A DNA stretch of 64,000 nucleotides. Source: Cellulomonas sp. C5510. Lineage in GTDB: Bacteria; Actinomycetota; Actinomycetes; Actinomycetales; Cellulomonadaceae. This document shows, piece by piece, positions 1 to 64,000 of this stretch; the stretch's first letter is position 1; every line of letters starts with the position of its first letter. The notes beneath the pieces are model-generated. The model was not told the DNA's origin. It made no database searches and saw only the letters and a program-made list of their open reading frames with translations. Position numbers and translations under genes: made by a program. Location: positions 3,038,001-3,102,000 of the forward strand of contig NZ_CP081862.1 of assembly GCF_019797765.1 (NCBI RefSeq), given 5' to 3'.

Positions 1-2
1 AG

Positions 3-1355
3 CGCGTATCGGCGCGATCGGTCGACCCCGGCACGGTGCGGGACGTCCGGCGGGCAGTCGCGGAGGCGCTCGCCACCCGCCTGCAGGCGGACGCCGTTCC
101 CGATCCGGCGGCCCGTCGCGAGCTGGCCCGTTCCTTGCTGGCAGCCGAGCTCAGCGCGCGGGCACGCGCGCGCGTCGCGTCAGGACTCGATCCATGGCCT
201 GTCGAGACGGAGATGGCCGTCGCCTCGGCCGTCATGGCAGCGCTCTTCGGGCTCGGTCGGCTGCAGCCGCTCGTCGACGACCCGCTGGTCGAGAACATCG
301 AGGTCGACGGGTGCGACTCCGTCTGGATCTCGTACGCGGACGGTCACGACCGGAAGGGCGACCCTGTCGCTGAGTCCGACGCCGAACTCATCGAACTTCT
401 GCAGCTTCTTGCGGCCCGAACCGGCGCCGACGAGCGCACGTTCACCTCCGCCCACCCGTCCCTGCACCTGCGCCTCGAGGACGGCTCGCGTCTGGCGGCG
501 ATGGCGTGGACGACGCCGAGGCCGCACGTCGTCATCCGGCGGCACCGGGTCAAGGACGTCGACCTCGACGACCTCGTCCGCCTCGGCACCTTCGACCACA
601 CGGTCGCCGCCTTCCTTCGGGCTGCGGTGCACGCAGGGAAGAACGTGGTCGTGACGGGTCTGCAGAACGCCGGCAAGACGACCCTCGTGCGAGCTCTGGC
701 CAACGAGTTCCCGCCCCTGGAGCGCTTCGCCACCATCGAGAAGGAGTACGAGCTCCACCTGCACGACCTTCCCGAGCGGCATCCGCGTGTCGTCGCGATG
801 GAGGCGCGTGAGGGGTCGACGGAGCGCGACGCGCACGGACGGCGCGCCGGGGAGGTGACGCTCACCGACCTCGTGACCGACGCGCTCCGGATGAACCTCC
901 GCCGCATCATCGTCGGCGAGGTCCGCGGCGCCGAGGTGCTGCCCATGCTCGAGGCGATGTCCACCGGCGACGGTTCCATGTGCACGCTCCACGCCAGGAC
1001 CGCCCAGCACGGCATCGACCGCATCGTGACGCTATGCCTCTCGGCCGGCATCTCCATGACGGAGTCCTTCGCCTACCGCCTTCTCGCCGGCTCCGTCGAC
1101 CTCGTCGTCCACCTCACGCTCGAGGACGAGTCCGCGACCGGCGGGCCGAAGCGCAGGTTCGTGAGCGACGTCGTCGCCATCGAGGGCCTCGGCGAATCCT
1201 CCCGTCCTGCGACCACGGCGGTTTTCGGTCCGGGTCCCGACGGTCGGGCGGTCCCGCTCCACCGGCCAACCTTCCTTCCCGATCTCGTCCGGGCCGGCTT
1301 CGACCCGCGCCTGCTCGACGGCGGTGGATGGCTCGACGGCGGTGGTGCCCGATGA
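3..1355 (+). CDS. CpaF/TadA-family pilus assembly ATPase (5' end outside window)
   Basis: Secretion ATPase of the Tad/type II family, which powers assembly of the pilus encoded by the next genes at the cytoplasmic membrane. The reading frame is open to the left edge with no stop, and the codons before the GTG at 36 continue a plausible helical N-terminal domain, so the true start lies outside the window. Counting from 36, the Walker A motif GLQNAGKTT is at about residue 208 and a Walker B/His-box region (RRIIVGEVRGAEV, then CTLHAR) follows at about 290-320. These are typical of CpaF/TadA rather than PilT. The stop overlaps the start of tadB as ATGA. Family assignment is firm; whether it serves a pilus for adhesion or for mating contact is not shown by the sequence. 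Confidence 0.9.
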   Translation, partial: RVSARSVDPGTVRDVRRAVAEALATRLQADAVPDPAARRELARSLLAAELSARARARVASGLDPWPVETEMAVASAVMAALFGLGRLQPLVDDPLVENIEVDGCDSVWISYADGHDRKGDPVAESDAELIELLQLLAARTGADERTFTSAHPSLHLRLEDGSRLAAMAWTTPRPHVVIRRHRVKDVDLDDLVRLGTFDHTVAAFLRAAVHAGKNVVVTGLQNAGKTTLVRALANEFPPLERFATIEKEYELHLHDLPERHPRVVAMEAREGSTERDAHGRRAGEVTLTDLVTDALRMNLRRIIVGEVRGAEVLPMLEAMSTGDGSMCTLHARTAQHGIDRIVTLCLSAGISMTESFAYRLLAGSVDLVVHLTLEDESATGGPKRRFVSDVVAIEGLGESSRPATTAVFGPGPDGRAVPLHRPTFLPDLVRAGFDPRLLDGGGWLDGGGAR

Positions 1356-2233
1356 CGTCCACCTTGCTGGCCCTGCTCGCCGGCGTGCTGCTGCCCGCCG
1401 GATTCGTCATGACGATCGCCGGTGCCCGCCGGAGCGCGGCGCCGCGGCGCCCGAGGCCCCGTACGGGCGCGGCGTCCCTGCGCGGGTACGTCGCGTCGCG
1501 GCGCCTCCGGCTGGTGATCGCGCTCGCCGTCGGGTTGGCCGTCTGGGCGGTGTTCGCGTGGCCGATCGCCGGTGTGCTGGCCACAGGAACCGTCATCGGC
1601 CTGCCCGTCCTCCTGGGTGCGGGCACCGCGGAGCAGCGCCGGATCGACCGGCTCGAGGCGATCGAGGAATGGACCCGGCGGCTGTCGGATGTCCTCGTCG
1701 CCGGCGCCGGGCTCGAGCAGGCCGTGGCAGCGTCGGCGGCCACGGCGCCGGAGGCGATCCGGTCGGAGATCGCGGCGCTCGGGGCGCGCTTGGCCGCACG
1801 CTGGCCACCGGAGCAGGCACTCCGCGCGTTCGCCGACGACCTGGACGACGCCTCGGCCGACCTGGTCGTGAGCGCCCTGGTCCTGGCGACCCGCCGCCGC
1901 GGCCCGGGCCTCTCCCGGGTGCTGGTGTCCGTTGCCGACTCCGTGGCCGACGAGGTCGCCGCGCGGCGCAGGGTGGAGGCGGAGCGCGCCAAGCCGCGCG
2001 CGACCGCCAGGGCGGTCACCCTCATCACGGTTGGCGTCGTGGCGTTGGGGGCACTCAACACGACCTACGTCGCCCCGTACCGGAGCGGCCTCGGGCAGCT
2101 GGTGCTCGCGGCGGTCGCCGCAGGATTCGTCGCGTGTCTGGTGTGGATCCACCGGCTGACGCTGTCGCCGCGGGAACCGCGATTCCTCACCGGTCCCGGG
2201 GACGACCCCCTCACCGCGAGGTGGTCCCGATGA
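1352..2233 (+). CDS. TadB-like type II secretion F-domain membrane protein
   Basis: Polytopic inner-membrane platform protein that works with the CpaF ATPase in Tad pilus assembly. The ATG at 1352 overlaps the preceding stop (ATGA), which fixes the start and gives 293 residues. N-terminal hydrophobic segments lie at about residues 5-25 and 50-90, a cytoplasmic T2SSF domain (IEEWTRRLSDVLVAGAGLEQ onward) at about 105-220, and two C-terminal membrane helices near 225-270. Length and layout match TadB. Position between the ATPase and TadC supports the call. Confidence 0.87.
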   Translation: MTSTLLALLAGVLLPAGFVMTIAGARRSAAPRRPRPRTGAASLRGYVASRRLRLVIALAVGLAVWAVFAWPIAGVLATGTVIGLPVLLGAGTAEQRRIDRLEAIEEWTRRLSDVLVAGAGLEQAVAASAATAPEAIRSEIAALGARLAARWPPEQALRAFADDLDDASADLVVSALVLATRRRGPGLSRVLVSVADSVADEVAARRRVEAERAKPRATARAVTLITVGVVALGALNTTYVAPYRSGLGQLVLAAVAAGFVACLVWIHRLTLSPREPRFLTGPGDDPLTARWSR

Positions 2234-3117
2234 CCGGCTGGGAGGTACTGCTCGCGGGTGCGCTCGTCGGGGCCGGCCTCGCCGTCATCGCCGCGGGACT
2301 GGTGCCCACCCAACCGGACCTCGCCGCCGTCCTCGCCCGTCTCGATCGCTCGGCGGCCCAGGAGCCCTCGGGTCGAGAGGCCGGGGCCATCGCAAGGATG
2401 CGCGGTCGCGCGCTGCCGACGGTCATCGAGGCTCTGGGGCTGCGACGCTTCGCGGCGGAGTTGGCGGTGACCGAGCAGACGGTCGAGTCGTTGGCGGCAC
2501 GCAAGGTCGGCTACGCCGTTCTCGGTCTCGCCTTCCCCATCGTGATGGCCGCCCCGCTTGCCCTCCTCGGCGTGACGGCGGCGCCCATCCTTCCGGTGGG
2601 TGTGGGCGTGTTGGCCGCGGGCGCGCTCTCCCTCGTGCCGGACGCCGAGCTGCGACATCGGGCGGCGAAGGCGCGAGCCGCCATGCGCCGGGCCGCCTGC
2701 GTGTACCTCGAGCTCGTCGCGCTGGAACGGGCGGCCGACGCCGGCGCCACCGAGGCCCTCGAACGCGCCGCCACGGTCGGCCGGTCACGCGAGTTCCAGC
2801 GGATCCGCGAGGCCCTACTCACCGCGCAGGTGACGGGCCGCCCGGCCTGGGACGGCCTGTACCGACTCGCCGAGCAGACCGGAGTCCTCGAGCTCTCCGA
2901 CCTGGCCGACATCATGCGGCTCTCCGGCACCGACGGCGCCGCCGTCTACGGCACCTTGCGCGCCCGGGCCACGTCGCTGCGCACCCAGCTGCTCGCCGGC
3001 GCGGCCGCCGACGCCAACGCCGCATCGGAACACATGACCATCCCCGTCGCCCTGCTGGGCGTCGCGTTCATGGCCCTGATCGCATTCCCGGCCTTCGCCC
3101 GCATCTTCACCGGATGA
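2230..3117 (+). CDS. TadC-like type II secretion F-domain membrane protein
   Basis: Second Tad platform protein, 295 residues. Its ATG overlaps the tadB stop by ATGA. An N-terminal membrane helix (about 5-25) is followed by two strongly hydrophobic helices (about 95-140), a cytoplasmic T2SSF domain rich in Arg and Ala (about 145-255) and a C-terminal helix ending near FPAFARIFTG. The TadB-TadC pairing and the 4-base overlap indicate translational coupling and a joint platform, as in known tad loci. I see no defect. Confidence 0.85.
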   Translation: MTGWEVLLAGALVGAGLAVIAAGLVPTQPDLAAVLARLDRSAAQEPSGREAGAIARMRGRALPTVIEALGLRRFAAELAVTEQTVESLAARKVGYAVLGLAFPIVMAAPLALLGVTAAPILPVGVGVLAAGALSLVPDAELRHRAAKARAAMRRAACVYLELVALERAADAGATEALERAATVGRSREFQRIREALLTAQVTGRPAWDGLYRLAEQTGVLELSDLADIMRLSGTDGAAVYGTLRARATSLRTQLLAGAAADANAASEHMTIPVALLGVAFMALIAFPAFARIFTG

Positions 3118-3143
3118 CCCGACCCGCCCCGAAGGAGCCCGAC

Positions 3144-3350
3144 ATGCTGCACACCCTGGCCGCCCTCGCCGTTCTGCAGGGCTACATCACGTCCGCGCGA
3201 CGGGCTGTCCGCCGGCGCCTCGGCGACGACGACGTCGGCGCCTCGACGCTCGAGCTCGTCATCATCGTCCTCGGACTCATCGCGGTCGCCACGCTGCTCG
3301 TCGTCGCCATCACCGCCGCCGTGCAGCGCCGCGTCGACCAGATCACCTGA
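3144..3350 (+). CDS. Flp-like type IVb pilin
   Basis: Probable major pilin subunit of the Tad pilus, 68 residues. An upstream in-frame ATG at 3114 overlaps the tadC stop, but the ATG at 3144 has an excellent ribosome binding site (AAGGAG at 3132-3137, six bases away), so I start here. The mature N-terminus fits the prepilin rule: after the Gly in DDDVG comes ASTLE with Glu at +5, then a hydrophobic helix of about 22 residues. The short C-terminal tail is basic and acidic. The processing peptidase (TadV) is not in the window and may lie to the left. The family is too divergent for a more exact name. Confidence 0.72.
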   Translation: MLHTLAALAVLQGYITSARRAVRRRLGDDDVGASTLELVIIVLGLIAVATLLVVAITAAVQRRVDQIT

Positions 3351-3357
3351 GGTCACC

Positions 3358-3804
3358 GTGCCGGGCTCCGACCGTCACACGCTCCCGCGCAGCCGAACGA
3401 CGCGGGCCGCGTCGACGCGCCCGCGCGACGACGGGTCGGTCACCGTTGAGCTGTCGATCCTGTTCCCGGCACTGCTGCTGCTCGTCACGCTGCTCGTCCA
3501 GTACGGCCTCTGGTTCCACGCACGGTCGGTCGCGCTCGCTGCGGCGCAACAGGGCGCAGCCGCAGCAGCGGCCTACCAGGCGCCGGCGGGAGCGGGCGTC
3601 GACAGCGCCACGGCGTTCGTGGCGGCCCACGGTTCCCAGACGTTGCTGGACGCGTCGGCCGCCCAGACGGCACAGGGCGCCGGGACTGTCGTGGTCGAAG
3701 TCTCAGGACGGTCGGTCTCCCTGGTTCCGGGCATGCCCGGGCCGGTGGTCGCGCAGTCCGCCGCGGCACCCGTCGAGCGCTTCACCGTCGCAGGTGCGCC
3801 ATGA
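3358..3804 (+). CDS. TadE-like minor pilin
   Basis: Minor pseudopilin of the Tad system, 148 residues from a GTG seven bases after the pilin stop. A basic leader of about 25 residues ends in DDG, followed by SVTVE with the conserved Glu at +5 and a long hydrophobic helix (LSILFPALLLLVTLLVQYG). The remaining about 90 residues are a small extracytoplasmic domain. TadE proteins are cleaved by the prepilin peptidase and sit at the base or tip of the pilus. It overlaps the following gene by four bases. Confidence 0.8.
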   Translation: MPGSDRHTLPRSRTTRAASTRPRDDGSVTVELSILFPALLLLVTLLVQYGLWFHARSVALAAAQQGAAAAAAYQAPAGAGVDSATAFVAAHGSQTLLDASAAQTAQGAGTVVVEVSGRSVSLVPGMPGPVVAQSAAAPVERFTVAGAP

Positions 3805-4232
3805 GAGCGCGAACGCAGGACCGCGAGCGCGGCAGCGTGACGCTCGAGCTCGCGATCCTCGCCCCGGCCCTGATCCTCGTACTCGGCCTGCTCGTCCTCG
3901 GCGGACGGGTCGAGGTGGCCGCGTCTGCGGTCGAGCAGGCGACGGCCGCGGCGGCGCGCGCGGCCTCCCTGGAGCGGAGCGTCGCGGCGGCGCAGATCGC
4001 CGCAGAGTCGGCCGTGGACCGGGAGACGGCTGCCCGCGACATACGGTGCGTGACGACGACGGTCGAGGTCGATGCGTCCGGTCTGACGGCGCCCCTCGGC
4101 ACGTCCGCGACCGTGACCGTGCGCGCGAGCTGCACGGTGACGATGGCGGACCTCGCGGTCCCGGGGCTCCCGGGCACTCGGACCATCACCGCGGAGGCGA
4201 CCTCCGCCGTCGACAGGTTCCGGACACGATGA
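3801..4232 (+). CDS. TadE-like minor pilin (second copy)
   Basis: A second TadE-family pseudopilin, 143 residues, whose ATG overlaps the previous stop. The short basic leader ends in RERG, then SVTLE with Glu at +5 and the helix LAILAPALILVLGLLVLGG. The C-terminal domain contains two Cys (about residues 75 and 111) that could form a disulfide outside the cell. Two adjacent TadE-like genes plus a TadG-like gene are common in actinobacterial tad operons. The ATGA overlap to the next gene continues the chain of translational coupling. Confidence 0.8.
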   Translation: MRARTQDRERGSVTLELAILAPALILVLGLLVLGGRVEVAASAVEQATAAAARAASLERSVAAAQIAAESAVDRETAARDIRCVTTTVEVDASGLTAPLGTSATVTVRASCTVTMADLAVPGLPGTRTITAEATSAVDRFRTR

Positions 4233-4681
4233 AGGCGCTCACCTGGCTACGACACCGGATGCGCCACGAGGAGCGGGACGCGGGGTCGGCGACCGTGTTC
4301 GTCGCCGTGACGATGCTCGGCCTCCTGGTGCTCTGCGGACTCGTGGTCGACGGCGGGGCCAAGCTGCGCGCCACACAACGGGCCGACCGCATCGCGGCCG
4401 AAGCTGCCCGCGCCGCCGGGCAGGCTGTGGACCCCGCCGCCCTGGTGGCCGGCGACGTCACGGTGGACCGGGCCGCGGCCGTCCAATCCGCCCAGGCGTA
4501 CCTCGCGGCGGCAGGCGTCACGGGCACCGTGGCGCTCTCGCCCGATGGCACCGCCATCGAGGTCGACGTGGTGGTCACCGCGCCGAGCGTGTTCCTCGGA
4601 CTCGTCGGCATCGAGTCGTTCAGCGTCACAGGCCACGGCCGGGCGGTCCTCGTCCACGGCGTCACCGGAGGTGGGACATGA
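4229..4681 (+). CDS. TadG-like/helicase-neighbourhood pilin-like protein
   Basis: Third minor pilin-like protein, 150 residues, start fixed by ATGA overlap at both ends. It has a leader ending in RDAG and the hydrophobic stretch after SATVF, so the usual Glu at +5 is replaced by Phe, as seen in many TadG-like or secretion/TadE-like actinobacterial proteins. The rest is an extracytoplasmic domain with alternating strands and no obvious catalytic motif. Its position at the end of the pilin block suggests an anchor or adaptor role, but that is inference. Confidence 0.7.
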   Translation: MKALTWLRHRMRHEERDAGSATVFVAVTMLGLLVLCGLVVDGGAKLRATQRADRIAAEAARAAGQAVDPAALVAGDVTVDRAAAVQSAQAYLAAAGVTGTVALSPDGTAIEVDVVVTAPSVFLGLVGIESFSVTGHGRAVLVHGVTGGGT

Positions 4682-7600
4682 AGCAGGCGGTCGAGAACCG
4701 GGTCCACGATGCGGCGCGTCGCAGGGGCATCGACGTCATCCGCGGACTGCTCGCGACGGTGGGCATCGCCGGCTTCGTCATCGGCGTGCCCATCGCCCTC
4801 GCCGCGGTGGCCCCGATCCGCGTTCCGTCATCGGTCCCGTCATTCGGCGGCATCATCGACGCGCTGAGCCGGCCCGATGACGGAGACCTGCTGATCGGCA
4901 CCCTCACCGTCATCGCTTGGCTCGCCTGGGCCGCCTTCGCCGTGCCCCTCGTCGTCGAGCTGATCGCATCGCTCCGGGGCGTCCGCACCCCGCGCCTGCC
5001 GCTGCTCGGCCCCGCGCAACGAATCGCGGCCGGGCTCGTCGCCACCGCGGGCCTCCTGATGACTGCCCCTGTTGCATCGGCATCCGCCGCCTCGGCGGGT
5101 GACGCGACGGCCGTCTCGGCGATGACCCGCGTGCACCTCCAGGACGCCGACCGCGCCCAGGCGCCGGGAAGCTCCTCGTCAGACGCGGAAGGGGTAGACC
5201 CGGCTCAGCCTGCCTCGGTGACCGCTACGACGACGCTCCCCGCCGTCACCGTCGTGCGGGGCGACACCCTCTGGGATCTGGCCGAGCGTCACCTCGGCTC
5301 CGGGCACCGGTACACCGAGATCCGGGACCTCAACCTCGGGCGCGCTCAGCTCGACGGCCGCGCACTCACCGATGCCCACTGGATCTACCCGGGATGGCAC
5401 CTCCTCCTTCCTGCGGACGCGGTCGACGTCGCCGCGCAGCCGGTGCTGCCTCCGGCACCCAGCGAGGCGCCTGAGCGCGCCGCCGCCGACTACACGGTCG
5501 CGCCGGGCGACACGCTCTGGGACATCTCCGCCGAACAGCTCGGCGATCCACTGCGCTACCCCGAGATCGTCGAACTCAACCGCGGCCGACCGCAGCCGGA
5601 CGGAGGCACGCTCCAGGACCCGGACCTCATCCGCCCCGGCTGGACGCTCCGGCTCCCGGACGCCGTCGCAAGCAGCGCCGGTCCGTCGCCCGAGAAGCGC
5701 GATGACGCGCAGGTCGGTCCGGATGACGCGCCGCCGCTGGCCGATGACGCAGAGCTCGGAACCGCTCTACCGGAGACCCCCAGCGATGACACCCCCGCGA
5801 ACCCCCATGACGCAGCGCGTCTCGACGATGACGGAAGCCGGGCAGCAGATGACGCAACGGGCGGCCGTCACGTCGCCGAACCGCCCGAGGAGCAGGTTCC
5901 CGCCGAGGACGGCAACCCGGCCGAGGTTCTCGATGCCCACGACGATGACGCCGACCTCGGGCAGAGGTTCGTCCTCGGACTCACGTCTCTGGCCGCAGCC
6001 GGAGTTGTCGGTGAACTGGCGAGGCGCCGCCGCCTCCAGCAACGCGCACGTCAGGTCGGACGGCGGATCACGCTCCCTGAAGAGGGCTCGCCTGCGCACC
6101 GAGCCGAGCGCACCCTTCGGACCGCGGAACCTCCACTGACGATCGCCGCACTCAAGCTGGCGTTCTCGCACCTCGCCACACGCTGCTACGAATCTGAGCG
6201 GGACCTTCCGCGCGTCGCCGCCGTCGTCGTGACACCGGACGAGGTCACACTGCACCTGAGCGACGACGACGACGCGCCTGTCACCCCCTTCACCGCAACA
6301 GGCGCTCGGACATGGTCAACACCGCACAGGGCACTCGCCTCGATGCAGATCGCGGACGACCCGGGCCGCCCGGAGCCCTTCCCGGCACTCGTGACACTCG
6401 GCCATTCCACCGACGGGACGCTTCTACTGAACCTCGAGGCGGCAGGGACGCTGACCATCGGTGGGGACCCGGCCGTTGCGGCCGACATCCGCCGGGCGCT
6501 CGTCGCCGAACTGGTCACCTCCGATCTCACCGGCCGCATCGGCCTGGTGGCCGGCCCGGACTTCGAGCCACTCGCCCGAGCGTGCGACCCCGCCCGACTA
6601 CAGACCGCGGCGGCATCAGCGATCACCCGCACCGCCGATCGTCGGCTCAGCGATGTGCGCGACGCTCTGGAGGCAGCCGGTCTGGACGACACGCTGCAGG
6701 CCCGATCGGACCGGCTCATGGAGGACGTCTGGCTGCCCGTCGTCTTCGACTCTCCCGACGCCCCGAAGTGGCACCCGGGGCCCTGGACGGGCACCGTCGT
6801 CGTAAGGCTGGACGCCACGTCCGAGACCGGATGGACGGTGACGGCTGATGAGGCCGGCGCCCGCATCGAGCCGCTCGGTCTCCACGTCCGCCCCCAGCGC
6901 CTGAACGCAGAAGGGCTGCGCAGGCTGGTCGGGCTATTGGCACTCGCCCCACCGGTCGACGACGCCCAGTTGCAGCGCCCCACCCCGTTGACGGTGGAGA
7001 TCCTCGACGCGGCGGCGGCACTCCCCCCGACCGAGGAAGCGGACGAGACCTCCGAGGCTCCGCGACCCACTGTCCGGGTCGAACTCCTCGGACCGGTGCT
7101 GATCACGGGACTCCCCGACCAGGCCGGCCACCTGAGTCGGCGATCAACCGAGCTGCTTGTGTACCTCGCCCTCCGCGGGCGTGCGACGGGACCCGAGCTC
7201 GACGAGGCGCTCTGGTACGGCGAGCGCATCGACAGCCAGACCCGCAACAGCCTCGTCTACCGGACGCGGCAGCGCGTCGGTGCGGACGTCCTCCCTGTCG
7301 TCGGCGCAGACGGCATCTACCGACTCGGAGACATGGTCACGACCGACTGGGCCGACTTCCAGAAACACGCTCGCCAGGGCCTCGCGGCTGGCATCGAAGG
7401 GATGGACGAACTGCGGGTGGCGATGAACCTCGTGCGCGACCGACCCCTCCTCGGCGTGCGGGACGCCGACTACTCATGGGCCGAACATGACGTCCAACAC
7501 ATGATCAGCACCGTCGTCGACATCGCCCACGTTCTCAGCCGCCTCCTGCTCGGATCGGGCGATGTCCGTGGCAGCCTGGAAGCTGCGACGAGGGGGCTCA

Positions 7601-7749
7601 TGGTCGACGCGTGCTCCTCGCTCCTTCTCGACGACGCTCTCGAAGCGGCCGAGGCGGGTTCTGACGATGCAACAACGGATCGGCTCCGCAGAAGGCTGCT
7701 CGACGATATGGGGCAACAAGACGTGCTGATCCCCCAGAGGCGCCCCTGA
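4678..7749 (+). CDS. Membrane protein with two LysM domains and a C-terminal BTAD-type transcriptional regulator domain
   Basis: 1023 residues, start fixed by ATGA overlap with the TadG-like gene. Three hydrophobic helices occupy about residues 20-45, 75-97 and 115-138. Two LysM domains follow (GDTLWDLAERHLG near 196, GDTLWDISAEQLG near 278), both able to bind peptidoglycan. A low-complexity acidic linker (about 340-398) carries a 7-residue tandem repeat. A fourth helix (about 428-443) is followed by RRRRLQQRAR, a stop-transfer signal that puts the rest in the cytoplasm. The last about 220 residues (from about 800) look like a winged helix (LSRRSTELLVYLALRG) plus the helical BTAD repeat found in SARP-like activators. 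The layout suggests wall contact sensed outside and relayed to a regulator inside; that role is inferred. It ends the tad operon and a terminator-like hairpin follows. Confidence 0.82.
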   Translation: MKQAVENRVHDAARRRGIDVIRGLLATVGIAGFVIGVPIALAAVAPIRVPSSVPSFGGIIDALSRPDDGDLLIGTLTVIAWLAWAAFAVPLVVELIASLRGVRTPRLPLLGPAQRIAAGLVATAGLLMTAPVASASAASAGDATAVSAMTRVHLQDADRAQAPGSSSSDAEGVDPAQPASVTATTTLPAVTVVRGDTLWDLAERHLGSGHRYTEIRDLNLGRAQLDGRALTDAHWIYPGWHLLLPADAVDVAAQPVLPPAPSEAPERAAADYTVAPGDTLWDISAEQLGDPLRYPEIVELNRGRPQPDGGTLQDPDLIRPGWTLRLPDAVASSAGPSPEKRDDAQVGPDDAPPLADDAELGTALPETPSDDTPANPHDAARLDDDGSRAADDATGGRHVAEPPEEQVPAEDGNPAEVLDAHDDDADLGQRFVLGLTSLAAAGVVGELARRRRLQQRARQVGRRITLPEEGSPAHRAERTLRTAEPPLTIAALKLAFSHLATRCYESERDLPRVAAVVVTPDEVTLHLSDDDDAPVTPFTATGARTWSTPHRALASMQIADDPGRPEPFPALVTLGHSTDGTLLLNLEAAGTLTIGGDPAVAADIRRALVAELVTSDLTGRIGLVAGPDFEPLARACDPARLQTAAASAITRTADRRLSDVRDALEAAGLDDTLQARSDRLMEDVWLPVVFDSPDAPKWHPGPWTGTVVVRLDATSETGWTVTADEAGARIEPLGLHVRPQRLNAEGLRRLVGLLALAPPVDDAQLQRPTPLTVEILDAAAALPPTEEADETSEAPRPTVRVELLGPVLITGLPDQAGHLSRRSTELLVYLALRGRATGPELDEALWYGERIDSQTRNSLVYRTRQRVGADVLPVVGADGIYRLGDMVTTDWADFQKHARQGLAAGIEGMDELRVAMNLVRDRPLLGVRDADYSWAEHDVQHMISTVVDIAHVLSRLLLGSGDVRGSLEAATRGLMVDACSSLLLDDALEAAEAGSDDATTDRLRRRLLDDMGQQDVLIPQRRP
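5701..5868 (+). repeat. 21-bp tandem repeat, eight units, inside the LysM-BTAD gene
   Basis: GATGAC (or a one-base variant) recurs exactly every 21 bases at 5701, 5722, 5743, 5785, 5806, 5827 and 5848; the unit at 5764 has lost it. In protein this is a 7-residue repeat: DDAQVGP, DDAPPLA, DDAELGT, ALPETPS, DDTPANP, HDAARLD, DDGSRAA, DDATGGR. It forms an acidic flexible linker between the LysM domains and the fourth membrane helix. Because units are in frame, copy-number change would alter linker length without breaking the gene. Confidence 0.85.
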
Positions 7750-7757
7750 CATACTTC

Positions 7758-7812
7758 GGGGACCGAATCGTCGTTCGGCACGTGCAGGCCCTCCGCCAGA
7801 GCTTCGGTCCCC
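7758..7812 (+). terminator. Terminator-like inverted repeat after the tad operon
   Basis: GGGGACCGAA (7758-7767) and TTCGGTCCCC (7803-7812) are perfect complements separated by a 35-base loop and followed by a T-rich stretch (TTCGCTTACTTG). It lies nine bases after the stop of the LysM-BTAD gene. The long loop makes it weaker than a standard hairpin. Confidence 0.5.
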
Positions 7813-7911
7813 TTCGCTTACTTGAAGCCGCCCGCCGAGGCGCGCACCCGGGGGCCGTCAGCCTGCCCGCTTCCGTCCCGAGTCTGCGCTGACTTCGCCC
7901 GTCGGTCCCAA

Positions 7912-7923
7912 TAGTCTGGCGAG
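7912..7923 (+). promoter_or_regulatory. -10 box for a leaderless transcript of the restriction cluster
   Basis: TAGTCT at 7912-7917 is followed by six bases and then the GTG start at 7924. There is no ribosome binding site, so transcription probably begins at the start codon. A weak -35 candidate (TTCGCC) lies about 17 bases upstream. This gives the cargo its own promoter, independent of the tad operon. Confidence 0.55.
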
Positions 7924-8589
7924 GTGCCTGTCGAAGCCGCGCCAACCCATGTCTTGAGCACCGATGCCGTCCGCTGGGGCATCGACACGCTCGGAGCCCA
8001 GGTCTTGCACCCCACCTTCCCGATGTATCTGTACCTACGGACCCAGGAGCGCGCGGGGAAGCTCGGGCAGGCATCGGCGTCGTCCGAGGAACTGCTCTCA
8101 CTGATCCGGATGCCCGGTAACCGGGCGAAGCCGTACTACTGGCCTCTGATCGCCCGAGGGCAGCGCACCGGCAAGCCACTGCCGACCTTCTGGCGGGCTG
8201 AGAACATCCCGGGCTCCTGGTCCCCCGGTTCCATAGGTCGGCAAATGTCGTGGCTGCAGGCTTCGAGAGGCGCGTACGCCTGGCCTCCGAACCACGTTGA
8301 CCTTGCCCTCAAGGAGATGCTCTTCGGCAAGCAGGTCCCGGCGCTGGCGATGGGTGCCTACTTCCTCCGCAACGACGGTTTCCTCCTCTCCGGGGAGCCG
8401 AGCGCAGATGACGTGATCAGTGCCTTCCGAGCCAAGTTCGACTACCCGTCCGCGGCCGACGCGGAGTTCAACAAGCTCTTCACCACGGACGTTCCGGACG
8501 TGGAGTTCGCGTGGTTCGAGGACTACGAGGCCCCAGAGCCCGATACCTCAGACGACTCCGGCGCCGACGAGGAGCCCGCTGATGTTTGA
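7924..8589 (+). CDS. Unknown protein, first gene of the McrBC-like cluster
   Basis: 221 residues; I do not recognise a family. The start is the GTG six bases after a TAGTCT box (leaderless). The protein is mixed alpha/beta, rich in Trp and aromatic residues in the middle (YYWPLIARGQRTG, FWRAENIPGSW, MSWLQ), and ends in an acidic tail (EAPEPDTSDDSGADEEP). No signal peptide, membrane helix or nuclease motif is visible. It overlaps the McrB-like gene by eight bases, so the two are translationally coupled. The McrB-like partner lacks the N-terminal DNA-recognition domain of E. coli McrB, so this protein could supply target recognition as a separate subunit; that is inference from context only. 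Confidence 0.75.
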   Translation: MPVEAAPTHVLSTDAVRWGIDTLGAQVLHPTFPMYLYLRTQERAGKLGQASASSEELLSLIRMPGNRAKPYYWPLIARGQRTGKPLPTFWRAENIPGSWSPGSIGRQMSWLQASRGAYAWPPNHVDLALKEMLFGKQVPALAMGAYFLRNDGFLLSGEPSADDVISAFRAKFDYPSAADAEFNKLFTTDVPDVEFAWFEDYEAPEPDTSDDSGADEEPADV

Positions 8590-9544
8590 GGAGCTCGTGC
8601 CGGCCGTACGCACGCTCGGGGCCGATGACCTGGGCATCGGCGTCAAGGAACAGGCACGGACCAGCCACGCGTCCAGTGCCCCGGACGCTCCTGTGATCAC
8701 GAGCGACGATCCGTACGTGCAGGAGATCGCCCGCCTCGCCAGCATCTACGGCGGGGTGATCCTGTCCGGCCCTCCGGGGACCTCGAAGTCGTTCTACGCC
8801 AGCGCTGCGGCCGAGATCATCGCGGGGTCCAAGAACCGCGTGAAGTTCGTGCAGTTCCACGCGAGCTACCAGTACGAGGACTTCATGCTGGGATTCACCC
8901 CTACCGAGACAAGCTTCAAGCCCAAGGAGGGCCCCTTCCTCGAGCTGGCGAAGGCTGCCGCCGGCCATCCGGATGACACCTACGTCCTCGTCATCGACGA
9001 ACTGTCCCGCGCCGACGTCGGCCGTGTGTTCGGCGAGGCACTCACCTACGTTGAGAACACCAAGCGCGAGCTCCCCTTCACCATCGCCAACGGCGAGGAG
9101 ATCAAGGTCCCCGAGAACCTGGTGATCCTCGCGACCATGAACCCGTTCGACCGAGGCGTCGACGAGGTGGACGCCGCCTTCGAGCGGCGCTTCGCCAAGA
9201 TGGCCATGGACCCCGACCGGGAGCTCCTGGAGGCCATCCTCGAGTCGAACGGCATGGATCCCGACTTGCAGCGCAGGGTGATGATCTGGTTCGAGCGGAT
9301 CAACAACTACGCGAGCAGCAACCCGGCGGCCGCTGTCGGCCATGCCTACTTCTCCACGGCCAGCGACGAGAGCTCGCTCGCCGACATCTGGAGGTATCAG
9401 CTCAAGTACCTCGTCGAGCGCGCCTTCCGACGCGACCAGAACACCCGTGCGGCACTTGAGACCGGCTGGCAGCACATCTTTGCTACGCCGGATCCCCCTG
9501 AGCACGGGACCGAAACCGAGCCGGCTCCCGCGACCGGGGACTGA
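8582..9544 (+). CDS. McrB-like AAA+ NTPase (restriction motor)
   Basis: 320 residues, ATG at 8582 overlapping the upstream gene. AAA+ motor of McrBC type: Walker A GPPGTSKS (63-70), Walker B VLVIDE (135-140), the MNPFDR sensor (186-191) and the ERRF arginine-finger region (201-204), matching the McrB pattern MN..DR followed by RRF. In McrBC this subunit hydrolyses GTP, forms a ring, translocates and activates the McrC nuclease. Compared with E. coli McrB (459 residues) the N-terminal modified-cytosine-binding domain is missing; only about 45 residues precede the AAA core. The acidic, Pro-rich C-terminus ends two bases before the mcrC start. Confidence 0.88.
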   Translation: MFEELVPAVRTLGADDLGIGVKEQARTSHASSAPDAPVITSDDPYVQEIARLASIYGGVILSGPPGTSKSFYASAAAEIIAGSKNRVKFVQFHASYQYEDFMLGFTPTETSFKPKEGPFLELAKAAAGHPDDTYVLVIDELSRADVGRVFGEALTYVENTKRELPFTIANGEEIKVPENLVILATMNPFDRGVDEVDAAFERRFAKMAMDPDRELLEAILESNGMDPDLQRRVMIWFERINNYASSNPAAAVGHAYFSTASDESSLADIWRYQLKYLVERAFRRDQNTRAALETGWQHIFATPDPPEHGTETEPAPATGD

Positions 9545-9546
9545 CC

Positions 9547-10938
9547 GTGATCAAGGTGGGCTCTGACGCTGTCCACGTGGCGGAGTGCGTCGAGTACGCG
9601 CAGATCGACGTCCACCCGGCACTGTGGTTCGGCGACGGCAACCGGACGATCTTCAACTCCGAGATCGACGGCAAGGACGTCCTGCGGGTCAACTTCTCGG
9701 GCGGGGTCCTCAGACTCCAGGCCACCTCGTTCGTGGGCGTCATCCCAATCAACGAGCGACTGGTCGTCCGTGTCAGGCCGCGCGTTCCGATGAAGAGCCT
9801 CACGCGCATGGTGATCGAGACCGGTCACGGCGTCATGGCGCTGTCGGCGCTTCGAGACTACGCCGGTCGTGGCCCGGCTGACGACTGGGCCATGGAGCGC
9901 TACACCGACGCGCTGCTCGACTTCCTCGACAAGCTCCTCGACACCGGACTCATGCGCACCTACGAGCGCCGTGAGGGGGAGGGGCACTTCCCGCACGGCC
10001 GGATCGAAATGACCCGGACGGTCCAGCGCTTCGCGGCGAAGGGCGTCCCAAACAAGGCGGCGTTCTCCTGGTTCGAGCGTACGGTCGACACGCCGGCCAA
10101 CCGCTGCATCAAGGCCGCCATGGAGGTGGTCTACAACCACCTGAACGGGGCGCGGCCGAATCCCCGGAAGGGAGATATGTCGCGTCTGAGGCGCCTCGCT
10201 GGCCACTTCGCGGCGTTCGATGAGGTCTCCTGGGACGCCGACTATCGCTTCCTTGGAGACCCCCAGGTGCTCGGCGTCTCGCCGCTGCCCGACTCGCGGT
10301 CCTACTACCGACCGGTGCTCGACCTCTCAATGCTGATCGTGCGCGGGATCGGCATCGCCCTGGACATCGGCGGCAGCGACGTCCAATTGGGCTCGCTCCT
10401 GGTCGACACGAACAAGCTGTTCGAGAAGTTCGTGCGGATGAGCCTGGCCAAGTACGCCCGGGCCCACGGCTGGCCGGTCAACGTGCTCGACGGCAATACC
10501 GAGGGCAAGGTCGCGCTGTACGACGTCCCGGATCCCCTGCCCGCGCCGCTCGGCCGCCAGTTGGCGGCGATGGCGAGCCGCGATGCTGGTGCGGCACAGC
10601 CCGACGTCGTCCTGCGCACCGCCGACGGCGTAGTGCCGCTCATCGCGGAGATCAAGAACACCCCCACCTCCGACGAGTCGCTGCCAGACCGCGGACACGT
10701 CGAGCAGGCCGTCACGTACGCGATTCGCTACGGACTCGACTTCGCGCTGCTGATCCACCCCTGGAGCCGAGGCAGCAAGGGCCTGACTTACGTCGGACGC
10801 GTCCGCTCGATCGACGTCTACGACTACCGGCTCGACATGTCGAGCGAGGCGGGCCTCGACCAAGCACTCGAGGACATGGCCGTCACGGTGGCCCGACTCG
10901 CTGGGATTGCGTCCGCTCAGTCGATGGCTTTGATCTGA
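9547..10938 (+). CDS. McrC-like PD-(D/E)XK nuclease subunit
   Basis: 463 residues from a GTG two bases after the mcrB-like stop. The N-terminal half is the beta-rich/helical McrC domain that docks on the McrB ring (FVGVIPINERLVVRVRPRV, then an extended helical part). The C-terminal half has the nuclease core: D353 in QPDVVL and E368/K370 in AEIKN, with a following Q in HVEQAVTYA, i.e. D...ExK. In McrC this cuts DNA when the motor stalls. The gene ends inside the convergent methyltransferase gene (22-base tail-to-tail overlap). All catalytic residues seem present, so the system is probably active. Confidence 0.87.
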   Translation: MIKVGSDAVHVAECVEYAQIDVHPALWFGDGNRTIFNSEIDGKDVLRVNFSGGVLRLQATSFVGVIPINERLVVRVRPRVPMKSLTRMVIETGHGVMALSALRDYAGRGPADDWAMERYTDALLDFLDKLLDTGLMRTYERREGEGHFPHGRIEMTRTVQRFAAKGVPNKAAFSWFERTVDTPANRCIKAAMEVVYNHLNGARPNPRKGDMSRLRRLAGHFAAFDEVSWDADYRFLGDPQVLGVSPLPDSRSYYRPVLDLSMLIVRGIGIALDIGGSDVQLGSLLVDTNKLFEKFVRMSLAKYARAHGWPVNVLDGNTEGKVALYDVPDPLPAPLGRQLAAMASRDAGAAQPDVVLRTADGVVPLIAEIKNTPTSDESLPDRGHVEQAVTYAIRYGLDFALLIHPWSRGSKGLTYVGRVRSIDVYDYRLDMSSEAGLDQALEDMAVTVARLAGIASAQSMALI

Positions 10939-12059
10939 TCCATCCAGTTCACGAGGTCGACTCCGACGCCGTCGCGGCCTTCCTCGATGGCGGTCTTCAG
11001 CGTCGTTCCGGTGCCGGCGAACGGGTCCAGGACCACGCCGCGGGCCGGCGTGCCGTGGCCGCAGTCGGTCCAGCCGACCGTGCGCTTCTTCGCGAACGTG
11101 AACTCGCGGAAGTAGCCGCCGAGGGCCGCCTTCGCCTCGGCGGCCAGGCGCTGCACCTCGAGGCTGTTGCGGCCCGTGCCGTTCTGAAACTTGGTCGCCT
11201 TGCCGACATCGGACACCCCGAACGCCTGAATCGCGCGGATGTGCTCGGGCGTCAGACCCCTCTCCTTGGCTAGCTCCATCGCCCGTTTGGCCTGCGGCCG
11301 GGACGGATCGAGTTCGGCGGTGCGCTCGATGACCCGGCGGCGGGGCACCTCGCAGGTCGCGCAGACCTGCTGGGGAGCGGCCAGCGCAATCGCCCGGCGG
11401 ACAAGCTCGCGCGGGTAGGGAGCCAGGTGCTGGCCCATGTTGCGCTCCGGGTTGATCATCCACACGTCGCCCGGGTTCGCGCCGTTGCCATACTCCTCGG
11501 AGTAGCCGACGAGGTCGTAGTAGTAGCTCGGCCTGTACGTGAGGTGAATGACGTACTCGTGCCGATTGGCGAGGCGGTTCTTGACCGGGTCGGGCATGCC
11601 CGACTCCTTCGCCCAGATGATCCGGTTCCGGATCAGCCAGTCGCCCTTGGCCGCCTGCCACTCGATCTGACCGGGGATGCCAAGCAGGGACTTGTGGAAG
11701 TACGTGTCGCCGACGTTGAGGAATACCGAGCCGTGCGGCCGAAGGACGCGCTTCCACTCGGCAAGGCATTCCATGATCGACGCGACGTAGCCGTCAGGCG
11801 TCGGCTCTAGGCCGATCTGGTCGCTGTGGCCGTAGTCCCGCTTGTTCCAGTACGGAGGCGAGGTCACGATCAGGTCCACCGACTTGTCGGGAAGTCCGGT
11901 CTCGCGCGCGTCCCCGGGGGTGAAGCTCAGTTGCGGATCGAGGAGGTCCGGCTCCCAGTCGGCCAGTTGGCTGATTGTGGCCGTGCCCAGCGCTGCTCGG
12001 GGTGCCGCAGGCTCCGAATCTGCGCGGACCTCGGCAGCGCGCTTCCCGGCTCGTGTCAT
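10917..12059 (-). CDS. Site-specific DNA methyltransferase (N4-cytosine or N6-adenine, beta-type motif order)
   Basis: Transfers methyl from S-adenosylmethionine to an exocyclic amino group of DNA. The catalytic motif SPPYW (about residue 67) comes first and the SAM-binding motif DPFAGTGTT (about 345) is near the C-terminus, the order of beta-class enzymes; SPPY favours N4-cytosine but does not exclude N6-adenine. A long insertion between them has CATC and DCGH pairs that could bind zinc. I start at the ATG at 12059 because AGGAAG lies nine bases upstream; the GTG at 12113 (54 bases further) is the alternative. It faces the mcrBC-like genes tail to tail with a 22-base overlap. Such a pairing suggests that the methylase protects host sites from the McrBC-like nuclease, as in LlaJI-type systems; this is inference. 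Confidence 0.85.
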   Translation of the reverse strand: MTRAGKRAAEVRADSEPAAPRAALGTATISQLADWEPDLLDPQLSFTPGDARETGLPDKSVDLIVTSPPYWNKRDYGHSDQIGLEPTPDGYVASIMECLAEWKRVLRPHGSVFLNVGDTYFHKSLLGIPGQIEWQAAKGDWLIRNRIIWAKESGMPDPVKNRLANRHEYVIHLTYRPSYYYDLVGYSEEYGNGANPGDVWMINPERNMGQHLAPYPRELVRRAIALAAPQQVCATCEVPRRRVIERTAELDPSRPQAKRAMELAKERGLTPEHIRAIQAFGVSDVGKATKFQNGTGRNSLEVQRLAAEAKAALGGYFREFTFAKKRTVGWTDCGHGTPARGVVLDPFAGTGTTLKTAIEEGRDGVGVDLVNWMDQIKAID

Positions 12060-12113
12060 GTGGAGTGGCTTCCTAGCTTCGGATGTCGTTCGCGTTGTCC
12101 CGGTGCCGAACAC

Positions 12114-12479
12114 TAGTCGGCAAGACCGACAGAGGACCGTTCGCCCAGGTCAACGCCTCATCGCTCCTGTTCTACCAAGCGCGAGGGGTGGTCGTCGAGT
12201 CCCCACGCGGTGCGTCGGGAAGTCCGCTTGAGACGTGGATCGGCCATGAACCGCCCCGGGGGACGCTGAAGGCTGCTGACCTCGGAACGGGGGATCTGAC
12301 CTTTGGTCATGCCATGAGACGCGCCGAAGGGAAAAGCGCCTGGTGACGCCGATCGGCAACCTTCATCCCCGGTCTGTGCAACCGAACTCTTGCGCCCTCC
12401 GATCGGCAGGTTGGTCGTCCTCGCGGCACACCTCTACGTGAGCGCGTCGTCCGGCGCGCACGTCGACGGGAGGTCAGTC
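12114..12479. other. Non-coding gap between cargo and conjugation operon
   Basis: No convincing gene. It holds the upstream region of the methyltransferase (a TAGTGT box about 12100-12105 on the minus strand) and, near the right end, two copies of a palindromic CCGATCGGCA site that could be operators for the conjugation operon. A weak promoter-like pair (TTGGTC, then TACGTG) lies at about 12411-12440. Confidence 0.4.
12348..12408. promoter_or_regulatory. Pair of palindromic sites upstream of the conjugation operon
   Basis: GCCGATCGGC at 12348-12357 and CCGATCGGCA at 12399-12408 share the core CCGATCGGCA as direct repeats exactly 50 bases apart, close to five helical turns. They lie 70-130 bases before the first conjugation gene. 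Spacing and symmetry suit a cooperative repressor, but no binding protein is identified. Confidence 0.4.
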
Positions 12480-12791
12480 ATGGTCGCGTCTGGACTCGCA
12501 CGGTGGTCGCTCGCGGCGGCCGACCCGGGGATCAGCCCGAACGAGGACGGGCTGCCCGGTCTGCCCGTCATCCGGTCGATCGTCGGCGCCCTGCTGACGT
12601 GGGGCCTGGTGGCCTGTGTCGCGGGCCTCGTGGTTTCGGTGATCGTGTGGGCGCTGGCCCACCAGCAGGGCAACTACCAGTACGCGTCGGGTGGGAAGTC
12701 GGGCGTGGTGGTCTCGGCCGGCGGGGCGCTGCTGATCGGGGCGGCGAACGCGATCGTCGGGTTCTTCGCCGGACTCGGGTCGGGTGTCTGA
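12480..12791 (+). CDS. DUF6112-family small membrane protein (pilin-like, conjugation operon)
   Basis: 103 residues. An in-frame upstream start at 12390 exists, but the ATG at 12480 has GGGAGG six bases before it, so I use this one. Two membrane helices (about residues 30-56 and 80-100) are separated by a short polar loop (HQQGNYQYASGGKSG), the same plan as VirB2/TrbC pilins. DUF6112 proteins stand at the head of actinobacterial conjugation operons just before a TrbL-like gene, as here. Its exact role (pilin or channel part) is inferred from layout. Confidence 0.75.
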   Translation: MVASGLARWSLAAADPGISPNEDGLPGLPVIRSIVGALLTWGLVACVAGLVVSVIVWALAHQQGNYQYASGGKSGVVVSAGGALLIGAANAIVGFFAGLGSGV

Positions 12792-13932
12792 CGTGGTTGC
12801 CACCGAGCTCGACCCGTGCGTCGGGCCCATCGTCTTCGTCTGCGACCTGGTCTCGAACGCCGCGGGCTCGGCCCAGGCCGCGGCCTCTGACTACGTCCTC
12901 GGCGGCATCGCGAGTGCCTTCACCAACGCTGCGGCCCACCTGGGCGAGATGGCGCTGCGCCTCCTCGACTCGTCGACCGCCGTGGATCTCTCCGCCGACT
13001 GGCTCAGGGCCAACGTCGGCGTCGTGACGGCGGTCACGCTGCCCCTCGTCGTCGGACTGTTCGCCGCCCAGGTGATCGGCTCCGTCCTCCGGCGGGAGGG
13101 CGCCGGCCTGGCACGCGCCGTCGTGGGAGTCGGCAAGGCGCTGCTCGGCGGCGCTCTCGCGCTCGGAGCGACACAGCTCGCGCTAACAGCCGTCGACGAG
13201 ATGTGCGAAGCGATCGCCGGCGCTGCAGGCACCACGGTGGGCGCGGCTGCTTCGCAGTTCTTCAACTTCACTGCGCTGGCCACCTCCCAGTCCCCCGGAC
13301 TGCAGCTGCTCATCGCGTTCCTGCTCTGCCTCGCCTTCCTCCTGCTATGGGGAGTGCTGCTGTTCCGCAAGGCCGCCCTCATCCTCATCGCCGTGTTCGC
13401 TCCCGTCGCGTTCGCAGGGTCGGCGTGGGACCAAACGCGGGTGTGGACCCGTCGATGGCTCGAGATCGTCGCCGCGCTCGTGTTCTCGAAGCTCGTCATC
13501 GTCGTGGTCTTCGTCGTCGGCGCCTCCGCCTTCAGTGGTACCGGCCCGGACCTGGCGGGCACCACCGAGGTCACGCCCGACGCGCGGTCGTTCTCCGACC
13601 TGCTCGTCGGGCTGCTCCTCATGGTCATCGCCCTGTTCGCGCCGTGGCTGACGTGGCGGTTCGTGCACTGGTCAGGCATGGAGGCCGCGAGCCTCATGCA
13701 CCAGAACGTCGCGGCAAACCCGATCTCGCGTGCGGGCCAGGCGGCTGGGCGCACGACGCGCGTGGCGGCGCAGCACGCCGCGCTCACGATGGTCACCAGC
13801 GGTGCCGGGTCGGCCGCGACGGCAGCTCGCGGCAGTCGGGCCGTCGCGGCAGCCAAGCCGATGGCCGCAGCCCCGCCCAAGGCGGCGGCGCCGGCCACGC
13901 GGGCAGCCACTGGGAAGGCGGCCGGGTCGTGA
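12784..13932 (+). CDS. TrbL/VirB6-like conjugal transfer membrane protein
   Basis: 382 residues from a GTG overlapping the previous stop; a second GTG nine bases later is possible. About six hydrophobic helices between residues 75 and 305 (VVTAVTLPLVVGLFAAQVIG, LLIAFLLCLAFLLLWGVLLF, ALVFSKLVIVVVFVVGASAF, LLVGLLLMVIALFAPWL) match the polytopic VirB6/TrbL channel protein. The C-terminal about 75 residues are Ala- and Arg-rich low complexity, typical of the cytoplasmic tail. In type IV secretion this protein forms the inner-membrane channel. The stop overlaps the start of the next gene as GTGA. Confidence 0.82.
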   Translation: MSDVVATELDPCVGPIVFVCDLVSNAAGSAQAAASDYVLGGIASAFTNAAAHLGEMALRLLDSSTAVDLSADWLRANVGVVTAVTLPLVVGLFAAQVIGSVLRREGAGLARAVVGVGKALLGGALALGATQLALTAVDEMCEAIAGAAGTTVGAAASQFFNFTALATSQSPGLQLLIAFLLCLAFLLLWGVLLFRKAALILIAVFAPVAFAGSAWDQTRVWTRRWLEIVAALVFSKLVIVVVFVVGASAFSGTGPDLAGTTEVTPDARSFSDLLVGLLLMVIALFAPWLTWRFVHWSGMEAASLMHQNVAANPISRAGQAAGRTTRVAAQHAALTMVTSGAGSAATAARGSRAVAAAKPMAAAPPKAAAPATRAATGKAAGS

Positions 13933-15347
13933 GCGCCGCGACGGGCGTTCCCGGGGGCCTCTCCGTCCGGTTCGGCCGACGCGAGCGCCGCGGCATCCTG
14001 CTCGGGCTCGGCGCCGCCCAGCTCGTCATCCTTGGCGTCGCGACGTTCGTAGCGGTCGCCGGCGTGTACACGAACGGCGGGGGCGGGCTTGCCGCCTCCG
14101 CGGTGATCTGGGGGCCGCTGCTGGTCCTGGCGCTGGCGTCCGTCGGCGGACGACCGCTCGTCGAGTGGGTGCCCCTGTCCACGGCTTGGGGCGCCCGCCG
14201 TCTCACCGGCGCTCGCGAGGTCGCGCTGCCGGTGCCGCGCCGCAGCCTTGAGCTGCCTGGCGTCGGCACGATCCCCCTCGTCGCGACGCCTGTCGTCGGT
14301 GCCGCACTGCTCGTCGACCGCCCGGGCGGTGCGGTGACCGCGATCGCGCGCGTCTCCGGTCGGGGCTTCGTCCTGGACGACCCCGGCACCCAGGGTCGGA
14401 AGGTCGACGGGTGGGGACGCGCGCTGGCCACCATCGGCCGTCGCCGGACGGTCCGGCGAGTCCAGCTGGTCCTGCGGACCACTCCGGCGGGAGACACCGC
14501 TGCGCACCGTTGGTGGCGAGAGAACGCGGTCGCCACGGGTTCGTGGGCGGGGACCGTCCTGGCGGAGCTGATGCACGACGCCGCCTACGTCGGTCGCCGT
14601 GCGGAGACGCTCCTGGCGATCGCCCTGCGCCCGCCCCGCGGCGGCCTCCGACAGCTGAACGAACCCGACGTGCGCACGCTCGAGCAAGAGCTCGGCGCCG
14701 TCGCCGATGCCCTCGCGGGCGCCGACATCGACATCACCGGCTGGGTGAGCGCGGCCGAGGTTTACTCGGTGCTGCGCACCGCCTACGACCCGACGACACG
14801 CCCCGCCCCCGAGCACGTCCCGAGCTCCGCGGCACCTCCCGCCATGGGCATCGCAGAGTCGTGGACCCACGTGACCACCGACGGTGGCGTGCACTCGACG
14901 TACTGGATCGCCGAGTGGCCGCGGTCCGACGTCCACCCCGGTTTCCTGCAACCCCTCCTGCTGTCCCCCGACGCCGTGCGCACCGTCACCCTGATCGCCG
15001 AGCCGCTCCCCATCGCCTCCTCCCTTCGCGAGATCCGCCGGGCCAAGGCCGAGCACGCCGCCGACTCCGCACAGCGCGCCCGGATCGGACAGGTGGAGGA
15101 CGAGTCCATCCGCGCCGAGCTCGACGACCTGCTCCGCCGGGAACAGGAGCTCGTCGCGGGCCACGGCGACCTGCGCTTCACCGGGCTCGTCACCGTCACG
15201 GCTCGCTCCACCGAAGACCTCGACGCGGCGTGCGCCGCGACGGAGGCGGCAGCAGCCCAGGCGCTGTGCGAGCTCCGCCGCCTCGTCGGGCAGCAGGCGT
15301 CAGCTCACCTGGCCGCCACAGTGCCGCTCGCGCGAGGTGTGCTGTGA
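13929..15347 (+). CDS. SCO6880-family type IV secretion-associated protein
   Basis: 472 residues, GTG start overlapping the trbL-like stop. Two N-terminal membrane helices (about 22-45 and 52-72) are followed by a large soluble domain without Walker motifs but with the look of a VirB4/TraE N-terminal domain (PVPRRSLELPG, WTHVTTDGGVHSTYWIAEWP, a helical IRRAKAEHAADSAQRARIGQ segment). The next gene carries the ATPase half, so the two together resemble one VirB4 unit split into a membrane-anchored N-terminal protein and a C-terminal motor. SCO6880 homologues occur in this operon position in many actinobacterial ICEs. Confidence 0.75.
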   Translation: MSAATGVPGGLSVRFGRRERRGILLGLGAAQLVILGVATFVAVAGVYTNGGGGLAASAVIWGPLLVLALASVGGRPLVEWVPLSTAWGARRLTGAREVALPVPRRSLELPGVGTIPLVATPVVGAALLVDRPGGAVTAIARVSGRGFVLDDPGTQGRKVDGWGRALATIGRRRTVRRVQLVLRTTPAGDTAAHRWWRENAVATGSWAGTVLAELMHDAAYVGRRAETLLAIALRPPRGGLRQLNEPDVRTLEQELGAVADALAGADIDITGWVSAAEVYSVLRTAYDPTTRPAPEHVPSSAAPPAMGIAESWTHVTTDGGVHSTYWIAEWPRSDVHPGFLQPLLLSPDAVRTVTLIAEPLPIASSLREIRRAKAEHAADSAQRARIGQVEDESIRAELDDLLRREQELVAGHGDLRFTGLVTVTARSTEDLDAACAATEAAAAQALCELRRLVGQQASAHLAATVPLARGVL

Positions 15348-16597
15348 ACCGTGCCGCCGCCCCCGCACCGGGCCCTGCTCGTGGCCGACTCCGCCCGGCC
15401 GGTTCACTGCGGCTGCCGGCGCACCGCGCGTCCTCGGCCACACTCGCGGGCGCCTACCCGTTCCTCGCCGGCTCCCCGTGCACGACCGGCGCCCTCGTCG
15501 GCGTCGACGCGATGACCGGCGGCCCGTTCTGCTTCGACCCCTGGGCGCTGTACACCTCCGGTGAGCTCACCAACCCCAACGCCGTCCTCGCCGGCGTCAT
15601 CGGCCAGGGGAAGTCCGCCCTCGCGAAGTCGCTGGCGGTGCGCGCGATCGCCAGCGGCCGCCGCGTCTACGTCCCGGGCGATCCGAAGGGCGAGTGGGGT
15701 CTGGTAGCCGAGTCTGTCGGCGGCGTCGTCGTCCGCCTCGGACCTGGCCTGCCCACACGGCTGAACCCCCTCGATGCGCACGGCGCGACGCGCGACATGG
15801 CGCACGGCCCGCGACTCCGCCTCCTCGCAGCGCTGGCCGAGCTGACGCTCCGACGCGAACTCCGACCCGCCGAGCGCGAAGGCCTCGAGGCCGCCATCAC
15901 GAGCATCGAGGCCGGTCCCGAGCCGACCCTCAGCGACGCCGTCGAGGCGCTCGCGCCAGGCACCAACGACGACGGTCGGGACCTCTACTTCGCTCTGCGT
16001 CGGCTCGTCCGGGGCGACCTCGCCGGCATGTTCGACGGCCCCTCGACGCAGGTGCTGGACCATGACGCCCCGATGACCGTGTTGGACCTCTCGGGCCTCG
16101 GTTCGGACGACGACGCCCTGGCCGTGGCGACGGCCTGTGCCTCGTCGTGGTTGGAGCACTCCATCGCGAGCGGCACCGCCAAGCGATGGGTCATCTACGA
16201 CGAGGCATGGCGACTCATGCGCTCGGTCCCCCTGGTCAGGCGGATGCAGGCCCAGTGGAAGCTCTCACGCGCCTCCGGCATCGCCAACCTTCTCGTCCTG
16301 CACCGCCTGTCCGACCTCGACGCGGTCGGGCGTGCCGGCAGCGAAGCGCGGGCGCTGGCTGAGGGGCTGCTCGCCGACTGCTCCACGCGCATCGTCTACC
16401 GGCAGGAGAGCGACCAACTCGAGGCCACGAGAACCGCCTTGGGTCTGTCCACCGCCGAGCGTGACGTGCTCACCGCACTCCCCCGCGGAACGGGGCTCTG
16501 GAAGATGCCCCGCCGCACCCACGTGGTGCACCACCACCTGACGGCCGCCGAGCTGGCGCTCTTCGACACCGACGCCGCCATGCGAGACACGCCATGA
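15344..16597 (+). CDS. VirB4/TraC-like conjugation ATPase
   Basis: 417 residues, GTG start overlapping the previous stop. Walker A GQGKSALAK at about residues 86-94, Walker B RWVIYDEAWRLM at about 280-290, and the VirB4-typical run QWKLSRASGIANLLVLHRLSD after it, followed by an arginine-rich helix. This motor energises assembly of the mating channel and works with the VirD4-like protein encoded downstream. Lacking the usual N-terminal half, it relies on the SCO6880-like protein for membrane contact (inference). Its stop overlaps the first, broken copy of the dnaB-like start. Confidence 0.85.
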   Translation: MNRAAAPAPGPARGRLRPAGSLRLPAHRASSATLAGAYPFLAGSPCTTGALVGVDAMTGGPFCFDPWALYTSGELTNPNAVLAGVIGQGKSALAKSLAVRAIASGRRVYVPGDPKGEWGLVAESVGGVVVRLGPGLPTRLNPLDAHGATRDMAHGPRLRLLAALAELTLRRELRPAEREGLEAAITSIEAGPEPTLSDAVEALAPGTNDDGRDLYFALRRLVRGDLAGMFDGPSTQVLDHDAPMTVLDLSGLGSDDDALAVATACASSWLEHSIASGTAKRWVIYDEAWRLMRSVPLVRRMQAQWKLSRASGIANLLVLHRLSDLDAVGRAGSEARALAEGLLADCSTRIVYRQESDQLEATRTALGLSTAERDVLTALPRGTGLWKMPRRTHVVHHHLTAAELALFDTDAAMRDTP

Positions 16598-16659
16598 TCC
16601 GACCGGACGAAGCGACCCGCCTCGCCGAGCAGGCGCTGCTCGGGTCGCTGATGCTCGAC
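16594..16659 (+). pseudogene. Truncated start of the dnaB-like gene (duplicate of 17046 onward)
   Basis: The ATG at 16594 overlaps the VirB4-like stop and encodes MIRPDEATRLAEQALLGSLM, almost the same as the intact gene at 17046 (MIRPDEAVHLAEQALLGSLI). The two 66-base stretches differ at about six positions. After LD the similarity stops abruptly and the frame runs into unrelated sequence. I read it as the original operon junction, cut off after about 22 codons by the insertion of the antisense gene, with a second copy of the gene start supplied downstream. Confidence 0.75.
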
Positions 16660-16675
16660 TCCGCGAGTGGGGTAT

Positions 16676-16963
16676 CTACCGTTGAGTCCCCCAGAAGTTG
16701 GGGTTCTCGTCGCCATCCTCGATGGACTTCACGAACCTCTCGCGGAGAGCAGCCAAGTCGGGATCGTGATTCGCGTCCGGCCCTGGAAGGGGTACGCCCT
16801 TCCGCGCCTCCAGGTCGTCGATCCGGCTTTGGGCCCAGGCTCGCGCCTCCACTGACTGGCTTCGACGCCGTGCGGCATCACCCCTCCGTCTCCGGACCAG
16901 GGCACCTACGGCTAGAAGAACCAGCACGACCGCAAGGATCAGCAGCGCAACTTCGGGCGTCAT
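16676..16963 (-). CDS. Small single-pass membrane protein of unknown function, inserted cargo
   Basis: 95 residues on the strand opposite the conjugation operon. The N-terminus is a membrane helix (VALLILAVVLVLLAVGAL, residues 5-22) followed by RRRRGD, then a charged helical tail with LRERFVKSIEDGDENPNFWG near the end. The ATG at 16963 has no ribosome binding site; TGCTACACA six bases before it resembles an extended -10, so it may be leaderless. It sits exactly between the two copies of the dnaB-like start, so it arrived as a unit. Entry exclusion or immunity are possible roles for a small membrane protein here, but nothing in the sequence proves them. Confidence 0.6.
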   Translation of the reverse strand: MTPEVALLILAVVLVLLAVGALVRRRRGDAARRRSQSVEARAWAQSRIDDLEARKGVPLPGPDANHDPDLAALRERFVKSIEDGDENPNFWGTQR

Positions 16964-17045
16964 GGGCACTGTGTAGCACTCAGTTCTCGAGAGCGGTAGG
17001 CCGCCCGCCACGGCGGCGATGCGGCGTTCCATCGCGGGACGCACC

Positions 17046-18164
17046 ATGATCCGCCCGGACGAAGCAGTCCACCTCGCCGAGCAGGCGCTGCTCGGGTCGC
17101 TGATACTCGACCCACAGCCGCTCGCCTCTGTACGCCGCTGGCTCCGCCCAGGCGACTTCACCGACCCGCGCCACGGCACCGCCTTCTCGCTGCTGTGCGA
17201 ACGCGACACCGCCGGTGAGCCGATCGATCCGATGACCGTCGCGGGCGCCTTGGTCGGACGCCTCCCGGGCGCCTCACCGGGCGTCGTCGTCCACGACCTG
17301 CTGCAGGCTGTGCCTGCTGCCCCGAACGCGGGTACCTACGGGCGCATCGTCGTGGAGGCCGGCCTGCGCCGCGAGGTCGCCGGAGTCGGCATCCTCCTGC
17401 GGGCTGGTGCACTTCAGTCGGCGCTCTCCCGCGAGTCCGTGCCGATGTCGTCCACGTGCGCGCTGGTCGACGCCGCCCTCGACTCCGTTGCGTGTCGTTG
17501 GGCGGCCGCCACGGGTGCCCGTGAGTCTGCACAGGATCGGACGCCGATCCAGCTTCGACCTGCGCTCCGGAACCCAGGCCTGCGCCTCGGCGCGGACAAG
17601 CTCTTGCAGAACCATCCCGACCGAGACACCGCGATCGAGCGGGCGCACGAGGCGCTGCTCGTCGGAGCCCTCATCACCCACCCGCGCGAGGTCACAGCGG
17701 TCGGCGCGCACCTGCCACCGCAACGGATCTCATCGCCCTCCTGGCGCACCGCCTACGGGGCGATGCTCGAACTCGCCGAACTCCGGCAGCCGGTCGACGT
17801 CGTGACCGTCGCGGCCGCGACTGCTCGCCTGTGCCACCACGGCCAACCCGCACCCACCATGACGGAGCTGCAGCAAGCCGTCGATGCGGGCCGACACGCC
17901 CCGGTGCGAGAGGTCGAGCGAACCGTCTGGATCGACCAGCTCCGGCGCATCGCCGACCACGGCGCCGAGCAGCTGATGACCGGCGCGGCGAACCCGGGGT
18001 TGCACGTCGAGGACCTCGTCGACACCGGCCACCTCATCACCAGAGCCCTCCTGGACGGCGCAGGGATGCTTGACGACCGCCGCGAAGCCGGGGCTTCACC
18101 GTTGCGGCTCGTCGGTGCGGCCGCGACTCCCGTCGCCGACCGCGAGGGTCCGGTGGCGGGATGA
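17046..18164 (+). CDS. Protein with two DnaB N-terminal-like domains, no helicase domain
   Basis: 372 residues from the ATG at 17046; the earlier ATG at 17019 would add nine residues not shared with the truncated copy. Residues about 8-75 (AEQALLGSLILDPQPLASVR, then GDFTDPRHGTAFSLL) and about 205-275 (HEALLVGALITHPREVTAVG, then RISSPSWRTAYGAMLELAEL) each look like the DnaB N-terminal dimerisation domain that binds primase or replication loader. There is no Walker A motif, so it is not itself a helicase. Located between VirB4-like and VirD4-like genes, it may help prepare the element's DNA for transfer or replication. It overlaps the coupling-protein start by ATGA. Confidence 0.75.
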   Translation: MIRPDEAVHLAEQALLGSLILDPQPLASVRRWLRPGDFTDPRHGTAFSLLCERDTAGEPIDPMTVAGALVGRLPGASPGVVVHDLLQAVPAAPNAGTYGRIVVEAGLRREVAGVGILLRAGALQSALSRESVPMSSTCALVDAALDSVACRWAAATGARESAQDRTPIQLRPALRNPGLRLGADKLLQNHPDRDTAIERAHEALLVGALITHPREVTAVGAHLPPQRISSPSWRTAYGAMLELAELRQPVDVVTVAAATARLCHHGQPAPTMTELQQAVDAGRHAPVREVERTVWIDQLRRIADHGAEQLMTGAANPGLHVEDLVDTGHLITRALLDGAGMLDDRREAGASPLRLVGAAATPVADREGPVAG

Positions 18165-19981
18165 CGCGCCGCCCGCCTGCACGACGCCCGATCAGTCGCG
18201 ATCCGCGGATGGGCAGTGGCCTGGACGTCACCTCGTGGGTGCTCTGGGCCGCTGCGGCTGCTCTCGGGCTCGGCGCGATCCTGTGGTGCGGAGCCGCGCT
18301 GGCCTGCCTCCTCACCGGTCGACCCGCGCCCGCCGGCGGTCCGCTCGACGCCCTGCGCGCGCTCGGCTCGCCCGCTGAGCCCGCCAGTGCTTGGCCCGAG
18401 CCGGAGGCGCTCCCCGCCCCCTGGGTGTACTGGACGATCACAGCGGTCGTCGTCGCGGTGGTGGCCGGCGCCGTCGTCGTGGCGTGGCGGCTGGTGGCCG
18501 GCTCGGCCGGAGCCGACCGCGAGCGGTCGCTGCGCAGCCTTCCCGGGCTCGCCACAGCGGCCGAGGCCTCAGCTGCCGCGGGTCGACGCGCCCTGGTGCG
18601 CAAGGGCGCCGTCGTCCGCCCATCGACGGGCCCGCGCCCCACCCCCGAGCAGGTCGGACTGCGGGTCGGTCGCGTCCGCGGCCGCGAGCTCTGGTGCTCC
18701 GTCGAGGACTCGGCGCTCCTCGTCGGCCCACCCCGCATGGGCAAGGGTCTGCACGTCGTGATCCCGTGGGTGCTCGAGGCGCCCGGGCCGGTCCTCGCCA
18801 CCTCCACCAGGCCGGACACCCTCGCGGTGACGATGCGCGCCCGCGCCCGACGCGGCCCTGTGGCGATCTTCGACCCGCAACGACTCGCCGGGCTCCCCGG
18901 CGGGCTTCGCTGGTCACCGGTGCGCGGCTGCGAGACCCCTCGAACTGCCCTGGTCCGTGCTCGTGGTCTCGCCGCTGGCGCAGGCTTCGGCCGCACGGTC
19001 TCCGACTCCGACTTCTGGGCCGGGCAGACCGAGACCGCCTTGCGGTGCCTGCTCCACGCCGCCGCGCTCGATGGCCGACGCGCGGTCGACCTTTACCGCT
19101 GGTCGCTGAACCCGGTGCTCGCCGAGGACGCGGTGACCACGCTCAACCGCCACCCGTCGGCGGCGTCCGGCTGGGCCGACGCGCTGGAGGCGGCGATCCA
19201 CGCCGACCCCCGCACGCGCGACTCGGTATGGCTCGGCGTCCGACAGTCCCTGGCCGCCCTCGCCGACCCAGACGTCCTGGCCGCCGTCGACCCCGCACCC
19301 GGCGAGGAGTTCAACCCCGCGACGTTCCTGCGCGAGTCCGGCACCCTCTACCTGCTTGCCTCCGCCGTCAGCTCCGGCTCCTGCGCCCCACTGGTCGCAG
19401 CGTTCGTCGAGGACATCACCGAGACCGCGCGGAGCCTCGCGGCCCGCTCCCCCGGTGCACGCCTGGACCCACCCCTGCTCCTGGCGCTCGACGAGATCGC
19501 CAACCTCACCCCACTGCCGTCGCTGCCCCAGCTGATGGCCGAAGGCGGCGGATCCGGCATCACCACCCTCGCCGTTCTGCAGTCGTTGGCCCAGGCCCGG
19601 AACCGTTGGGGCGAACACGCGGCCGACGCCATCTGGGACGCCGCGACCGTCAAGCTCGTCCTCGGCGGTCTCGCCAAGTACCGCGACCTCGACGATGTCT
19701 CCCGCCTCCTCGGCGAGATCGACGAGCTCACCGAGACCCGCTCCCAGGGCCGCGCGGGCGAACGCTCCACGTCGACGTCCGTACGCATGGTGCCGGTGAT
19801 GCCGCCGTCCGTGCTGCGGACCCTGCCCTTCGGCACCGGCGTCCTCTTGCTGCGCCACACACGACCCGTCGTCATCGACCTCGACCCGTGGACGGTGCGC
19901 CGCGACGCCGCCGCTCTGCGCACGGACCAGAAGGGGGTCGAAGCCGCCGCACGCGACGAGACCGGAAGGGGAACACCGTGA
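18161..19981 (+). CDS. VirD4/TraG-like type IV coupling protein
   Basis: 606 residues, ATG overlapping the previous stop. Two N-terminal membrane helices (about 22-50 and 88-112) anchor it; Walker A LLVGPPRMGKGLHV is at about 185-198 and Walker B LLLALDEIANL at about 437-447, followed by the VirD4-typical GITTLAVLQSLAQARNRWG. Coupling proteins receive the relaxase-DNA complex and pump DNA through the channel, using ATP. The late motif PFGTGVLLLRHTRPVVIDL fits the C-terminal domain of TraG-like proteins. Its neighbours on both sides are conjugation genes. Confidence 0.87.
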   Translation: MTRRPPARRPISRDPRMGSGLDVTSWVLWAAAAALGLGAILWCGAALACLLTGRPAPAGGPLDALRALGSPAEPASAWPEPEALPAPWVYWTITAVVVAVVAGAVVVAWRLVAGSAGADRERSLRSLPGLATAAEASAAAGRRALVRKGAVVRPSTGPRPTPEQVGLRVGRVRGRELWCSVEDSALLVGPPRMGKGLHVVIPWVLEAPGPVLATSTRPDTLAVTMRARARRGPVAIFDPQRLAGLPGGLRWSPVRGCETPRTALVRARGLAAGAGFGRTVSDSDFWAGQTETALRCLLHAAALDGRRAVDLYRWSLNPVLAEDAVTTLNRHPSAASGWADALEAAIHADPRTRDSVWLGVRQSLAALADPDVLAAVDPAPGEEFNPATFLRESGTLYLLASAVSSGSCAPLVAAFVEDITETARSLAARSPGARLDPPLLLALDEIANLTPLPSLPQLMAEGGGSGITTLAVLQSLAQARNRWGEHAADAIWDAATVKLVLGGLAKYRDLDDVSRLLGEIDELTETRSQGRAGERSTSTSVRMVPVMPPSVLRTLPFGTGVLLLRHTRPVVIDLDPWTVRRDAAALRTDQKGVEAAARDETGRGTP

Positions 19982-21219
19982 TCAAGAAGCTCCTGCTGCT
20001 CGGCGGAGCGGGATGCGCCGCCGTACCCGCCATCGCGGTGCTCGCCGCCATCGGCATCGGCGCCGGCGCCACCGCCTGCATCGAGACCTCCGCCGGCGGG
20101 GTGCTGGCGGCCGACGCCCCCGTGCCCGCCGAAGCAAGAGCATGGATCAGGGAAGCCAAGGCCACCTGCCCCGACCTGCCCGAGGCCTGGATCGCCGCAG
20201 TCATGGCACAGGAGTCCGGCTTCCGCTCCGACGCCTACGCCGACGACTCCAACGGCGGCACCTGGGGCCTGTTCCAGATCAACGAATCGATCTGGACCGG
20301 CGTCTACGGCCACGGGTTCGACGCCGACCTCGACGCCAACGGCGTCCGCGACATCGCCGACCCTATGACCCACGCCCGCTACGGCGGCAAGTACCTGTGC
20401 AACCGGCTCGTAGGCGTCCGCCAGATCCGTGCCGACCACCCCGGGTGGGCGTCGTCGGAACTGCCGCTGCTCGACGCGCTGATTATCGCCCACAACGCCG
20501 GCGAGTCCCGCCTGCGCACCTACCCCGACATCCCGGCGACCACCGAGCGGTTCATCGAGAACGTGGACCGGCGCGTCGGCGAATGGAGTACCGTCACCGA
20601 CGCCGGGATCCGCAGCGACTTCGCCGATGACGCCGCGACCGGCCCCGCGAGCGCCCCGACGCCCGAGACGTCTGGCCCCCTGGACGCCTCGGGTGTCGGG
20701 TGCCTACCAGGCCTCGGCACCGGCGATGTCGTCGTCCCGCCCGGCACCCCACACGACGTCGCCACCGCCGTCCGCACCGCCATGTCCTACGTCGGCGTCA
20801 CGTCGGGCTGGCACCAGCTCTGCGACCGACTCGCCTGCCGCGCCTACGGCTACGTCGGATCCGGCTACCCCACCGCCGCCGAACACTGGCGGCAGATGGT
20901 CGCCACCGGCAACGCCCACCCCGGCGACGCCTGCCCGCCTCTGGGGTCGTTCGTCTTCTGGCGCACCGGCAGACCCGCCGGCCACGTCTCCGTCGTCGTC
21001 CAAGCCGACCCCGGCTGCGACCCGCAGAAGATCATGGTCACCTCCAACGGCGTCTTCGACTCCGCCACCGGCAACCACGGCGGGGTGTACTTGCTCTCCT
21101 TCGCCCAGCTCAACGCCGGCTACGTCAGCGGTACCGGCTACCTCGGCTGGTCCAACCCCGTCTGCAAGGGCGCACGACTCCCTGACGACACGGTCCATCC
21201 GGCACCGTCGGGGTGGTGA
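19978..21219 (+). CDS. Secreted lytic transglycosylase with C-terminal CHAP/amidase-like domain
   Basis: 413 residues, GTG overlapping the coupling-protein stop. An N-terminal signal anchor (LLLLGGAGCAAVPAIAVLAAIGIG) is followed by an SLT-type transglycosylase domain (about 60-200) with the catalytic Glu at about residue 79 in QESGFRS, then TWGLFQI and IAHNAGES. After a linker, the C-terminal domain (about 260-400) has Cys residues in LCDRLACRAYG and a His in GHVSVVV, the pattern of a Cys/His peptidoglycan amidase. Such enzymes open the cell wall so that the mating channel can pass. The final segment GYLGWSNPVCKGARLP reappears as a relic after the next gene. Confidence 0.85.
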   Translation: MIKKLLLLGGAGCAAVPAIAVLAAIGIGAGATACIETSAGGVLAADAPVPAEARAWIREAKATCPDLPEAWIAAVMAQESGFRSDAYADDSNGGTWGLFQINESIWTGVYGHGFDADLDANGVRDIADPMTHARYGGKYLCNRLVGVRQIRADHPGWASSELPLLDALIIAHNAGESRLRTYPDIPATTERFIENVDRRVGEWSTVTDAGIRSDFADDAATGPASAPTPETSGPLDASGVGCLPGLGTGDVVVPPGTPHDVATAVRTAMSYVGVTSGWHQLCDRLACRAYGYVGSGYPTAAEHWRQMVATGNAHPGDACPPLGSFVFWRTGRPAGHVSVVVQADPGCDPQKIMVTSNGVFDSATGNHGGVYLLSFAQLNAGYVSGTGYLGWSNPVCKGARLPDDTVHPAPSGW

Positions 21220-22205
21220 TGGTCGTGTCCAGGCAGCCCGACGTCGGTACGAGGGAGGACCGGCTCGAAGCTCTCCACCGGCAACTCATCGATGCGGTCG
21301 AGAAGCTCTCCACCTCCGAAGGGTGGGCACGGATGCTCCAAGCCGCGGCCCGCTTCCACGACTACTCCCCGTCGAACGTCCTCCTGATCAGCGCACAGCG
21401 ACCCGACGCCACCCGCGTGGCCGGCATCCGCACCTGGAACTCCCTCGGCCGGCGCGTCAAGCGGGGGCAGCACGGCATCGCCATCCTGGCCCCGTGCGTC
21501 TACCCCGCTCCCCCCGGTGCCTCGAGCGAGGAGTCAGCGGTCGAAGCCGGAGCGATGCCGCCTGCCGAGCCTTCGGGGTCGGCCGGGCCGGCCAGGCATC
21601 TCCGCGGTTTCCGGGTCGTGCATGTCTTCGACGTTACTCAGACGGAGGGCGAGCCTCTCGCGGAGGTCCCGCCGGTTCAACTCGCGGGCGCCGCACCGGA
21701 GGGGCTCTGGGAGCACCTCACTTCTCTCGCGGGGGCCGATGGCTACCGGATCGAACGAGGCCCATGCCGCAAGGGCACGATGGGTTACACCGACTTCACG
21801 GCGAGGACCGTCCGCGTACGGGACGACGTCGATGGTGCCCAAGCGGTCAAGACCCTCGCCCATGAACTCGGACACATCCGCGCCGACCACGAGCACCGCT
21901 TCCCCGACTATGCCGCCTCTCGGGCCTGCCGCGGGCGGGCCGAAGTTGAGGCAGAGTCGATCGCCTACCTCATCACCGCACAAGCAGGTGCCGACTCCAC
22001 CGCCTACTCGGTCCCGTACCTCGCGGGCTGGTCCGGCGGCGCGTCCGAGGTGTTGCGCGAGTCGATGACCCTGGTTCTCGCCGTCGCACGCGAGACCTTC
22101 CACCCGGCGTCCGACTATCGCTCGACGATCCAATCCGATCCAGCGCAAGCACTAGTCTCGGAACGCATCGAACCGGAGAGCGTCCCGGCGGTTGCACTCG
22201 CGTGA
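21219..22205 (+). CDS. ArdC-like antirestriction protein (ssDNA-binding domain plus zinc metallopeptidase)
   Basis: 328 residues from the ATG at 21219, which shares one base with the previous stop; two GTGs just upstream are alternatives. Residues about 25-95 (WARMLQAAARFHDYSPSNVL, then RTWNSLGRRVKRGQHGIAIL) match the ArdC N-terminal single-strand DNA binding domain. The C-terminal half has HELGHIRADH (zinc-binding HExxH) followed by AEVEAESIAYL, which supplies the third ligand and the glutamate. ArdC proteins protect incoming single-stranded element DNA from recipient restriction. A variable Pro/Ser-rich linker joins the domains. It closes the conjugation operon. Confidence 0.85.
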   Translation: MVVSRQPDVGTREDRLEALHRQLIDAVEKLSTSEGWARMLQAAARFHDYSPSNVLLISAQRPDATRVAGIRTWNSLGRRVKRGQHGIAILAPCVYPAPPGASSEESAVEAGAMPPAEPSGSAGPARHLRGFRVVHVFDVTQTEGEPLAEVPPVQLAGAAPEGLWEHLTSLAGADGYRIERGPCRKGTMGYTDFTARTVRVRDDVDGAQAVKTLAHELGHIRADHEHRFPDYAASRACRGRAEVEAESIAYLITAQAGADSTAYSVPYLAGWSGGASEVLRESMTLVLAVARETFHPASDYRSTIQSDPAQALVSERIEPESVPAVALA

Positions 22206-22406
22206 GCACTTCTGCAAGCCCGGGGCGGATGGAGCGACTCAGAGCCCAGTTGGCTCGTCGTAGCCAGCACCGGCTACTTCGGCTGGTCCGACCTTGTCCA
22301 CAAGGGGGAACGGCTGCCCGAGGGACACCTCACCCAGCGCTGGCGGGCGGTGTCGATCGAGGAGCCGTCAACGCAATTCGGGGAAACGTGCGCGGGCTGC
22401 CCGTAG
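22206..22406 (+). pseudogene. Relic resembling the C-terminus of the transglycosylase/amidase
   Basis: Directly after the ArdC stop, the same reading frame stays open to 22406 and encodes STGYFGWSDLVHKGERLPEG. The lytic transglycosylase upstream ends with GTGYLGWSNPVCKGARLPDD, so about 11 of 19 residues are identical and the DNA is also clearly alike. I see no start codon of its own. It looks like a fragment left from a duplication or from another element's cell-wall enzyme. Its end overlaps the 3' end of the convergent hypothetical gene. Confidence 0.55.
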
Positions 22407-23096
22407 GACCGACTGCGAGAAGTCTCGGATTCGCTTCATGCCCTCAGCGGTAAACGGCGGAATAGCGTCGACACTCCTGAAGAAATCGCGCTCGGACATG
22501 GATAGGATCCGAAAGTAGGCGCGATCACGAGCCCCGGTCGCCTTCACCTGGACGGTAGACATTACGAGTCCATTCCTTTCGGCCGCGGCCCCGAGCCGGG
22601 CTTCCACCGCCGCGCGCTCGGCCTCGCTATTGGCCTGCGGCCCGCTCACCAGCGGGAAGGTCGCGAGTATCACGTAGTCGCGCACAGTGTCGAAGATGAC
22701 GTTGATCCCATTGTCGAGTGAGATGCTGCCCTGCCCTTCGACCTCCTCAACAAGAGGCATCGGGGCCCCGGTCATCTTGTAACCGCCCGTGAGAACCCTG
22801 ACGTCTGCCTTCCGAATCTCGGAGACCAGCGCCTTGCGCCAATCAAAGGTTTCCTCGCGGACGGAACCGGATTCGTCATGAGCAGCGAGAAGCAGGTCGA
22901 GCATGTCGCGCAGCGCCCTGGCATCAGCGATCGAGAGGCTCACGCCTACCGGGTTCGCTCCGAACACCGGCGAAGGCGTTGGTGTCACGGACAGCAGGAA
23001 CGGCGGAGCGTGCCGCCCGAGCAGCGTCGATCGGTCGGCGGCGTGAACGGTTATCCGGCCACCATCCATCGTTAGCCGGCTCGGCGGTTCGCTCAT
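22368..23096 (-). CDS. Hypothetical protein, cargo between ArdC and relaxase modules
   Basis: 242 residues; family not recognised. The ATG at 23096 has AGGA a few bases upstream and a TACGGAT-like box about 50 bases upstream. The protein is soluble, with an N-terminal beta-rich part (GGRITVHAADRSTLLG), a helix (SIADARALRDMLDLLLAAHD), a central segment with SEIRKADVRVLTGGYKMTG and SISLDNGINVIFDTVRDYV, and a C-terminal helix. No catalytic motif or membrane helix is apparent. Base composition is less GC-rich than its neighbours, which suggests separate acquisition. It is convergent with the ArdC gene. Confidence 0.65.
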   Translation of the reverse strand: MSEPPSRLTMDGGRITVHAADRSTLLGRHAPPFLLSVTPTPSPVFGANPVGVSLSIADARALRDMLDLLLAAHDESGSVREETFDWRKALVSEIRKADVRVLTGGYKMTGAPMPLVEEVEGQGSISLDNGINVIFDTVRDYVILATFPLVSGPQANSEAERAAVEARLGAAAERNGLVMSTVQVKATGARDRAYFRILSMSERDFFRSVDAIPPFTAEGMKRIRDFSQSVLRAARARFPELR

Positions 23097-23419
23097 CGTC
23101 CTGCGCCTCTCGCTCGTCGCGTCAGAATCCGTACCGCTCAGGCTAGGCGGCTCGGAGGGCGATCAGGGTCGAGTTGGCGCTCGATGGCTCCCCCGGGACC
23201 CCGATGGCCCTGACGGGCCCCTCAGCGGTGCTGATCGCCGCTCGTCGTCGCATCGGCGAGCGCGGCCTGGATTTCCACAGGCAGCAGTTGGGCCGAAGTC
23301 AGGTAGTGCTGACCGTCGACGTCGCCCGCCAGCCGGCTCCTTCCAGCGCCGCGGCGATGGACGGCGCCCTTCGGGACAAGACCGCGTGATGATGCGTCTC
23401 GCCGTCCATGACGAGCTGC
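23097..23419. other. Gap of 323 bases between two minus-strand genes
   Basis: Contains the promoter side of the 242-residue hypothetical gene and a probable frameshifted mini-gene (23222-23409). A plus-strand open frame at 23174-23389 has no ribosome binding site or recognisable content. Confidence 0.4.
23222..23409 (-). pseudogene. Possible small gene broken by one frameshift
   Basis: From the ATG at 23409, one frame gives MDGETHHHAVLSRRAPSIAA and ALEGAGW, then soon stops; shifting by one base near the Trp codon continues as LAGDVDGQHYLTSAQLLPVE and IQAALADATTSGDQHR before a stop at 23222. Joined, this would be a protein of about 62 residues just downstream of the DUF4913 gene on the same strand. 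The coherent composition of both halves suggests one former gene, but I know no family for it. Confidence 0.3.
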
Positions 23420-23833
23420 CTACACCGCATCTGAGCGGGTGCGAATGGCCGACGACCGGTGGTCACCAGAGCGGCACCCTGTTCGCGCCACCCACTCTGC
23501 GAGCCTCGTCCGGGCCAGCCCGAAGCGCTCGTGCCAGGCCAGAGGTGCGTCGCCGTGAGAGGTCGTTGCGTAGGCAGCCTCCCAGGCGAGCTGCAGGGCC
23601 GAGAGCTCCTCGATGAGCTCCCAGTGCTTGGGCCAGCACTCGGGGACGTAGCGGCGATCGAGGGCGTAGTGGTCGACGAGCCACCTGACCCATGCGTCGA
23701 GGCCCTCCAGGAGGTGGCGTTGCTCTTCGCGGGTGTATGCGGACCACATGATCGGTTGGGGCGGGAAGCTCGGCTGGGTGTTCACCACCTCGGGAAGGAA
23801 GCCTCGGTCGGTTCCACCGCTCGTGCCGCTCAC
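23420..23833 (-). CDS. DUF4913-like protein, coupled to the relaxase
   Basis: 137 residues from a GTG that overlaps the relaxase stop by four bases (GTGA); a GTG 33 bases further upstream is the alternative. The central part (EGLDAWVRWLVDHYALDRR, CWPKHWELIEELSALQLAWE, WHERFGLARTRLAEWV) fits the DUF4913 pattern of conserved Trp residues around a W..H......L..L...W core. DUF4913 genes are frequent next to relaxases and other transfer genes in actinobacterial mobile elements; function unknown. The overlap implies it is made together with the relaxase. Confidence 0.68.
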   Translation of the reverse strand: MSGTSGGTDRGFLPEVVNTQPSFPPQPIMWSAYTREEQRHLLEGLDAWVRWLVDHYALDRRYVPECWPKHWELIEELSALQLAWEAAYATTSHGDAPLAWHERFGLARTRLAEWVARTGCRSGDHRSSAIRTRSDAV

Positions 23834-26800
23834 AGGGTCACGCTCCTCTCGCTTGCCGCTCCGCACACCGGATCAACCGTCGTCGGCCGGTAGGCGGGCA
23901 CGTAGCCCTCCCGCGCCGGGTCGACGTTGCTGCGGCTGCCGAACGACGCCGAACCCAGGGCGTCGGCACGCTCGGCGAGGAGCTCGTCAACCTGGTCGAG
24001 CAGTGCGCCGATGTCCGTCGAGATGTCATCGGCGTCGGCGGTGATCGCCACGTCAGCCGGGTCTTCCGTGTGCGTCCGTAGCCACTCGTGCACGCGGTGG
24101 TGGAGCGCCGCTGCGGTCTCGGCCGCCGGGTGTGGTCCGTCGAGGGGCCGGGCTGCGACGAGACCCGCGAGGACCTCGTTCATCGGGTGGCCGAGCGCGC
24201 GGCCCCGCTCAAGGGCCGTGAGGAGCGGCCCGCGGGCGGGCGATGTCGCGATCTGGTCGCACTGCTCCGCCGTCAGCCCGACGGTTGGGAACACGGCGCC
24301 CCAGTGCTCGGCTGCCGCGTCGGCGAGGAGTGTGTGCCGGATGGGCAGCAAGCGCCTGGGCGAGGCCGCTTCGTCCTGCGAGGCCGCGATCGTCTCCGTC
24401 GCGGAAAGCTCACTACCCGTCGCCGTGAGGATGGCTTCGAGCGCATCGCGGCCACCCTGGGAGATCTGGTGCTCGGGCGGGTAGTCGCAGGCGGCGTCGA
24501 TGGTGTCGAGGGCGACGTAGGCGTGGTTGTCGTGGCGTCCTCGGGTCATGGCGACGTAGAGGTTCTCTCGGAACATGCCGGGAGCGGCGAGCACATGGGC
24601 ACGGTCGACCGTGACCCCCTGGGCGCGGTGTGTGGTGGTCGCGTAGCCGAGGTCGACGTGATTGGCGGCGTAGGCAGCGGGGAGGACGACATCGTCCGCC
24701 TGCGCGCTCGCTGCGCGATCCCGGCGGGAGAGCGGCACGACGGTCAGGGCACCGTCGGGTGCGATCGCCGTGACCTGCCACAGGTCGCCGTTGCGGACGT
24801 GCCCGTTGGGTGTGCGCAGGCGCCGGTCGTTGGCTCGCGTGATGACGTGGTCCCCGACGCCGACCTCGGTGCCGGTGCTGGTGGTGACCCCCGTGGCCGT
24901 GACGAGGCCGTCGGTGACGCGGTCGTTGTGGGCGCGGGTGTTCAGGACGTCGACTGTGCGTGAGTCGGAGGCGATGAGGATGGCACTGGCCCCGCGTTCG
25001 GTGTCGGTCTGCCAGGCGGTGTAGGCGTCCTCGCACATGGCTTCGGCGGGGCCGGCGCTGATCCGGCCGTGGTCGGCGTAGTCGTCGATCGCGCGGGCGT
25101 CGCCTGCACGCAGGCGCAGGGTCGCGGCGGCCTCCCACGGATGGGTGAAGCGCCACAGCGAGGTCAGCGTGGCTGGGCGTCCGCGCTCGGCCAGGAGGTG
25201 GAACGCGCCGCCGGCGTCGACGGCGGAGAGCTGCTTGTGGTCACCGACGAGCAGCACCTTCGCGCCGGCTTCGCTCGCCTGGGATGTGAGGGCGTCGAGT
25301 GCGAAGGTGCCGGCGAGTGATGCCTCGTCGACGATCAGGAGCTGGCCCGTCCGGAGCCTGAACCGGTCGCTCTGAGCGGTCAGGGTGGTAATGGCGGTGT
25401 CGATGGTGCGCAGCCGCGTCCGGTGGTCGATCCCGGTGGCGCTGATGCGCTCGATGTGGAGGCGGGCCAGCAGTTCGGTGCGCCGCTGGGCGCCGGGGCC
25501 GGTGGACTCGTAGAGCCACTTGGCCGTGTTCTCGCACGCGATCCCGAGGGCGTGGCCGAGCTCGGCAGCCGCAGTGGCGGACGGGGCGAGTCCGACGACG
25601 CTGCCACGTCCGTGGCCCTGCTCCCACACGGCCTTGAGGGCGGCGAGGGTTGTGGTCTTGCCGGTGCCCGCGGGTCCGACGAGGACGTTGAGGAGTCGGG
25701 TCGAGCCGGTGATGTGCTCGACGGCGGTCGCCTGGTCCGGCGCGAGGGTGACGGTGCGGCCGTCGGTGCGGTGGATCGGCCGGGAGGTGACGGCCTTGGC
25801 GAGCCACGGGGCGGTCGTAGGCGCGTCAGCATCGCGGGTGGCGGCATTCAGGAGGCGGGCTTCGGCGTCGAGCACCTTGTGGTGGGTGTAGCGGCCCTCG
25901 TCGACCCTGGTGAACTGCGAGGTGCCGTCGGGTCGGGTGTAGCGGGCGGGGACGACGAGCGGGTCGGGTGCCTGCAGGCTCGTGCAGGAGCGCAGCGCGG
26001 CGTCGGTGACGCGCTCGAGCAGCGCGACGCGGTCGGCTGGGCCGGTCATGCGGATCGCCCGGGTGGCGCGGGCTGCCTCGGCCATGACGTTCCACCGGGT
26101 CCAAGTCGAACGCCGCGTCATCACCTGCTCGAGCGTGTGCTCGGCGAGCCGGCCGATGACGGACGCGGGAATGCGATCACATCCCAGCGGCGCGGCCCGG
26201 GACACCCTGAGCACCGCGGCGGTGAGCTCTGCGGGCGTCTTGCCGGAGCGTTCCGTGGCGCGGGCGCGCCATAGCGTCATCAGGTCGGCCAGGGGCGTGA
26301 CGTGCTTCTTCGGCCGGACCGAACGGGTCACCTGCTGGCGCAGCCGGACGATCTCGATGCGGTTCGGGCCGCGCCCGTGGGTCGCGTAGAACTCGGCGAG
26401 CACGCCCGTCATCGCCTCGTCTATCTGCGTCGCGCGACTGGAGAACTCCGTCATCAGCGCGTCATCGACGCCGTCGAGCTCGAACGCCGGCGAGCGGCGC
26501 GGGCCGCGATGACGCCACCCGAACCGAACCGGCAGGCGACGGGCGACCTCGTCGGCCAGCAGGTCGTCATACAGCTCGGAGACCATCACGACGGCGTGAT
26601 GCAGGGCCCGTGAGTCCACCGACAACCAGGCGCCGCCCGGGCCCTGGACCTTGTTCGCCACGACGAGATGCGTGTGCAGGTTCGGGTCCCCGGCGCGGGA
26701 GTCCCAATGGTCGAAGCCGGCCGCGATGAGCCCGGCAACCTGGTGCTGGCGGCAGCCGGCGGTGCCCGTGCGCGTGAACGCGGCGGTGTCCTCCAGGAAC

Positions 26801-27330
26801 GCGAGCGCCTGCCCCACGGCGGCCCGGTGCGCCGCGAGGAGCGCGGCGCGCGTGCCGTCGTCGGCCACCGCCCAAAGGGTGGAGACGGACTTCGTCGCGG
26901 TGAAGGTCAGGTCGAAGCCCGCGACCGCGGTGGCCGTGCGCTTGGCGAGCTCGACGCGCGTGATGGTCGCTACCGCGGCCTCGCGGGCTTCCCCGGTGAG
27001 GTCGGCCGGAAGGGCGGCGACCTGCTTGGCGATCCGCTCCGCCGCGGGAGTGCGCCTCGGGTACGGGCGGCCGAGCGAAGTGCCGGTCTGCGGGTCCTTG
27101 CCCTCCCCATACAGGTTCGCCATCTGCTCCTCCGTGACCTGGGCACCCTCGCCCGGACCGCCGCCGGCGAGCCCCACGAGCCCACGCCCGTACCAGCGAC
27201 CGGCCGGGTTCCCCGAAGCCGTGTAGTACGTCGTCAGGTCCGACGCCGCCGGACGGTCGCAGTCCCCCGACGCGGTTGTGCGCATCAGGTACTGGTAGCC
27301 ACTGCCCGCGGTCAGGCGGTGCATCGTCAT
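23830..27330 (-). CDS. MobF-type relaxase with C-terminal TraI-like helicase
   Basis: 1166 residues. It nicks the element at oriT, stays covalently bound to the DNA end and unwinds the transferred strand. The start at 27330 (MTMHRLTAGSGYQYLM) matches the usual start of actinobacterial MobF relaxases; ATG 27324 is also possible. Candidate catalytic tyrosines are Y12/Y14 and Y35/Y36; the HUH metal site is H208 with H219 and H221 in NLHTHLVVAN. The helicase part has Walker A GPAGTGKTT (about 552), LLIVDEAS, GDHKQLSAVD, TTHRAQG and VAMTRGR. The frame extends further upstream without a stop, but that part lacks family similarity. It overlaps the DUF4913 gene. Confidence 0.92.
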   Translation of the reverse strand: MTMHRLTAGSGYQYLMRTTASGDCDRPAASDLTTYYTASGNPAGRWYGRGLVGLAGGGPGEGAQVTEEQMANLYGEGKDPQTGTSLGRPYPRRTPAAERIAKQVAALPADLTGEAREAAVATITRVELAKRTATAVAGFDLTFTATKSVSTLWAVADDGTRAALLAAHRAAVGQALAFLEDTAAFTRTGTAGCRQHQVAGLIAAGFDHWDSRAGDPNLHTHLVVANKVQGPGGAWLSVDSRALHHAVVMVSELYDDLLADEVARRLPVRFGWRHRGPRRSPAFELDGVDDALMTEFSSRATQIDEAMTGVLAEFYATHGRGPNRIEIVRLRQQVTRSVRPKKHVTPLADLMTLWRARATERSGKTPAELTAAVLRVSRAAPLGCDRIPASVIGRLAEHTLEQVMTRRSTWTRWNVMAEAARATRAIRMTGPADRVALLERVTDAALRSCTSLQAPDPLVVPARYTRPDGTSQFTRVDEGRYTHHKVLDAEARLLNAATRDADAPTTAPWLAKAVTSRPIHRTDGRTVTLAPDQATAVEHITGSTRLLNVLVGPAGTGKTTTLAALKAVWEQGHGRGSVVGLAPSATAAAELGHALGIACENTAKWLYESTGPGAQRRTELLARLHIERISATGIDHRTRLRTIDTAITTLTAQSDRFRLRTGQLLIVDEASLAGTFALDALTSQASEAGAKVLLVGDHKQLSAVDAGGAFHLLAERGRPATLTSLWRFTHPWEAAATLRLRAGDARAIDDYADHGRISAGPAEAMCEDAYTAWQTDTERGASAILIASDSRTVDVLNTRAHNDRVTDGLVTATGVTTSTGTEVGVGDHVITRANDRRLRTPNGHVRNGDLWQVTAIAPDGALTVVPLSRRDRAASAQADDVVLPAAYAANHVDLGYATTTHRAQGVTVDRAHVLAAPGMFRENLYVAMTRGRHDNHAYVALDTIDAACDYPPEHQISQGGRDALEAILTATGSELSATETIAASQDEAASPRRLLPIRHTLLADAAAEHWGAVFPTVGLTAEQCDQIATSPARGPLLTALERGRALGHPMNEVLAGLVAARPLDGPHPAAETAAALHHRVHEWLRTHTEDPADVAITADADDISTDIGALLDQVDELLAERADALGSASFGSRSNVDPAREGYVPAYRPTTVDPVCGAASERSVTL

Positions 27331-27602
27331 CACCACGGCGATGCACCGCCAACCACGGCCACTCCTGGCGTCCGAGATGGTCGGCCCGCCAGGATCCGCT
27401 GTCGCGTCGTCTCCACGCCAAGATGTGTGCCCGCGGGCGTACCAACCTGGGGCCGGCGCAACCGGAAGTGCCAGACGAGTCAGCGCTCCAACCTCGGACC
27501 GCGAAGTCCACTTCCCTCCCCGAGCAGCCCGACGGCGGTGGACGCTATTGAGAGACTTGGCGCTGATCGAGAGCAGTTGTTGCGCGGCTCGCTGGAGGTC
27601 CT
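27331..27602. other. Divergent intergenic region, candidate oriT
   Basis: This 272-base gap separates the divergent relaxase and HNH genes. It contains inverted repeats: CCTGGCG (27364-27370) with CGCCAGG (27387-27393), and the palindrome GCCCGCGGGC (27429-27438); GCATCG/CGATGC (27321-27344) overlaps the relaxase start. MobF elements commonly carry oriT, with hairpins and a nick site, beside the relaxase gene. No nick-site consensus can be assigned by eye. Confidence 0.35.
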
Positions 27603-28367
27603 GTGCCCTACGGGGAGGCGTGTGCTGACTGCGGGGCGCCCGTACAGCCACAACTGCGCGGCCGCCCGCGCCTCCGCTGTGCAGCCTGTGGGGCACCTCT
27701 CTCCGAGACTGTCGCGCGCAGGATGAGCTGCCAAGCCGACGACTGCCCCGACCGCTCGCTCCTCTGGGGCCTCTGCGCTTATCACGCTGCCCTCGCTCAT
27801 GCGGCAACGCTCCCGGCCTGTGAAGCCTCGTGCGGCCGAACGGTCTTCTCCGGCCTCCGCTGTCACGTACACACCCGGGCTCAATACCGCCGCCATCTGC
27901 CGCCCCGCACGGACGAACAGATCGAGGAGGAGCTCGTCGGCTCCCGCCTACTTCGGGCTCTACATCGGTGGCGGGAGAGGAAGTGGCACCACGGTCGCGC
28001 GGGACAGGCGCTGGCGCCCGTGTACCGCGACGGGTATCCGAACCGGCTCCTCGCGACGCTCCTCGCCCTCCTGTGGGACGGGCAATGCCATCTCTGCGGA
28101 GGGCCTCTGAACGCCGACACGCCAGCAGGGCACCCGCTTGCCCTAACGGTGGACCATGTGCGCCCACGAGCGGCGGGAGGAGTGCACGTCGTCAGCAATC
28201 TCGCGCCCGCGCACCTCGTCTGCAACATCGCCAAGGGCGACCGGGCGTTAGCGAGGCACGCGCGAGTTCGAGTGCCCTCCGGACGACTGCGAGGAGCTCG
28301 CAAGGCAGCAGTGGTACGCCGAGACTGGTACGGACGACGTGTCATCGCGCGAAGACAGTGGAGCTGA
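27603..28367 (+). CDS. HNH endonuclease with N-terminal zinc-binding region
   Basis: 254 residues from a GTG with GGAGG four bases upstream. The N-terminal 110 residues have many Cys pairs (CADCGAP, CAACGAP, CQADDCPD, CHVH), suggesting one or two zinc ribbons. The C-terminal HNH core is clear: CHLCGGPL, LTVDHVRPRAAGG and SNLAPAHLVCNIAKGD. It is transcribed away from the relaxase. HNH nucleases in such places can serve as defence, homing or element-processing enzymes; the sequence does not say which. Confidence 0.8.
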   Translation: MPYGEACADCGAPVQPQLRGRPRLRCAACGAPLSETVARRMSCQADDCPDRSLLWGLCAYHAALAHAATLPACEASCGRTVFSGLRCHVHTRAQYRRHLPPRTDEQIEEELVGSRLLRALHRWRERKWHHGRAGQALAPVYRDGYPNRLLATLLALLWDGQCHLCGGPLNADTPAGHPLALTVDHVRPRAAGGVHVVSNLAPAHLVCNIAKGDRALARHARVRVPSGRLRGARKAAVVRRDWYGRRVIARRQWS

Positions 28368-28443
28368 CCCGAGCCATCGGTAACGACCGCCCTCGGTGCC
28401 CCACCCATCACCCGACTGTCACCAACGTGATGGCCGAGGACGC

Positions 28444-28704
28444 CTAGAGCCGGTCGAAGTCCTCGGTGCTCATGACTTCCAGCGCGACGAGGGAGACGCC
28501 GCTGAGCTCGGCTGCGATGGCGATGGCCATGTCGGCGGCGTGCGGGATGTCGTGGGCGAGGAACGTCACGTCGGCCTGCGCGCGGCCGAGCGGTGACAGC
28601 GACACGGCCGGCTGATACGCCCGCAGCGCCTCGATGAGCTCATCACCGAAGCCCCCGATCTCCGTACGGTCGAACTCGAGGCGGGCGTTGTGCTCGGTCA
28701 GCAT
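28444..28704 (-). CDS. Small hypothetical protein
   Basis: 86 residues from the ATG at 28704 with GGAGA three bases upstream. A longer in-frame start at 28766 follows a TACCGT box by eight bases and could be a leaderless form with 21 more residues. The protein is mixed alpha/beta, with RLEFDRTEIGGFGDELIEAL and a helix DMAIAIAAELSGVSLVALEV. No family recognised. It is convergent with the HNH gene and divergent from the next operon. Confidence 0.55.
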   Translation of the reverse strand: MLTEHNARLEFDRTEIGGFGDELIEALRAYQPAVSLSPLGRAQADVTFLAHDIPHAADMAIAIAAELSGVSLVALEVMSTEDFDRL

Positions 28705-28927
28705 GGGTTCTCCGATCGTCGTGGCGTGCGGCCGCTGGCTGCGGCCTAGGTGCACGACGTCTCCCATGGCACCCAACGGTAGGCGAGCGGCCACGGCAAG
28801 GACAGGTGTCCACCACCCGCGCTTCGGCTCCCGCCCCGCGTGACCTCTATCCGGAGGTTGGCACCTTGACGGGCACACCTCTTGGCATGAGCGACGGCGA
28901 CGTCGCTGGGCCACTGAGGAGGAAGCG

Positions 28928-29350
28928 ATGACCGCGACGTGGACCCGCTCCGCGGAGACGCTGCTGAGCGAGGCCGACCAGAGCTGGTCCGGCATCTGGG
29001 CACTCACCCACGCCGCGGCGATGGGCGCCCTCAACATGGCGATGACGGTGCCCCTGGGCGTGGGCGTATCCATCTCCTACGCCGCGATGGACTTCCGCGA
29101 GGCTCAGGACGAGCTCGAGTGGGCCAGGCCGGACATCCGGGGCTCTGCCGCACAGGTGCGGTTCGGAGCGCTCCGGCCCGACGACGTGCCCGAGGCCCGA
29201 GAGGTCCTCGACCGGCTCGCCGCGTCCGCCCTGAACCGTGCGGCGGGCCTCGCGGAGATCGAGACGGACCTGGGCGCCCAGGCGGCCCTGTCCCGCGTGA
29301 TGGCCCGGCTCATCACCGGTCGCGCGAAGGTCAGCGGGCGGTGGGCATGA
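28928..29350 (+). CDS. Hypothetical protein, first gene of a two-gene unit
   Basis: 140 residues from an ATG with GAGGAGGAAG just upstream, a strong ribosome binding site. The sequence is mostly helical, with a hydrophobic stretch WALTHAAAMGALNMAMTVPL that may be a weak membrane segment or a buried helix. Its stop overlaps the next start by ATGA, so the two are coupled. No known motif. The pair lies in the accessory half of the element between the relaxase and the ATPase-nuclease gene. Confidence 0.6.
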   Translation: MTATWTRSAETLLSEADQSWSGIWALTHAAAMGALNMAMTVPLGVGVSISYAAMDFREAQDELEWARPDIRGSAAQVRFGALRPDDVPEAREVLDRLAASALNRAAGLAEIETDLGAQAALSRVMARLITGRAKVSGRWA

Positions 29351-30702
29351 CCACCTACGCCGAGCTCCTCGCGCAGGCGACAGCCCACCTGCGCGAGGGC
29401 TCTACGACGCTCCGAGGAGACCGGTTCTGGACGGCGGACGAGGCGCTCGACGCCATCGGCGACTTCCACGGGCTCCTCGACGCCATTGCCTCGCACGGCC
29501 GTCGCCTCCTGCGCCCGGCGCAACTGGGCCGGCTCGGCCTGACCCGACACCGCGATGGCCTCCCACCCGTGGAGCGGGCGTCGATCGACCTCATCACGCG
29601 ACTCGAAACCGTCACCGGGGAAGCCCGGCCGCACCCGTCGCAAGTCGGACACGGGACGACACCGTGGGCCCGATCGGCTCTTGCACTGCGCGCTGCCGCC
29701 GACCTCGTCGGAACGCACTTCTCGATTGACGGACGGCCCCGGAGCCCGGACGCAGCCGCGGCCACGACCGCGACCTTCGACGCCGGCCTCATCGACCTCG
29801 GCCACTTTGCCGTGGCCGCCCTCGCACACGAAGACCCCCTCGCCCTCAGGGCCATCCAGGCAGGTTCGCCCCGCGGCACCGTCGCCAAGCAGCTCCCAGG
29901 TCTCGAGTCCCTCGCCGACGCCGCGCGCGAGCTCTCCACCCAGGGCGCGGGCCGCCCCGCGACCCTCCTCGACTCTCTCGGCCAGACCCAGATCCGCGTC
30001 CGCACCGACGACCCGGCGACGGAACTCAGCGACCGCATGGTGCGCCTCCGCCAAGGAGTCTGGAGCCTCATCGCCGACCACACCGACGTCCTGCCGTCCC
30101 TGCGGCTCACTGCCGGCCTCGGCGTGGCGGTCCACGCACACGCCGCCGTATTCCATGGCGCCGACCTCGCCGCACCCGACGCGAGCACACCGACTGGGCC
30201 AGGTGTCCTCGTCGCCCACGGCCGCTCCTGGCAGCGCCTGCACCAGGCGCTCTCCCAGTTCGCGGTATTGGTGCCCCCAATCGCGAGCGTCCGCGACGAC
30301 GCCGTCGCGGCCGCCCGTCTGCTCGGCGAACTCGTGCCACTCGACGCCCCGCGGGGTCATGTCCCCGCGGCCGCGGATCGCCACGTCGGTGCGGTGCTCA
30401 ACGGCGCCGTCCAGGTCATGGCCGACATTGCCGTCCACGAAGGCGCCGCCTTCGACCGGATCTCACGCTCCGGCCTGCTCCACATCCCCGCGCGCGCACT
30501 TCCGCGCGGCCTCGTCACCGACCATCCCGACGTCGCTGCGGCACGGCTCGGTGGCCGAACGGTGCCGGCACCCGCGGAACTCCTCCAGGCGCTAGCCGGG
30601 ATGTACACCGAGGTCGCGGCCCACCCGATCGGAGTACCAACGCTGCAGCCCCCGGACCCCCGGGTAGCGCGTTCGCCCGTCGTGCCCATGCCCGCCGTCT
30701 GA
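29347..30702 (+). CDS. Helical hypothetical protein, coupled to the 140-residue protein
   Basis: 451 residues, ATG overlapping the preceding stop. Almost entirely helical, rich in Ala, Leu and Arg, with no membrane helices, Walker motifs or metal sites that I can see. The C-terminus is Pro-rich (QPPDPRVARSPVVPMPAV). It is not recognisable as a known conjugation component. Translational coupling suggests a complex with the upstream protein. About 216 bases separate it from the giant ATPase gene. Confidence 0.62.
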   Translation: MTTYAELLAQATAHLREGSTTLRGDRFWTADEALDAIGDFHGLLDAIASHGRRLLRPAQLGRLGLTRHRDGLPPVERASIDLITRLETVTGEARPHPSQVGHGTTPWARSALALRAAADLVGTHFSIDGRPRSPDAAAATTATFDAGLIDLGHFAVAALAHEDPLALRAIQAGSPRGTVAKQLPGLESLADAARELSTQGAGRPATLLDSLGQTQIRVRTDDPATELSDRMVRLRQGVWSLIADHTDVLPSLRLTAGLGVAVHAHAAVFHGADLAAPDASTPTGPGVLVAHGRSWQRLHQALSQFAVLVPPIASVRDDAVAAARLLGELVPLDAPRGHVPAAADRHVGAVLNGAVQVMADIAVHEGAAFDRISRSGLLHIPARALPRGLVTDHPDVAAARLGGRTVPAPAELLQALAGMYTEVAAHPIGVPTLQPPDPRVARSPVVPMPAV

Positions 30703-30918
30703 CCTCGCGGCGCTAGGCGAAGCCGTGGGGCCAGCGGGGGCGTGCGCTGGCACTCGGTAACGAGGCGCCTGTTGAGGAGCCCGGCATCCTCAGCACGGGG
30801 ACATGATCAATGCTGCCCGGGGCCCGGGAGGCCGTCGACAAGCGAACTGGCAGCGCCGATCAGGCCGCTCTGGGCGCGGCCTGGGCACGGACGTCGGCCA
30901 TGCACCATCATCCAGACT

Positions 30919-33900
30919 GTGCCAGGCATAGGCGTCGAGACGCGCATCGTCGCAGCAACCGCTCAACTGGACGCTGACCACTTCAAGGCGCGCGTGCAGG
31001 ACCGGGCCGACTCCGAGGCCCGCATGTACCTGGCGGGCCAGGCGTACGACAACCCGATGACCCGGGAGCAGAAGGACCTCATCGAGGGTGTACTCGCACC
31101 GGAGTACGCGGGGCGGACGGTGCTCGAGCTTCTTCAGAACGGCCACGACGCGCACGACTCGGGGCGCACTGACGGCTATCTGGAGGTGGTGCTCGACCTG
31201 AGCGAAGGCGAGCACGGGACTCTCTACGCCGTGAACGGCGGCATCCCGGTTGGCGACACCAACTTCGCCCGGATCTGCGGCACGGGGCTCAGCCCGAAAC
31301 GGCCGGACCAAGGCATTGGCAACAAAGGAATCGGGTTCAAGAGCGTCCTGCAGTTCACCGAAGCGCCGGAGGTATACAGCGCGCGGGCCGAGGGCGTTCC
31401 TGGCCTTGACGGCTACAGATTTCGCTTCGCCACCCCCGGCGACTTCGACGCAATTGCCGACCGCGTTGGACCTGACCAGCCAGGGCTTGCCGACGAGCTC
31501 AGAAGCAATCTCGCAGCGCTGCGCGTGCCAGTGCCGCTCTCCGATGCCGTGCCGCCTGCGGTCGCCCGCTACGCCGAGCGCGGCGTCTCGACCGTCGTGC
31601 GCCTGCCCCTCAGATCCGCCGCAGCTCAGAGCGACGCCCTCCAGCAGATCAATGAGATCTCCGGGAGCGCGGCACCGTTCAACCTCTTCCTTCGTCGGGT
31701 CTCCACGATCGGGCTCGCGGTGGTCGACGGTGACAAGACCGTCACCGAGGCCGGACTTCTCCGATCTACGAAGAATCCCCGCTGGTCCAGGGCTCTCCGC
31801 CGACGCGGTGTGCACGCCACCGAGCTTCGCCTTGCTGACCGATCGCGGTACCTCCTGGCGACTCTTGAGATCCCAGAGCGCACATTCTTGGATGCGGTAC
31901 AGCGCAGTTGCGACGCAGGCGAACTGAACGAGTCCTGGCGCGAGTGGCGAGGGAACGCGGCGGTCGACGTTGCCGTGCCCCTCGACCACGCACTTGATCA
32001 AGGACTTCTCTACACGTTCCTACCGATGGGACCCCAAGCCACCGCACCGCTTCCTGCGTTCGTGAACGCACCCTTTGCTCCACGAGCGGATCGCCGCTCG
32101 CTCTCGGAGGCCGTAGCCGTCAACTCAGCCTTGCTCGACGCGCTCGCAACGCTCTGTGCCCGGCTACTCGTCGCAGGAACCACCGGCGAAGCCGCCATCC
32201 CGGCAACCGTCCTCGTGGACCTCGCGACCTGGGCGCCCGCCCACCTCAAGCGGATCGAGGCGGCTCTCAAGGAAGAAGGGGCTGACCTTTGGGAGCTGCA
32301 ATTCCTTCCACGGCTGGGCTTCAAGCGGGACCGCACGTCACTGGCCGAGGCGTACCACTGGTCCTTCGATGGCAAGGTGATGAACGCTGCCACAGTCGCC
32401 CGGGCAGCGACTGAGCACTTCGTCGATCCCAACATTGGCGATACGCGCCTCGCGCATCTAGACAGGATGCTGGAGTCTCACGGGTGGCCGCTGGAGCCGG
32501 ACGACGACACCGTGGGGGCCTGCGTCGAGGCGGTCGCGAGCCACCTGATGGATCGGTCCGCGACGCCGGCCACGTGGGCCAACTTCTACGACGACCTCGC
32601 CGCCCTTGACGCCCCGGCCAAGCCCCTTAAGGGCCGACGGATTGTCATCGACGACGCCGGAGCGCTGACTGCCGTCGGCGGTGATGGATCTGACGGCCCT
32701 GTCCTCTACTTCTCCCCCCAGCAGACAGACGACAACGGTCCAGCCGTCCCGATCCCGAACGCGCTCGCGACACGCTTCCGCTTTGCGTCGTCGGATGTGC
32801 CGACAAGGCTCGGGAAGCATGGCCGAGGCCTTCGTCCCGGGAGAGAGTGGCTGGAACGGCATGGCCTTGTCCGCGAGTATCGAACGGACACCGTCCTCCA
32901 GGCAGTCGGCGTTGCCATGGCCGCGATCGCCGAGAAGGACAACCACAACGGCGAACTGTGGTCCTGCTTGTCGTTCGCAGCGTCCCTGGTCTCTCGCGCA
33001 TCCCGTGACGTCAGCGAGAAGGCTCTCAGGTCGGCACGCCTTCTCGTCCCCTGCGCCGCGGGCTGGCGCGTCGCCGAGGATGCGGTCTTCGGCCTCGGCT
33101 GGGGCGGGCCGCACAACCGGGTGGACGACCGACTCAGCCGTCTCCTCTCGACACTGCCAGATCAGTCCGAAGCCCTCGCAGATGTGCGGGATCGCCTGGT
33201 CCGGGAGCCTGACGAGCTGGCCCTCAGAAGTGAGGCCGATGTGGCCGAGTGGCGCGTCTTCCTTGAGTCCATCGGAGTCCGCCACGGGCTCTGGCCCGTC
33301 GATGCCTCGAGAGGAACACTTGCACTGACCGGTAGCGAGCTTTCGCACCCCGGAAGGTCGAGTCTGTACGTACCCGGCCTCGACGCCGCGACGAAGGCCG
33401 ACTGGATCGCGTGCGCAATGACGTGGCCCGGACGCACGCCCGCCTACGAGAGCGTCCGATACACCTCGCAGCAACCGATTCCAGTCCTGCCCGGGCAGAG
33501 CGCGTTCGAGTCTTGGCCCCTCCCGGAACGACGGCTCTACGCCGAACTCATCATCGCCGGCCTAGACAGCTGGCCTGAGGCTGCGCTGCGGATGCAGTTC
33601 ACAAGGGCGCACTCGGACCCGCGTGGGGCAAGCTGGCCGACGCCGCTGCACGCCTTCTTGGCCAGCGCCCCCTGGGTCCCGCAGACCCGCCCGAATGATC
33701 GCGCCACCGTGGACCTGCAACGGCCGAGCGAAGCCTGGTGGCTCGCCGAGGCGGAGACCCCTGACTTCCTACCCGCCCAGCCCGGGGCGCTCCGAGCCAC
33801 GTCATCACCCCGCGTGGTGGAGCGCCTCCAGCAACTCGGAGTCCGCCTCTGGGACTCGAGAGGGACAGCCACCGCCCGGCTCGACTTCCTCGCGGAGCGG

Positions 33901-36255
33901 GTCGCGTTGGGGCATATGGCTCCGATCGGGCGGGACGCAGCTGCGGTGCGCAGAGCGGCCGAGACAGCCTGGATTGAGGTTGCCGATGCCGGTGGCCCGC
34001 AAGTGGTCCCCGAGCGCGTCCTCGTCATGAGCGCTGGGTCCCTCGCGACACTCCCGCTTGCTCAGACGACGCGACCCACGCTGTACATCATCGACGTCGA
34101 TGGGACCCGCCAAGAGAGCCTGCTCGCCGCATCTCCGCTGAGCGTGCTTCCGGTCCGAGACGGTAGACGCGGAGCTCGGTTGCTTGCTGCCCTGCGCACA
34201 GCTGGCTGCGAGGCCATGGGTGTGTCGGAGGTGCACTTGCGGGCGCGCGTCGACGGCATACCTGTGGAGGCCGCCGACGCCGTCCCTCTCATCAGAGAAC
34301 CTTGGGAGTGGCTCCCGAACCTCCTCGCAGCGGCCGCTGACTTGCGCACCCGAGCAGTCGGTCGACTGTCGACGGCCTCACTACGAGCAGCCTTGGACCG
34401 CATCGAGCACACCCGCCTCGTCGTTGGGCGGCGCGTCCAGGTAATCGTGGACGATCACGAGATGACGGACGATCAACCGTCTTCGATGATCGTCCCGACT
34501 GACGAGGGCGACCTGATGGTCGTCGGCGGCGTGGATCGGGAGAACCGTCGTGCAGTCCTCGATGCCATGTCGACCTCGCTCGCGCTCATGATCTCCGCCC
34601 CGCAGCTGGCCGACACCCTGCGCCTTGCCTGCCGCGACCTGCTCGACTTGGGCGGTCGGGGCGACCCCACCGCCATTGCGACCGCACTGAACGTCGGAGA
34701 GGACGATGTGCGCGCGTCGCTCGATCTTGTGTCAGGCGGACACCTGGACCTTTCGCCGTATGTTCGCGTCGTCATGTGTCTCGATGCCGAACTCGCCGCT
34801 ACCCTCCTCGAGGCGCCGGGAATCACGACCGACCCACATCTGACGAGCTGGCTTGAGGACCACCTGCCCGATGGAACTCTCAGCGCGTCGGACGTCCGGG
34901 AGCTGGCGGAACGCGGAACGGACGAATCGATCGTTGAACGATGCGCGCCCTCACTCCCCACCGTGAACCAGGGACTTCGCGCCCTAGGCTTTAGGCCGTT
35001 CCGCAATGCCGATGGCCAGGACCGCGCGTTCCGGGCCTATCTCCAGGGGCATGCACCGCGAATCCGTACTGAACTGCGTGAACGCTTCCGCCGCGCCGAT
35101 CTCACGCCCGACTTCCTGGCGGGGTATGTCGAACTCCGCGACAGGGTGACGCTCATCAGCCCCGACCCCGAGTGGGCTGAGCGGCACTGGGCACTGGCGG
35201 CAACGGCGATGGAGGCAAGGGTCCAGGAATGGCTCGACAGTGAGGCACCACCCCGTCCGTCGGTCACCTCCGGACTGCCGCCTGTAGATGAGACGGTCGC
35301 ACAAGCACAGAAGAGCTTGCGCTCTGTCCTGGGTCGCTTGCCCGCCATCATCAACGCATGGATACGGGCGAACGGAGCTGAGGCCCCCACGCGCAGCATC
35401 GAACCCGCCGGCCTCATCGCGGCTCTGACGTCCTCCGGCCGACTGGACTTCGGGGCCCCAACGCCGGATGAGCTGCTTGCTTCCCTCCAGAGCGACGGGG
35501 CGTGGCCCGAGGTCATGCCGCTTGCGACTGGATTGACGGCGCTTGGACTCAGCCAGGGGGACGTCGCGATGGCGCGTGAGCGCCTGCGCATCCAGGAGAC
35601 GGAAGAGAAGGCAGCGAAGGACGCTGTCCACTTCGCCGGTGAGGACTTCACCGGCGGCGACGACGAACTCGTCCGGCTCTACGAGTCGGTGCGCTCGCTC
35701 CCCCTTGGTGATCTCCTAGAGGCGGATCCTGAGCCTGCCGCACTGCCCTACCAAGACGTCGGTGACCCCCGCAGGGCTGCGCCCCACGGAAGCGGCGGCG
35801 GCGCGGGGGGCACTGGTGCGTCCCAGGAGAAGACCAAGAACGTCGGCCTCATCGGCGAGGTCCTTGTTGGCCGATGGATCGAGCACCACTTCGGTCAGAG
35901 CATGACGGAGACGTGGCAGTCGTCGTACAGGACGCTCGTCCTCGGCGACGGGAAGGGCTCCGACTCGTATGGCTACGACTTCCGGGTCGTAACACCGGAC
36001 AAGACTCTGCTCATCGAGGTCAAGGCAAGCCTCTCCGACGACTCGCAGTTCCAGTTGGGCGAGTCCGAGGTCCGACGTGCGCAGGACCTTCAGCCGGGCG
36101 AGGAGTACCGCATCGTCTTCGTACCGTTCGCTGGAGAACCGACTCTTGCGCGGCTGATTCCACTCCCGAACCCCTTCGCCGCCGGCGGGCTCCAGCGGTA
36201 CCGAGTACTCGGCCGAGCTCTTCGTCTTCGGTTTGCGCTGGACCTCGGCGAGTGA
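30919..36255 (+). CDS. Giant protein with Hsp90/sacsin-like ATPase domain and C-terminal DUF3883 nuclease-like domain (putative defence gene)
   Basis: About 1778 residues from the GTG at 30919; the frame is open to 30742, but the extra N-terminus is low complexity. The N-terminal GHKL ATPase fold has the N box ELLQNGHDAHD (about 70) and the glycine lid GNKGIGFKS (about 134), as in sacsin-like proteins. The middle (about 300-1500) is long and helical without known motifs. The last about 150 residues form a DUF3883-type domain: NVGLIGEVLVGRWIEHHF, then GYDF (about 1684), LLIEVKAS (about 1697) and FQLGESEVRRAQ, consistent with a PD-(D/E)XK-like nuclease. This architecture is found in defence islands. 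Codon use is less GC-rich than the core genes, supporting transfer. It stands alone next to the tRNA. Confidence 0.85.
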   Translation: MPGIGVETRIVAATAQLDADHFKARVQDRADSEARMYLAGQAYDNPMTREQKDLIEGVLAPEYAGRTVLELLQNGHDAHDSGRTDGYLEVVLDLSEGEHGTLYAVNGGIPVGDTNFARICGTGLSPKRPDQGIGNKGIGFKSVLQFTEAPEVYSARAEGVPGLDGYRFRFATPGDFDAIADRVGPDQPGLADELRSNLAALRVPVPLSDAVPPAVARYAERGVSTVVRLPLRSAAAQSDALQQINEISGSAAPFNLFLRRVSTIGLAVVDGDKTVTEAGLLRSTKNPRWSRALRRRGVHATELRLADRSRYLLATLEIPERTFLDAVQRSCDAGELNESWREWRGNAAVDVAVPLDHALDQGLLYTFLPMGPQATAPLPAFVNAPFAPRADRRSLSEAVAVNSALLDALATLCARLLVAGTTGEAAIPATVLVDLATWAPAHLKRIEAALKEEGADLWELQFLPRLGFKRDRTSLAEAYHWSFDGKVMNAATVARAATEHFVDPNIGDTRLAHLDRMLESHGWPLEPDDDTVGACVEAVASHLMDRSATPATWANFYDDLAALDAPAKPLKGRRIVIDDAGALTAVGGDGSDGPVLYFSPQQTDDNGPAVPIPNALATRFRFASSDVPTRLGKHGRGLRPGREWLERHGLVREYRTDTVLQAVGVAMAAIAEKDNHNGELWSCLSFAASLVSRASRDVSEKALRSARLLVPCAAGWRVAEDAVFGLGWGGPHNRVDDRLSRLLSTLPDQSEALADVRDRLVREPDELALRSEADVAEWRVFLESIGVRHGLWPVDASRGTLALTGSELSHPGRSSLYVPGLDAATKADWIACAMTWPGRTPAYESVRYTSQQPIPVLPGQSAFESWPLPERRLYAELIIAGLDSWPEAALRMQFTRAHSDPRGASWPTPLHAFLASAPWVPQTRPNDRATVDLQRPSEAWWLAEAETPDFLPAQPGALRATSSPRVVERLQQLGVRLWDSRGTATARLDFLAERVALGHMAPIGRDAAAVRRAAETAWIEVADAGGPQVVPERVLVMSAGSLATLPLAQTTRPTLYIIDVDGTRQESLLAASPLSVLPVRDGRRGARLLAALRTAGCEAMGVSEVHLRARVDGIPVEAADAVPLIREPWEWLPNLLAAAADLRTRAVGRLSTASLRAALDRIEHTRLVVGRRVQVIVDDHEMTDDQPSSMIVPTDEGDLMVVGGVDRENRRAVLDAMSTSLALMISAPQLADTLRLACRDLLDLGGRGDPTAIATALNVGEDDVRASLDLVSGGHLDLSPYVRVVMCLDAELAATLLEAPGITTDPHLTSWLEDHLPDGTLSASDVRELAERGTDESIVERCAPSLPTVNQGLRALGFRPFRNADGQDRAFRAYLQGHAPRIRTELRERFRRADLTPDFLAGYVELRDRVTLISPDPEWAERHWALAATAMEARVQEWLDSEAPPRPSVTSGLPPVDETVAQAQKSLRSVLGRLPAIINAWIRANGAEAPTRSIEPAGLIAALTSSGRLDFGAPTPDELLASLQSDGAWPEVMPLATGLTALGLSQGDVAMARERLRIQETEEKAAKDAVHFAGEDFTGGDDELVRLYESVRSLPLGDLLEADPEPAALPYQDVGDPRRAAPHGSGGGAGGTGASQEKTKNVGLIGEVLVGRWIEHHFGQSMTETWQSSYRTLVLGDGKGSDSYGYDFRVVTPDKTLLIEVKASLSDDSQFQLGESEVRRAQDLQPGEEYRIVFVPFAGEPTLARLIPLPNPFAAGGLQRYRVLGRALRLRFALDLGE

Positions 36256-36462
36256 CCCGACAGGTCGGCGATGCGACGGCTCGACGGCCCTGCGGTAAGG
36301 ACGAACCGCCCACGGCTGCGGGAGACCGGCGGGCTATCGAGGTCGCCAGACAGGCCAGGCGCAGCGGTGGCCGCGGCCCAAGGCAGCACCTGCCGCCTCC
36401 GTGCGCCTACGTGCGCGGCTGTTCGCCTGAGGCCGCCGCCCACATCTTGCCCACATCAACGC

Positions 36463-36500
36463 CAGAGGCCCTCCCGATCTCTCGATCGGGAGGGCCTCTG
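36463..36500. terminator. Perfect hairpin, bidirectional terminator
   Basis: Arms CAGAGGCCCTCCCGATC (36463-36479) and its exact complement (36484-36500) with a four-base loop. It lies between the giant ATPase gene and the 3' end of the oppositely oriented tRNA, so it can end both transcripts. There is no T tract, as is common in high-GC bacteria. Confidence 0.75.
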
Positions 36501-36517
36501 ACCTGGTACTTCACTTG

Positions 36518-36591
36518 TAGCGGGGGCAGGATTTGAACCTGCGACCTCTGGGTTATGAGCCCAGCGAGCTACCGAGCTGCTCCACCCCGCG
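36518..36591 (-). tRNA. tRNA-Met (CAT), initiator type
   Basis: Read on the minus strand it folds as a full cloverleaf of 74 bases without encoded CCA: acceptor CGCGGGG/CCCCGCT, D arm GAGC...GCTC, anticodon arm CTGGG-CTCATAA-CCCAG, T arm GCAGG-TTCAAAT-CCTGC. The mismatched 1-72 pair (C against T) and the three G-C pairs next to the anticodon loop are the marks of the initiator tRNA. Its 3' end points to the mobile element, the usual orientation for tyrosine-recombinase integration. Confidence 0.93.
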
Positions 36592-36694
36592 TCGGTGATG
36601 TCTACGTTACGCCAGCGTGTCGCCAGGGCCAAATCGGGGCGTGGTGCGCTCGGTCACAGCTCCCCCGTGGCCGGCCGTCCCACCACCGGGCGGG

Positions 36695-36736
36695 ACGACG
36701 TCGGGCCGGCCCCCGCAGGAGCCGGCCCGACGTCGT
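36695..36736 (-). terminator. Terminator of the UPF0182 gene
   Basis: ACGACGTCGGGCCGGC (36695-36710) and its exact complement (36721-36736) form a 16-base-pair stem with a 10-base loop, 14 bases beyond the UPF0182 stop codon on the minus strand. Confidence 0.75.
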
Positions 36737-36750
36737 GCGCCTGCCGCCGG

Positions 36751-39700
36751 TCAGCCCCCGGCGTTCAGGTCGTTGTCGGCGGCCACGGCCGCGTCCAGCG
36801 CCGCCTGCAGCCGGTCCTGGGCCTCGCCGTAGGCGGCGAAGTCGCCGTCCGCGAGCGCCCGCTGGCCGTCGAGGATCGCCTGGTTGGCGTCCTCGAGCGC
36901 CTGGCTGAGCCGGGTCTGCGCGTCCGCGCTGTCGCCGCCGTCCGCCGGTGCGGTCGGCGTCGGCGCCGGGGTGGCGCTGCCGTCACCCGTGTCGCCGCCC
37001 GCGTCCCCACCGGTGTCGCCGTCGGTGGGCGGCGGGGCGATCTCGTTGCCGGCGTCGCCCGCCTGGGTGCCGTCGTCCCCGCCGAACACCTGGTCCAGCG
37101 CCTCGTCGAGGGTGCTGGCGAACCCGATCTCGTCGCCGAACGCCACGAGCACGCGCTGCAGCAGCGGGAACTGCGTGCCGGTGGCCGCCTGGACGTACAC
37201 GGGCTGCACGTACAGCAGGCCGCCGCCGACGGGCAGCGTGAGCAGGTTGCCCTGGATGACCTCGGAGTCGCCCTGCCGCAGCAGGTTGAGCTGCTGGGAG
37301 ACCTCGGGGTTCGACGTGAAGTTGTTGTTCATCTGGTTGGGCCCGGGCACCGTGGAGTCACGCGGCAGCTCGAGCAGCCGGATCTTCCCGTAGCCCTCCG
37401 CGGGTTCCCCGGCTGCGGACCCCGCCTCGGCGTCGACCGCGACGTACCCGGTGAGCACGTCGCGGGCGTTCGCACCGGCCGGCACGTACGACGACATGAG
37501 CGAGAACGCCGCGGCGTCCTGCCCGGGCATCTCGAGCGTCAGGTAGTACGGCGGCTGCGCGACGTTCTGGTCCCCGGCGGTCGGGTCGTTCGGCGTGCGC
37601 CACGCGTCGTTGCCGGAGAAGAACTGACCGGGGTCGGTCACGTGGTACGTGCCGAGCAGCGTGCGCTGCACCTTGAACAGGTCCTCGGGGTACCGGATGT
37701 GGTTCATGAGCTCGGAGCTGATCTCCGACACCGGGGAGAGCGACGTGTCGAACACCTTGCTCCACGCCTGGAGCACCGGGTCCTCGGCGTCCCACGCGTA
37801 GAGGGTGACCGAGCCGTCGTAGGCGTCGACCGTGGCCTTCACCGAGTTGCGGATGTAGTTCACCGTCTCGGGCTGCAGGGCCTCGATGGTCGCGGACGCC
37901 TGCGTGAGGGAGTCGGTCGTCGCGTCCTCGAGGGACTGCGCGGCGGCGTACGGGTACTGGTCCGACGTGGTGTACCCGTCCACGATCCACTTGACCCGGC
38001 CGTCGACCACCGCGGGGTACACGCGGCCGTCGAGCGTCAGGTACGGCGCCACCTTCTGCACGCGGTCCACCGGGGTGCGGTCGTAGAGGATCTGCGACTC
38101 GGGCGTGACGCGCTCGGAGAACAGGATCTGCTCCGAGCCGAACTTGATCGCGTAGAGCAGCTTGTTCCACAGGGAGCCGATGGACGGGCCGGCCGAGACC
38201 TCGTCCGTCGGGAACGAGGTGTTCACGGCGCCACCGGACTCGTCGTCCGGGTAGTCGAGCTCCCACTCCTGGCCGTCGGGCGCGCCGACGATCGAGTACG
38301 TGGGCGAGCTCTGGCCGAAGTAGATGCGCGGCTCGTACTCCCCCATCTGACCGGACGACGGGATGCCGCCCTCCCAGAACTCGGGCGCCCCGGTCGAGGT
38401 CGTGGTGTTGCCGTAGGCGGCGACGACGCCGAAGCCGTGCGTGTACACGGTGGTGTCGTTGGTCCAGTTGCGGCGCTGCTGGTCCAGGCCGTCCAGGTCG
38501 AGCTCGCGCACCGCGATGACCGTGTCGCGGCTCTCGTCCTCGATGTCGTACCGGTCGACCGACAGCGTGTCGGGGAACGAGTAGAACCCGCGGATCTGCT
38601 CGAGCTGCCGGAACGAGTCGGAGACGACCTGCGGGTCCAGCAGCCGGATCGACGCGGTGGTCTCGGCGTCCTCGCGCAGCGCGCCCGGCTCGGCGGTGAC
38701 GCTCGCGTCGTAGTCGGTGGTCTCCACGTCCTCGAGGTCGTACGCCGCGAGGGTCGCGTCGATGTTGCGCTGGATGTACGGCGCCTCGGCGTCCTGCTGG
38801 TTCGGGTTCACCTGGAACCGCTGGACGACCGCCGGGTAGATGCCGCCGATCGCGATGGCCGACACCACCATGACGCCCACGCCCAGCGCGGGGATCCGCC
38901 ACGTGCCGCGCACCGCCGTGATCACGAACATGACGGCCACGAGCAGCGCCACGACCGCCAGGATGCCCTTGGACGGGATCACGGCGTTCACGTCGGTGTA
39001 GGACGCACCCTCGAACCGGTCGCCCTCGCGCGTGAGGATCGAGTACCGGTCGAGGAAGTAGTTGGCCGCGATGAGCACCATGAGCACCGCCGCGACGGAC
39101 GACAGGTGCACCCGGGCGGCGCGCGTCATGCGGGGCGCCGCGCTGGAGCCGCCGACCCGGAAGCCGCCGTACAGGTACTGCGTCGCGACGCCGGCGATCC
39201 CGGCGAGGACGGTGACGGCCATGAGGAAGCTGACGACGAACCGCATGCCGGGCAGCTCGAACATGTAGAACGAGAGGTCCATCCCCCACTGGGGGTCGTC
39301 CGTGCCGACCTCGGTGCTGTGCAGCCAGAGCTGGATGGTGCTCCACTGCTGGGACGCGGCGATGCCGGCGAACAGCCCGAGGACGGCCGGCCCGGCGACC
39401 AGCACCACCCGACGCAGCGGCTCGATCGCCTCGCGGTAGGAGTCGAGGCTGATCTGCTCCTGGTTGGACGGCGCGTAGACGGGCCGCGTGCGGTAGCCGA
39501 CCGCGAGGCTCGCGAACACCGCCCCACCCATGACGAGGAAGCCGGCGACGAACAGTGCGGCGCGGGTCAGCCACTGGGTCCACAGCACCTCGGCGAACCC
39601 GAGCTGGTCGAACCACAGCACCTCGGTCCACACCTGGGCGAGGACGAGCACCGCGAGCACCACGAGGGCGAGCACGACGACCGTGATGGCGATGGGGCTC

Positions 39701-39783
39701 GGGCGGCGGCGGCCGGCCCCTCGGGGCGGCCGGGGCGGGCGCGGTCCCCGCGGTGGTCGGGCGGACGGGTTGGCGAAGGTCAC
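36751..39783 (-). CDS. UPF0182 family large membrane protein
   Basis: 1010 residues from the GTG at 39783 (VTFANPSARPP). A Pro/Arg-rich cytoplasmic start is followed by about seven membrane helices in the first 330 residues (SPIAITVVVLALVVLAVLVL, ALFVAGFLVMGGAVFASLAV and others), then a large extracytoplasmic domain and an acidic Gly/Asp/Pro-rich linker with a final helix. Length and layout fit UPF0182 (COG1615), whose function is unknown. The frame upstream of 39783 is open but unlike the family. The homologous gene in M. tuberculosis (Rv3193c) has the same neighbours. Confidence 0.88.
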   Translation of the reverse strand: MTFANPSARPPRGPRPPRPPRGAGRRRPSPIAITVVVLALVVLAVLVLAQVWTEVLWFDQLGFAEVLWTQWLTRAALFVAGFLVMGGAVFASLAVGYRTRPVYAPSNQEQISLDSYREAIEPLRRVVLVAGPAVLGLFAGIAASQQWSTIQLWLHSTEVGTDDPQWGMDLSFYMFELPGMRFVVSFLMAVTVLAGIAGVATQYLYGGFRVGGSSAAPRMTRAARVHLSSVAAVLMVLIAANYFLDRYSILTREGDRFEGASYTDVNAVIPSKGILAVVALLVAVMFVITAVRGTWRIPALGVGVMVVSAIAIGGIYPAVVQRFQVNPNQQDAEAPYIQRNIDATLAAYDLEDVETTDYDASVTAEPGALREDAETTASIRLLDPQVVSDSFRQLEQIRGFYSFPDTLSVDRYDIEDESRDTVIAVRELDLDGLDQQRRNWTNDTTVYTHGFGVVAAYGNTTTSTGAPEFWEGGIPSSGQMGEYEPRIYFGQSSPTYSIVGAPDGQEWELDYPDDESGGAVNTSFPTDEVSAGPSIGSLWNKLLYAIKFGSEQILFSERVTPESQILYDRTPVDRVQKVAPYLTLDGRVYPAVVDGRVKWIVDGYTTSDQYPYAAAQSLEDATTDSLTQASATIEALQPETVNYIRNSVKATVDAYDGSVTLYAWDAEDPVLQAWSKVFDTSLSPVSEISSELMNHIRYPEDLFKVQRTLLGTYHVTDPGQFFSGNDAWRTPNDPTAGDQNVAQPPYYLTLEMPGQDAAAFSLMSSYVPAGANARDVLTGYVAVDAEAGSAAGEPAEGYGKIRLLELPRDSTVPGPNQMNNNFTSNPEVSQQLNLLRQGDSEVIQGNLLTLPVGGGLLYVQPVYVQAATGTQFPLLQRVLVAFGDEIGFASTLDEALDQVFGGDDGTQAGDAGNEIAPPPTDGDTGGDAGGDTGDGSATPAPTPTAPADGGDSADAQTRLSQALEDANQAILDGQRALADGDFAAYGEAQDRLQAALDAAVAADNDLNAGG

Positions 39784-40028
39784 GGCCTTGAGGTCCTCGT
39801 CGTCGGGTACGGGGTGGAGCGCGCACGCACCGGGCACACCCGGCGCACACGCTGAGCACAACGCGCCAGGTGTCACCCAGGTTCCCACACGCAGGACGGC
39901 CCGCGCCGGTGGTCCCCGGCCCGCCCCGGGGCACGGCCGTCGGCACGGGCGGCCCTGTGGCCGTCCCCCTCGCCCCTCCGCGCCCCGCCGGCCGGGCGCG
40001 GGACCCGCGGGGTGGGAGGATGGCGGCC

Positions 40029-40640
40029 GTGAGCGACGCACCGCAGACCCCCGACGCCCCGCAGCACGACGCGACACCCGCACCGGGACCCGCCGCGGGT
40101 CCCGAGGGCGCGGCGCAGCGCGCGCTCGCCGAGGCGGTGGCCGAGGTCGAGCGGCACGTGGCGACCGGCGGCTGGGACGGGCCGGTGCGGGTGTTCGCCC
40201 TGGTGCGCACGCAGGCCGCGCTCGACGCCGAGCCCGCGCTCGCGTCGCAGCTCCCGCCGGCGGTGCTGTCCGCCGCCGCGTCGGACGCCCACCACCTGAC
40301 GTCGATCGAGCAGGAGGGCCTGCCGGCGAGCGACGACCTGGAGGGGCTGCTCGGCGCGATCGCGTGGCCCGCCGGCGTGGACGGCGCGGCGCTGACGGTC
40401 GAGCGGATCGTGCTGCCGCCCGAGGCCGAGCAGGACCTGCCCCCCGACCCGGACCAGGCGCTGTCCGCCCTCCTCGCGCACCCGCAGCGGCAGGACGTGC
40501 GGCTGGCCGTCGGCGTGCTGCGCGACGGGCCGTCGTGGTGCGCGGTGCGGCAGCGGGCCGCCGACCGGGACGACGCCGTGGGTCAGGGAGCCGACGTGGT
40601 GCCCGGGCTGGTCGAGGCGCTGCGGGCGACGTTCGCCTGA
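40029..40640 (+). CDS. PPA1309-family conserved protein
   Basis: 203 residues. The GTG at 40029 has GGAGG nine bases upstream; the ATG at 40020 touches that site and is less likely. After a Pro/Ala-rich start of about 30 residues, the body carries VFALVRTQAALDAEPALASQ, LTSIEQEGLP and, near the end, HPQRQDVRLAVGVLRDGPSW and VVPGLVEALRATFA, the pattern I associate with the actinobacterial PPA1309 family. Function unknown. It diverges from UPF0182 and converges on the protease gene, leaving only 13 bases between stops. Confidence 0.72.
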   Translation: MSDAPQTPDAPQHDATPAPGPAAGPEGAAQRALAEAVAEVERHVATGGWDGPVRVFALVRTQAALDAEPALASQLPPAVLSAAASDAHHLTSIEQEGLPASDDLEGLLGAIAWPAGVDGAALTVERIVLPPEAEQDLPPDPDQALSALLAHPQRQDVRLAVGVLRDGPSWCAVRQRAADRDDAVGQGADVVPGLVEALRATFA

Positions 40641-40653
40641 CGGGGGCCGGGGG

Positions 40654-41841
40654 TCAGCCCTCGGCGTCGCCGGTCGTGCAGGACGGCAGGTCGCCGGTCT
40701 CCCCGGCGCCGATCGCCGCGACGGCCTCCCGTGCCTCGTGCAGGGTGCTGATGCGCACGACGTCCAGCCCGTCCGGCACGTGCCCGACGACCTCGTCGCA
40801 GTTGTCCGCCGGCGCGAGGAACCAGCGCGCCCCGTCCCGCAGCGCGCCGGCCATCTTCTGCCGGATCCCGCCGATCGGGCCGACGTCGCCGTTGAGGTCC
40901 ATCGTCCCGGTGCCGGCGATGACCTGCCCCGCCGCCTCGTCCTCGGGCGTCAGGCGGTCGATGATCCCGAGGGCGAACATGGTGCCCGCGCTGGACCCCC
41001 CGATCCGGTCGATCTGGATGGTGACGTCCACCGGCGGGTCGAACTCCGGGTCGATGTAGACGCCCAGCTGGCTGCCGTCGCCGTCCTCGCGCTCGCCGGT
41101 CACGACGTCCAGGTCGACGTCCGCGCCGTCGCGCCGGACGCCGAGCGTCACGGTGGCCCCGGGCGCGGTGGCGGCGAGCAGGTCGATGAGCTGGCCGTAC
41201 GACGTGAGCGCCGTGCCGTCGTAGTCGAGCAGCACGTCGCCGGGTTCGACGACGCCCTCGGCGCCCGATCCCGGGACGGCGTCGTGCACGGTCAGGGTGA
41301 CGGGCACGTCGTACCCGAGCTCCTCCAGCGCGGCCACCGTCGCGTTCTCCTGCGAGGACACCATCTGCGCCTCGTTCTGCTGGTCGAGCTGCTCCTGCGT
41401 GGCGTCCTGCGGGAACACCGACTCGACCGGCACCACGAGCTGCGACGGGCTGACCCAGCCCGCGAGCACCCCGAGCACGCTCGAGGGGTACCCCGGGCCG
41501 CCGGTCGTCGAGACCGTCGTGAGCCGCAGCTCCCCGGTCGCGTCGTACGTCGGCGCCCCGTCGATCGTGATGAGCTCGGTGCCGTCGTGCGAGCCGAGCG
41601 TGTCGAGCGTCGGGCCCGGCGAGTTGACCGCGTAGGGCACCGGCATGAGCAGCAGGACCACGAGCAGCACAGCCGCAGCCAGCGAGCCCCCGGACAGCAG
41701 CACCGCGCGCCGTGTCACCGGCGGCACCGCGAGCGCGTCGGCGGCGGGGTCCGTGCCGGGGGCGGTCAGGGCGTCGTCCCCCGCGGCGGGCGGCTCCGGC
41801 GGCAGGTCGGGCTGGGCGTGCACCGGACGATCATGCCCCAC
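40654..41841 (-). CDS. Membrane-anchored PDZ domain and Lon-like (S16) serine protease, YlbL type
   Basis: 395 residues from a GTG. One N-terminal membrane helix (about 45-68) is followed by a PDZ domain (about 165-255) and a Lon-type protease domain with the Ser/Lys dyad: Ser284 in GGSSAGTMFALGI and Lys329 in GGIRQKMAGA. The motif NGDVGPIGGI is characteristic. Such proteases act outside the membrane in quality control or regulation. In M. tuberculosis the neighbour Rv3194c is of the same type, adjacent to UPF0182. No defects seen. Confidence 0.88.
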   Translation of the reverse strand: MGHDRPVHAQPDLPPEPPAAGDDALTAPGTDPAADALAVPPVTRRAVLLSGGSLAAAVLLVVLLLMPVPYAVNSPGPTLDTLGSHDGTELITIDGAPTYDATGELRLTTVSTTGGPGYPSSVLGVLAGWVSPSQLVVPVESVFPQDATQEQLDQQNEAQMVSSQENATVAALEELGYDVPVTLTVHDAVPGSGAEGVVEPGDVLLDYDGTALTSYGQLIDLLAATAPGATVTLGVRRDGADVDLDVVTGEREDGDGSQLGVYIDPEFDPPVDVTIQIDRIGGSSAGTMFALGIIDRLTPEDEAAGQVIAGTGTMDLNGDVGPIGGIRQKMAGALRDGARWFLAPADNCDEVVGHVPDGLDVVRISTLHEAREAVAAIGAGETGDLPSCTTGDAEG

Positions 41842-41961
41842 CCCGCTGTGCGGGGGTCGGCGGCGGGGGCCGTGCGCCCTGAGCGAACCGCGGCGGCCTC
41901 CTGGTCACGGCGCGGGAGGCGGTGGTTACGGTGGCACCACCACGAGCCCCGGGAGCACCGC

Positions 41962-43437
41962 ATGACCTCCGACGACCCGCGCCAGCCCGAGCCCACCGGC
42001 GGATCCGCCTGGGAGCAGATGCTGCGCCAGATGTTCGGCCCCGACGCGGACGAGGCGCTGCGCCAGATGCGGGAGCAGGGCCTCGATCCTGCCGAGATGG
42101 CACGGGCCTCCGGCCTGCCGGACGACCCGGCGCTGGTGGACCAGGTGGTCGCCCAGGTGCAGCGGATGCTCGCGGGCAGCGGTGACGACCCGGTGAACTG
42201 GGACGTCGCGCACGACCTGGCGCGGCAGGTCGCGGTGCAGGGCGGCGACCCGACCGTGACCCCCGCCGAGGCCCGGCAGGCGGCGGACGCGCTGGGCGTC
42301 GCCGAGCTGTGGCTGGACGCCGCGACCGACCTGCCGCCCGCGGGCGGCCGGGTGCACGCCCTCTCCCGCTCCGAGTGGGTCGAGCAGACGCTGCCGACGT
42401 GGCGCACCCTCACCGAGCCGGTCGCGACGTCGATGTCCACCGCCCTGGCCACCACGCTCGCCGACCAGCTCCCGGGCCAGCTCCCCGAGGGCCTCGCGCT
42501 GCCGGCGGGCCCGGGCGGCGGCGCCCTCGACCCCGCCGCGATGATGCGGCAGCTCGGTGCGCTGGTGTTCGGCATGCAGGTCGGGCAGGCGGCCGGCTCG
42601 CTGTCCCGCGAGGTGTTCGGCCTCACCGACGTCGGTCTGCCGCTGGTCGCCGAGCCCGCGACCGCCCTGGTGCCGCGCAACGTCGCGGAGTTCGCCGACG
42701 GGCTGGACGTGCCGCTCGAGGAGGTCCGGCTCTTCCTCGCGCTGCGCGAGGCCGCGCACGCCCGGCTGTTCACGCACGTCACCTGGCTGCGCGGGCACCT
42801 GCTGGCCGCGGTCGACGCCTACGCGCGCGGCATCAGCATCGACCTGGAGAGCCTCGAGGAGTCGGTCCGCTCGATCGACCCCACGGACCCGGCCGCGCTG
42901 CAGGGCGCGCTGTCGTCCGGTGTGTTCGCACCGCAGACCACGCCCGAGCAGCAGGCCGTGCTGGCCCGGCTGGAGACCGCGCTGGCCCTCGTCGAGGGCT
43001 GGGTGGACGAGGTCGTCGCGACCGCGGCGCTCCCGCACCTGCCGCACAGCGTCGCGCTCCGGGAGATGATCCGCCGCCGCCGCGCCGCCGGAGGGCCCGC
43101 CGAGCAGACGTTCGCCACGCTCGTCGGCCTCGAGCTGCGCCCCCGCCGCTCGCGCGACGCCGCCGCGCTGTGGGCGCACATCGCCCGCGAGCAGGGCCCG
43201 GGCGCGCGCGACGCCGTGTGGGACCACCCGGACCTGCTGCCGACGGCCGAGGACCTGGACGACCCCACCGGCTACGCCGAGCGCCGGTCCGCCGCCCAGG
43301 ACGAGCACGCCGACCTGGACCGGGCGCTGGCGGAGATCCTCGACGAGGACACGACCGGCACGGGCGGGCCGGGCGGCGGTGAGGCGACAGGCGGCGAGAC
43401 CGGCGCGGACGGGGACGGGGACGGCACCACGCGCTGA
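41962..43437 (+). CDS. Zinc-dependent metalloprotease, DUF2342 family
   Basis: 491 residues, ATG with GGGAG seven bases upstream. The N-terminus (WEQMLRQMFGPDADEALRQM) and the glycine-rich LGALVFGMQVGQAAGSLSRE segment are typical of the zincin_2 (DUF2342) family common in Actinobacteria. The likely metal-binding region is LREAAHARLFTHVTWLRGHL, with a second conserved helix LALVEGWVDEV. The C-terminus is acidic and Gly-rich. It is transcribed divergently from the PDZ protease. The natural substrate is unknown. Confidence 0.85.
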   Translation: MTSDDPRQPEPTGGSAWEQMLRQMFGPDADEALRQMREQGLDPAEMARASGLPDDPALVDQVVAQVQRMLAGSGDDPVNWDVAHDLARQVAVQGGDPTVTPAEARQAADALGVAELWLDAATDLPPAGGRVHALSRSEWVEQTLPTWRTLTEPVATSMSTALATTLADQLPGQLPEGLALPAGPGGGALDPAAMMRQLGALVFGMQVGQAAGSLSREVFGLTDVGLPLVAEPATALVPRNVAEFADGLDVPLEEVRLFLALREAAHARLFTHVTWLRGHLLAAVDAYARGISIDLESLEESVRSIDPTDPAALQGALSSGVFAPQTTPEQQAVLARLETALALVEGWVDEVVATAALPHLPHSVALREMIRRRRAAGGPAEQTFATLVGLELRPRRSRDAAALWAHIAREQGPGARDAVWDHPDLLPTAEDLDDPTGYAERRSAAQDEHADLDRALAEILDEDTTGTGGPGGGEATGGETGADGDGDGTTR

Positions 43438-43477
43438 ACCGCGACGTGGCCGCGCGGCCCCGGCCGCACGCCGAGGC

Positions 43478-44146
43478 TCAGTCCGCCTCGGGGGCCGGTT
43501 CGGGGTCGGTGCCCGCGCCGTCGACCGGGTCGCCGGGCGCGCGCTCGGCGAACGAGTAGCCCTCGAGGAACCCCCGCGCCCGCTCGGTGCGCGGGTACGT
43601 CGTCAGCTCCGCCCAGAACTCCGGCCCGTGCCCCGCGTGCAGCAGGTGCGCGAGCTCGTGCAGCAGCACGTAGTCGGTCACCCACGACGGCATCCCGCGC
43701 AGCCGGTCGGACAGCCGGATGCTGCCGTCCGCCACGGTGCAGGACCCCCAGCGCCGGCCCTGGTTCCCGGACCACCGGACGCTCGAGGGGACCGCGCGCC
43801 CGCCCAGGTAACGGGCGGACAGCTCGGACGCGCGCCGCACCAGCTGGTCGTCGGACGGCCGGCGGCGCTGCTCCTGGGTGGCGAGCCGGTCGAGCATGCG
43901 GCGCACCCACTCGCGCTCCTGCGCCCGGGTGAACCGGGCGGGGATCGCGACGACCGTCCGGCCGCCCTCGCGGTAGGCGGTCACCGTCCGCGAGCGCCGG
44001 CGCGAGCGGCGCACCTCGACGGGGCCGAGCCGGGGGTCCGGGTCGTCCGCGGGCACCGCCGCTGGAGCTGTCACCGGGACGACCCCGGGCGCAGCCGAGG
44101 CAGCCGGGACGCCCGGCGCCGGGTGGTGCTCCCTCGACGGCTGCAC
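43478..44146 (-). CDS. M48/YgjP-like zinc metallopeptidase (DUF45)
   Basis: 222 residues. I start at the GTG at 44146 because a TACCGT box (minus strand of 44154-44159) lies seven bases before it, giving a leaderless mRNA; longer in-frame starts would run over the promoter of the divergent gene. The DUF45 core is clear: RWSGNQGRRWGSC, LSDRLRGMPSWVTDYVLLHE and the zinc motif HELAHLLHAGHGPEFW with the extra His ligand. The substrate is not known for this family. It is convergent with the DUF2342 metalloprotease gene. Confidence 0.83.
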   Translation of the reverse strand: MQPSREHHPAPGVPAASAAPGVVPVTAPAAVPADDPDPRLGPVEVRRSRRRSRTVTAYREGGRTVVAIPARFTRAQEREWVRRMLDRLATQEQRRRPSDDQLVRRASELSARYLGGRAVPSSVRWSGNQGRRWGSCTVADGSIRLSDRLRGMPSWVTDYVLLHELAHLLHAGHGPEFWAELTTYPRTERARGFLEGYSFAERAPGDPVDGAGTDPEPAPEAD

Positions 44147-44153
44147 GACCAGC

Positions 44154-44159
44154 ACGGTA
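44154..44159 (-). promoter_or_regulatory. -10 box of the M48-like gene
   Basis: TACCGT on the minus strand, seven bases before the GTG at 44146. No ribosome binding site precedes the start, so the transcript is probably leaderless. Confidence 0.5.
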
Positions 44160-44294
44160 GCCGGTCGCGGTCCGGCGATCGAGCGACGTCCCGGACGCCG
44201 GCGGCTCCGAACACCTGCCGGACCACCCCTCGTGCGTGGATACTGGCCCGGGCGCCGGGGTCCCGGCGTGCCACCACGACACGAGGAGTGCGAC

Positions 44295-44453
44295 ATGGCC
44301 GAGACCTACGCCGGCGAGTTCTACTGCGTGAAGTGCAAGGAGAAGCGCCAGGCGGAGGGCGAGGTCGTCGTGTCCGAGTCCGGGCGCCGCATGGCCAAGG
44401 CGACCTGCCCGGTGTGCAGCACCAAGCTGAACCGCATCCTCGGCAAGGCCTGA
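44295..44453 (+). CDS. DUF5679 small zinc-ribbon protein
   Basis: 52 residues, ATG with GAGGAG six bases upstream. The pairs CVKC (residues 11-14) and CPVC (about 38-41) can bind one zinc ion; the rest is basic (KEKRQ, RRMAK). DUF5679 proteins of this size are conserved in Actinobacteria and of unknown function, possibly nucleic-acid binding. Confidence 0.85.
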   Translation: MAETYAGEFYCVKCKEKRQAEGEVVVSESGRRMAKATCPVCSTKLNRILGKA

Positions 44454-44536
44454 CCGACCCGACCTGTGGACGACGGCTCCCGCCCTCGTCCGGCGTGCCA
44501 CCGTGGTGGTGGCCGACGGGACGGGGGTGGGACGCC

Positions 44537-45517
44537 GTGCAGCTCAGAGCGGGGCTCCGCGTGGTCCGACGGGCGCCCGACGAGGTGCAGCTCGGCACGG
44601 ACAGCCGCTGGGCGGTGCGCGTGCGCGGGCTCACCCCGGAGCAGGCCGACCGGCTGGTCCGCACCGGTGACCGGCCGCTCGACCCGTGGCTGCCGGCCTC
44701 TCTGATCGACGACCTCGCCACGGCGGGCGTCCTCCGGCCCAGCCGCCGGCGCCCACCGCGCGTACCCCCGGCCGCCGCGCCGGACGCGTACGCGTACGCC
44801 CTCACCCGCGCGGCCGACGACGGCACGGACGTGCTGCGGGCTCGCGCCCGGGCGACGGTCGCCGTCACGGGGCTGGGGCGCACGGGCCTCGCGCTGGTGA
44901 GCGCGCTGGCGACGGCAGGGGTCGGCGCGCTCGAGCTCGCCGACGACAGCCCGGTGCGGCCGTCCGACGTCGGCACGGGGGCGTCCCCGGCGCACGTCGG
45001 CCGGCCACGCGCCGAGACCGCCGCCGAGGTGCTGCACGCGCTCGCCCCGCACGTGCGGCTGCGGACGCCCGGTCGGGCGGTGCCCGACGTCGCCGTCACC
45101 GTGTCGGCGGACGTCGCCGACCCCGGCACGGCGCTGGGCCTGCTGACCGCGGGCGTGCCGCACCTGCCGGTCGTGCTGCGGGAGGCCGACGCGCTCGTCG
45201 GACCGTTCGTGCAGCCCGGCGCGCCCGGCCTGCCCTGCCTGCGCTGCCTCGACCTGCACCAGGCCCGCGCGGACCCCGCGTGGCCGGTGGTGCTCGCGCA
45301 GCTCGCCCACCGGGAGCGGCCCGACCGCACGGGAGTGCCGGCCGCGCTGGCGACCGTCGCCGCCGGGCTCGCCGCGGCGGAGGTGCTGACGCGCCTCGAC
45401 GGCGGGACCCCGCGCACCGCGGGCGGACGCTACGAGATCGCCCTGCCCGCGGTGGAACCCCGGGTGCGCCGGTGGGCGGCGCACCCGGACTGCGGGTGCG
45501 CCGCCCTCGTGCCGTGA
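44537..45517 (+). CDS. ThiF-like (E1/MoeB superfamily) protein
   Basis: 326 residues from a GTG at 44537. The N-terminal 110 residues form a separate domain; a Rossmann-like segment VAVTGLGRTGLALVSALA (about 113-130) follows. PCLRCLDLH and a C-terminal HPDCGCAALVP could bind a zinc ion as in MoeB/ThiF-related enzymes. No catalytic Cys in the ubiquitin-activating sense is obvious, and no ThiS-like or RiPP precursor gene is nearby, so the substrate is unknown. It lies tail to tail with whiB7, 19 bases apart. Confidence 0.75.
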   Translation: MQLRAGLRVVRRAPDEVQLGTDSRWAVRVRGLTPEQADRLVRTGDRPLDPWLPASLIDDLATAGVLRPSRRRPPRVPPAAAPDAYAYALTRAADDGTDVLRARARATVAVTGLGRTGLALVSALATAGVGALELADDSPVRPSDVGTGASPAHVGRPRAETAAEVLHALAPHVRLRTPGRAVPDVAVTVSADVADPGTALGLLTAGVPHLPVVLREADALVGPFVQPGAPGLPCLRCLDLHQARADPAWPVVLAQLAHRERPDRTGVPAALATVAAGLAAAEVLTRLDGGTPRTAGGRYEIALPAVEPRVRRWAAHPDCGCAALVP

Positions 45518-45536
45518 CACGGTCGGTGCCTGCGGG

Positions 45537-45884
45537 TCAGGCAGCCGGGCTGGCGTCCTTGCGGGGCCGGCCACGACCGCGCTTCACGGCGACGACCTGC
45601 CCCCCGACGAAGACCTCCCCGCCCCAGACGCCCCACGGCTCCTGGCGCTCGACGGCGCCGGCGAGGCAGCCCTCCAGCAGCGGGCAGGTCCGGCAGAGCG
45701 CCTTCGCCTGCTCGACCTCGGCGGTGCGCTCGGCGAACCAGAGCTCCGGGTCGTTCGACCGGCACGGGATGAGCCCGGCGACGAGGGCGTCGAACTGCAC
45801 GTCGGCGGCGCTGGCGTTCTCGGCGGGGGGCCAGGGTCCGGAACCGCCCTGGTTGACCGTGTCGAGCAGCGTGGTGAGCCGCAC
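45537..45884 (-). CDS. whiB7: WhiB7 transcriptional regulator (iron-sulfur cluster, AT-hook)
   Basis: 115 residues from a GTG with AGGAGG five bases upstream. Four Cys (41, 64, 67, 73) hold the [4Fe-4S] cluster in the order C...CxxC.....C, followed by EPWGVWGGE, which contacts the housekeeping sigma factor, and a C-terminal AT-hook RGRGRPRK, which separates WhiB7 from other Wbl proteins. WhiB7 activates intrinsic antibiotic-resistance genes after ribosome-targeting drugs and its own promoter. Here it is preceded by a 340-base leader with an upstream ORF and hairpins, so control by translation-linked attenuation is likely. It is next to uvrD2, as in mycobacteria. Confidence 0.93.
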   Translation of the reverse strand: MRLTTLLDTVNQGGSGPWPPAENASAADVQFDALVAGLIPCRSNDPELWFAERTAEVEQAKALCRTCPLLEGCLAGAVERQEPWGVWGGEVFVGGQVVAVKRGRGRPRKDASPAA

Positions 45885-45945
45885 GGTGTCCTCCTGATGA
45901 CTGACGAGGTGAGACGAGGGAGCGGGTGGATCCCGCGTCTCGCCC

Positions 45946-45999
45946 CTCCCGCAGCGGGAGAAGGACGAAGGCCGTGGAATCCGGTGGACTCCACGGCCT
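45946..45999 (-). promoter_or_regulatory. whiB7 leader attenuator hairpins
   Basis: On the minus strand, between the upstream ORF and whiB7: AGGCCGTGGA (45990-45999 side) pairs with TCCACGGCCT (45969-45978 side) around an 11-base loop and is followed by the pyrimidine-rich TCGTCCTTCTCC, a terminator-like layout. A second perfect hairpin, CTCCCGC/GCGGGAG (45946-45960), overlaps that tract and can pair with alternative segments nearer to whiB7. Such competing hairpins are expected for ribosome-dependent attenuation. Confidence 0.65.
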
Positions 46000-46018
46000 G
46001 GTCGGTTCGGTCATCGAC

Positions 46019-46222
46019 TCAGATGACCGGACCTCCAGGGAGGGAGTCGGGGGCGAGCGACAGATCGCGCTTGCGCAGCCGGGGAGCGCCGCCGAGCGCC
46101 GGGCCGAAGCCGGTGCCGCGGACGGCGGCGGACACAGTGGTCCCCTGGTGCGTGCCGGGGGTCGGTGCCAGGTACGGCAGCGCGAACGCGCCCACGCCGA
46201 TCTCGTTGATCATGATCTTCAC
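46019..46222 (-). CDS. whiB7 upstream ORF (leader peptide)
   Basis: 67 codons from a GTG with a very strong ribosome binding site (GGAGGAGGTGAGG, six to eight bases upstream). It lies about 60-70 bases after the probable transcription start and ends 19 bases before the attenuator hairpin. The peptide has no domain. In mycobacteria and Streptomyces the whiB7/wblC leader encodes a small ORF whose translation controls readthrough into the gene; position, strength of the start and following hairpins all fit that role. Confidence 0.7.
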   Translation of the reverse strand: MKIMINEIGVGAFALPYLAPTPGTHQGTTVSAAVRGTGFGPALGGAPRLRKRDLSLAPDSLPGGPVI

Positions 46223-46291
46223 CGCACCTCACCTCCTCCGGGTTCGCGGGCCGGCTGCTCGCACAGCACGGCCTTCCATCAGGACTCGATC

Positions 46292-46321
46292 ACCGTAGAG
46301 GGGCCCGCCCGGGGCGCACAA
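46292..46321 (-). promoter_or_regulatory. whiB7 promoter
   Basis: On the minus strand TTGTGC (46316-46321) and TACGGT (46292-46297) are separated by 18 bases; the segment just upstream of the -35 box (GGTAATTCGG) is unusually AT-rich for this genome, as reported for WhiB7-dependent promoters. Transcription would start near 46285, giving a leader of about 400 bases to whiB7. Confidence 0.55.
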
Positions 46322-46376
46322 CCGAATTACCGGAGAAACTTCCGACGGGTCCCGCAGGTCCCCCGTCCGGCCCCTC

Positions 46377-48446
46377 TCACCGGGGCGTCGTCACGCCGTC
46401 CGCCGGGGTGCCGGTCGCCCCGGCGGCGCCCGCCCCGCGACCGCGCCCGGCGACGAGCGCGAGCAGCTCCGGCCCGTACCGGTCGATCTTCGCCGGTCCG
46501 ATGCCCTGCACGCGCGCGAGCTCGGGCACGCTCGACGGGCGCAGCTCCGCGATCGCCGCGAGGGTCGCGTCCCCGAGCACCGTGTACGACGGCTTCGACG
46601 TGCGGCGGGCGAGGTCGGCGCGCCACGCGTGCAGCGCGGCGAGCAGCTCGGGGTCCGCGTCCCCGGTGAGGCGCGGGGCCGACCGGGCGCGTCCGTCACC
46701 GAACCTCGCGCGGCCCTCCTGCGGCCACAGCCCGTCGAGGAACCGGGAACGGCGGCGCGTGGCCCGGCCGCCCGGCGTGCGCGACCGCGCGTACGAGAGC
46801 TCCAGGTGCGCGCGGGCGCGGGTGATCCCGACGTAGAGCAGCCGCCGCTCCTCCGCGACGTCGCCCGCCGTGTCGGCCGACGCCCACGGCACCAGGCCCT
46901 CGGACAGGCCCGTGAGGAACACCGCGTCCCACTCGAGTCCCTTGGCGGCGTGCAGCGAGGCGAGCGTCACGCCCTCGACGGTGGGGGCGTGCTGCGCGGC
47001 GGCGCGCTCGTCGAGGTCCGCGACGAGGTCGGCGACGGTCGCGGTGCCACCGGTGCGACCGGCCGCCGCCGCGAGGTCGTCCGCGAGCGCCACCAGCGCG
47101 TGCAGCGTGTCCCACCGCTCCCGCGCGGCACCGCGCGCCGCGGGCGGCTCGTCGGTCCAGCCGGCGGACCGCAGCGCGTCGCGGACGGTCTCCGGCATCG
47201 GGGTCTCCGGGTCCGCCGCGAGCGCCGCGCCGCGCAGCCGCACGATCGCGTCGCGGACCTCCTGCCGGGCGAAGAACCGCTCGCCGCCGCGCAGCACGTA
47301 CCCGATGCCCACCGCGGCGAGCGCCTGCTCGAACGCCTCGGACTGCGCGTTGGTGCGGTACAGCACCGCGATCTCGCTCGGTCGCGTCCCGGCGGCGACC
47401 AGCCGGCCGATGCGCGTCGCGACGCCGGCGGCCTCCGCCTCGTCGTCGTCGTACACGGCGAACCGGACCGGCCCCGCCGACGGCCGCTGCGCGACGAGCT
47501 CGAGCGGCTCCCAGCGCGCCGAACGGTCCTTCGGGGCCCGGCGCAGCACCTCGTTCGCGAGCCCGACCACCTGCGGCGTCGACCGGTAGTCGCGCACGAG
47601 GCGCACGACCTGCGCCTGCGGGTGCTCGGCGGTGAAGCGCGTCAGGTAGTGCGGCGTCGCGCCGGCGAACGAGTAGATCGTCTGGCTCGGGTCGCCGACC
47701 ACGCACAGCTCGTCACGCCCGCCGAGCCACTGCTCGAGCAGGAACTTCTGCAGCGGGGAGATGTCCTGGTACTCGTCGACGACGAACCGGCGGTACTGGC
47801 GCCGCACCTCGTCGGCGACGGCCCCGTTCTCGACGAGCATCCCGGCGAGCAGCCAGAGGATGTCCTCCATGTCCATGACGCCGCGCGCGTCCTTGGCGTC
47901 CTCGTACGCCGTGATGAGCCGCGCGACGGCGTGGTGGTCGTGCCCCGCCGGCGCCGGACGGTCCGCGGCGGCGGCCGCGCGCACGTAGTCCTCGGCCGTG
48001 ATGCGCGAGACCTTCGCCCACTCGATCTCCGACGCGAGGTCCCGCACCGACACGCGGTCCACCGCCAGGCCCAGCCGGTGGCAGGCGTCGGCGACCACGG
48101 GCGCCTTCTGCGCGAGCACCGACGGCACCGCCCCGCCGACGACCTTCGGCCAGAAGTACCGGAGCTGGCGCAGCGCGGCGGAGTGGAACGTCCGCGCCTG
48201 GACGCCCGCCACGCCGAGGTCCCGCAGCCGGGTGCGCATCTCGCCCGCCGCGCGGGCGGTGAACGTCACCGCGAGCACGCTCGTCGGCGCGTACGCACCC
48301 GTCCGCACGCCGTACGCGATGCGGTGGGTGATGGCGCGCGTCTTGCCCGTCCCGGCACCCGCGAGCACGCACACCGGCCCTGTCAGCGCACGGGCGACCT
48401 CGCGCTGGTCGGGGTCGAGGGCGTCGAGCAGGTCGTCGGCAGGCAT
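46377..48446 (-). CDS. uvrD2: UvrD2-like superfamily I DNA helicase with HRDC domain
   Basis: 689 residues; I start at the ATG at 48446 (MPADDLLDALDPDQ) rather than the longer frame. SF1A motifs are complete: Walker A AGAGTGKT (29-36), VDEYQD, GDPSQTIYSFAGA, VRLVRDYRS, ASLHAAKGLEWD and YVGITRA. The C-terminal region (about 605-680) is an HRDC domain (SYTVLGDATLAAIAEL, QGIGPAKIDRYG), the mark of actinobacterial UvrD2, which is essential in mycobacteria. It translocates 3'-5' on single-stranded DNA in repair. Gene order whiB7-uvrD2-mycoredoxin matches M. tuberculosis. Confidence 0.9.
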   Translation of the reverse strand: MPADDLLDALDPDQREVARALTGPVCVLAGAGTGKTRAITHRIAYGVRTGAYAPTSVLAVTFTARAAGEMRTRLRDLGVAGVQARTFHSAALRQLRYFWPKVVGGAVPSVLAQKAPVVADACHRLGLAVDRVSVRDLASEIEWAKVSRITAEDYVRAAAAADRPAPAGHDHHAVARLITAYEDAKDARGVMDMEDILWLLAGMLVENGAVADEVRRQYRRFVVDEYQDISPLQKFLLEQWLGGRDELCVVGDPSQTIYSFAGATPHYLTRFTAEHPQAQVVRLVRDYRSTPQVVGLANEVLRRAPKDRSARWEPLELVAQRPSAGPVRFAVYDDDEAEAAGVATRIGRLVAAGTRPSEIAVLYRTNAQSEAFEQALAAVGIGYVLRGGERFFARQEVRDAIVRLRGAALAADPETPMPETVRDALRSAGWTDEPPAARGAARERWDTLHALVALADDLAAAAGRTGGTATVADLVADLDERAAAQHAPTVEGVTLASLHAAKGLEWDAVFLTGLSEGLVPWASADTAGDVAEERRLLYVGITRARAHLELSYARSRTPGGRATRRRSRFLDGLWPQEGRARFGDGRARSAPRLTGDADPELLAALHAWRADLARRTSKPSYTVLGDATLAAIAELRPSSVPELARVQGIGPAKIDRYGPELLALVAGRGRGAGAAGATGTPADGVTTPR

Positions 48447-48566
48447 CGCACCGATCCTCGCACCCCGCACCGACAGGTCGCGTCGTCGTCCCCAGGCCCG
48501 GGAAGATGGGGCGGTCCCCCGGCGTTGCCCCGGGTGGCACGACCGACCGAGCGACGAAGGCTGACG

Positions 48567-48833
48567 ATGACCACCACGCAGGACCTGCCCGCCGCGGGCA
48601 CCGTGACGATGTACTCGACGACCTGGTGCGGCTACTGCCGCCGGCTCAAGACGCAGCTCGACTCCGCGGGCATCGCGTACAGCGAGGTCGACATCGAGCA
48701 GCAGCCGGACGCCGCGGCGTTCGTCGAGCAGGTCAACGGCGGCAACCAGACCGTGCCCACCGTGCTGTTCCCGGACGGCAGCGCGGCGACGAACCCGTCC
48801 CTGGTGCAGGTCAAGGAGCGCCTCGGCGCGTGA
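48567..48833 (+). CDS. mrx1: Mycoredoxin (glutaredoxin-like, mycothiol-dependent)
   Basis: 88 residues, ATG at 48567. Thioredoxin fold with the active site TTWCGYCRRLK (WCxxC) near residue 20, the cis-Pro region TVPTVLF and a GSAATNPS loop. Mycoredoxin-1 reduces mixed disulfides between proteins and mycothiol in actinobacteria. Divergent from uvrD2 with the same arrangement as Rv3198c/Rv3198A. No clear ribosome binding site; a GAAGG lies eight bases upstream. Confidence 0.9.
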   Translation: MTTTQDLPAAGTVTMYSTTWCGYCRRLKTQLDSAGIAYSEVDIEQQPDAAAFVEQVNGGNQTVPTVLFPDGSAATNPSLVQVKERLGA

Positions 48834-48878
48834 CGCCGCCGCGCGGGCCCGTCCGGGGTCCCGGCCGGGGCGAGCGGC

Positions 48879-50024
48879 TCAGCGCGCCGCACCCCGGGCC
48901 CGCCGCCCGACGGCCGGCGCCGGGGCGGCCGGGTCCCGGGACGTCCCGCCGCCCGGGACCGCGGACTCGTCGGCGGTCGCGGGCGGGCCACCCGCCGCCG
49001 CGCCTGCGCCCTCGGGCGGCACGGCGCCGCGGTTCCACCCGTCCCGCAGGGGGTCGCCCGGCAGCGGGCCGCCGAACCAGTCCTCGATGAGGGCCCGGGC
49101 GATCGACGTCCCCGGCGGCAGCACCACCGTGCCCCGCCCGACCTCGGCCCGCAGCGTGTCCCGGTCGAACCAGCGCGCGGCCCGCAGCTCGTCGCCGTCC
49201 ACCGTGATCTGCGTGGTCAGCGCACGCGCCCGGAAGCCGAGCATCAGCGACGCGGGGAACGGCCAGGGCTGGCTGCCCCGGTACTCGACCTCCCCGACCA
49301 CCACCGCCGACTCCTCGCGCACCTCGCGCCGGATCGCGTGCTCGACGGACTCGCCCGGTTCCACGAACCCCGCCAGCGTCGAGAACCGGTGCGTGGGCCA
49401 CGCCGCCGAGTTCGCGAGCAGCAGGCGGTCGTCGTCGTCGACCACCGCCATGATCACCGCGGGGTCCGTGCGCGGGTAGTGGTCGGAGCCGTCCGCGACG
49501 CAGCGCCGGACCCACCCGCTCTGCACCGTGTACGTCACCGCGCCGCACCGCGGGCAGCGCGGGTGCCGCACGTGCCACTCGTACAGCGCGACAGCCGCGG
49601 TCGCGAGGCCGGCGTCCCGCGCCGACAGCTCGCCGCCGACCTCACGGAGGGCGGTCCACCCGTCGCCGGCGGGCAGCGCCGCCGCGACCCCCTCGGGGAC
49701 GTGGTGCGCGAGGTACGCCGGCCCGGTGGGCCGGCGCTCGCCGGGCGCCACGCCGGGCACCTGGTCCGCGTCGTCGTAGCCGAGGAACGCCCAGCGCTCC
49801 GCCAGCGACCCGCTGGGCGCGCGCAGGGCCGCCTCCTGCGGCGGGTACAGGGCGAGCGCGCGGCGGCGACCGGGCCGCGACCTGGTCACGACACGGCCCC
49901 CGGAGACGAGCAGCACCCGGGTCGACGGGTCGTCGAGCAGCCGGCCCAGCAGGTCCTCGTCGCCGCGGAGGTCGGCCGCGCGGTCCGTGACCGTGCGGGA
50001 CAGGGGGAGGTCGGAGGCGAACAC
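48879..50024 (-). CDS. nudC: NudC-like NADH pyrophosphatase (Nudix hydrolase)
   Basis: 381 residues. The GTG at 50024 is chosen because TACGGT lies six bases before it (leaderless); the frame is open further upstream but without family sequence. A zinc-ribbon region CPRCGAVT...RRC is followed by the Nudix box GFVEPGESVEHAIRREVREE and the NudC signature SQPWPFPASLM, which defines NAD(H)-hydrolysing members. The usual fourth Cys of the zinc site is not seen (RRCVADGSDHYPR). The C-terminal 65 residues are a Pro/Ala/Gly-rich extension absent from most homologues. Enzymes of this type hydrolyse NADH and can remove NAD caps from RNA. Confidence 0.88.
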   Translation of the reverse strand: MFASDLPLSRTVTDRAADLRGDEDLLGRLLDDPSTRVLLVSGGRVVTRSRPGRRRALALYPPQEAALRAPSGSLAERWAFLGYDDADQVPGVAPGERRPTGPAYLAHHVPEGVAAALPAGDGWTALREVGGELSARDAGLATAAVALYEWHVRHPRCPRCGAVTYTVQSGWVRRCVADGSDHYPRTDPAVIMAVVDDDDRLLLANSAAWPTHRFSTLAGFVEPGESVEHAIRREVREESAVVVGEVEYRGSQPWPFPASLMLGFRARALTTQITVDGDELRAARWFDRDTLRAEVGRGTVVLPPGTSIARALIEDWFGGPLPGDPLRDGWNRGAVPPEGAGAAAGGPPATADESAVPGGGTSRDPAAPAPAVGRRARGAAR

Positions 50025-50030
50025 GCCGCC

Positions 50031-50036
50031 ACCGTA
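50031..50036 (-). promoter_or_regulatory. -10 box of nudC
   Basis: TACGGT on the minus strand, six bases before the GTG at 50024. The distance places the transcription start at the start codon. Confidence 0.55.
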
Positions 50037-50173
50037 CGCGTCGCGCGCGGGGGCTGCGCAGCGCGCCCGCGCCGCTCCCGGGCGGCGCCCGGCCGACGAC
50101 CGCGGGGCACGCCGACGACACCGCAGGACACGCCCAGGATCCGAGCCGGGCGGCCGCGGGCGGGCGCGGGTCC

Positions 50174-50179
50174 TACCCT
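50174..50179 (+). promoter_or_regulatory. -10 box of the phosphotransferase gene
   Basis: TACCCT, six bases before the GTG at 50186. No ribosome binding site is present, so the transcript is probably leaderless. Confidence 0.55.
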
Positions 50180-50185
50180 GGGACG

Positions 50186-51121
50186 GTGCGTTCACCCCTC
50201 GCCCTCGCCGCCCTCGCGACCGTCGCCGTCCCCGGCTTCGACGCGCGCGAGGTGCGACCCGGAGGCGGCTCCGGGGACGACGACGTCGCGCTCGTGACCG
50301 ACACCCAGCGACGGCACTGGGTCGTCCGTGCACCCCGCTCGGCGGCGGCCGGGGCGGCGCTCGAGGCCGAGCTGGTGCTGCTGGGCGCGCTCGCCGAGCA
50401 GGTCGACGCCGGTCGCCTGCCGTTCGACGTGCCGCGGGTGGTGGGCGCGGCCCCCCTCGAGGAGGGCGGCCGCGTGGTCGTGCACCGCGAGCTGCCCGGC
50501 CGTGAGATCGCGCTCGAGCGGCTGCAGCCGGGGCCGGGCGTCGCCGCGTCCCTCGGCCGGTCGATCGCCGCGCTCCACGAGCTGCCCGTCTCGGTCGTCG
50601 AGGACGCCGGGCTGCCGGTGTACGACGCGGCCGCCTACCGCGAGCGCCGCCAGGCCGAGGTCGACGAGGCCGCCCGCACCGGGCGGGTGCCCGCCACGCT
50701 GCTGCGCCGGTGGGAGGAGCGCCTCGAGGACGTCTCCCTGTGGAAGTTCATCCCGACCGTCGTGCACGGCGACCTGTCGGCGGACCACGTGCTGGTGGCG
50801 GACGGTGCCGTCACCGGCGTGGTCGCGTGGGGCGAGGCGAAGGTGGCGGACCCCGCGGACGACCTGGCGTGGCTGCTCGTCGCCGCCCCACAGGAGGCGG
50901 TGGACTCCGTCATGGAGGCCTACCAGCTGCGGCGCACCGAGCTGAAGGACCCGCACCTCGCGGAGCGCGCGCTGCTCGCCGGGGAGCTGGCGCTGGCACG
51001 GTGGCTGCTGTACGGCGTGCGGTCCGGCGACGACGAGGTGGTCGCGGACGCCGTGCAGATGCTCGACGAGCTCGACGAGCAGACCCGCGACGTGGCCGAG
51101 CCGGGCACCGCCTCGAGCTGA
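50186..51121 (+). CDS. Aminoglycoside-phosphotransferase-fold protein with altered active site
   Basis: 311 residues from a leaderless GTG. The fold of the APH/choline kinase family is visible: the catalytic-loop motif VVHGDLSADHVLV (about 193-205), where the usual Asn of HGDxxxxN is His, and GVVAWGEAKVADPADDLAW (about 212-230), where the Asp of the usual I-D-W/F-x-D motif is Ala. The general-base Asp in HGD is kept. It could phosphorylate a small molecule or be a pseudo-enzyme. It is divergent from nudC and convergent with adnB, as is usual in actinobacterial genomes. Confidence 0.78.
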   Translation: MRSPLALAALATVAVPGFDAREVRPGGGSGDDDVALVTDTQRRHWVVRAPRSAAAGAALEAELVLLGALAEQVDAGRLPFDVPRVVGAAPLEEGGRVVVHRELPGREIALERLQPGPGVAASLGRSIAALHELPVSVVEDAGLPVYDAAAYRERRQAEVDEAARTGRVPATLLRRWEERLEDVSLWKFIPTVVHGDLSADHVLVADGAVTGVVAWGEAKVADPADDLAWLLVAAPQEAVDSVMEAYQLRRTELKDPHLAERALLAGELALARWLLYGVRSGDDEVVADAVQMLDELDEQTRDVAEPGTASS

Positions 51122-51191
51122 GCCGACGGGCGGACGGCAGCGGCTCGGGCAGGCTGCAGCCGCAGGTCCGGCCGCGGCGGGCGGGGCCTGC

Positions 51192-54100
51192 TCAGGCGGG
51201 CGGGGCCGTCGCGGCCAGCAGCAGGCCCTCGATCTCGTCCGCGCCCAGCAACCGCTCCGGGCGCACGGTCCGCCGCGCGCCGACGTAGCAGAACGCCGCG
51301 TCCACCCGGTCGAGCGGCGTGCCCGTCCAGCGGGACCACGCGAGCCGGTACACCGCGAGCTGCAGCTCGCGGACGGCGGTCGCGGCGGGGTCGGTCGGCG
51401 GCGCGCCGGTCTTCCAGTCCACGACGACGACCGCCCCGGGGACGCCGGGCCGGTCCGGGTCGGGGAACACCGCGTCGATCCGGGAGCGCAGCACGTAGCC
51501 GGCGACGGTCGTCTCCACGTCCACCTCCACGGCGACCGGCTCGAGAGCCGCCCACGGGGTGGACAGGAAGGCGGCCCGCAGGGCCGCCTCGTCGGCGTCC
51601 ACGGCCACCGAGTCGTCGTCCGCGCCGGGCAGGTCGTCCAGGTCGACCAGCGCGGGCGCCCCGAAGAACCCCTCCACCCAGGCGTGGAACTGCGTGCCCC
51701 GGCGAGCCTGCGGGGACGGGCGCTGGGGCACCGGCCGGCGCAGGGCCCGCGCGAACTCCGCCCGGTCCGCCGCGAGCCGCACGACCGCTGACGCCGACAG
51801 GTGCGCGGGCAGCTCCACCTCGGGCCGGGGTCGCGACTCCGCCTCCTGCTCCGCGAGGAGCAGCTCGACGGTGCGGTCCCAGGGCGTCGGCGACGCGGGA
51901 CGGGACGCGGCACGTGCCGCCCGGACCGCGGCCGCCGCCGCCTCGACCGCCGGGCGGCGCGACCGGGCGCCGTCGCCGGTGCCCGCGAACGGATCCGCTG
52001 GCCACGTGGCCGACGCGACCTCCTCGGTGCGCGGGTTCGCGTGGTCGTCGTCCGGCGCGGTCGCCCAACCCGCGACGCGCGCGAGCCCGGCTTCGACCAC
52101 CTCCGTGAGGAACAGCGAGGGCGGCCGCGGCCGGCTGCCGTCGCCCCACCACGCGCCGGTGAGCAGCAGCGCCGAGCGCGCGCGCGTGAACGCCACGTAC
52201 GCGAGCCGCCGTTCCTCGGCGACCTGGTGGTCGCCGGCGTCGCGCAGGAACTGCCGGCGCCGCTCCTCCAGGCCCTTCGGGTCGGCGGCGCCGGCGTAGG
52301 CGAGCTCGGGCAGGTCTGCCCGGTCGCCGCGCAGCGGGTAGGGCAGCTCGCCGAGCCCGGTCAGCCACGCGGAGTCGGTCGGTCCGTCCTTGCCCTGCGT
52401 GCGCGTCGCCGGCAGGCCGCCGTCCACCAGGCCGGCCACGACGACGACGTCCCACTCCAGACCCTTCGCCGCGTGCACGGTGATCAGCTGCACCGCGTCG
52501 GGGTCGGGCTCGGCGACCGGCATGTCGAGCCCGTGCTCGTGGGCGTCCGCGGACTCCAGCCAGGCGAGGAACCCACCCAGGCTCGGGTCGTCGGTGGCGT
52601 CGGCGTACCGCACGGCCACCTCGCGGAACGCGTCGAGGTGCGCGCGGGCGCGGCCCGGGGTGAGGCCGGGTCGGGCGGCCACCTCGATGTCGAGGCCCCA
52701 GAGCCGCTCGGCGTGCCCGACGAGCTCCGGCAGCGACAGGTACGTGTGCTGGCGCACCGCGCGCAGCACGGCGCCGAGGTCGACGACGCGGGCCAGGCCG
52801 GTTGCGGTGAGCCGCCGGCCCGAGGGACCGGTCCAGCCGGGCGGGGGCGGGGAGTCGACCGCGTCGACGATGCTGCGCTCGTCCACCACGTCGGCGACGA
52901 CCGGGGCGGACGGGGTGTCGGCGTCGGGCCGTGCGCCGGCGGGAGCGGCGGCGGCGGCCGGCTCGGCGGGGTCGGCGGCGTCGGCCCGCGCCGCGGGCGC
53001 TGCCGTCGGGGCCCCGCCCGCCGCGGCCGACCGCCGGTCCAGCCCCCGGGCGAGGTGGGCGGACCAGTCGGCGAGCGCGTGCAGGTCCGCCGCACCGAGC
53101 CGCGTCCGGGCGCCGGTGAGGAGGCGCATGAGGGCGTCGCCGCGGGACGGGTCGTGCGCAGCCTGGAGCAGAGCGACCACGTCGACGACCTCCGGGGTCG
53201 CGAGCAGGCCGCCGAGGCCGACGACCTCGACCGGGAGACCGGCCGCGCGCAGAGCCCGGTGGAGGACCGGGAACTGCGCGCGCTTGCGGCACAGCACCGC
53301 GGCGGTGACCCGCGACCCGTCGGGCGACGGCACGCCGTCGGCGCCCGGCAGCACGCCGCGACCACCCTCGGGACGCCACCGTGCGGCCACGAAGTCCGCG
53401 ACGGCCTGGGCCTCCTCCTCGAGGGTCGGCGCGAGGTGCGCGACCACGTCGCCGGGGCCGGCTCCGGGGCGGGGCGCGAGCGTCGGCAGCGCGACGCGGA
53501 CGCGGTCCGGCCGTCGCAGGGGCTCGGCGACGTGGTTGGCCGCGTCGAGCACGCGCACGTCGTTGCGCCAGGAGGTGGACAGCGCGTACACGGCGGACGG
53601 GCGGCGGTCGCCGTCCGGCGCCACGTCGGGGAAGTCCGTCGGGAACCGCTCGAGCCCGCCGGCGCTCGCGCCGCGCCAGCCGTAGATCGACTGGTGCGGG
53701 TCGCCGACGGCGGTGACCGGGTGGCCGTCGCCGAACAGCGCGGACAGCAGGACCAGCTGGGCGTACGAGGTGTCCTGGTACTCGTCGAGCAGCACCACAC
53801 GGAACCGGGCACGCTCCCCCGCCGCGACCTCGGGCACGTCGCGGGCCAGCCGCGCGGCGACGGCGACCTGGTCGCCGAAGTCCAGCGCGTCGACGGCGCG
53901 CTTGCGCTCCCGGTACGCGGCGACGAGGTCGAGCATCCGCTGCCGTTCCCGCAGGGAGGCGACGAGGTCGCGGACCTTGGCGTACGGGGCTCGCGGCGGC
54001 ACGCCGGGCGGTGTCGCCTCGATGTCGTCGACGATGCCCTCGATCCGCCGGCGCGCCTCCTCCGGCGCCAGCAGGTGCTCGTCGAGCGCGCCCGAGAGGG

Positions 54101-54674
54101 TGAGCACCGCCTCGACGACCGTGGACACGGCCGCTGCCGAGTCCAGGTCGGCCGTCCACGACTCGACGACCTCGCTGGCGAGCTGCCACTGCGCGGCCTC
54201 CCCGAGCAGACGCGCGGCCGGTTCGACGCCGAGGCGCAGCCCGTGGTCGGAGACGAGCGACGCGGCGTACGCGTTGTACGTCGAGATGGTGGGCCGTGCG
54301 ACCGTCAGCAGGCCCGCGCCGCCGTCGGCCGCGTCCTCCGCAGCCGACAGCCCCGGCAGGTGCACGCCCTCGGCCGCCGCCGCGCGCGCGAGGTGGCGCA
54401 GCCTGCGGCGCACGCGCTCCGCGAGCTCGCCGGCCGCCTTGCGGGTGAACGTGAGCCCGAGCACCTCCTCCGGCGCGACCATCCCGTTCGCGAGCAGCCA
54501 CACGACGCGCGCGGCCATCGTCTCGGTCTTCCCCGAGCCCGCTCCCGCCACCACCAGGGCGGGGCGGAGCGGGGACTCGATGACGGCGACCTGCTCGTCG
54601 GTCGGCAGGTCGCGCCGCAGCAGCCGGGCGACGTCGTGCGCGGAGAGCGCCGGCCGCACCGTCGTCGTCGTCAT
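51192..54674 (-). CDS. adnB: AdnB-like helicase-nuclease subunit (UvrD/AddA family)
   Basis: 1160 residues, ATG at 54674 overlapping the adnA stop (ATGA). SF1 motor motifs: Walker A AGAGSGKT (43-50), LLDEYQDTSYAQ, GDPHQSIYGWRGA, STSWRND, ITVHAAKGLEWD and AFTRARSALLL. The C-terminus holds a RecB-type nuclease: GTQFHAWVEGFFG, a conserved Asp in SRIDAVFPD and VVVVDWKTG with a Gln-Tyr helix after it. AdnAB resects double-strand breaks in mycobacteria as a heterodimer with two motors and two nucleases. This subunit looks intact. A low-complexity Ala/Pro insert lies at about 555-600. Confidence 0.88.
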   Translation of the reverse strand: MTTTTVRPALSAHDVARLLRRDLPTDEQVAVIESPLRPALVVAGAGSGKTETMAARVVWLLANGMVAPEEVLGLTFTRKAAGELAERVRRRLRHLARAAAAEGVHLPGLSAAEDAADGGAGLLTVARPTISTYNAYAASLVSDHGLRLGVEPAARLLGEAAQWQLASEVVESWTADLDSAAAVSTVVEAVLTLSGALDEHLLAPEEARRRIEGIVDDIEATPPGVPPRAPYAKVRDLVASLRERQRMLDLVAAYRERKRAVDALDFGDQVAVAARLARDVPEVAAGERARFRVVLLDEYQDTSYAQLVLLSALFGDGHPVTAVGDPHQSIYGWRGASAGGLERFPTDFPDVAPDGDRRPSAVYALSTSWRNDVRVLDAANHVAEPLRRPDRVRVALPTLAPRPGAGPGDVVAHLAPTLEEEAQAVADFVAARWRPEGGRGVLPGADGVPSPDGSRVTAAVLCRKRAQFPVLHRALRAAGLPVEVVGLGGLLATPEVVDVVALLQAAHDPSRGDALMRLLTGARTRLGAADLHALADWSAHLARGLDRRSAAAGGAPTAAPAARADAADPAEPAAAAAPAGARPDADTPSAPVVADVVDERSIVDAVDSPPPPGWTGPSGRRLTATGLARVVDLGAVLRAVRQHTYLSLPELVGHAERLWGLDIEVAARPGLTPGRARAHLDAFREVAVRYADATDDPSLGGFLAWLESADAHEHGLDMPVAEPDPDAVQLITVHAAKGLEWDVVVVAGLVDGGLPATRTQGKDGPTDSAWLTGLGELPYPLRGDRADLPELAYAGAADPKGLEERRRQFLRDAGDHQVAEERRLAYVAFTRARSALLLTGAWWGDGSRPRPPSLFLTEVVEAGLARVAGWATAPDDDHANPRTEEVASATWPADPFAGTGDGARSRRPAVEAAAAAVRAARAASRPASPTPWDRTVELLLAEQEAESRPRPEVELPAHLSASAVVRLAADRAEFARALRRPVPQRPSPQARRGTQFHAWVEGFFGAPALVDLDDLPGADDDSVAVDADEAALRAAFLSTPWAALEPVAVEVDVETTVAGYVLRSRIDAVFPDPDRPGVPGAVVVVDWKTGAPPTDPAATAVRELQLAVYRLAWSRWTGTPLDRVDAAFCYVGARRTVRPERLLGADEIEGLLLAATAPPA

Positions 54675-57600
54675 CCGACCACCTGCCCGCCCTCGTCCCG
54701 CAGCGGGCAGGACCGGCGCACGGGGCACCGGTCGCAGAGCGCGTTCGCCGTCGCGGCGAAGGACGACGCGGCCATCCGCTCGGCGACCTCCTCGATGTGG
54801 CTGCGGGCCCACGAGGGCTCCGCGGGGCTGTCCGGCCCGAGCGCCGGCTGCTGCCGCACGGCCGCCTGGGACCTGTTGACGTCGGACACGTAGACGAGCT
54901 GCGCCCCGGCGCTCCGCGACCCGGGCGGCAGCCCCTCGACGGCGCCGGCGTCCACGGCGAGCTGGTACGCCCCGAGCTGGGGGTTGGTCGTCGACTCCTG
55001 CGCGGACGGTGCCGTGCGACCGGTCTTGAGGTCGACCACCCGGACCGGTGTGCCGTCCGCGTCGCCCGGGCCGTCCTCGGCGCGCTCCACGCGGTCGAGC
55101 GTGCCCCGCACGACCGCGCGGTCGAGCTGCAGCTCGAACCGCGCCTCCACGGCCAGCGGCTCCCCCGCGGTCGCCAGGTAGCCGGCGAGCCGCGCCACCA
55201 TCGCCTCCGCGCGCCGCCTCTCGAGCGTCGCGGGCCACCCGGAGCCGAGCCCGAGCTCCGGCCAGCGGCGGTCGAGCTCCGCCAGCATCTCCTCCCGGCC
55301 GCCGCGCGGGAACGTCTGGGCGAGGGCGTGCACGAGCGTCCCCAGCGACTGCCGCGTGCTGCTCGGCGCGGTGCCGCCGGCGGCCTCGAGGGCCCAGCGC
55401 AGGGTGCACGTGCCCGCCGTCTCGACGCGGGACGGGGACACCGGGACACGCTGCCCCTCGGGCCACAGCGGGGCGTCGCTCGACGGCCCGGCCAGCCCGT
55501 GCCACTGGTCCGGGTCGGCCCCGGGTACGCCGGCGTCGGCGAGCCGCGCGAGCACCGCCGCTGCCCCGTCGTCCGGCTCGCCCCGCCGGGTGGCGTCCTC
55601 CAGCCGCGCACGCAGCCCGGCCACGAGCCCGCGCAGGTCCAACGGGGCCGGTGCTGTCGTCCGCCGCGGGTCGTCGTCCTCGTCGCAGGGCTCCACGAGG
55701 TCGAGGAACGGCGACGGCTGGTCGTCCTCGTCGGACACGGCGGTGACCAGCAGCACGCGGCGCGCCCGGGTCACCGCGACGTGGAAGGAGCGCAGCTCGT
55801 CGGCGAGCACCGCGGCGCGTGCGGCGGCACCGTCGGCGGGGGCGACGCCGTCGCCCTCCGGTGCCACGCGGCCGGCCAGCACGTCGACGAGGGCCTGCGA
55901 GCCGAGCAGCGAGTCGCGCAGCCGGAGGTCCGGCCAGACGCCCTCCTGCACGCCCGCGACGGCGACCACGTCCCACTCGCGGCCGGCTGCTCCGGCCGGC
56001 GTCAGCACGGCCACCGCGTCCCGGCGGGCCCGCGCCGCGATGGTGTCGGACGGCAGCTCCTGCGCCTCCACCCACTCGAGGAACGCGGCGGCACGGGCCT
56101 GCGGCATCCGGTCCACGAAGGTCTCGGCGGCCCGGAACAGCGCGAGGACCGCGTCCAGGTCCCGGTCCGCTCGCGCACCGCCCGGTCCGCCTGCGAGCGC
56201 CGCCCGGCGCCACGGGTCCGCGAGCCCGGAGGCCTCCCAGAGCGCCCACAGGACGGTCTGCGCGTCGGCGCCCGGGTCGGCGGCGGCCGCGCGGCCGGCG
56301 GCCAGCACGCCGGCGAGCCGGACGACCGGGCGGCGCACGGCCTGCGGCAGCGTGGCCGCCCGCCCGGGGAACGCGAGCGCCTCGACCAGCAGGTCGTCGC
56401 TCGGCCGGCCGCCCCCCGCGCCGACCTCCTCCTGGCGCAGCGCACGCCGCAGCCGCCGCAGGCCCACGGCGTCCATGCCGCCCAGCGGCGAGCAGCACAG
56501 GCGCGCGGCGAGCGCCGCGTCGAGCGCGAGCCCGCCGGTGGCCGCCCCGTCCGGTGCCGGGACCCGCGTCGCGAGACCGTCCACGGCCGGGGCTCCCCCG
56601 GCGTCGACAGCCGGCCCGGCGGGGCCGGCGTGGGGAGGCCTCCCGCACCGACCCCACCGCCCGGGCGGTCCCCGCCGAGCACGCAGCGCAGCGCGTCGAG
56701 CAGCGGCCGCACCGCGGGCTCGTCGCGCAGCGGGACGTCGCTGCCCACCACGGCGACCGGCACGGACGCCGACCCGAGCGCCCGGCGCAGCGCTGTCACC
56801 TGCGCACCCGACCGGGTGACCACGGCCATCTCGGCCCACGGCGTGCCGTCCTCGAGGTGCGCGCGGCGCAGCGCGTGGGCGATCCAGGCGGCCTCCTGCG
56901 CGGCGCTGGGGAGCACCGCGGTGCGCACCAGGTCGCGAGGTGCGTCGGGCCCGCCGCCGGCCCGCGGCACACCGGCGCCCGCCTCGGTGCCGCCCCCTCG
57001 GCCCGGCCCGACCGCGCCCGGGAGGGAGGCCGGCCGTGCACGCCGGTGCGCCGCGCCTCCCACGACGGCCACGCGCTGCGACACCCGCCCGGCCACCTGG
57101 CGCAGGGCCGGTCCGTGGCGGCGGACCGTCTCCAGCACCATGCGGTGCGCGCCGAGCTCCCCCGGCCCGTCCCCGTGGGCGTCGGCGCGACCGACGAGCG
57201 CGGGGGTGGCCCCGCGGAACGTCTGCACCGCCTCGTCGGGGTCGGCGAGCAGCAGCACCGTCGCCCCGTCGTCCTGCAGCACGCGCAGCAGCCGGGCGGT
57301 GGCCTCGGTCGCCTCCTGGTAGTCGTCCACGACGACGAGGCGCCACCGCGGCCGCGGCCGACCCGGCAGCTCCTGGTCCCACGCCCGCAGCGCCTCCGCG
57401 GCCTCCTCGACGACCGTCGCCGGGTCGTGCCGCGCACCCGCGTCGGGCGTGCCGGCGCGCAGGGTCGTGACGTCCAGGTACTCGGCGTACAGCGTCGCCG
57501 CGGCGACCCACTCGGGGCGCCCGTGCCGATCTCCGAGCGCCGCGAGCTCGACCGGCCCGACACCGCGCTCCGCGGCGCGCATGAGGAGGTCGCGCAGCTC

Positions 57601-58164
57601 ACCGCGGAACGCCCGCAGCGTGAGCGCGTCGTCGGGGACGCCCGCGGGCCACCGCAGCGGCACGCCCTCCCCGGCCGCGTGCCCGGCGAGCAGCTCGGCC
57701 AGCGCCAGGTCCTGCTCCGGTCCGGAGATCAGCGTGGGTGCGGGCTCGCCGAGCAGCGCCGCCCGCGAGCGCAGCACGGCGAACGCGGCCGAGGCGGCGG
57801 TGCGCACCATGGCCTGGCCGGTGGTGCGGCGGACCCGCGCACCGATCCGGTCGCGCAGCTCGGCCGCCGCGCGCCTCCCCGACGCGAGCACGAGCACCTC
57901 GTCGGGCGACGGCGTGCCGGGTGACGGGAGCAGGGCGTCGTCGTCGGCGCCGAGCGCGGCGGCCACGGCCTCGACCGCCAGCAGCGTCTTGCCCGTGCCC
58001 GCGGCGCCCACGACGAGCAGGGCGCGGTCCTCGCGCGCGAGCAGCCGCTCCACCACCGCGCGCTGGTCGGCGCCGAGCCGGACCGGGGGCGGCACGTCCG
58101 CCAGCACCGGCCGCACCAGGCGCAGGCCGGCGGGGCCGGGCGGGGCGGCGGGTGTCACGGTCAC
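54671..58164 (-). pseudogene. adnA: AdnA-like helicase-nuclease subunit, interrupted by an apparent frameshift
   Basis: From a GTG at 58164 one frame encodes the motor start: GAAGTGKTLL (Walker A, about 54), LVVVDDYQEATEATARLL, LLLADPDEAVQTFRG, and AVVTRSGAQVTALRRALG, up to about 56680. The continuation sits in the next frame: PLGGMDAVGLRRLRRALRQ, the EWDVVAVAGVQEGVWPDLRL motor region, FHVAVTRARR, and a C-terminal nuclease with VRVVDLKTGRT plus iron-sulfur cysteines (TCTLRW, CDRCPVRRSC). A single missing base (or a -1 shift) between about 56600 and 56690, in a G/C-rich low-complexity linker, would join them into about 1164 codons. A true mutation, a sequencing error or programmed frameshifting are all possible; since AdnB is intact, an error is my first guess. 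Confidence 0.75.
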
Positions 58165-58292
58165 GGCTCGATCCCATCACACGCCACCGACAGCAGCGGG
58201 CAGCAGCGGTGCCCCGGAGCAGACCGCACGGACCCCGCCCGGGCACGGCCGGACCGGAGCGAGACACCCGGGACCCGCGCGGGGCCGCTGGC

Positions 58293-58298
58293 TATCAT
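58293..58298 (+). promoter_or_regulatory. -10 box of the TetR gene
   Basis: TATCAT, six bases before the ATG at 58305, again indicating a leaderless transcript. Confidence 0.6.
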
Positions 58299-58304
58299 CA
58301 CCCG

Positions 58305-59000
58305 ATGGACCAGCCCCCGACCGGCCGCGGCCGACCGGTGCGCATGCCCCGGGCCCTGCGCCGCGCGCAGGTGCTGCGCATCGCCCAGGAGCTGTTCACG
58401 TCCGAGGGCTTCCACCACGTCTCCATGGACGACATCGCCGAGCGGGCCGAGGTCAGCAAGCCCGTGCTCTACCGGCACTTCCCCTCCAAGCTCGACCTGT
58501 ACCTGACGGTCGTCGACGCCCGCGGCGAGGAGCTGCTGTCCGCCGTCGACGCCGCGGTCGCCGAGCACCCGCCGGGCGAGGTGCGGCCGCACGACGCGCG
58601 GGCCGTGATCACCGGCGTCGTGCGGGCCTACCTCGACTTCGTGGACCGTGCCGGGGAGTCCTCCGCGCTGCTGTTCGAGTCGGACGTCCGGCACGACGAC
58701 GGCGTCCGGGCGCGCGTCGAGCGGGCCACGGCGGTCGTCACGCGCCGTGTCGAGTCCGTGCTGTCCGGCGTGGCCGGGGTCCCGCACGCGACCGCCGCGC
58801 TGCTGGCCCCCAGCGTCGCGGCGATGGCGCAGGAGGCCGCGACGCGGCGGCTGCGCGCGGCCGGCCCGCTGCCGGCCCGCGAGACGGCGTCGCTGGTCGC
58901 CCGGCTCGCGTGGGGCGGGGTGTCCGGGTTCGTCCCGGGCCTCTCGGCCGAGGGCGAACGGGAGCCGCAGCAGGACGGCGGCGACGCCCGCCCGGCCTAG
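58305..59000 (+). CDS. TetR-family transcriptional regulator
   Basis: 231 residues, start fixed by a TATCAT box six bases upstream. The DNA-binding helix-turn-helix is at about residues 20-65 (VLRIAQELFTSEGFHHVSMD, DIAERAEVSKPVLYRHFPSK). The helical ligand-binding domain follows, with SALLFESDVRHDD. It is adjacent to DUF3107 in the same orientation, as Rv3208/Rv3208A in M. tuberculosis. The effector and targets are unknown; the two genes probably respond together. Confidence 0.88.
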   Translation: MDQPPTGRGRPVRMPRALRRAQVLRIAQELFTSEGFHHVSMDDIAERAEVSKPVLYRHFPSKLDLYLTVVDARGEELLSAVDAAVAEHPPGEVRPHDARAVITGVVRAYLDFVDRAGESSALLFESDVRHDDGVRARVERATAVVTRRVESVLSGVAGVPHATAALLAPSVAAMAQEAATRRLRAAGPLPARETASLVARLAWGGVSGFVPGLSAEGEREPQQDGGDARPA

Positions 59001-59043
59001 GATGACGGGGCAGCACAACCGGACGAGCGAGGAGACGACCAGC

Positions 59044-59268
59044 GTGGACATCACGATCGGGGTGCAGAACCTGCCGCGCGAGCTGGTGATCGAGTCGGAC
59101 CAGACCGCCGACGAGGTCACGGCCGCCGTCACCGAGGCCCTCACCGGCAAGCCCGTCCTGGAGCTCGTCGACACCCGCGGGCGGCGCGTCGTCGTGCCGT
59201 CGGCGTCGATCGGCTACGTCGAGATCGGCACGGAGTCGAAGGGCCGCGTCGGCTTCGGCGCCCTCTGA
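59044..59268 (+). CDS. DUF3107 small conserved actinobacterial protein
   Basis: 74 residues from a GTG, with GAGGAG nine bases upstream. Sequence MDITIGVQNLPRELVIESDQ, TADEVTAAVTEAL, VPSASIGYVEIG and GRVGFG matches DUF3107 (TB9.4-like). Predicted small alpha/beta fold, function unknown. Probably cotranscribed with tetR, or from a TAGGAT box at about 58997. A very strong terminator follows. Confidence 0.88.
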   Translation: MDITIGVQNLPRELVIESDQTADEVTAAVTEALTGKPVLELVDTRGRRVVVPSASIGYVEIGTESKGRVGFGAL

Positions 59269-59296
59269 CCCGGCGCGGGCGCACCGGCCCCGCCGC

Positions 59297-59339
59297 ACGA
59301 CGCCCCCGGCACCTCCGCGTGAGGTGCCGGGGGCGTCGT
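59297..59339. terminator. Terminator between DUF3107 and the ferritin-like gene
   Basis: 19-base arms, ACGACGCCCCCGGCACCTC (59297-59315) and exact complement (59321-59339), five-base loop. It lies 28 bases after DUF3107 and 26 bases before the stop of the convergent gene, so it can serve both. Confidence 0.85.
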
Positions 59340-59364
59340 CGTCGCGGGCGCCGCGAGCGCGGCG

Positions 59365-60105
59365 TCAGGCCGTCAGACCGAGCCGCGACATCCGGCGGGT
59401 GTGCTCCGCCGTCAGCTCGCCGAACAGCCGGGCGGGTGCCGCGGCGTCCTCCTCGGACGTCGCCGGCGTGGCGTCGTGCCCGTCGCCCGCCGACGCGTCG
59501 ACGGCCGCCCCGCCGGACGCGCGCCGGGTCACCAGGCGCCCGAGGCCCGGGTGCGCGGCCATGGCCTGCTGCACGACGCCGAGCGCCTCGCCGACGAGCC
59601 GCCGCCCCCACAGCGCGAGCCGCGACACGAGCACCTCGTCCTGGGCGCCCGCGGCCTCGAGCTCGCCGACGGCGAGGTCCTCGTGGGCGGCGTCGTCGAG
59701 CACCTCGAGGAGCAGGGCGCGGGAGCGCGGGTCGACGGCCGCGGCCGCGATCCGGCAGAAGTCGTCGGACACCCCGTCGGCGACGTAGGACCGGAGCAGC
59801 CGCTCCCACCAGGTGCTCGGCTGCGTGCGCGAGTCGAAGTCCTCCATGAGGCGCGCGTACGCCCCCAGGCACCGCTCGGGGTCGCCGCCCAGCTCGACCA
59901 CCCGCTCCAGGACCGCGTCCCGGCGGGCGACGGCCGCCGCGGCGAGGCGGCTGAGCTCGAGCTGCTGCGCGGTGGAGGGCGCGACGCGGGCGTCCTCCGC
60001 GAGCCGGCCGAAGGCCACGTGCTGCAGGTGGGCGACCAGGCCGAGCAGCTCGACGGTGTCGGCGGCGTCGGCGATCGGGTGGGCGTCGTGAACGACCTCG
60101 GTCAT
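59365..60105 (-). CDS. Ferritin-like fold conserved protein
   Basis: 246 residues from the ATG at 60105; a TACGAT box ends five bases before it. The helical pattern with spaced acidic and His residues (LLGLVAHLQHVAFGRLAEDA, MEDFDSRTQPSTWWERLLRS, LEVLDDAAHEDLAVGELEAA) resembles the ferritin-like proteins of the Rv3210c/MiaE type in Actinobacteria. A variable Ala/Asp-rich segment precedes the C-terminal helix. Whether a di-iron centre is present cannot be confirmed by eye. Divergent from the MFS gene. Confidence 0.72.
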   Translation of the reverse strand: MTEVVHDAHPIADAADTVELLGLVAHLQHVAFGRLAEDARVAPSTAQQLELSRLAAAAVARRDAVLERVVELGGDPERCLGAYARLMEDFDSRTQPSTWWERLLRSYVADGVSDDFCRIAAAAVDPRSRALLLEVLDDAAHEDLAVGELEAAGAQDEVLVSRLALWGRRLVGEALGVVQQAMAAHPGLGRLVTRRASGGAAVDASAGDGHDATPATSEEDAAAPARLFGELTAEHTRRMSRLGLTA

Positions 60106-60127
60106 CCGGGCATCGTAACGCCGCGGC

Positions 60128-60133
60128 TAGACT
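60128..60133 (+). promoter_or_regulatory. -10 box of the MFS transporter gene
   Basis: TAGACT, with the transcription start expected at about 60140-60142, where an ATG also occurs. It lies back to back with the ferritin-like gene's TACGAT box. Confidence 0.5.
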
Positions 60134-60207
60134 GGGCGCAGATGAGGGCTGTGACGCGACCTGGTGGCGGGGAGGCGCGTCGGACCGACGTACCCCGAGA
60201 GGCCCCC

Positions 60208-61539
60208 GTGACCGCCCTGTCCTCCTACGCCCGCCTGCTCCGGCTCGCCGGGCCCGCCTACGTGGCCGTCGCCTTCCTGGGCCGGCTGCCGATGGCGATG
60301 GCCCAGCTGGGCACCCTCCTGCTCGTCTCGACCGCGACCGGCCGGTACGGCCTCGGTGGCCTCGCCGCCGGCTGCCTCGCCGTCGCCAACGCCGCGGGCG
60401 CGCCGGTGGCCGGCGGCCTCGCCGACCGGTACGGGCAGCGACCCGTCGTGCTCGTGCAGTCCCTGGCGGGGGCCGCCGCGCTGACGGGCCTGACGCTGCT
60501 CGCCGACGGCGGTGCGGACGGGCCCCTGCTGGCCGTGGTCGCCGCCCTCACCGGGCTGGCCCTGCCGCAGGTGGGACCGCTGGCGCGCGTGCGGTGGCGG
60601 CCGATCACGGCCGACGCGGGTCCGGAGCGACGCCGGCTGGTCGACGCGGCGTTCTCCTACGAGGGCGCGGCCGACGAGGCCTCCTTCGCGATCGGCCCGG
60701 CCCTGGTCGGCCTGGTGGCCGTCGCGCTGTCCCCGGCCGGCGCGCTGCTGACCGCCGCGGCGCTGCTCGCGGTGTTCGGCACGGCGTTCGCCCTGCACCC
60801 GACGGCGCGCCGCACGACGTCCGGCCCGCACGCGCGGCCCACCGGGCGCCTGCTCACCGCGGCGTTCACCGTCCTCGTCGTCGCGCAGTCCGCGGTCGGG
60901 GTCCTGTTCGGCGCCACGCAGACCGGCACCACCGTCCTCGCGACGCAGGCCGGGCAGCCCGGGCTCGCGGGCCTCGTGCACGCGGTGCTCGGCATCGGCA
61001 GCGCGCTGGCCGGCATCGGCACCGCGTTCATCCCGGCCCGCGTCGGGCAGCAGCGGCGGGTGCTCGCCGCGGCCGCCGCGATGGTCCTGCTGTCCTGGCC
61101 GCTGCTGCTGGTCGGCACCCTGCCGGCGCTCACCGCCGCGGTGGCGGTGCTGGGCTGCGCCATCGCGCCCTACATGATCGCGGTGTTCTCGCTGGGCGAG
61201 CGGGTCGTCCCGCCCGGGCGGACGGGGGCGGCGATGACGGCGCTCGCGTCGGCGACCGGCATCGGGTACGCCCTCGGCTCGACGGTCGCCGGCCGGCTCG
61301 CCGACACGCACGGCCACCGGGCGGCGTTCGCGGTGACGGTGGCGGCGACCGTCGTCGCGCTCGTGCTGGCCGCGACGCAGCAGGGCCGGCTCACGACCGC
61401 GCTCGACGCGGCGGCCGAGGAGGCCGACGCGACCGGCCCGGAGGCTGTCCCCGTCGCGGGTGCGGCCGCCGCGTCCTCCGGCGGCACGACGGACGGCACC
61501 GCCGCGCCCACCACGGCCGCCGCACCCGCGTCCCCCTGA
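60208..61539 (+). CDS. Major facilitator superfamily transporter
   Basis: 443 residues from the GTG at 60208 with GAGAGG five bases upstream; the ATG at 60142, eight bases after a TAGACT box, would add 22 polar residues and be leaderless. About twelve hydrophobic helices are visible, with the MFS motif A GGLADRYGQRPV between helices 2 and 3 and SLGERVVPPGRTGAAMTALA later. The tail is Ala/Thr-rich and cytoplasmic. Substrate unknown; the family here is often called a drug-efflux-type MFS. A hairpin terminator follows. Confidence 0.82.
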   Translation: MTALSSYARLLRLAGPAYVAVAFLGRLPMAMAQLGTLLLVSTATGRYGLGGLAAGCLAVANAAGAPVAGGLADRYGQRPVVLVQSLAGAAALTGLTLLADGGADGPLLAVVAALTGLALPQVGPLARVRWRPITADAGPERRRLVDAAFSYEGAADEASFAIGPALVGLVAVALSPAGALLTAAALLAVFGTAFALHPTARRTTSGPHARPTGRLLTAAFTVLVVAQSAVGVLFGATQTGTTVLATQAGQPGLAGLVHAVLGIGSALAGIGTAFIPARVGQQRRVLAAAAAMVLLSWPLLLVGTLPALTAAVAVLGCAIAPYMIAVFSLGERVVPPGRTGAAMTALASATGIGYALGSTVAGRLADTHGHRAAFAVTVAATVVALVLAATQQGRLTTALDAAAEEADATGPEAVPVAGAAAASSGGTTDGTAAPTTAAAPASP

Positions 61540-61552
61540 CGGCAGGACCGGG

Positions 61553-61583
61553 GCGGGCCAGGACGCGCCGCGTCCGGGCCCGC
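61553..61583 (+). terminator. Terminator of the MFS gene
   Basis: Nested hairpin: GCGGGCC/GGCCCGC outer arms and GGACG/CGTCC inner arms around a five-base loop, 14 bases after the MFS stop. Confidence 0.65.
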
Positions 61584-61609
61584 TCCGGCACGCCACGGGG
61601 GCGGGTGCG

Positions 61610-61805
61610 TATCATCGGGGTGTACATCGGTTGCCCGGTCGTCTCGACCTCGGTGCTCCGAGCGCGACGTGACGCCCCCCGGGCGTCCGGACCGCCCTCG
61701 ACTGACCTGCACGATCGGCTGCCGGACCATCCGTGGCGATGCCCGCCGCTGCCCGGTCCCGGGTGCGGCGCGCGGCACGCCACCTTCACGAGTGAAGAGC
61801 AGTCC
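61610..61805 (+). promoter_or_regulatory. Promoter and long 5' leader of the DEAD-box helicase gene
   Basis: TATCAT at 61610-61615 is a good -10 box, giving a leader of about 184 bases before the GTG at 61806. No other gene fits in this stretch. Long leaders are usual for cold-inducible or self-regulated RNA helicase mRNAs, but no specific structure is proven here. Confidence 0.5.
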
Positions 61806-63494
61806 GTGACCTCGACCGAACCCACCACCGACGCCGGCCTCGCGCCCGAGGACGTCGCGGTGGAGACCATCGACACCCCCACCGCCGCGTCCGTCCAGGC
61901 CCAGGACGTGACGTTCGCCGACTTCGACGTCCGCCCCGAGATCGTGGCGGCCCTGGCGGACGCCGGCATCACCGCGCCGTTCCCGATCCAGGCGATGACC
62001 CTGCCGGTCGCGCTGTCCGGCCACGACATCATCGGCCAGGCCAAGACCGGCACCGGCAAGACGCTGGGCTTCGGCGTCCCCCTGCTGCACCGCGTCGTCG
62101 CCCCCGACGAGGAGGGCTTCGACACCCTGCCCGCGCCCGGCAAGCCGCAGGCCCTCGTCGTCGTCCCGACCCGCGAGCTCGCCGTGCAGGTGGCGGGCGA
62201 CCTGGAGACGGCGTCCAAGCGCCGCTCCGTGCGGATCGCGCTGCTGTACGGCGGCCGCGCGTACGAGCCGCAGATCGAGATGCTGCAGCGCGGCGTCGAG
62301 GTCGTCGTCGGCACGCCGGGCCGCATGATCGACCTGATGAACCAGGGCCACCTGGACCTGACGCGCGTGCGCTGCGTCGTGCTGGACGAGGCCGACGAGA
62401 TGCTGGACCTCGGGTTCCTGCCCGACGTCGAGAAGCTGCTGGCCCGCACGCCCGCCTCGCGGCACACGATGCTGTTCTCTGCGACCATGCCGGGTGCCGT
62501 CGTCGCGATGGCCCGCCGCTACATGACGCAGCCGACGCACATCCGGGCGAGCGAGCCGGACGACGTCGGCAAGACCGTCAAGAACATCAAGCAGGTCGTG
62601 TACCGCGCGCACGCGCTCGACAAGGTCGAGGTGCTCGCGCGGCTGCTGCAGGCCGAGGGCCGCGGGCTGACCATCGTGTTCGCCCGCACCAAGCGCACCG
62701 CCGCGAAGGTGGCCGACGAGCTCATCGAGCGGGGGTTCGCCGCCGGCGCGCTGCACGGCGACCTCGGCCAGGGCGCGCGCGAGCAGGCGCTGCGGGCGTT
62801 CCGCAACGGCAAGGTCGACGTGCTGGTCGCCACGGACGTCGCGGCGCGCGGCATCGACGTGGACGACGTCACGCACGTCGTGAACTACCAGTGCCCCGAG
62901 GACGAGAAGACCTACCTGCACCGGACCGGCCGCACCGGCCGCGCCGGGCACAAGGGCACCGCGGTGACGTTCGTCGACTGGGACGACCTGCCGCGCTGGT
63001 CGCTCATCGACAAGGCGCTGGAGCTCGGCTTCCCGGAGCCCCAGGAGACGTACTCCAGCTCGCCGCACCTGTACACCGACCTCGGCATCCCCGAGGGCAC
63101 GACCGGTCGTCTGCCGCGCTCGAAGCGGACGCGCGAGGGCCTCGACGCCGAGGTGCTCGAGGACCTGGGCGAGACCGGCAAGCGCCACACGCCGGGCCGT
63201 GGCGACGCGGGCGGCCGTGGCCGCGACGGCGGACGGGACGGCCGGCGCGAGGGCGACCGGGACGGCGGGCGGCAGCGCACCCGCCGGCACGGCTCGGGCG
63301 AGCGGGCCCCCGAGGGTGCCGCAGCCGACGCCACTGCTGCCGGTGAGACCCCGGCCGGTGGCCGTCCTGCGGGCGACCGCCCGGAAGGCCACGGCGAGGA
63401 GGGCACCGGCCCCCGCCGGCGCCGCAACCGCCGCCGCACCCGTGGCGGCCGCCCGGCGGGCGAGCAGGGGGCCGCGGCCCCGAGCGAGGGCTGA
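61806..63494 (+). CDS. DEAD-box ATP-dependent RNA helicase
   Basis: 562 residues from the GTG at 61806. Full motif set: Q motif (FADFDVRPEIVAAL, FPIQAMTLP), Walker A AKTGTGKT (about 78), PTRELAV, GTPGRMIDLM, VLDEADEML (about 194), FSAT, ATDVAARGIDVDDV and HRTGRTGRAG. The C-terminal about 120 residues are basic and Gly/Arg-rich (GRGRDGGRDGRREGDRDGGR), an RNA-binding tail. It unwinds RNA, for example in ribosome assembly or mRNA decay. Its position corresponds to Rv3211 (RhlE) in M. tuberculosis. The start is preceded by GAAGAGCAG, a modest ribosome binding site. Confidence 0.9.
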   Translation: MTSTEPTTDAGLAPEDVAVETIDTPTAASVQAQDVTFADFDVRPEIVAALADAGITAPFPIQAMTLPVALSGHDIIGQAKTGTGKTLGFGVPLLHRVVAPDEEGFDTLPAPGKPQALVVVPTRELAVQVAGDLETASKRRSVRIALLYGGRAYEPQIEMLQRGVEVVVGTPGRMIDLMNQGHLDLTRVRCVVLDEADEMLDLGFLPDVEKLLARTPASRHTMLFSATMPGAVVAMARRYMTQPTHIRASEPDDVGKTVKNIKQVVYRAHALDKVEVLARLLQAEGRGLTIVFARTKRTAAKVADELIERGFAAGALHGDLGQGAREQALRAFRNGKVDVLVATDVAARGIDVDDVTHVVNYQCPEDEKTYLHRTGRTGRAGHKGTAVTFVDWDDLPRWSLIDKALELGFPEPQETYSSSPHLYTDLGIPEGTTGRLPRSKRTREGLDAEVLEDLGETGKRHTPGRGDAGGRGRDGGRDGRREGDRDGGRQRTRRHGSGERAPEGAAADATAAGETPAGGRPAGDRPEGHGEEGTGPRRRRNRRRTRGGRPAGEQGAAAPSEG

Positions 63495-63515
63495 GAACCC
63501 GAGGACGCGCACGGA

Positions 63516-63550
63516 CGAGGGCGCCCCGCCGGCACGGCGGGGCGCCCTCG
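63516..63550 (+). terminator. Terminator of the DEAD-box gene
   Basis: CGAGGGCGCCCCGCCG (63516-63531) and its exact complement (63535-63550) with a three-base loop, 22 bases after the stop. Confidence 0.85.
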
Positions 63551-63660
63551 CGTCGTCGGGGCTCCGCACCTGTGCGGGACCGGCAGGCGCGGGGGCCTGC
63601 GCGCGGAGCCGCGTCATCGGCGCCCGGCGCGCGCCCGGGCGCCGCCGCCCGGCGTCGCTC

Positions 63661-64000
63661 TCAGCGCGAGGTGTCGGCCGTCGGCGGCGGCGGTGTCGTC
63701 GCGAGCGCCCACCGCACCAGCCGGGTGACGACCCGGCCGCCCGCGTCGGCGAGCGTCGCGTCGCGCCACGCGCGGTCGGGCAGACCGAGCGGTGCGCGCG
63801 CGGCGCGGGGCAGGAGCCCGATCGCCGCAGCGGACAGCACCCGGTACGGCGGCAGCGCGGCGGCGGGCACCGGCGGCCGTGCGAGCAGGAACTCCGCGGC
63901 CTCCCTCGCCTCGGGCGTGCCGCGCAGCTCGGGGACGTACGCGTCGAGCGTCGCCCGCAGCCCTGCCACCGTCTCGGGCACGTCGGTGGCGCCGAGCGCC
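63661..64000 (-). CDS. C-terminal part of an MpaB/DUF2236-like oxygenase family protein (5' end outside window)
   Basis: The frame is open to the right edge; about 113 codons are visible. The end of the protein, with PETVAGLRATLDAYVPELRG, ARPPVPAAALPPYRVLSAAA and IGLLPRAARAPLGLP, followed by RVVTRLVRWAL, resembles the C-terminal region of DUF2236 (MpaB-type) proteins. The catalytic part would lie beyond the window, so the call rests on the tail alone. Confidence 0.5.
   Translation of the reverse strand, partial: ALGATDVPETVAGLRATLDAYVPELRGTPEAREAAEFLLARPPVPAAALPPYRVLSAAAIGLLPRAARAPLGLPDRAWRDATLADAGGRVVTRLVRWALATTPPPPTADTSR

Follow-up and report, generated by a model that had tools for sequence, protein, structure and literature searches.

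What would an McrBC-type motor do if it lacked its DNA-reading domain and had a DNA methyltransferase encoded beside it? The question is raised by a locus on a mobile element of the actinobacterium Cellulomonas sp. C5510, lying in a 64,000-nucleotide stretch of DNA that we analysed as a whole and call the window. A first-pass annotation had placed a four-gene, McrBC-like cluster there, and all four genes are indeed open: a 221-aa first subunit (R0), an AAA+ McrB without its N-terminal domain, an McrC nuclease and a methyltransferase with an SPPY motif (Table 1). We consider it likely that the block is a restriction-modification system of the modification-blocked kind, with McrBC as its motor, and the four genes together probably serve DNA defence.

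Layout, surroundings and conservation of the block

The Pfam matches of the motor, nuclease and methyltransferase score above their cut-offs (Table 1) and the gene neighbourhood is conserved, so the block is more than a chance assembly. It is real and conserved, and its catalytic motifs are intact in all eight aligned loci. McrB starts at the ATG at 8582, from which its homologues align, and not at the start of the open reading frame at 8420; its gene overlaps that of R0 by 8 nt. The methyltransferase most likely starts at the ATG at 12059 rather than at 12113, judging from the alignment of its homologues. As this gene lies on the minus strand, convergent with R0–McrB–McrC (22 nt, 10917–10938, are shared by the 3′ ends), there are two transcription units and not a single one.

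Table 1 Features of the four-gene block and its surroundings (window positions)
Feature	Position	Strand	Basis or remark
Left anchor: LysM protein of the conjugative element	4678..7749	+	PF01476; beside the slot in 7/11 fetched relatives
TAGTCT, candidate leaderless −10 element, 6 nt upstream of the R0 start	7912..7917	+	TANNNT conservation
R0, 221-aa first subunit, undescribed family	7924..8589	+	Open reading frame; proposed DNA-recognition subunit
McrB-like AAA+ NTPase, 320 aa, without N-terminal specificity domain	8582..9544	+	AAA_5, 62.5 bits (cut-off 22); E. coli McrB structures, E 9e-34
Walker A of McrB, GPPGTSKS	8768..8791	+	Ser in place of the third Gly, common to all 8 aligned loci
NPFD, NxxD signature of McrB-like GTPases	9140..9151	+	Motif definition from PMC11090510
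McrC-like nuclease subunit, 463 aa	9547..10938	+	PF10117 (McrBC), 51.7 bits (cut-off 23.9)
PD...ExK nuclease motif of McrC (P352 D353 ... E368 I K370)	10600..10656	+	PD...(E/D)xK in 8/8 aligned loci
SPPY amino-methyltransferase, ~380 aa (ORF runs on to 12113)	10917..12059	-	PF01555 (N6_N4_Mtase), 117.6 bits (cut-off 26.7); PDLC03316, 603.7 bits
FAGTGTT, AdoMet-binding motif I of the methyltransferase	11001..11021	-	C-terminal of motif IV (beta order)
SPPY, motif IV of the methyltransferase	11850..11861	-	Sequence reading
Right anchor: small ORF and TrbL/VirB6-like gene	12480..13932	+	PF04610

The block had also been credited with a promoter of its own. A sigma-70 pattern scan returned 0 sites (shuffles, mean 0.3), although a TANNNT hexamer stands 6–7 nt before the R0 start codon in seven of eight loci examined (present in the window, L002, L003, L006, L024, L025 and L026, absent in L027, with L083 left out), against a background of ~0.0003 per position in the window. 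We regard this hexamer as a candidate leaderless −10 element of the kind familiar from actinobacteria.

Between its two anchors, the block occupies a cargo slot of a conjugative element. In relatives the slot contains different cargo, which could be recognised as defence genes in 4 of 11, and slot neighbours there include restriction, TIR and IetAS genes.

Conservation of the four genes had been proposed as a check, and it holds: McrB, McrC and the methyltransferase adjoin R0 in all seven non-redundant loci found via R0 (six with the gene order of the window, one collinear), so that R0 does not occur mainly away from mcrB and mcrC. An eighth relative, L083, was found via the methyltransferase. 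Of the eight aligned loci, six have an McrB gene that overlaps R0 by 8 or 13 nt; in L025 and L026 a gap of 11–12 nt separates the two genes. Across the eight aligned loci, pairwise identities covary among the four proteins (r 0.87–0.98, uncorrected for phylogeny).

A scan of genome contigs with a single R0 sequence gave two loci only, one of which recurs as G1409 and was counted once. Two weak R0 matches, G1183 and G1085 (27–28 residues, E ~1e-3), lack McrB, McrC and methyltransferase genes within 12 kb and were set aside as chance hits. No R0 was found on plasmids, in phages (tblastn of the window R0 against 50,697 records) or in IMG/VR, and these negatives cover close relatives only, since the IMG/VR scan with two peptide patterns missed the distant R0 of L083.

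R0 and the motor that it accompanies

McrB has an AAA+ domain with Walker A, Walker B and NxxD motifs, and the adjoining McrC has a PD...(D/E)xK site, as in the McrBC family. NP[FHL]D is present in McrB of all eight aligned loci, from which use of GTP is predicted, and the equally constant McrC motif, together with the PF10117 match, bears out the earlier claim of an intact nuclease. Ahead of Walker A, McrB has 62 residues that match no Pfam domain; the modified-base-reading N-terminal domain that characterizes type IV McrBC is absent, as the first-pass annotation had said.

The R0 family has 208 homologues, R0 itself counted. The window R0 matched nothing in Pfam, PADLOC or NCBIfam, and none of 99 family members gave a significant match in Pfam or PADLOC. 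Its AF2 model is confident (pLDDT 90.9), and a fold search with this model in PDB and BFVD returned no match.

In L083, R0 and McrB are fused in a single 506-aa frame, with the R0 profile on residues 3–194 and the McrB profile on 207–505; the other frames of this stretch are open for at most 139 codons. Because of this fusion, the only one seen, we infer that R0 takes the place of the N-terminal specificity domain of McrB, as its equivalent made as a separate chain. The fusion strengthens the earlier idea of a separate recognition subunit, and R0 is probably that subunit. The DNA-reading parts that PMC7680126 describes for McrBC-type motors are domains fused to McrB, sitting at its N-terminus in E. 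coli McrB, H. pylori LlaJI and T. gammatolerans McrB.

R0 might instead be an assembly, coupling or regulatory factor, with DNA being read by McrC or by the N-terminal peptide of McrB. R0 lacks a known DNA-binding fold and has a mildly acidic core (pI 5.9), and McrC has 56 residues preceding its PF10117 match, all of which would suit such a role; L083, however, places R0 at the very seat of DNA-reading domains elsewhere (PMC7680126), and we judge the factor role unlikely.

More broadly, and only tentatively, R0 may be a sequence-specific DNA reader of a new fold, separate or fused to McrB, and McrBC motors may become modification-blocked by plugging in exchangeable readers of this kind. If true, this would be a free-standing reader of undescribed fold whose place is shown by a natural fusion, within a small system whose recognition, motor and nuclease parts are separable and testable one by one. 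R0 would also add a family missing from PADLOC-DB 2.0.0 and Pfam.

The methyltransferase and the proposed mechanism

In the beta class of amino-methyltransferases, motif IV comes ahead of motif I, and an SPPY motif suggests m4C. The window enzyme has SPPY before FxGTGTT and matches PF01555, which supports its earlier assignment to the beta type and, with it, the idea of an McrBC-like cluster with its own amino-methyltransferase. The methylated base is predicted from SPPY to be, probably, N4-methylcytosine; a PhiCh1 relative with 33% identity is annotated ‘putative N4-cytosine methyltransferase’. CTAG as the methylated motif is a guess taken from haloarchaeal relatives.

Of 197 genomes in the class, 38 match the methyltransferase model, but only two of them with more than 500 bits, the same two that carry R0 in a 394-genome search. 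The mycobacteriophages Dulcie and Parliament encode a methyltransferase 73% identical to that of the window, with no McrBC gene annotated near it; its presence without R0 is what a protective methylation would lead one to expect. In the stretches fetched from the viral contigs L084, L085 and L086, the methyltransferase occurs with no recognisable R0, McrB or McrC, and on a Streptomyces plasmid no McrBC gene is annotated within 6 kb of it, so the enzyme can exist alone. Searching IMG/VR with the single methyltransferase sequence gave no match, and searching it with the methyltransferase alignment A4 gave 25 loci.

We propose that the methyltransferase would mark a short motif in the cell’s own DNA, probably as N4-methylcytosine, and that R0 would read the same motif in its unmethylated state. 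R0 would dock on the McrB ring via the conserved N-terminal peptide of McrB (VRTLxADDLGIG), the ring would power the complex with NTP (probably GTP), and the PD...(E/D)xK site of McrC would cut the DNA, the whole being carried as cargo by the conjugative element. With a single methyltransferase and close phage relatives, the target motif should be accessible via methylome sequencing.

The opposite polarity, that of a type IV McrBC, would have R0 recognise foreign modified DNA, with the methyltransferase as just a linked companion and its mark not a target. E. coli McrBC cuts methylated DNA, mcrBC is often methyltransferase-linked and such a reading has been proposed (PMC2614495); the occurrence of the methyltransferase without McrBC also fits. 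The methyltransferase is nevertheless there in every locus found via R0, across two gene orders, and phages that have it without R0 are most simply explained by a protective mark; we judge the type IV alternative improbable.

Some features sit uneasily with a modification-blocked system: the acidic core of R0 and its lack of a recognisable DNA-binding fold, the single fusion, and the methyltransferases found without R0 or McrBC. R0 also diverges faster than the methyltransferase (34% versus 73% identity to L027), which is unexpected if the two proteins recognise precisely the same site by the same means.

Comparison with known systems

The type IV McrBC of E. coli resembles the block in its AAA+ McrB, to whose structures the window protein is similar, and in an McrC with PD...(D/E)xK, but has no methyltransferase and carries on McrB its own modified-cytosine-reading N-terminal domain. 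In their 2024 census, Bell et al. describe methyltransferase-associated McrB clades that share the NxxD motif and a linked predicted DNA methyltransferase; the census defers their details to a forthcoming paper, and an R0-like subunit goes unmentioned in its outline of them (PMC11090510).

From the best 60 of 336 plasmid records similar to McrB, six were examined and two (H1 and H46) used in comparison; H2, H3, H7 and H13, McrBC or type I-linked loci with no methyltransferase like that of the window, were dropped. The M–McrB–McrC plasmid systems of Mesorhizobium, Roseibium and Sphingobium likewise have a single site-specific methyltransferase gene, which precedes an AAA gene and one further gene (annotated only as hypothetical in the latter two), and the Mesorhizobium proteins align with those of the window at 30% (methyltransferase, SPPY), 34% (McrB) and 26% (McrC). 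These alphaproteobacterial systems differ in a 230-aa domain fused to McrB; profile comparison (probability 0.4%) finds it unrelated to R0 and lends no support to R0 as its split-off form.

The block had been called LlaJI-like, and the plasmid-borne LlaJI of Lactococcus does pair an McrBC-type motor and nuclease with its own methylation. LlaJI, however, has two 5mC methyltransferases, a DNA-binding part fused to McrB (R1, 585 aa) and an RE_LlaJI-type nuclease (PMC1459862), whereas the block has one amino-methyltransferase, a separate R0 and a PF10117 nuclease. PF09563 (RE_LlaJI) has no match in the Cellulomonas genome and, among 14 controls, matches only Bacillus subtilis, itself without PF10117. 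Nuclease and gene content thus do not support LlaJI as the nearest relative.

Closer in layout, and absent from the first-pass annotation, are LlaI (Lactococcus plasmid pTR2030) and BsuMI (Bacillus subtilis), three-ORF McrBC-like cassettes with a short McrB of 337–343 aa (PMC1459862). Both cleave unmethylated DNA and are accompanied by methyltransferases, a pair each, as in LlaJI (PMC2614495). A search with LlaJI R1 for three-ORF cassettes like LlaI, from which four regions were inspected, gave LlaJI-like or two-ORF layouts only.

R0 could be homologous, though diverged, to the third subunit of BsuMI or LlaI, and the block an ordinary member of that group, with which it shares the three restriction ORFs, the short McrB and the clustering of McrBC-type genes with a methyltransferase. 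We find this rather doubtful: the window McrC belongs to PF10117, whereas B. subtilis matches RE_LlaJI (in what is presumed to be the BsuMI gene); and a lone SPPY enzyme, encoded on the other strand, stands where the group has a methyltransferase pair. The view of the block as an incompletely described system therefore holds for R0 and this lineage but not for the general design, since three-ORF LlaI/BsuMI cassettes are already known (PMC1459862); what would be new is a putative recognition family, R0, combined with a single amino-methyltransferase.

Gene layout and conservation of the block

In the window, the R0 and McrB genes share 8 nt, a gap of 2 nt separates McrB from McrC, and the 3′ ends of the McrC and methyltransferase genes overlap by 22 nt. 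A Pfam profile scan placed AAA_5, McrBC (PF10117) and N6_N4_Mtase above cut-off in the block and gave no match for R0, the proposed DNA-recognition subunit. The methyltransferase matched PADLOC model PDLC03316 (603.7 bits), McrB matched two ‘Type II restriction enzyme’ models weakly (37.6 and 31.5 bits) and neither R0 nor McrC had a PADLOC match. The G+C content, 65–68% for the block against 71–74% for its flanks, suits imported cargo.

Coordinates of the block, its slot and related features
Feature	Location	Strand	Description
R0	window 7924 (GTG start)	+	221 aa
McrB-like AAA+ protein	window 8582 (ATG start)	+	320 aa
McrC-like protein	window, directly 3′ of McrB	+	463 aa
Amino-methyltransferase	within window 7924–12113	opposite, convergent	about 380 aa
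Cargo slot	window 7750–12479		between LysM gene and TrbL
TrwC relaxase gene	window 23830–28167		
NO VEIN/Sacsin-match protein	window 30742–36255	+	1837 aa
Second McrB-like gene	L006:13238–15079	+	613 aa
R0–McrB fusion	L083:8331–9848	−	viral contig
Methyltransferase, phage Dulcie	L080:3977–5053		
Methyltransferase, phage Parliament	L081:1977–3053		

In the protein database R0 had 208 homologues, itself counted (E ≤ 0.001; 120 listed), and the distant L006 R0, used as the query, had 21 listed matches, again counting itself. R0 was rare in whole genomes (phylum sample 1/396, order 1/396, class 2/394, relatives 1/98, with the window’s own genome accounting for one match in each); another order gave 7 matches in 348 genomes, of which two, with E about 1e-3, were fragments. 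Because scoring covered a limited number of candidates in each genome (7 or 8 in the large samples), distant copies may have escaped notice. With one contig shared between L002 and the five clear matches of the other order counted once, seven non-redundant clear loci remained: L002 (Herbihabitans), L003 (Antrihabitans), L006, L024, L025, L026 and L027.

The first-pass annotation had read the four genes as one block, and the conservation search bore this out, McrB, McrC and the methyltransferase adjoining R0 in all seven loci. Six have the window’s gene order with a convergent methyltransferase; L006 is arranged methyltransferase–R0–McrB–McrC on one strand. The two fragment matches had no McrB, McrC or methyltransferase in 12 kb. 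Flanking ORFs of L002 are unlike those of L003, and both are unlike the window’s, so the four-gene unit is what is kept. About 2 kb downstream of its R0 block, L006 also has a second McrB-like gene.

Across the eight aligned loci (window plus seven), McrB retains GPPGTSK[ST], VIDELSR and NP[FHL]D, with Ser where Walker A normally has its third Gly, McrC retains PD...(E/D)xK, and the methyltransferase retains SPPY and FxGTGTT. The central region of the methyltransferase, likely its target-recognition part, is strongly conserved, suggesting that the whole family may share one DNA motif. Pairwise identities, uncorrected for shared ancestry, correlate across the proteins (R0–McrC 0.98, R0–McrB 0.96, R0–methyltransferase 0.88), the methyltransferase changing more slowly than R0 and McrC.

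The cargo slot of the conjugative element

The block has a LysM gene on one side and a small ORF and TrbL on the other, in a conjugative element that also carries VirB11/TadA-like, TraG/TraD-like and TrwC-relaxase genes. TrbL relatives occurred in 15 of 97 other genomes searched, and the best 11 by E-value (L060–L070) were compared. Both anchors were in view in seven, the anchor matches lying about 0.2 (L067, empty), 2.7, 2.9, 3.9, 4.3, 6.1 and 6.5 kb apart; in L060, L063, L064 and L069 the left anchor did not come into view. Family scans of chosen proteins from eight slots (L060–L066 and L068) recognised defence-type genes in four: IetAS and a PDC-S28 protein in L060, two ThsB-type TIR proteins in L061, Vsr together with a 5mC methyltransferase and an OLD-like protein in L062, and PDC-S28 plus an AlbA_2 protein in L064. 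Non-defence matches in these scans were MerR and NmrA (L065), Lgt (L068) and GGDEF (L063), and the single L066 protein scanned matched no family. Empty in one relative and differently filled in others, the slot is a cargo site of variable content, and 4 of 11 relatives have recognisable defence genes in it.

A 1837-aa protein encoded downstream of the TrwC gene matches NO VEIN C-terminal and, weakly, Sacsin; this is possibly a further defence gene.

The methyltransferase inside and outside the block

Matches to the methyltransferase model occurred in 38 of 197 class genomes and exceeded 500 bits in only two, the same two that have R0. Mycobacteriophages Dulcie and Parliament, 2 of 27 phage records matching at E ≤ 1e-30, encode a 73% identical enzyme; in each, it is one of two adjoining methyltransferase genes. 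Annotated McrBC genes were absent within 4 kb of it in Dulcie and 2 kb in Parliament, and tblastn with the window’s R0 (of R0, McrB and McrC the only query) found nothing in 50,697 phage records. In a 13-row tree, its inner order largely unresolved and with four long branches, the phage enzymes fall with those of the block and a single Streptomyces plasmid methyltransferase, separate from two haloarchaeal enzymes (branch support 100/100). Haloarchaeal plasmid methyltransferases L010 and L011 are 57% and 48% identical to the window’s enzyme, and their listed annotation has no McrBC.

Among 25 viral-contig loci with a methyltransferase match (L082 evidently being Dulcie), L083 carries the full four-gene block. 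No R0, McrB or McrC was found in the fetched stretches of L084, L085 and L086 (58–64% identity) or, likewise, of the remaining 20 (26–43%). In L083, R0 and McrB are naturally fused, with McrC and a convergent methyltransferase alongside.

Acquired methyltransferases of lactococcal 936 phages are reported to protect against restriction enzymes (PMC4190342), and the phage copies here would most simply be counter-defence, a reading that supports a protective mark by the methyltransferase, though they may also serve the phages in some way of their own.

Comparison with known McrBC-like systems

The general principle of the block is already known: LlaI and BsuMI are restriction cassettes of three ORFs whose McrB is short (PMC1459862), LlaI, BsuMI and LlaJI were named in 2008 as a type II-like subfamily with paired methyltransferases (PMC2614495), and a 2024 paper announced McrB clades associated with methyltransferases, deferring them to a later paper (PMC11090510). 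The literature searched, with subscription papers mostly out of reach, yielded neither a description of R0 nor that later paper. The apparent novelty would be threatened most by a kinship of R0 to the LlaI and BsuMI first subunits. Alphaproteobacterial plasmids (L007, L078, L079) have methyltransferase–McrB–(McrC), in which McrB carries a different 230-aa N-terminal domain; Pfam matched this domain in none of the three. In contrast to the paired methyltransferases of LlaI, BsuMI and LlaJI, the window block has a single convergent SPPY enzyme, and such a lone enzyme in this kind of cassette is apparently new, as are a PF10117-type McrC within a three-ORF-like cassette, an R0 family whose predicted structure has no match in PDB or BFVD, and a reader, the role we infer for R0, in both split and fused form.
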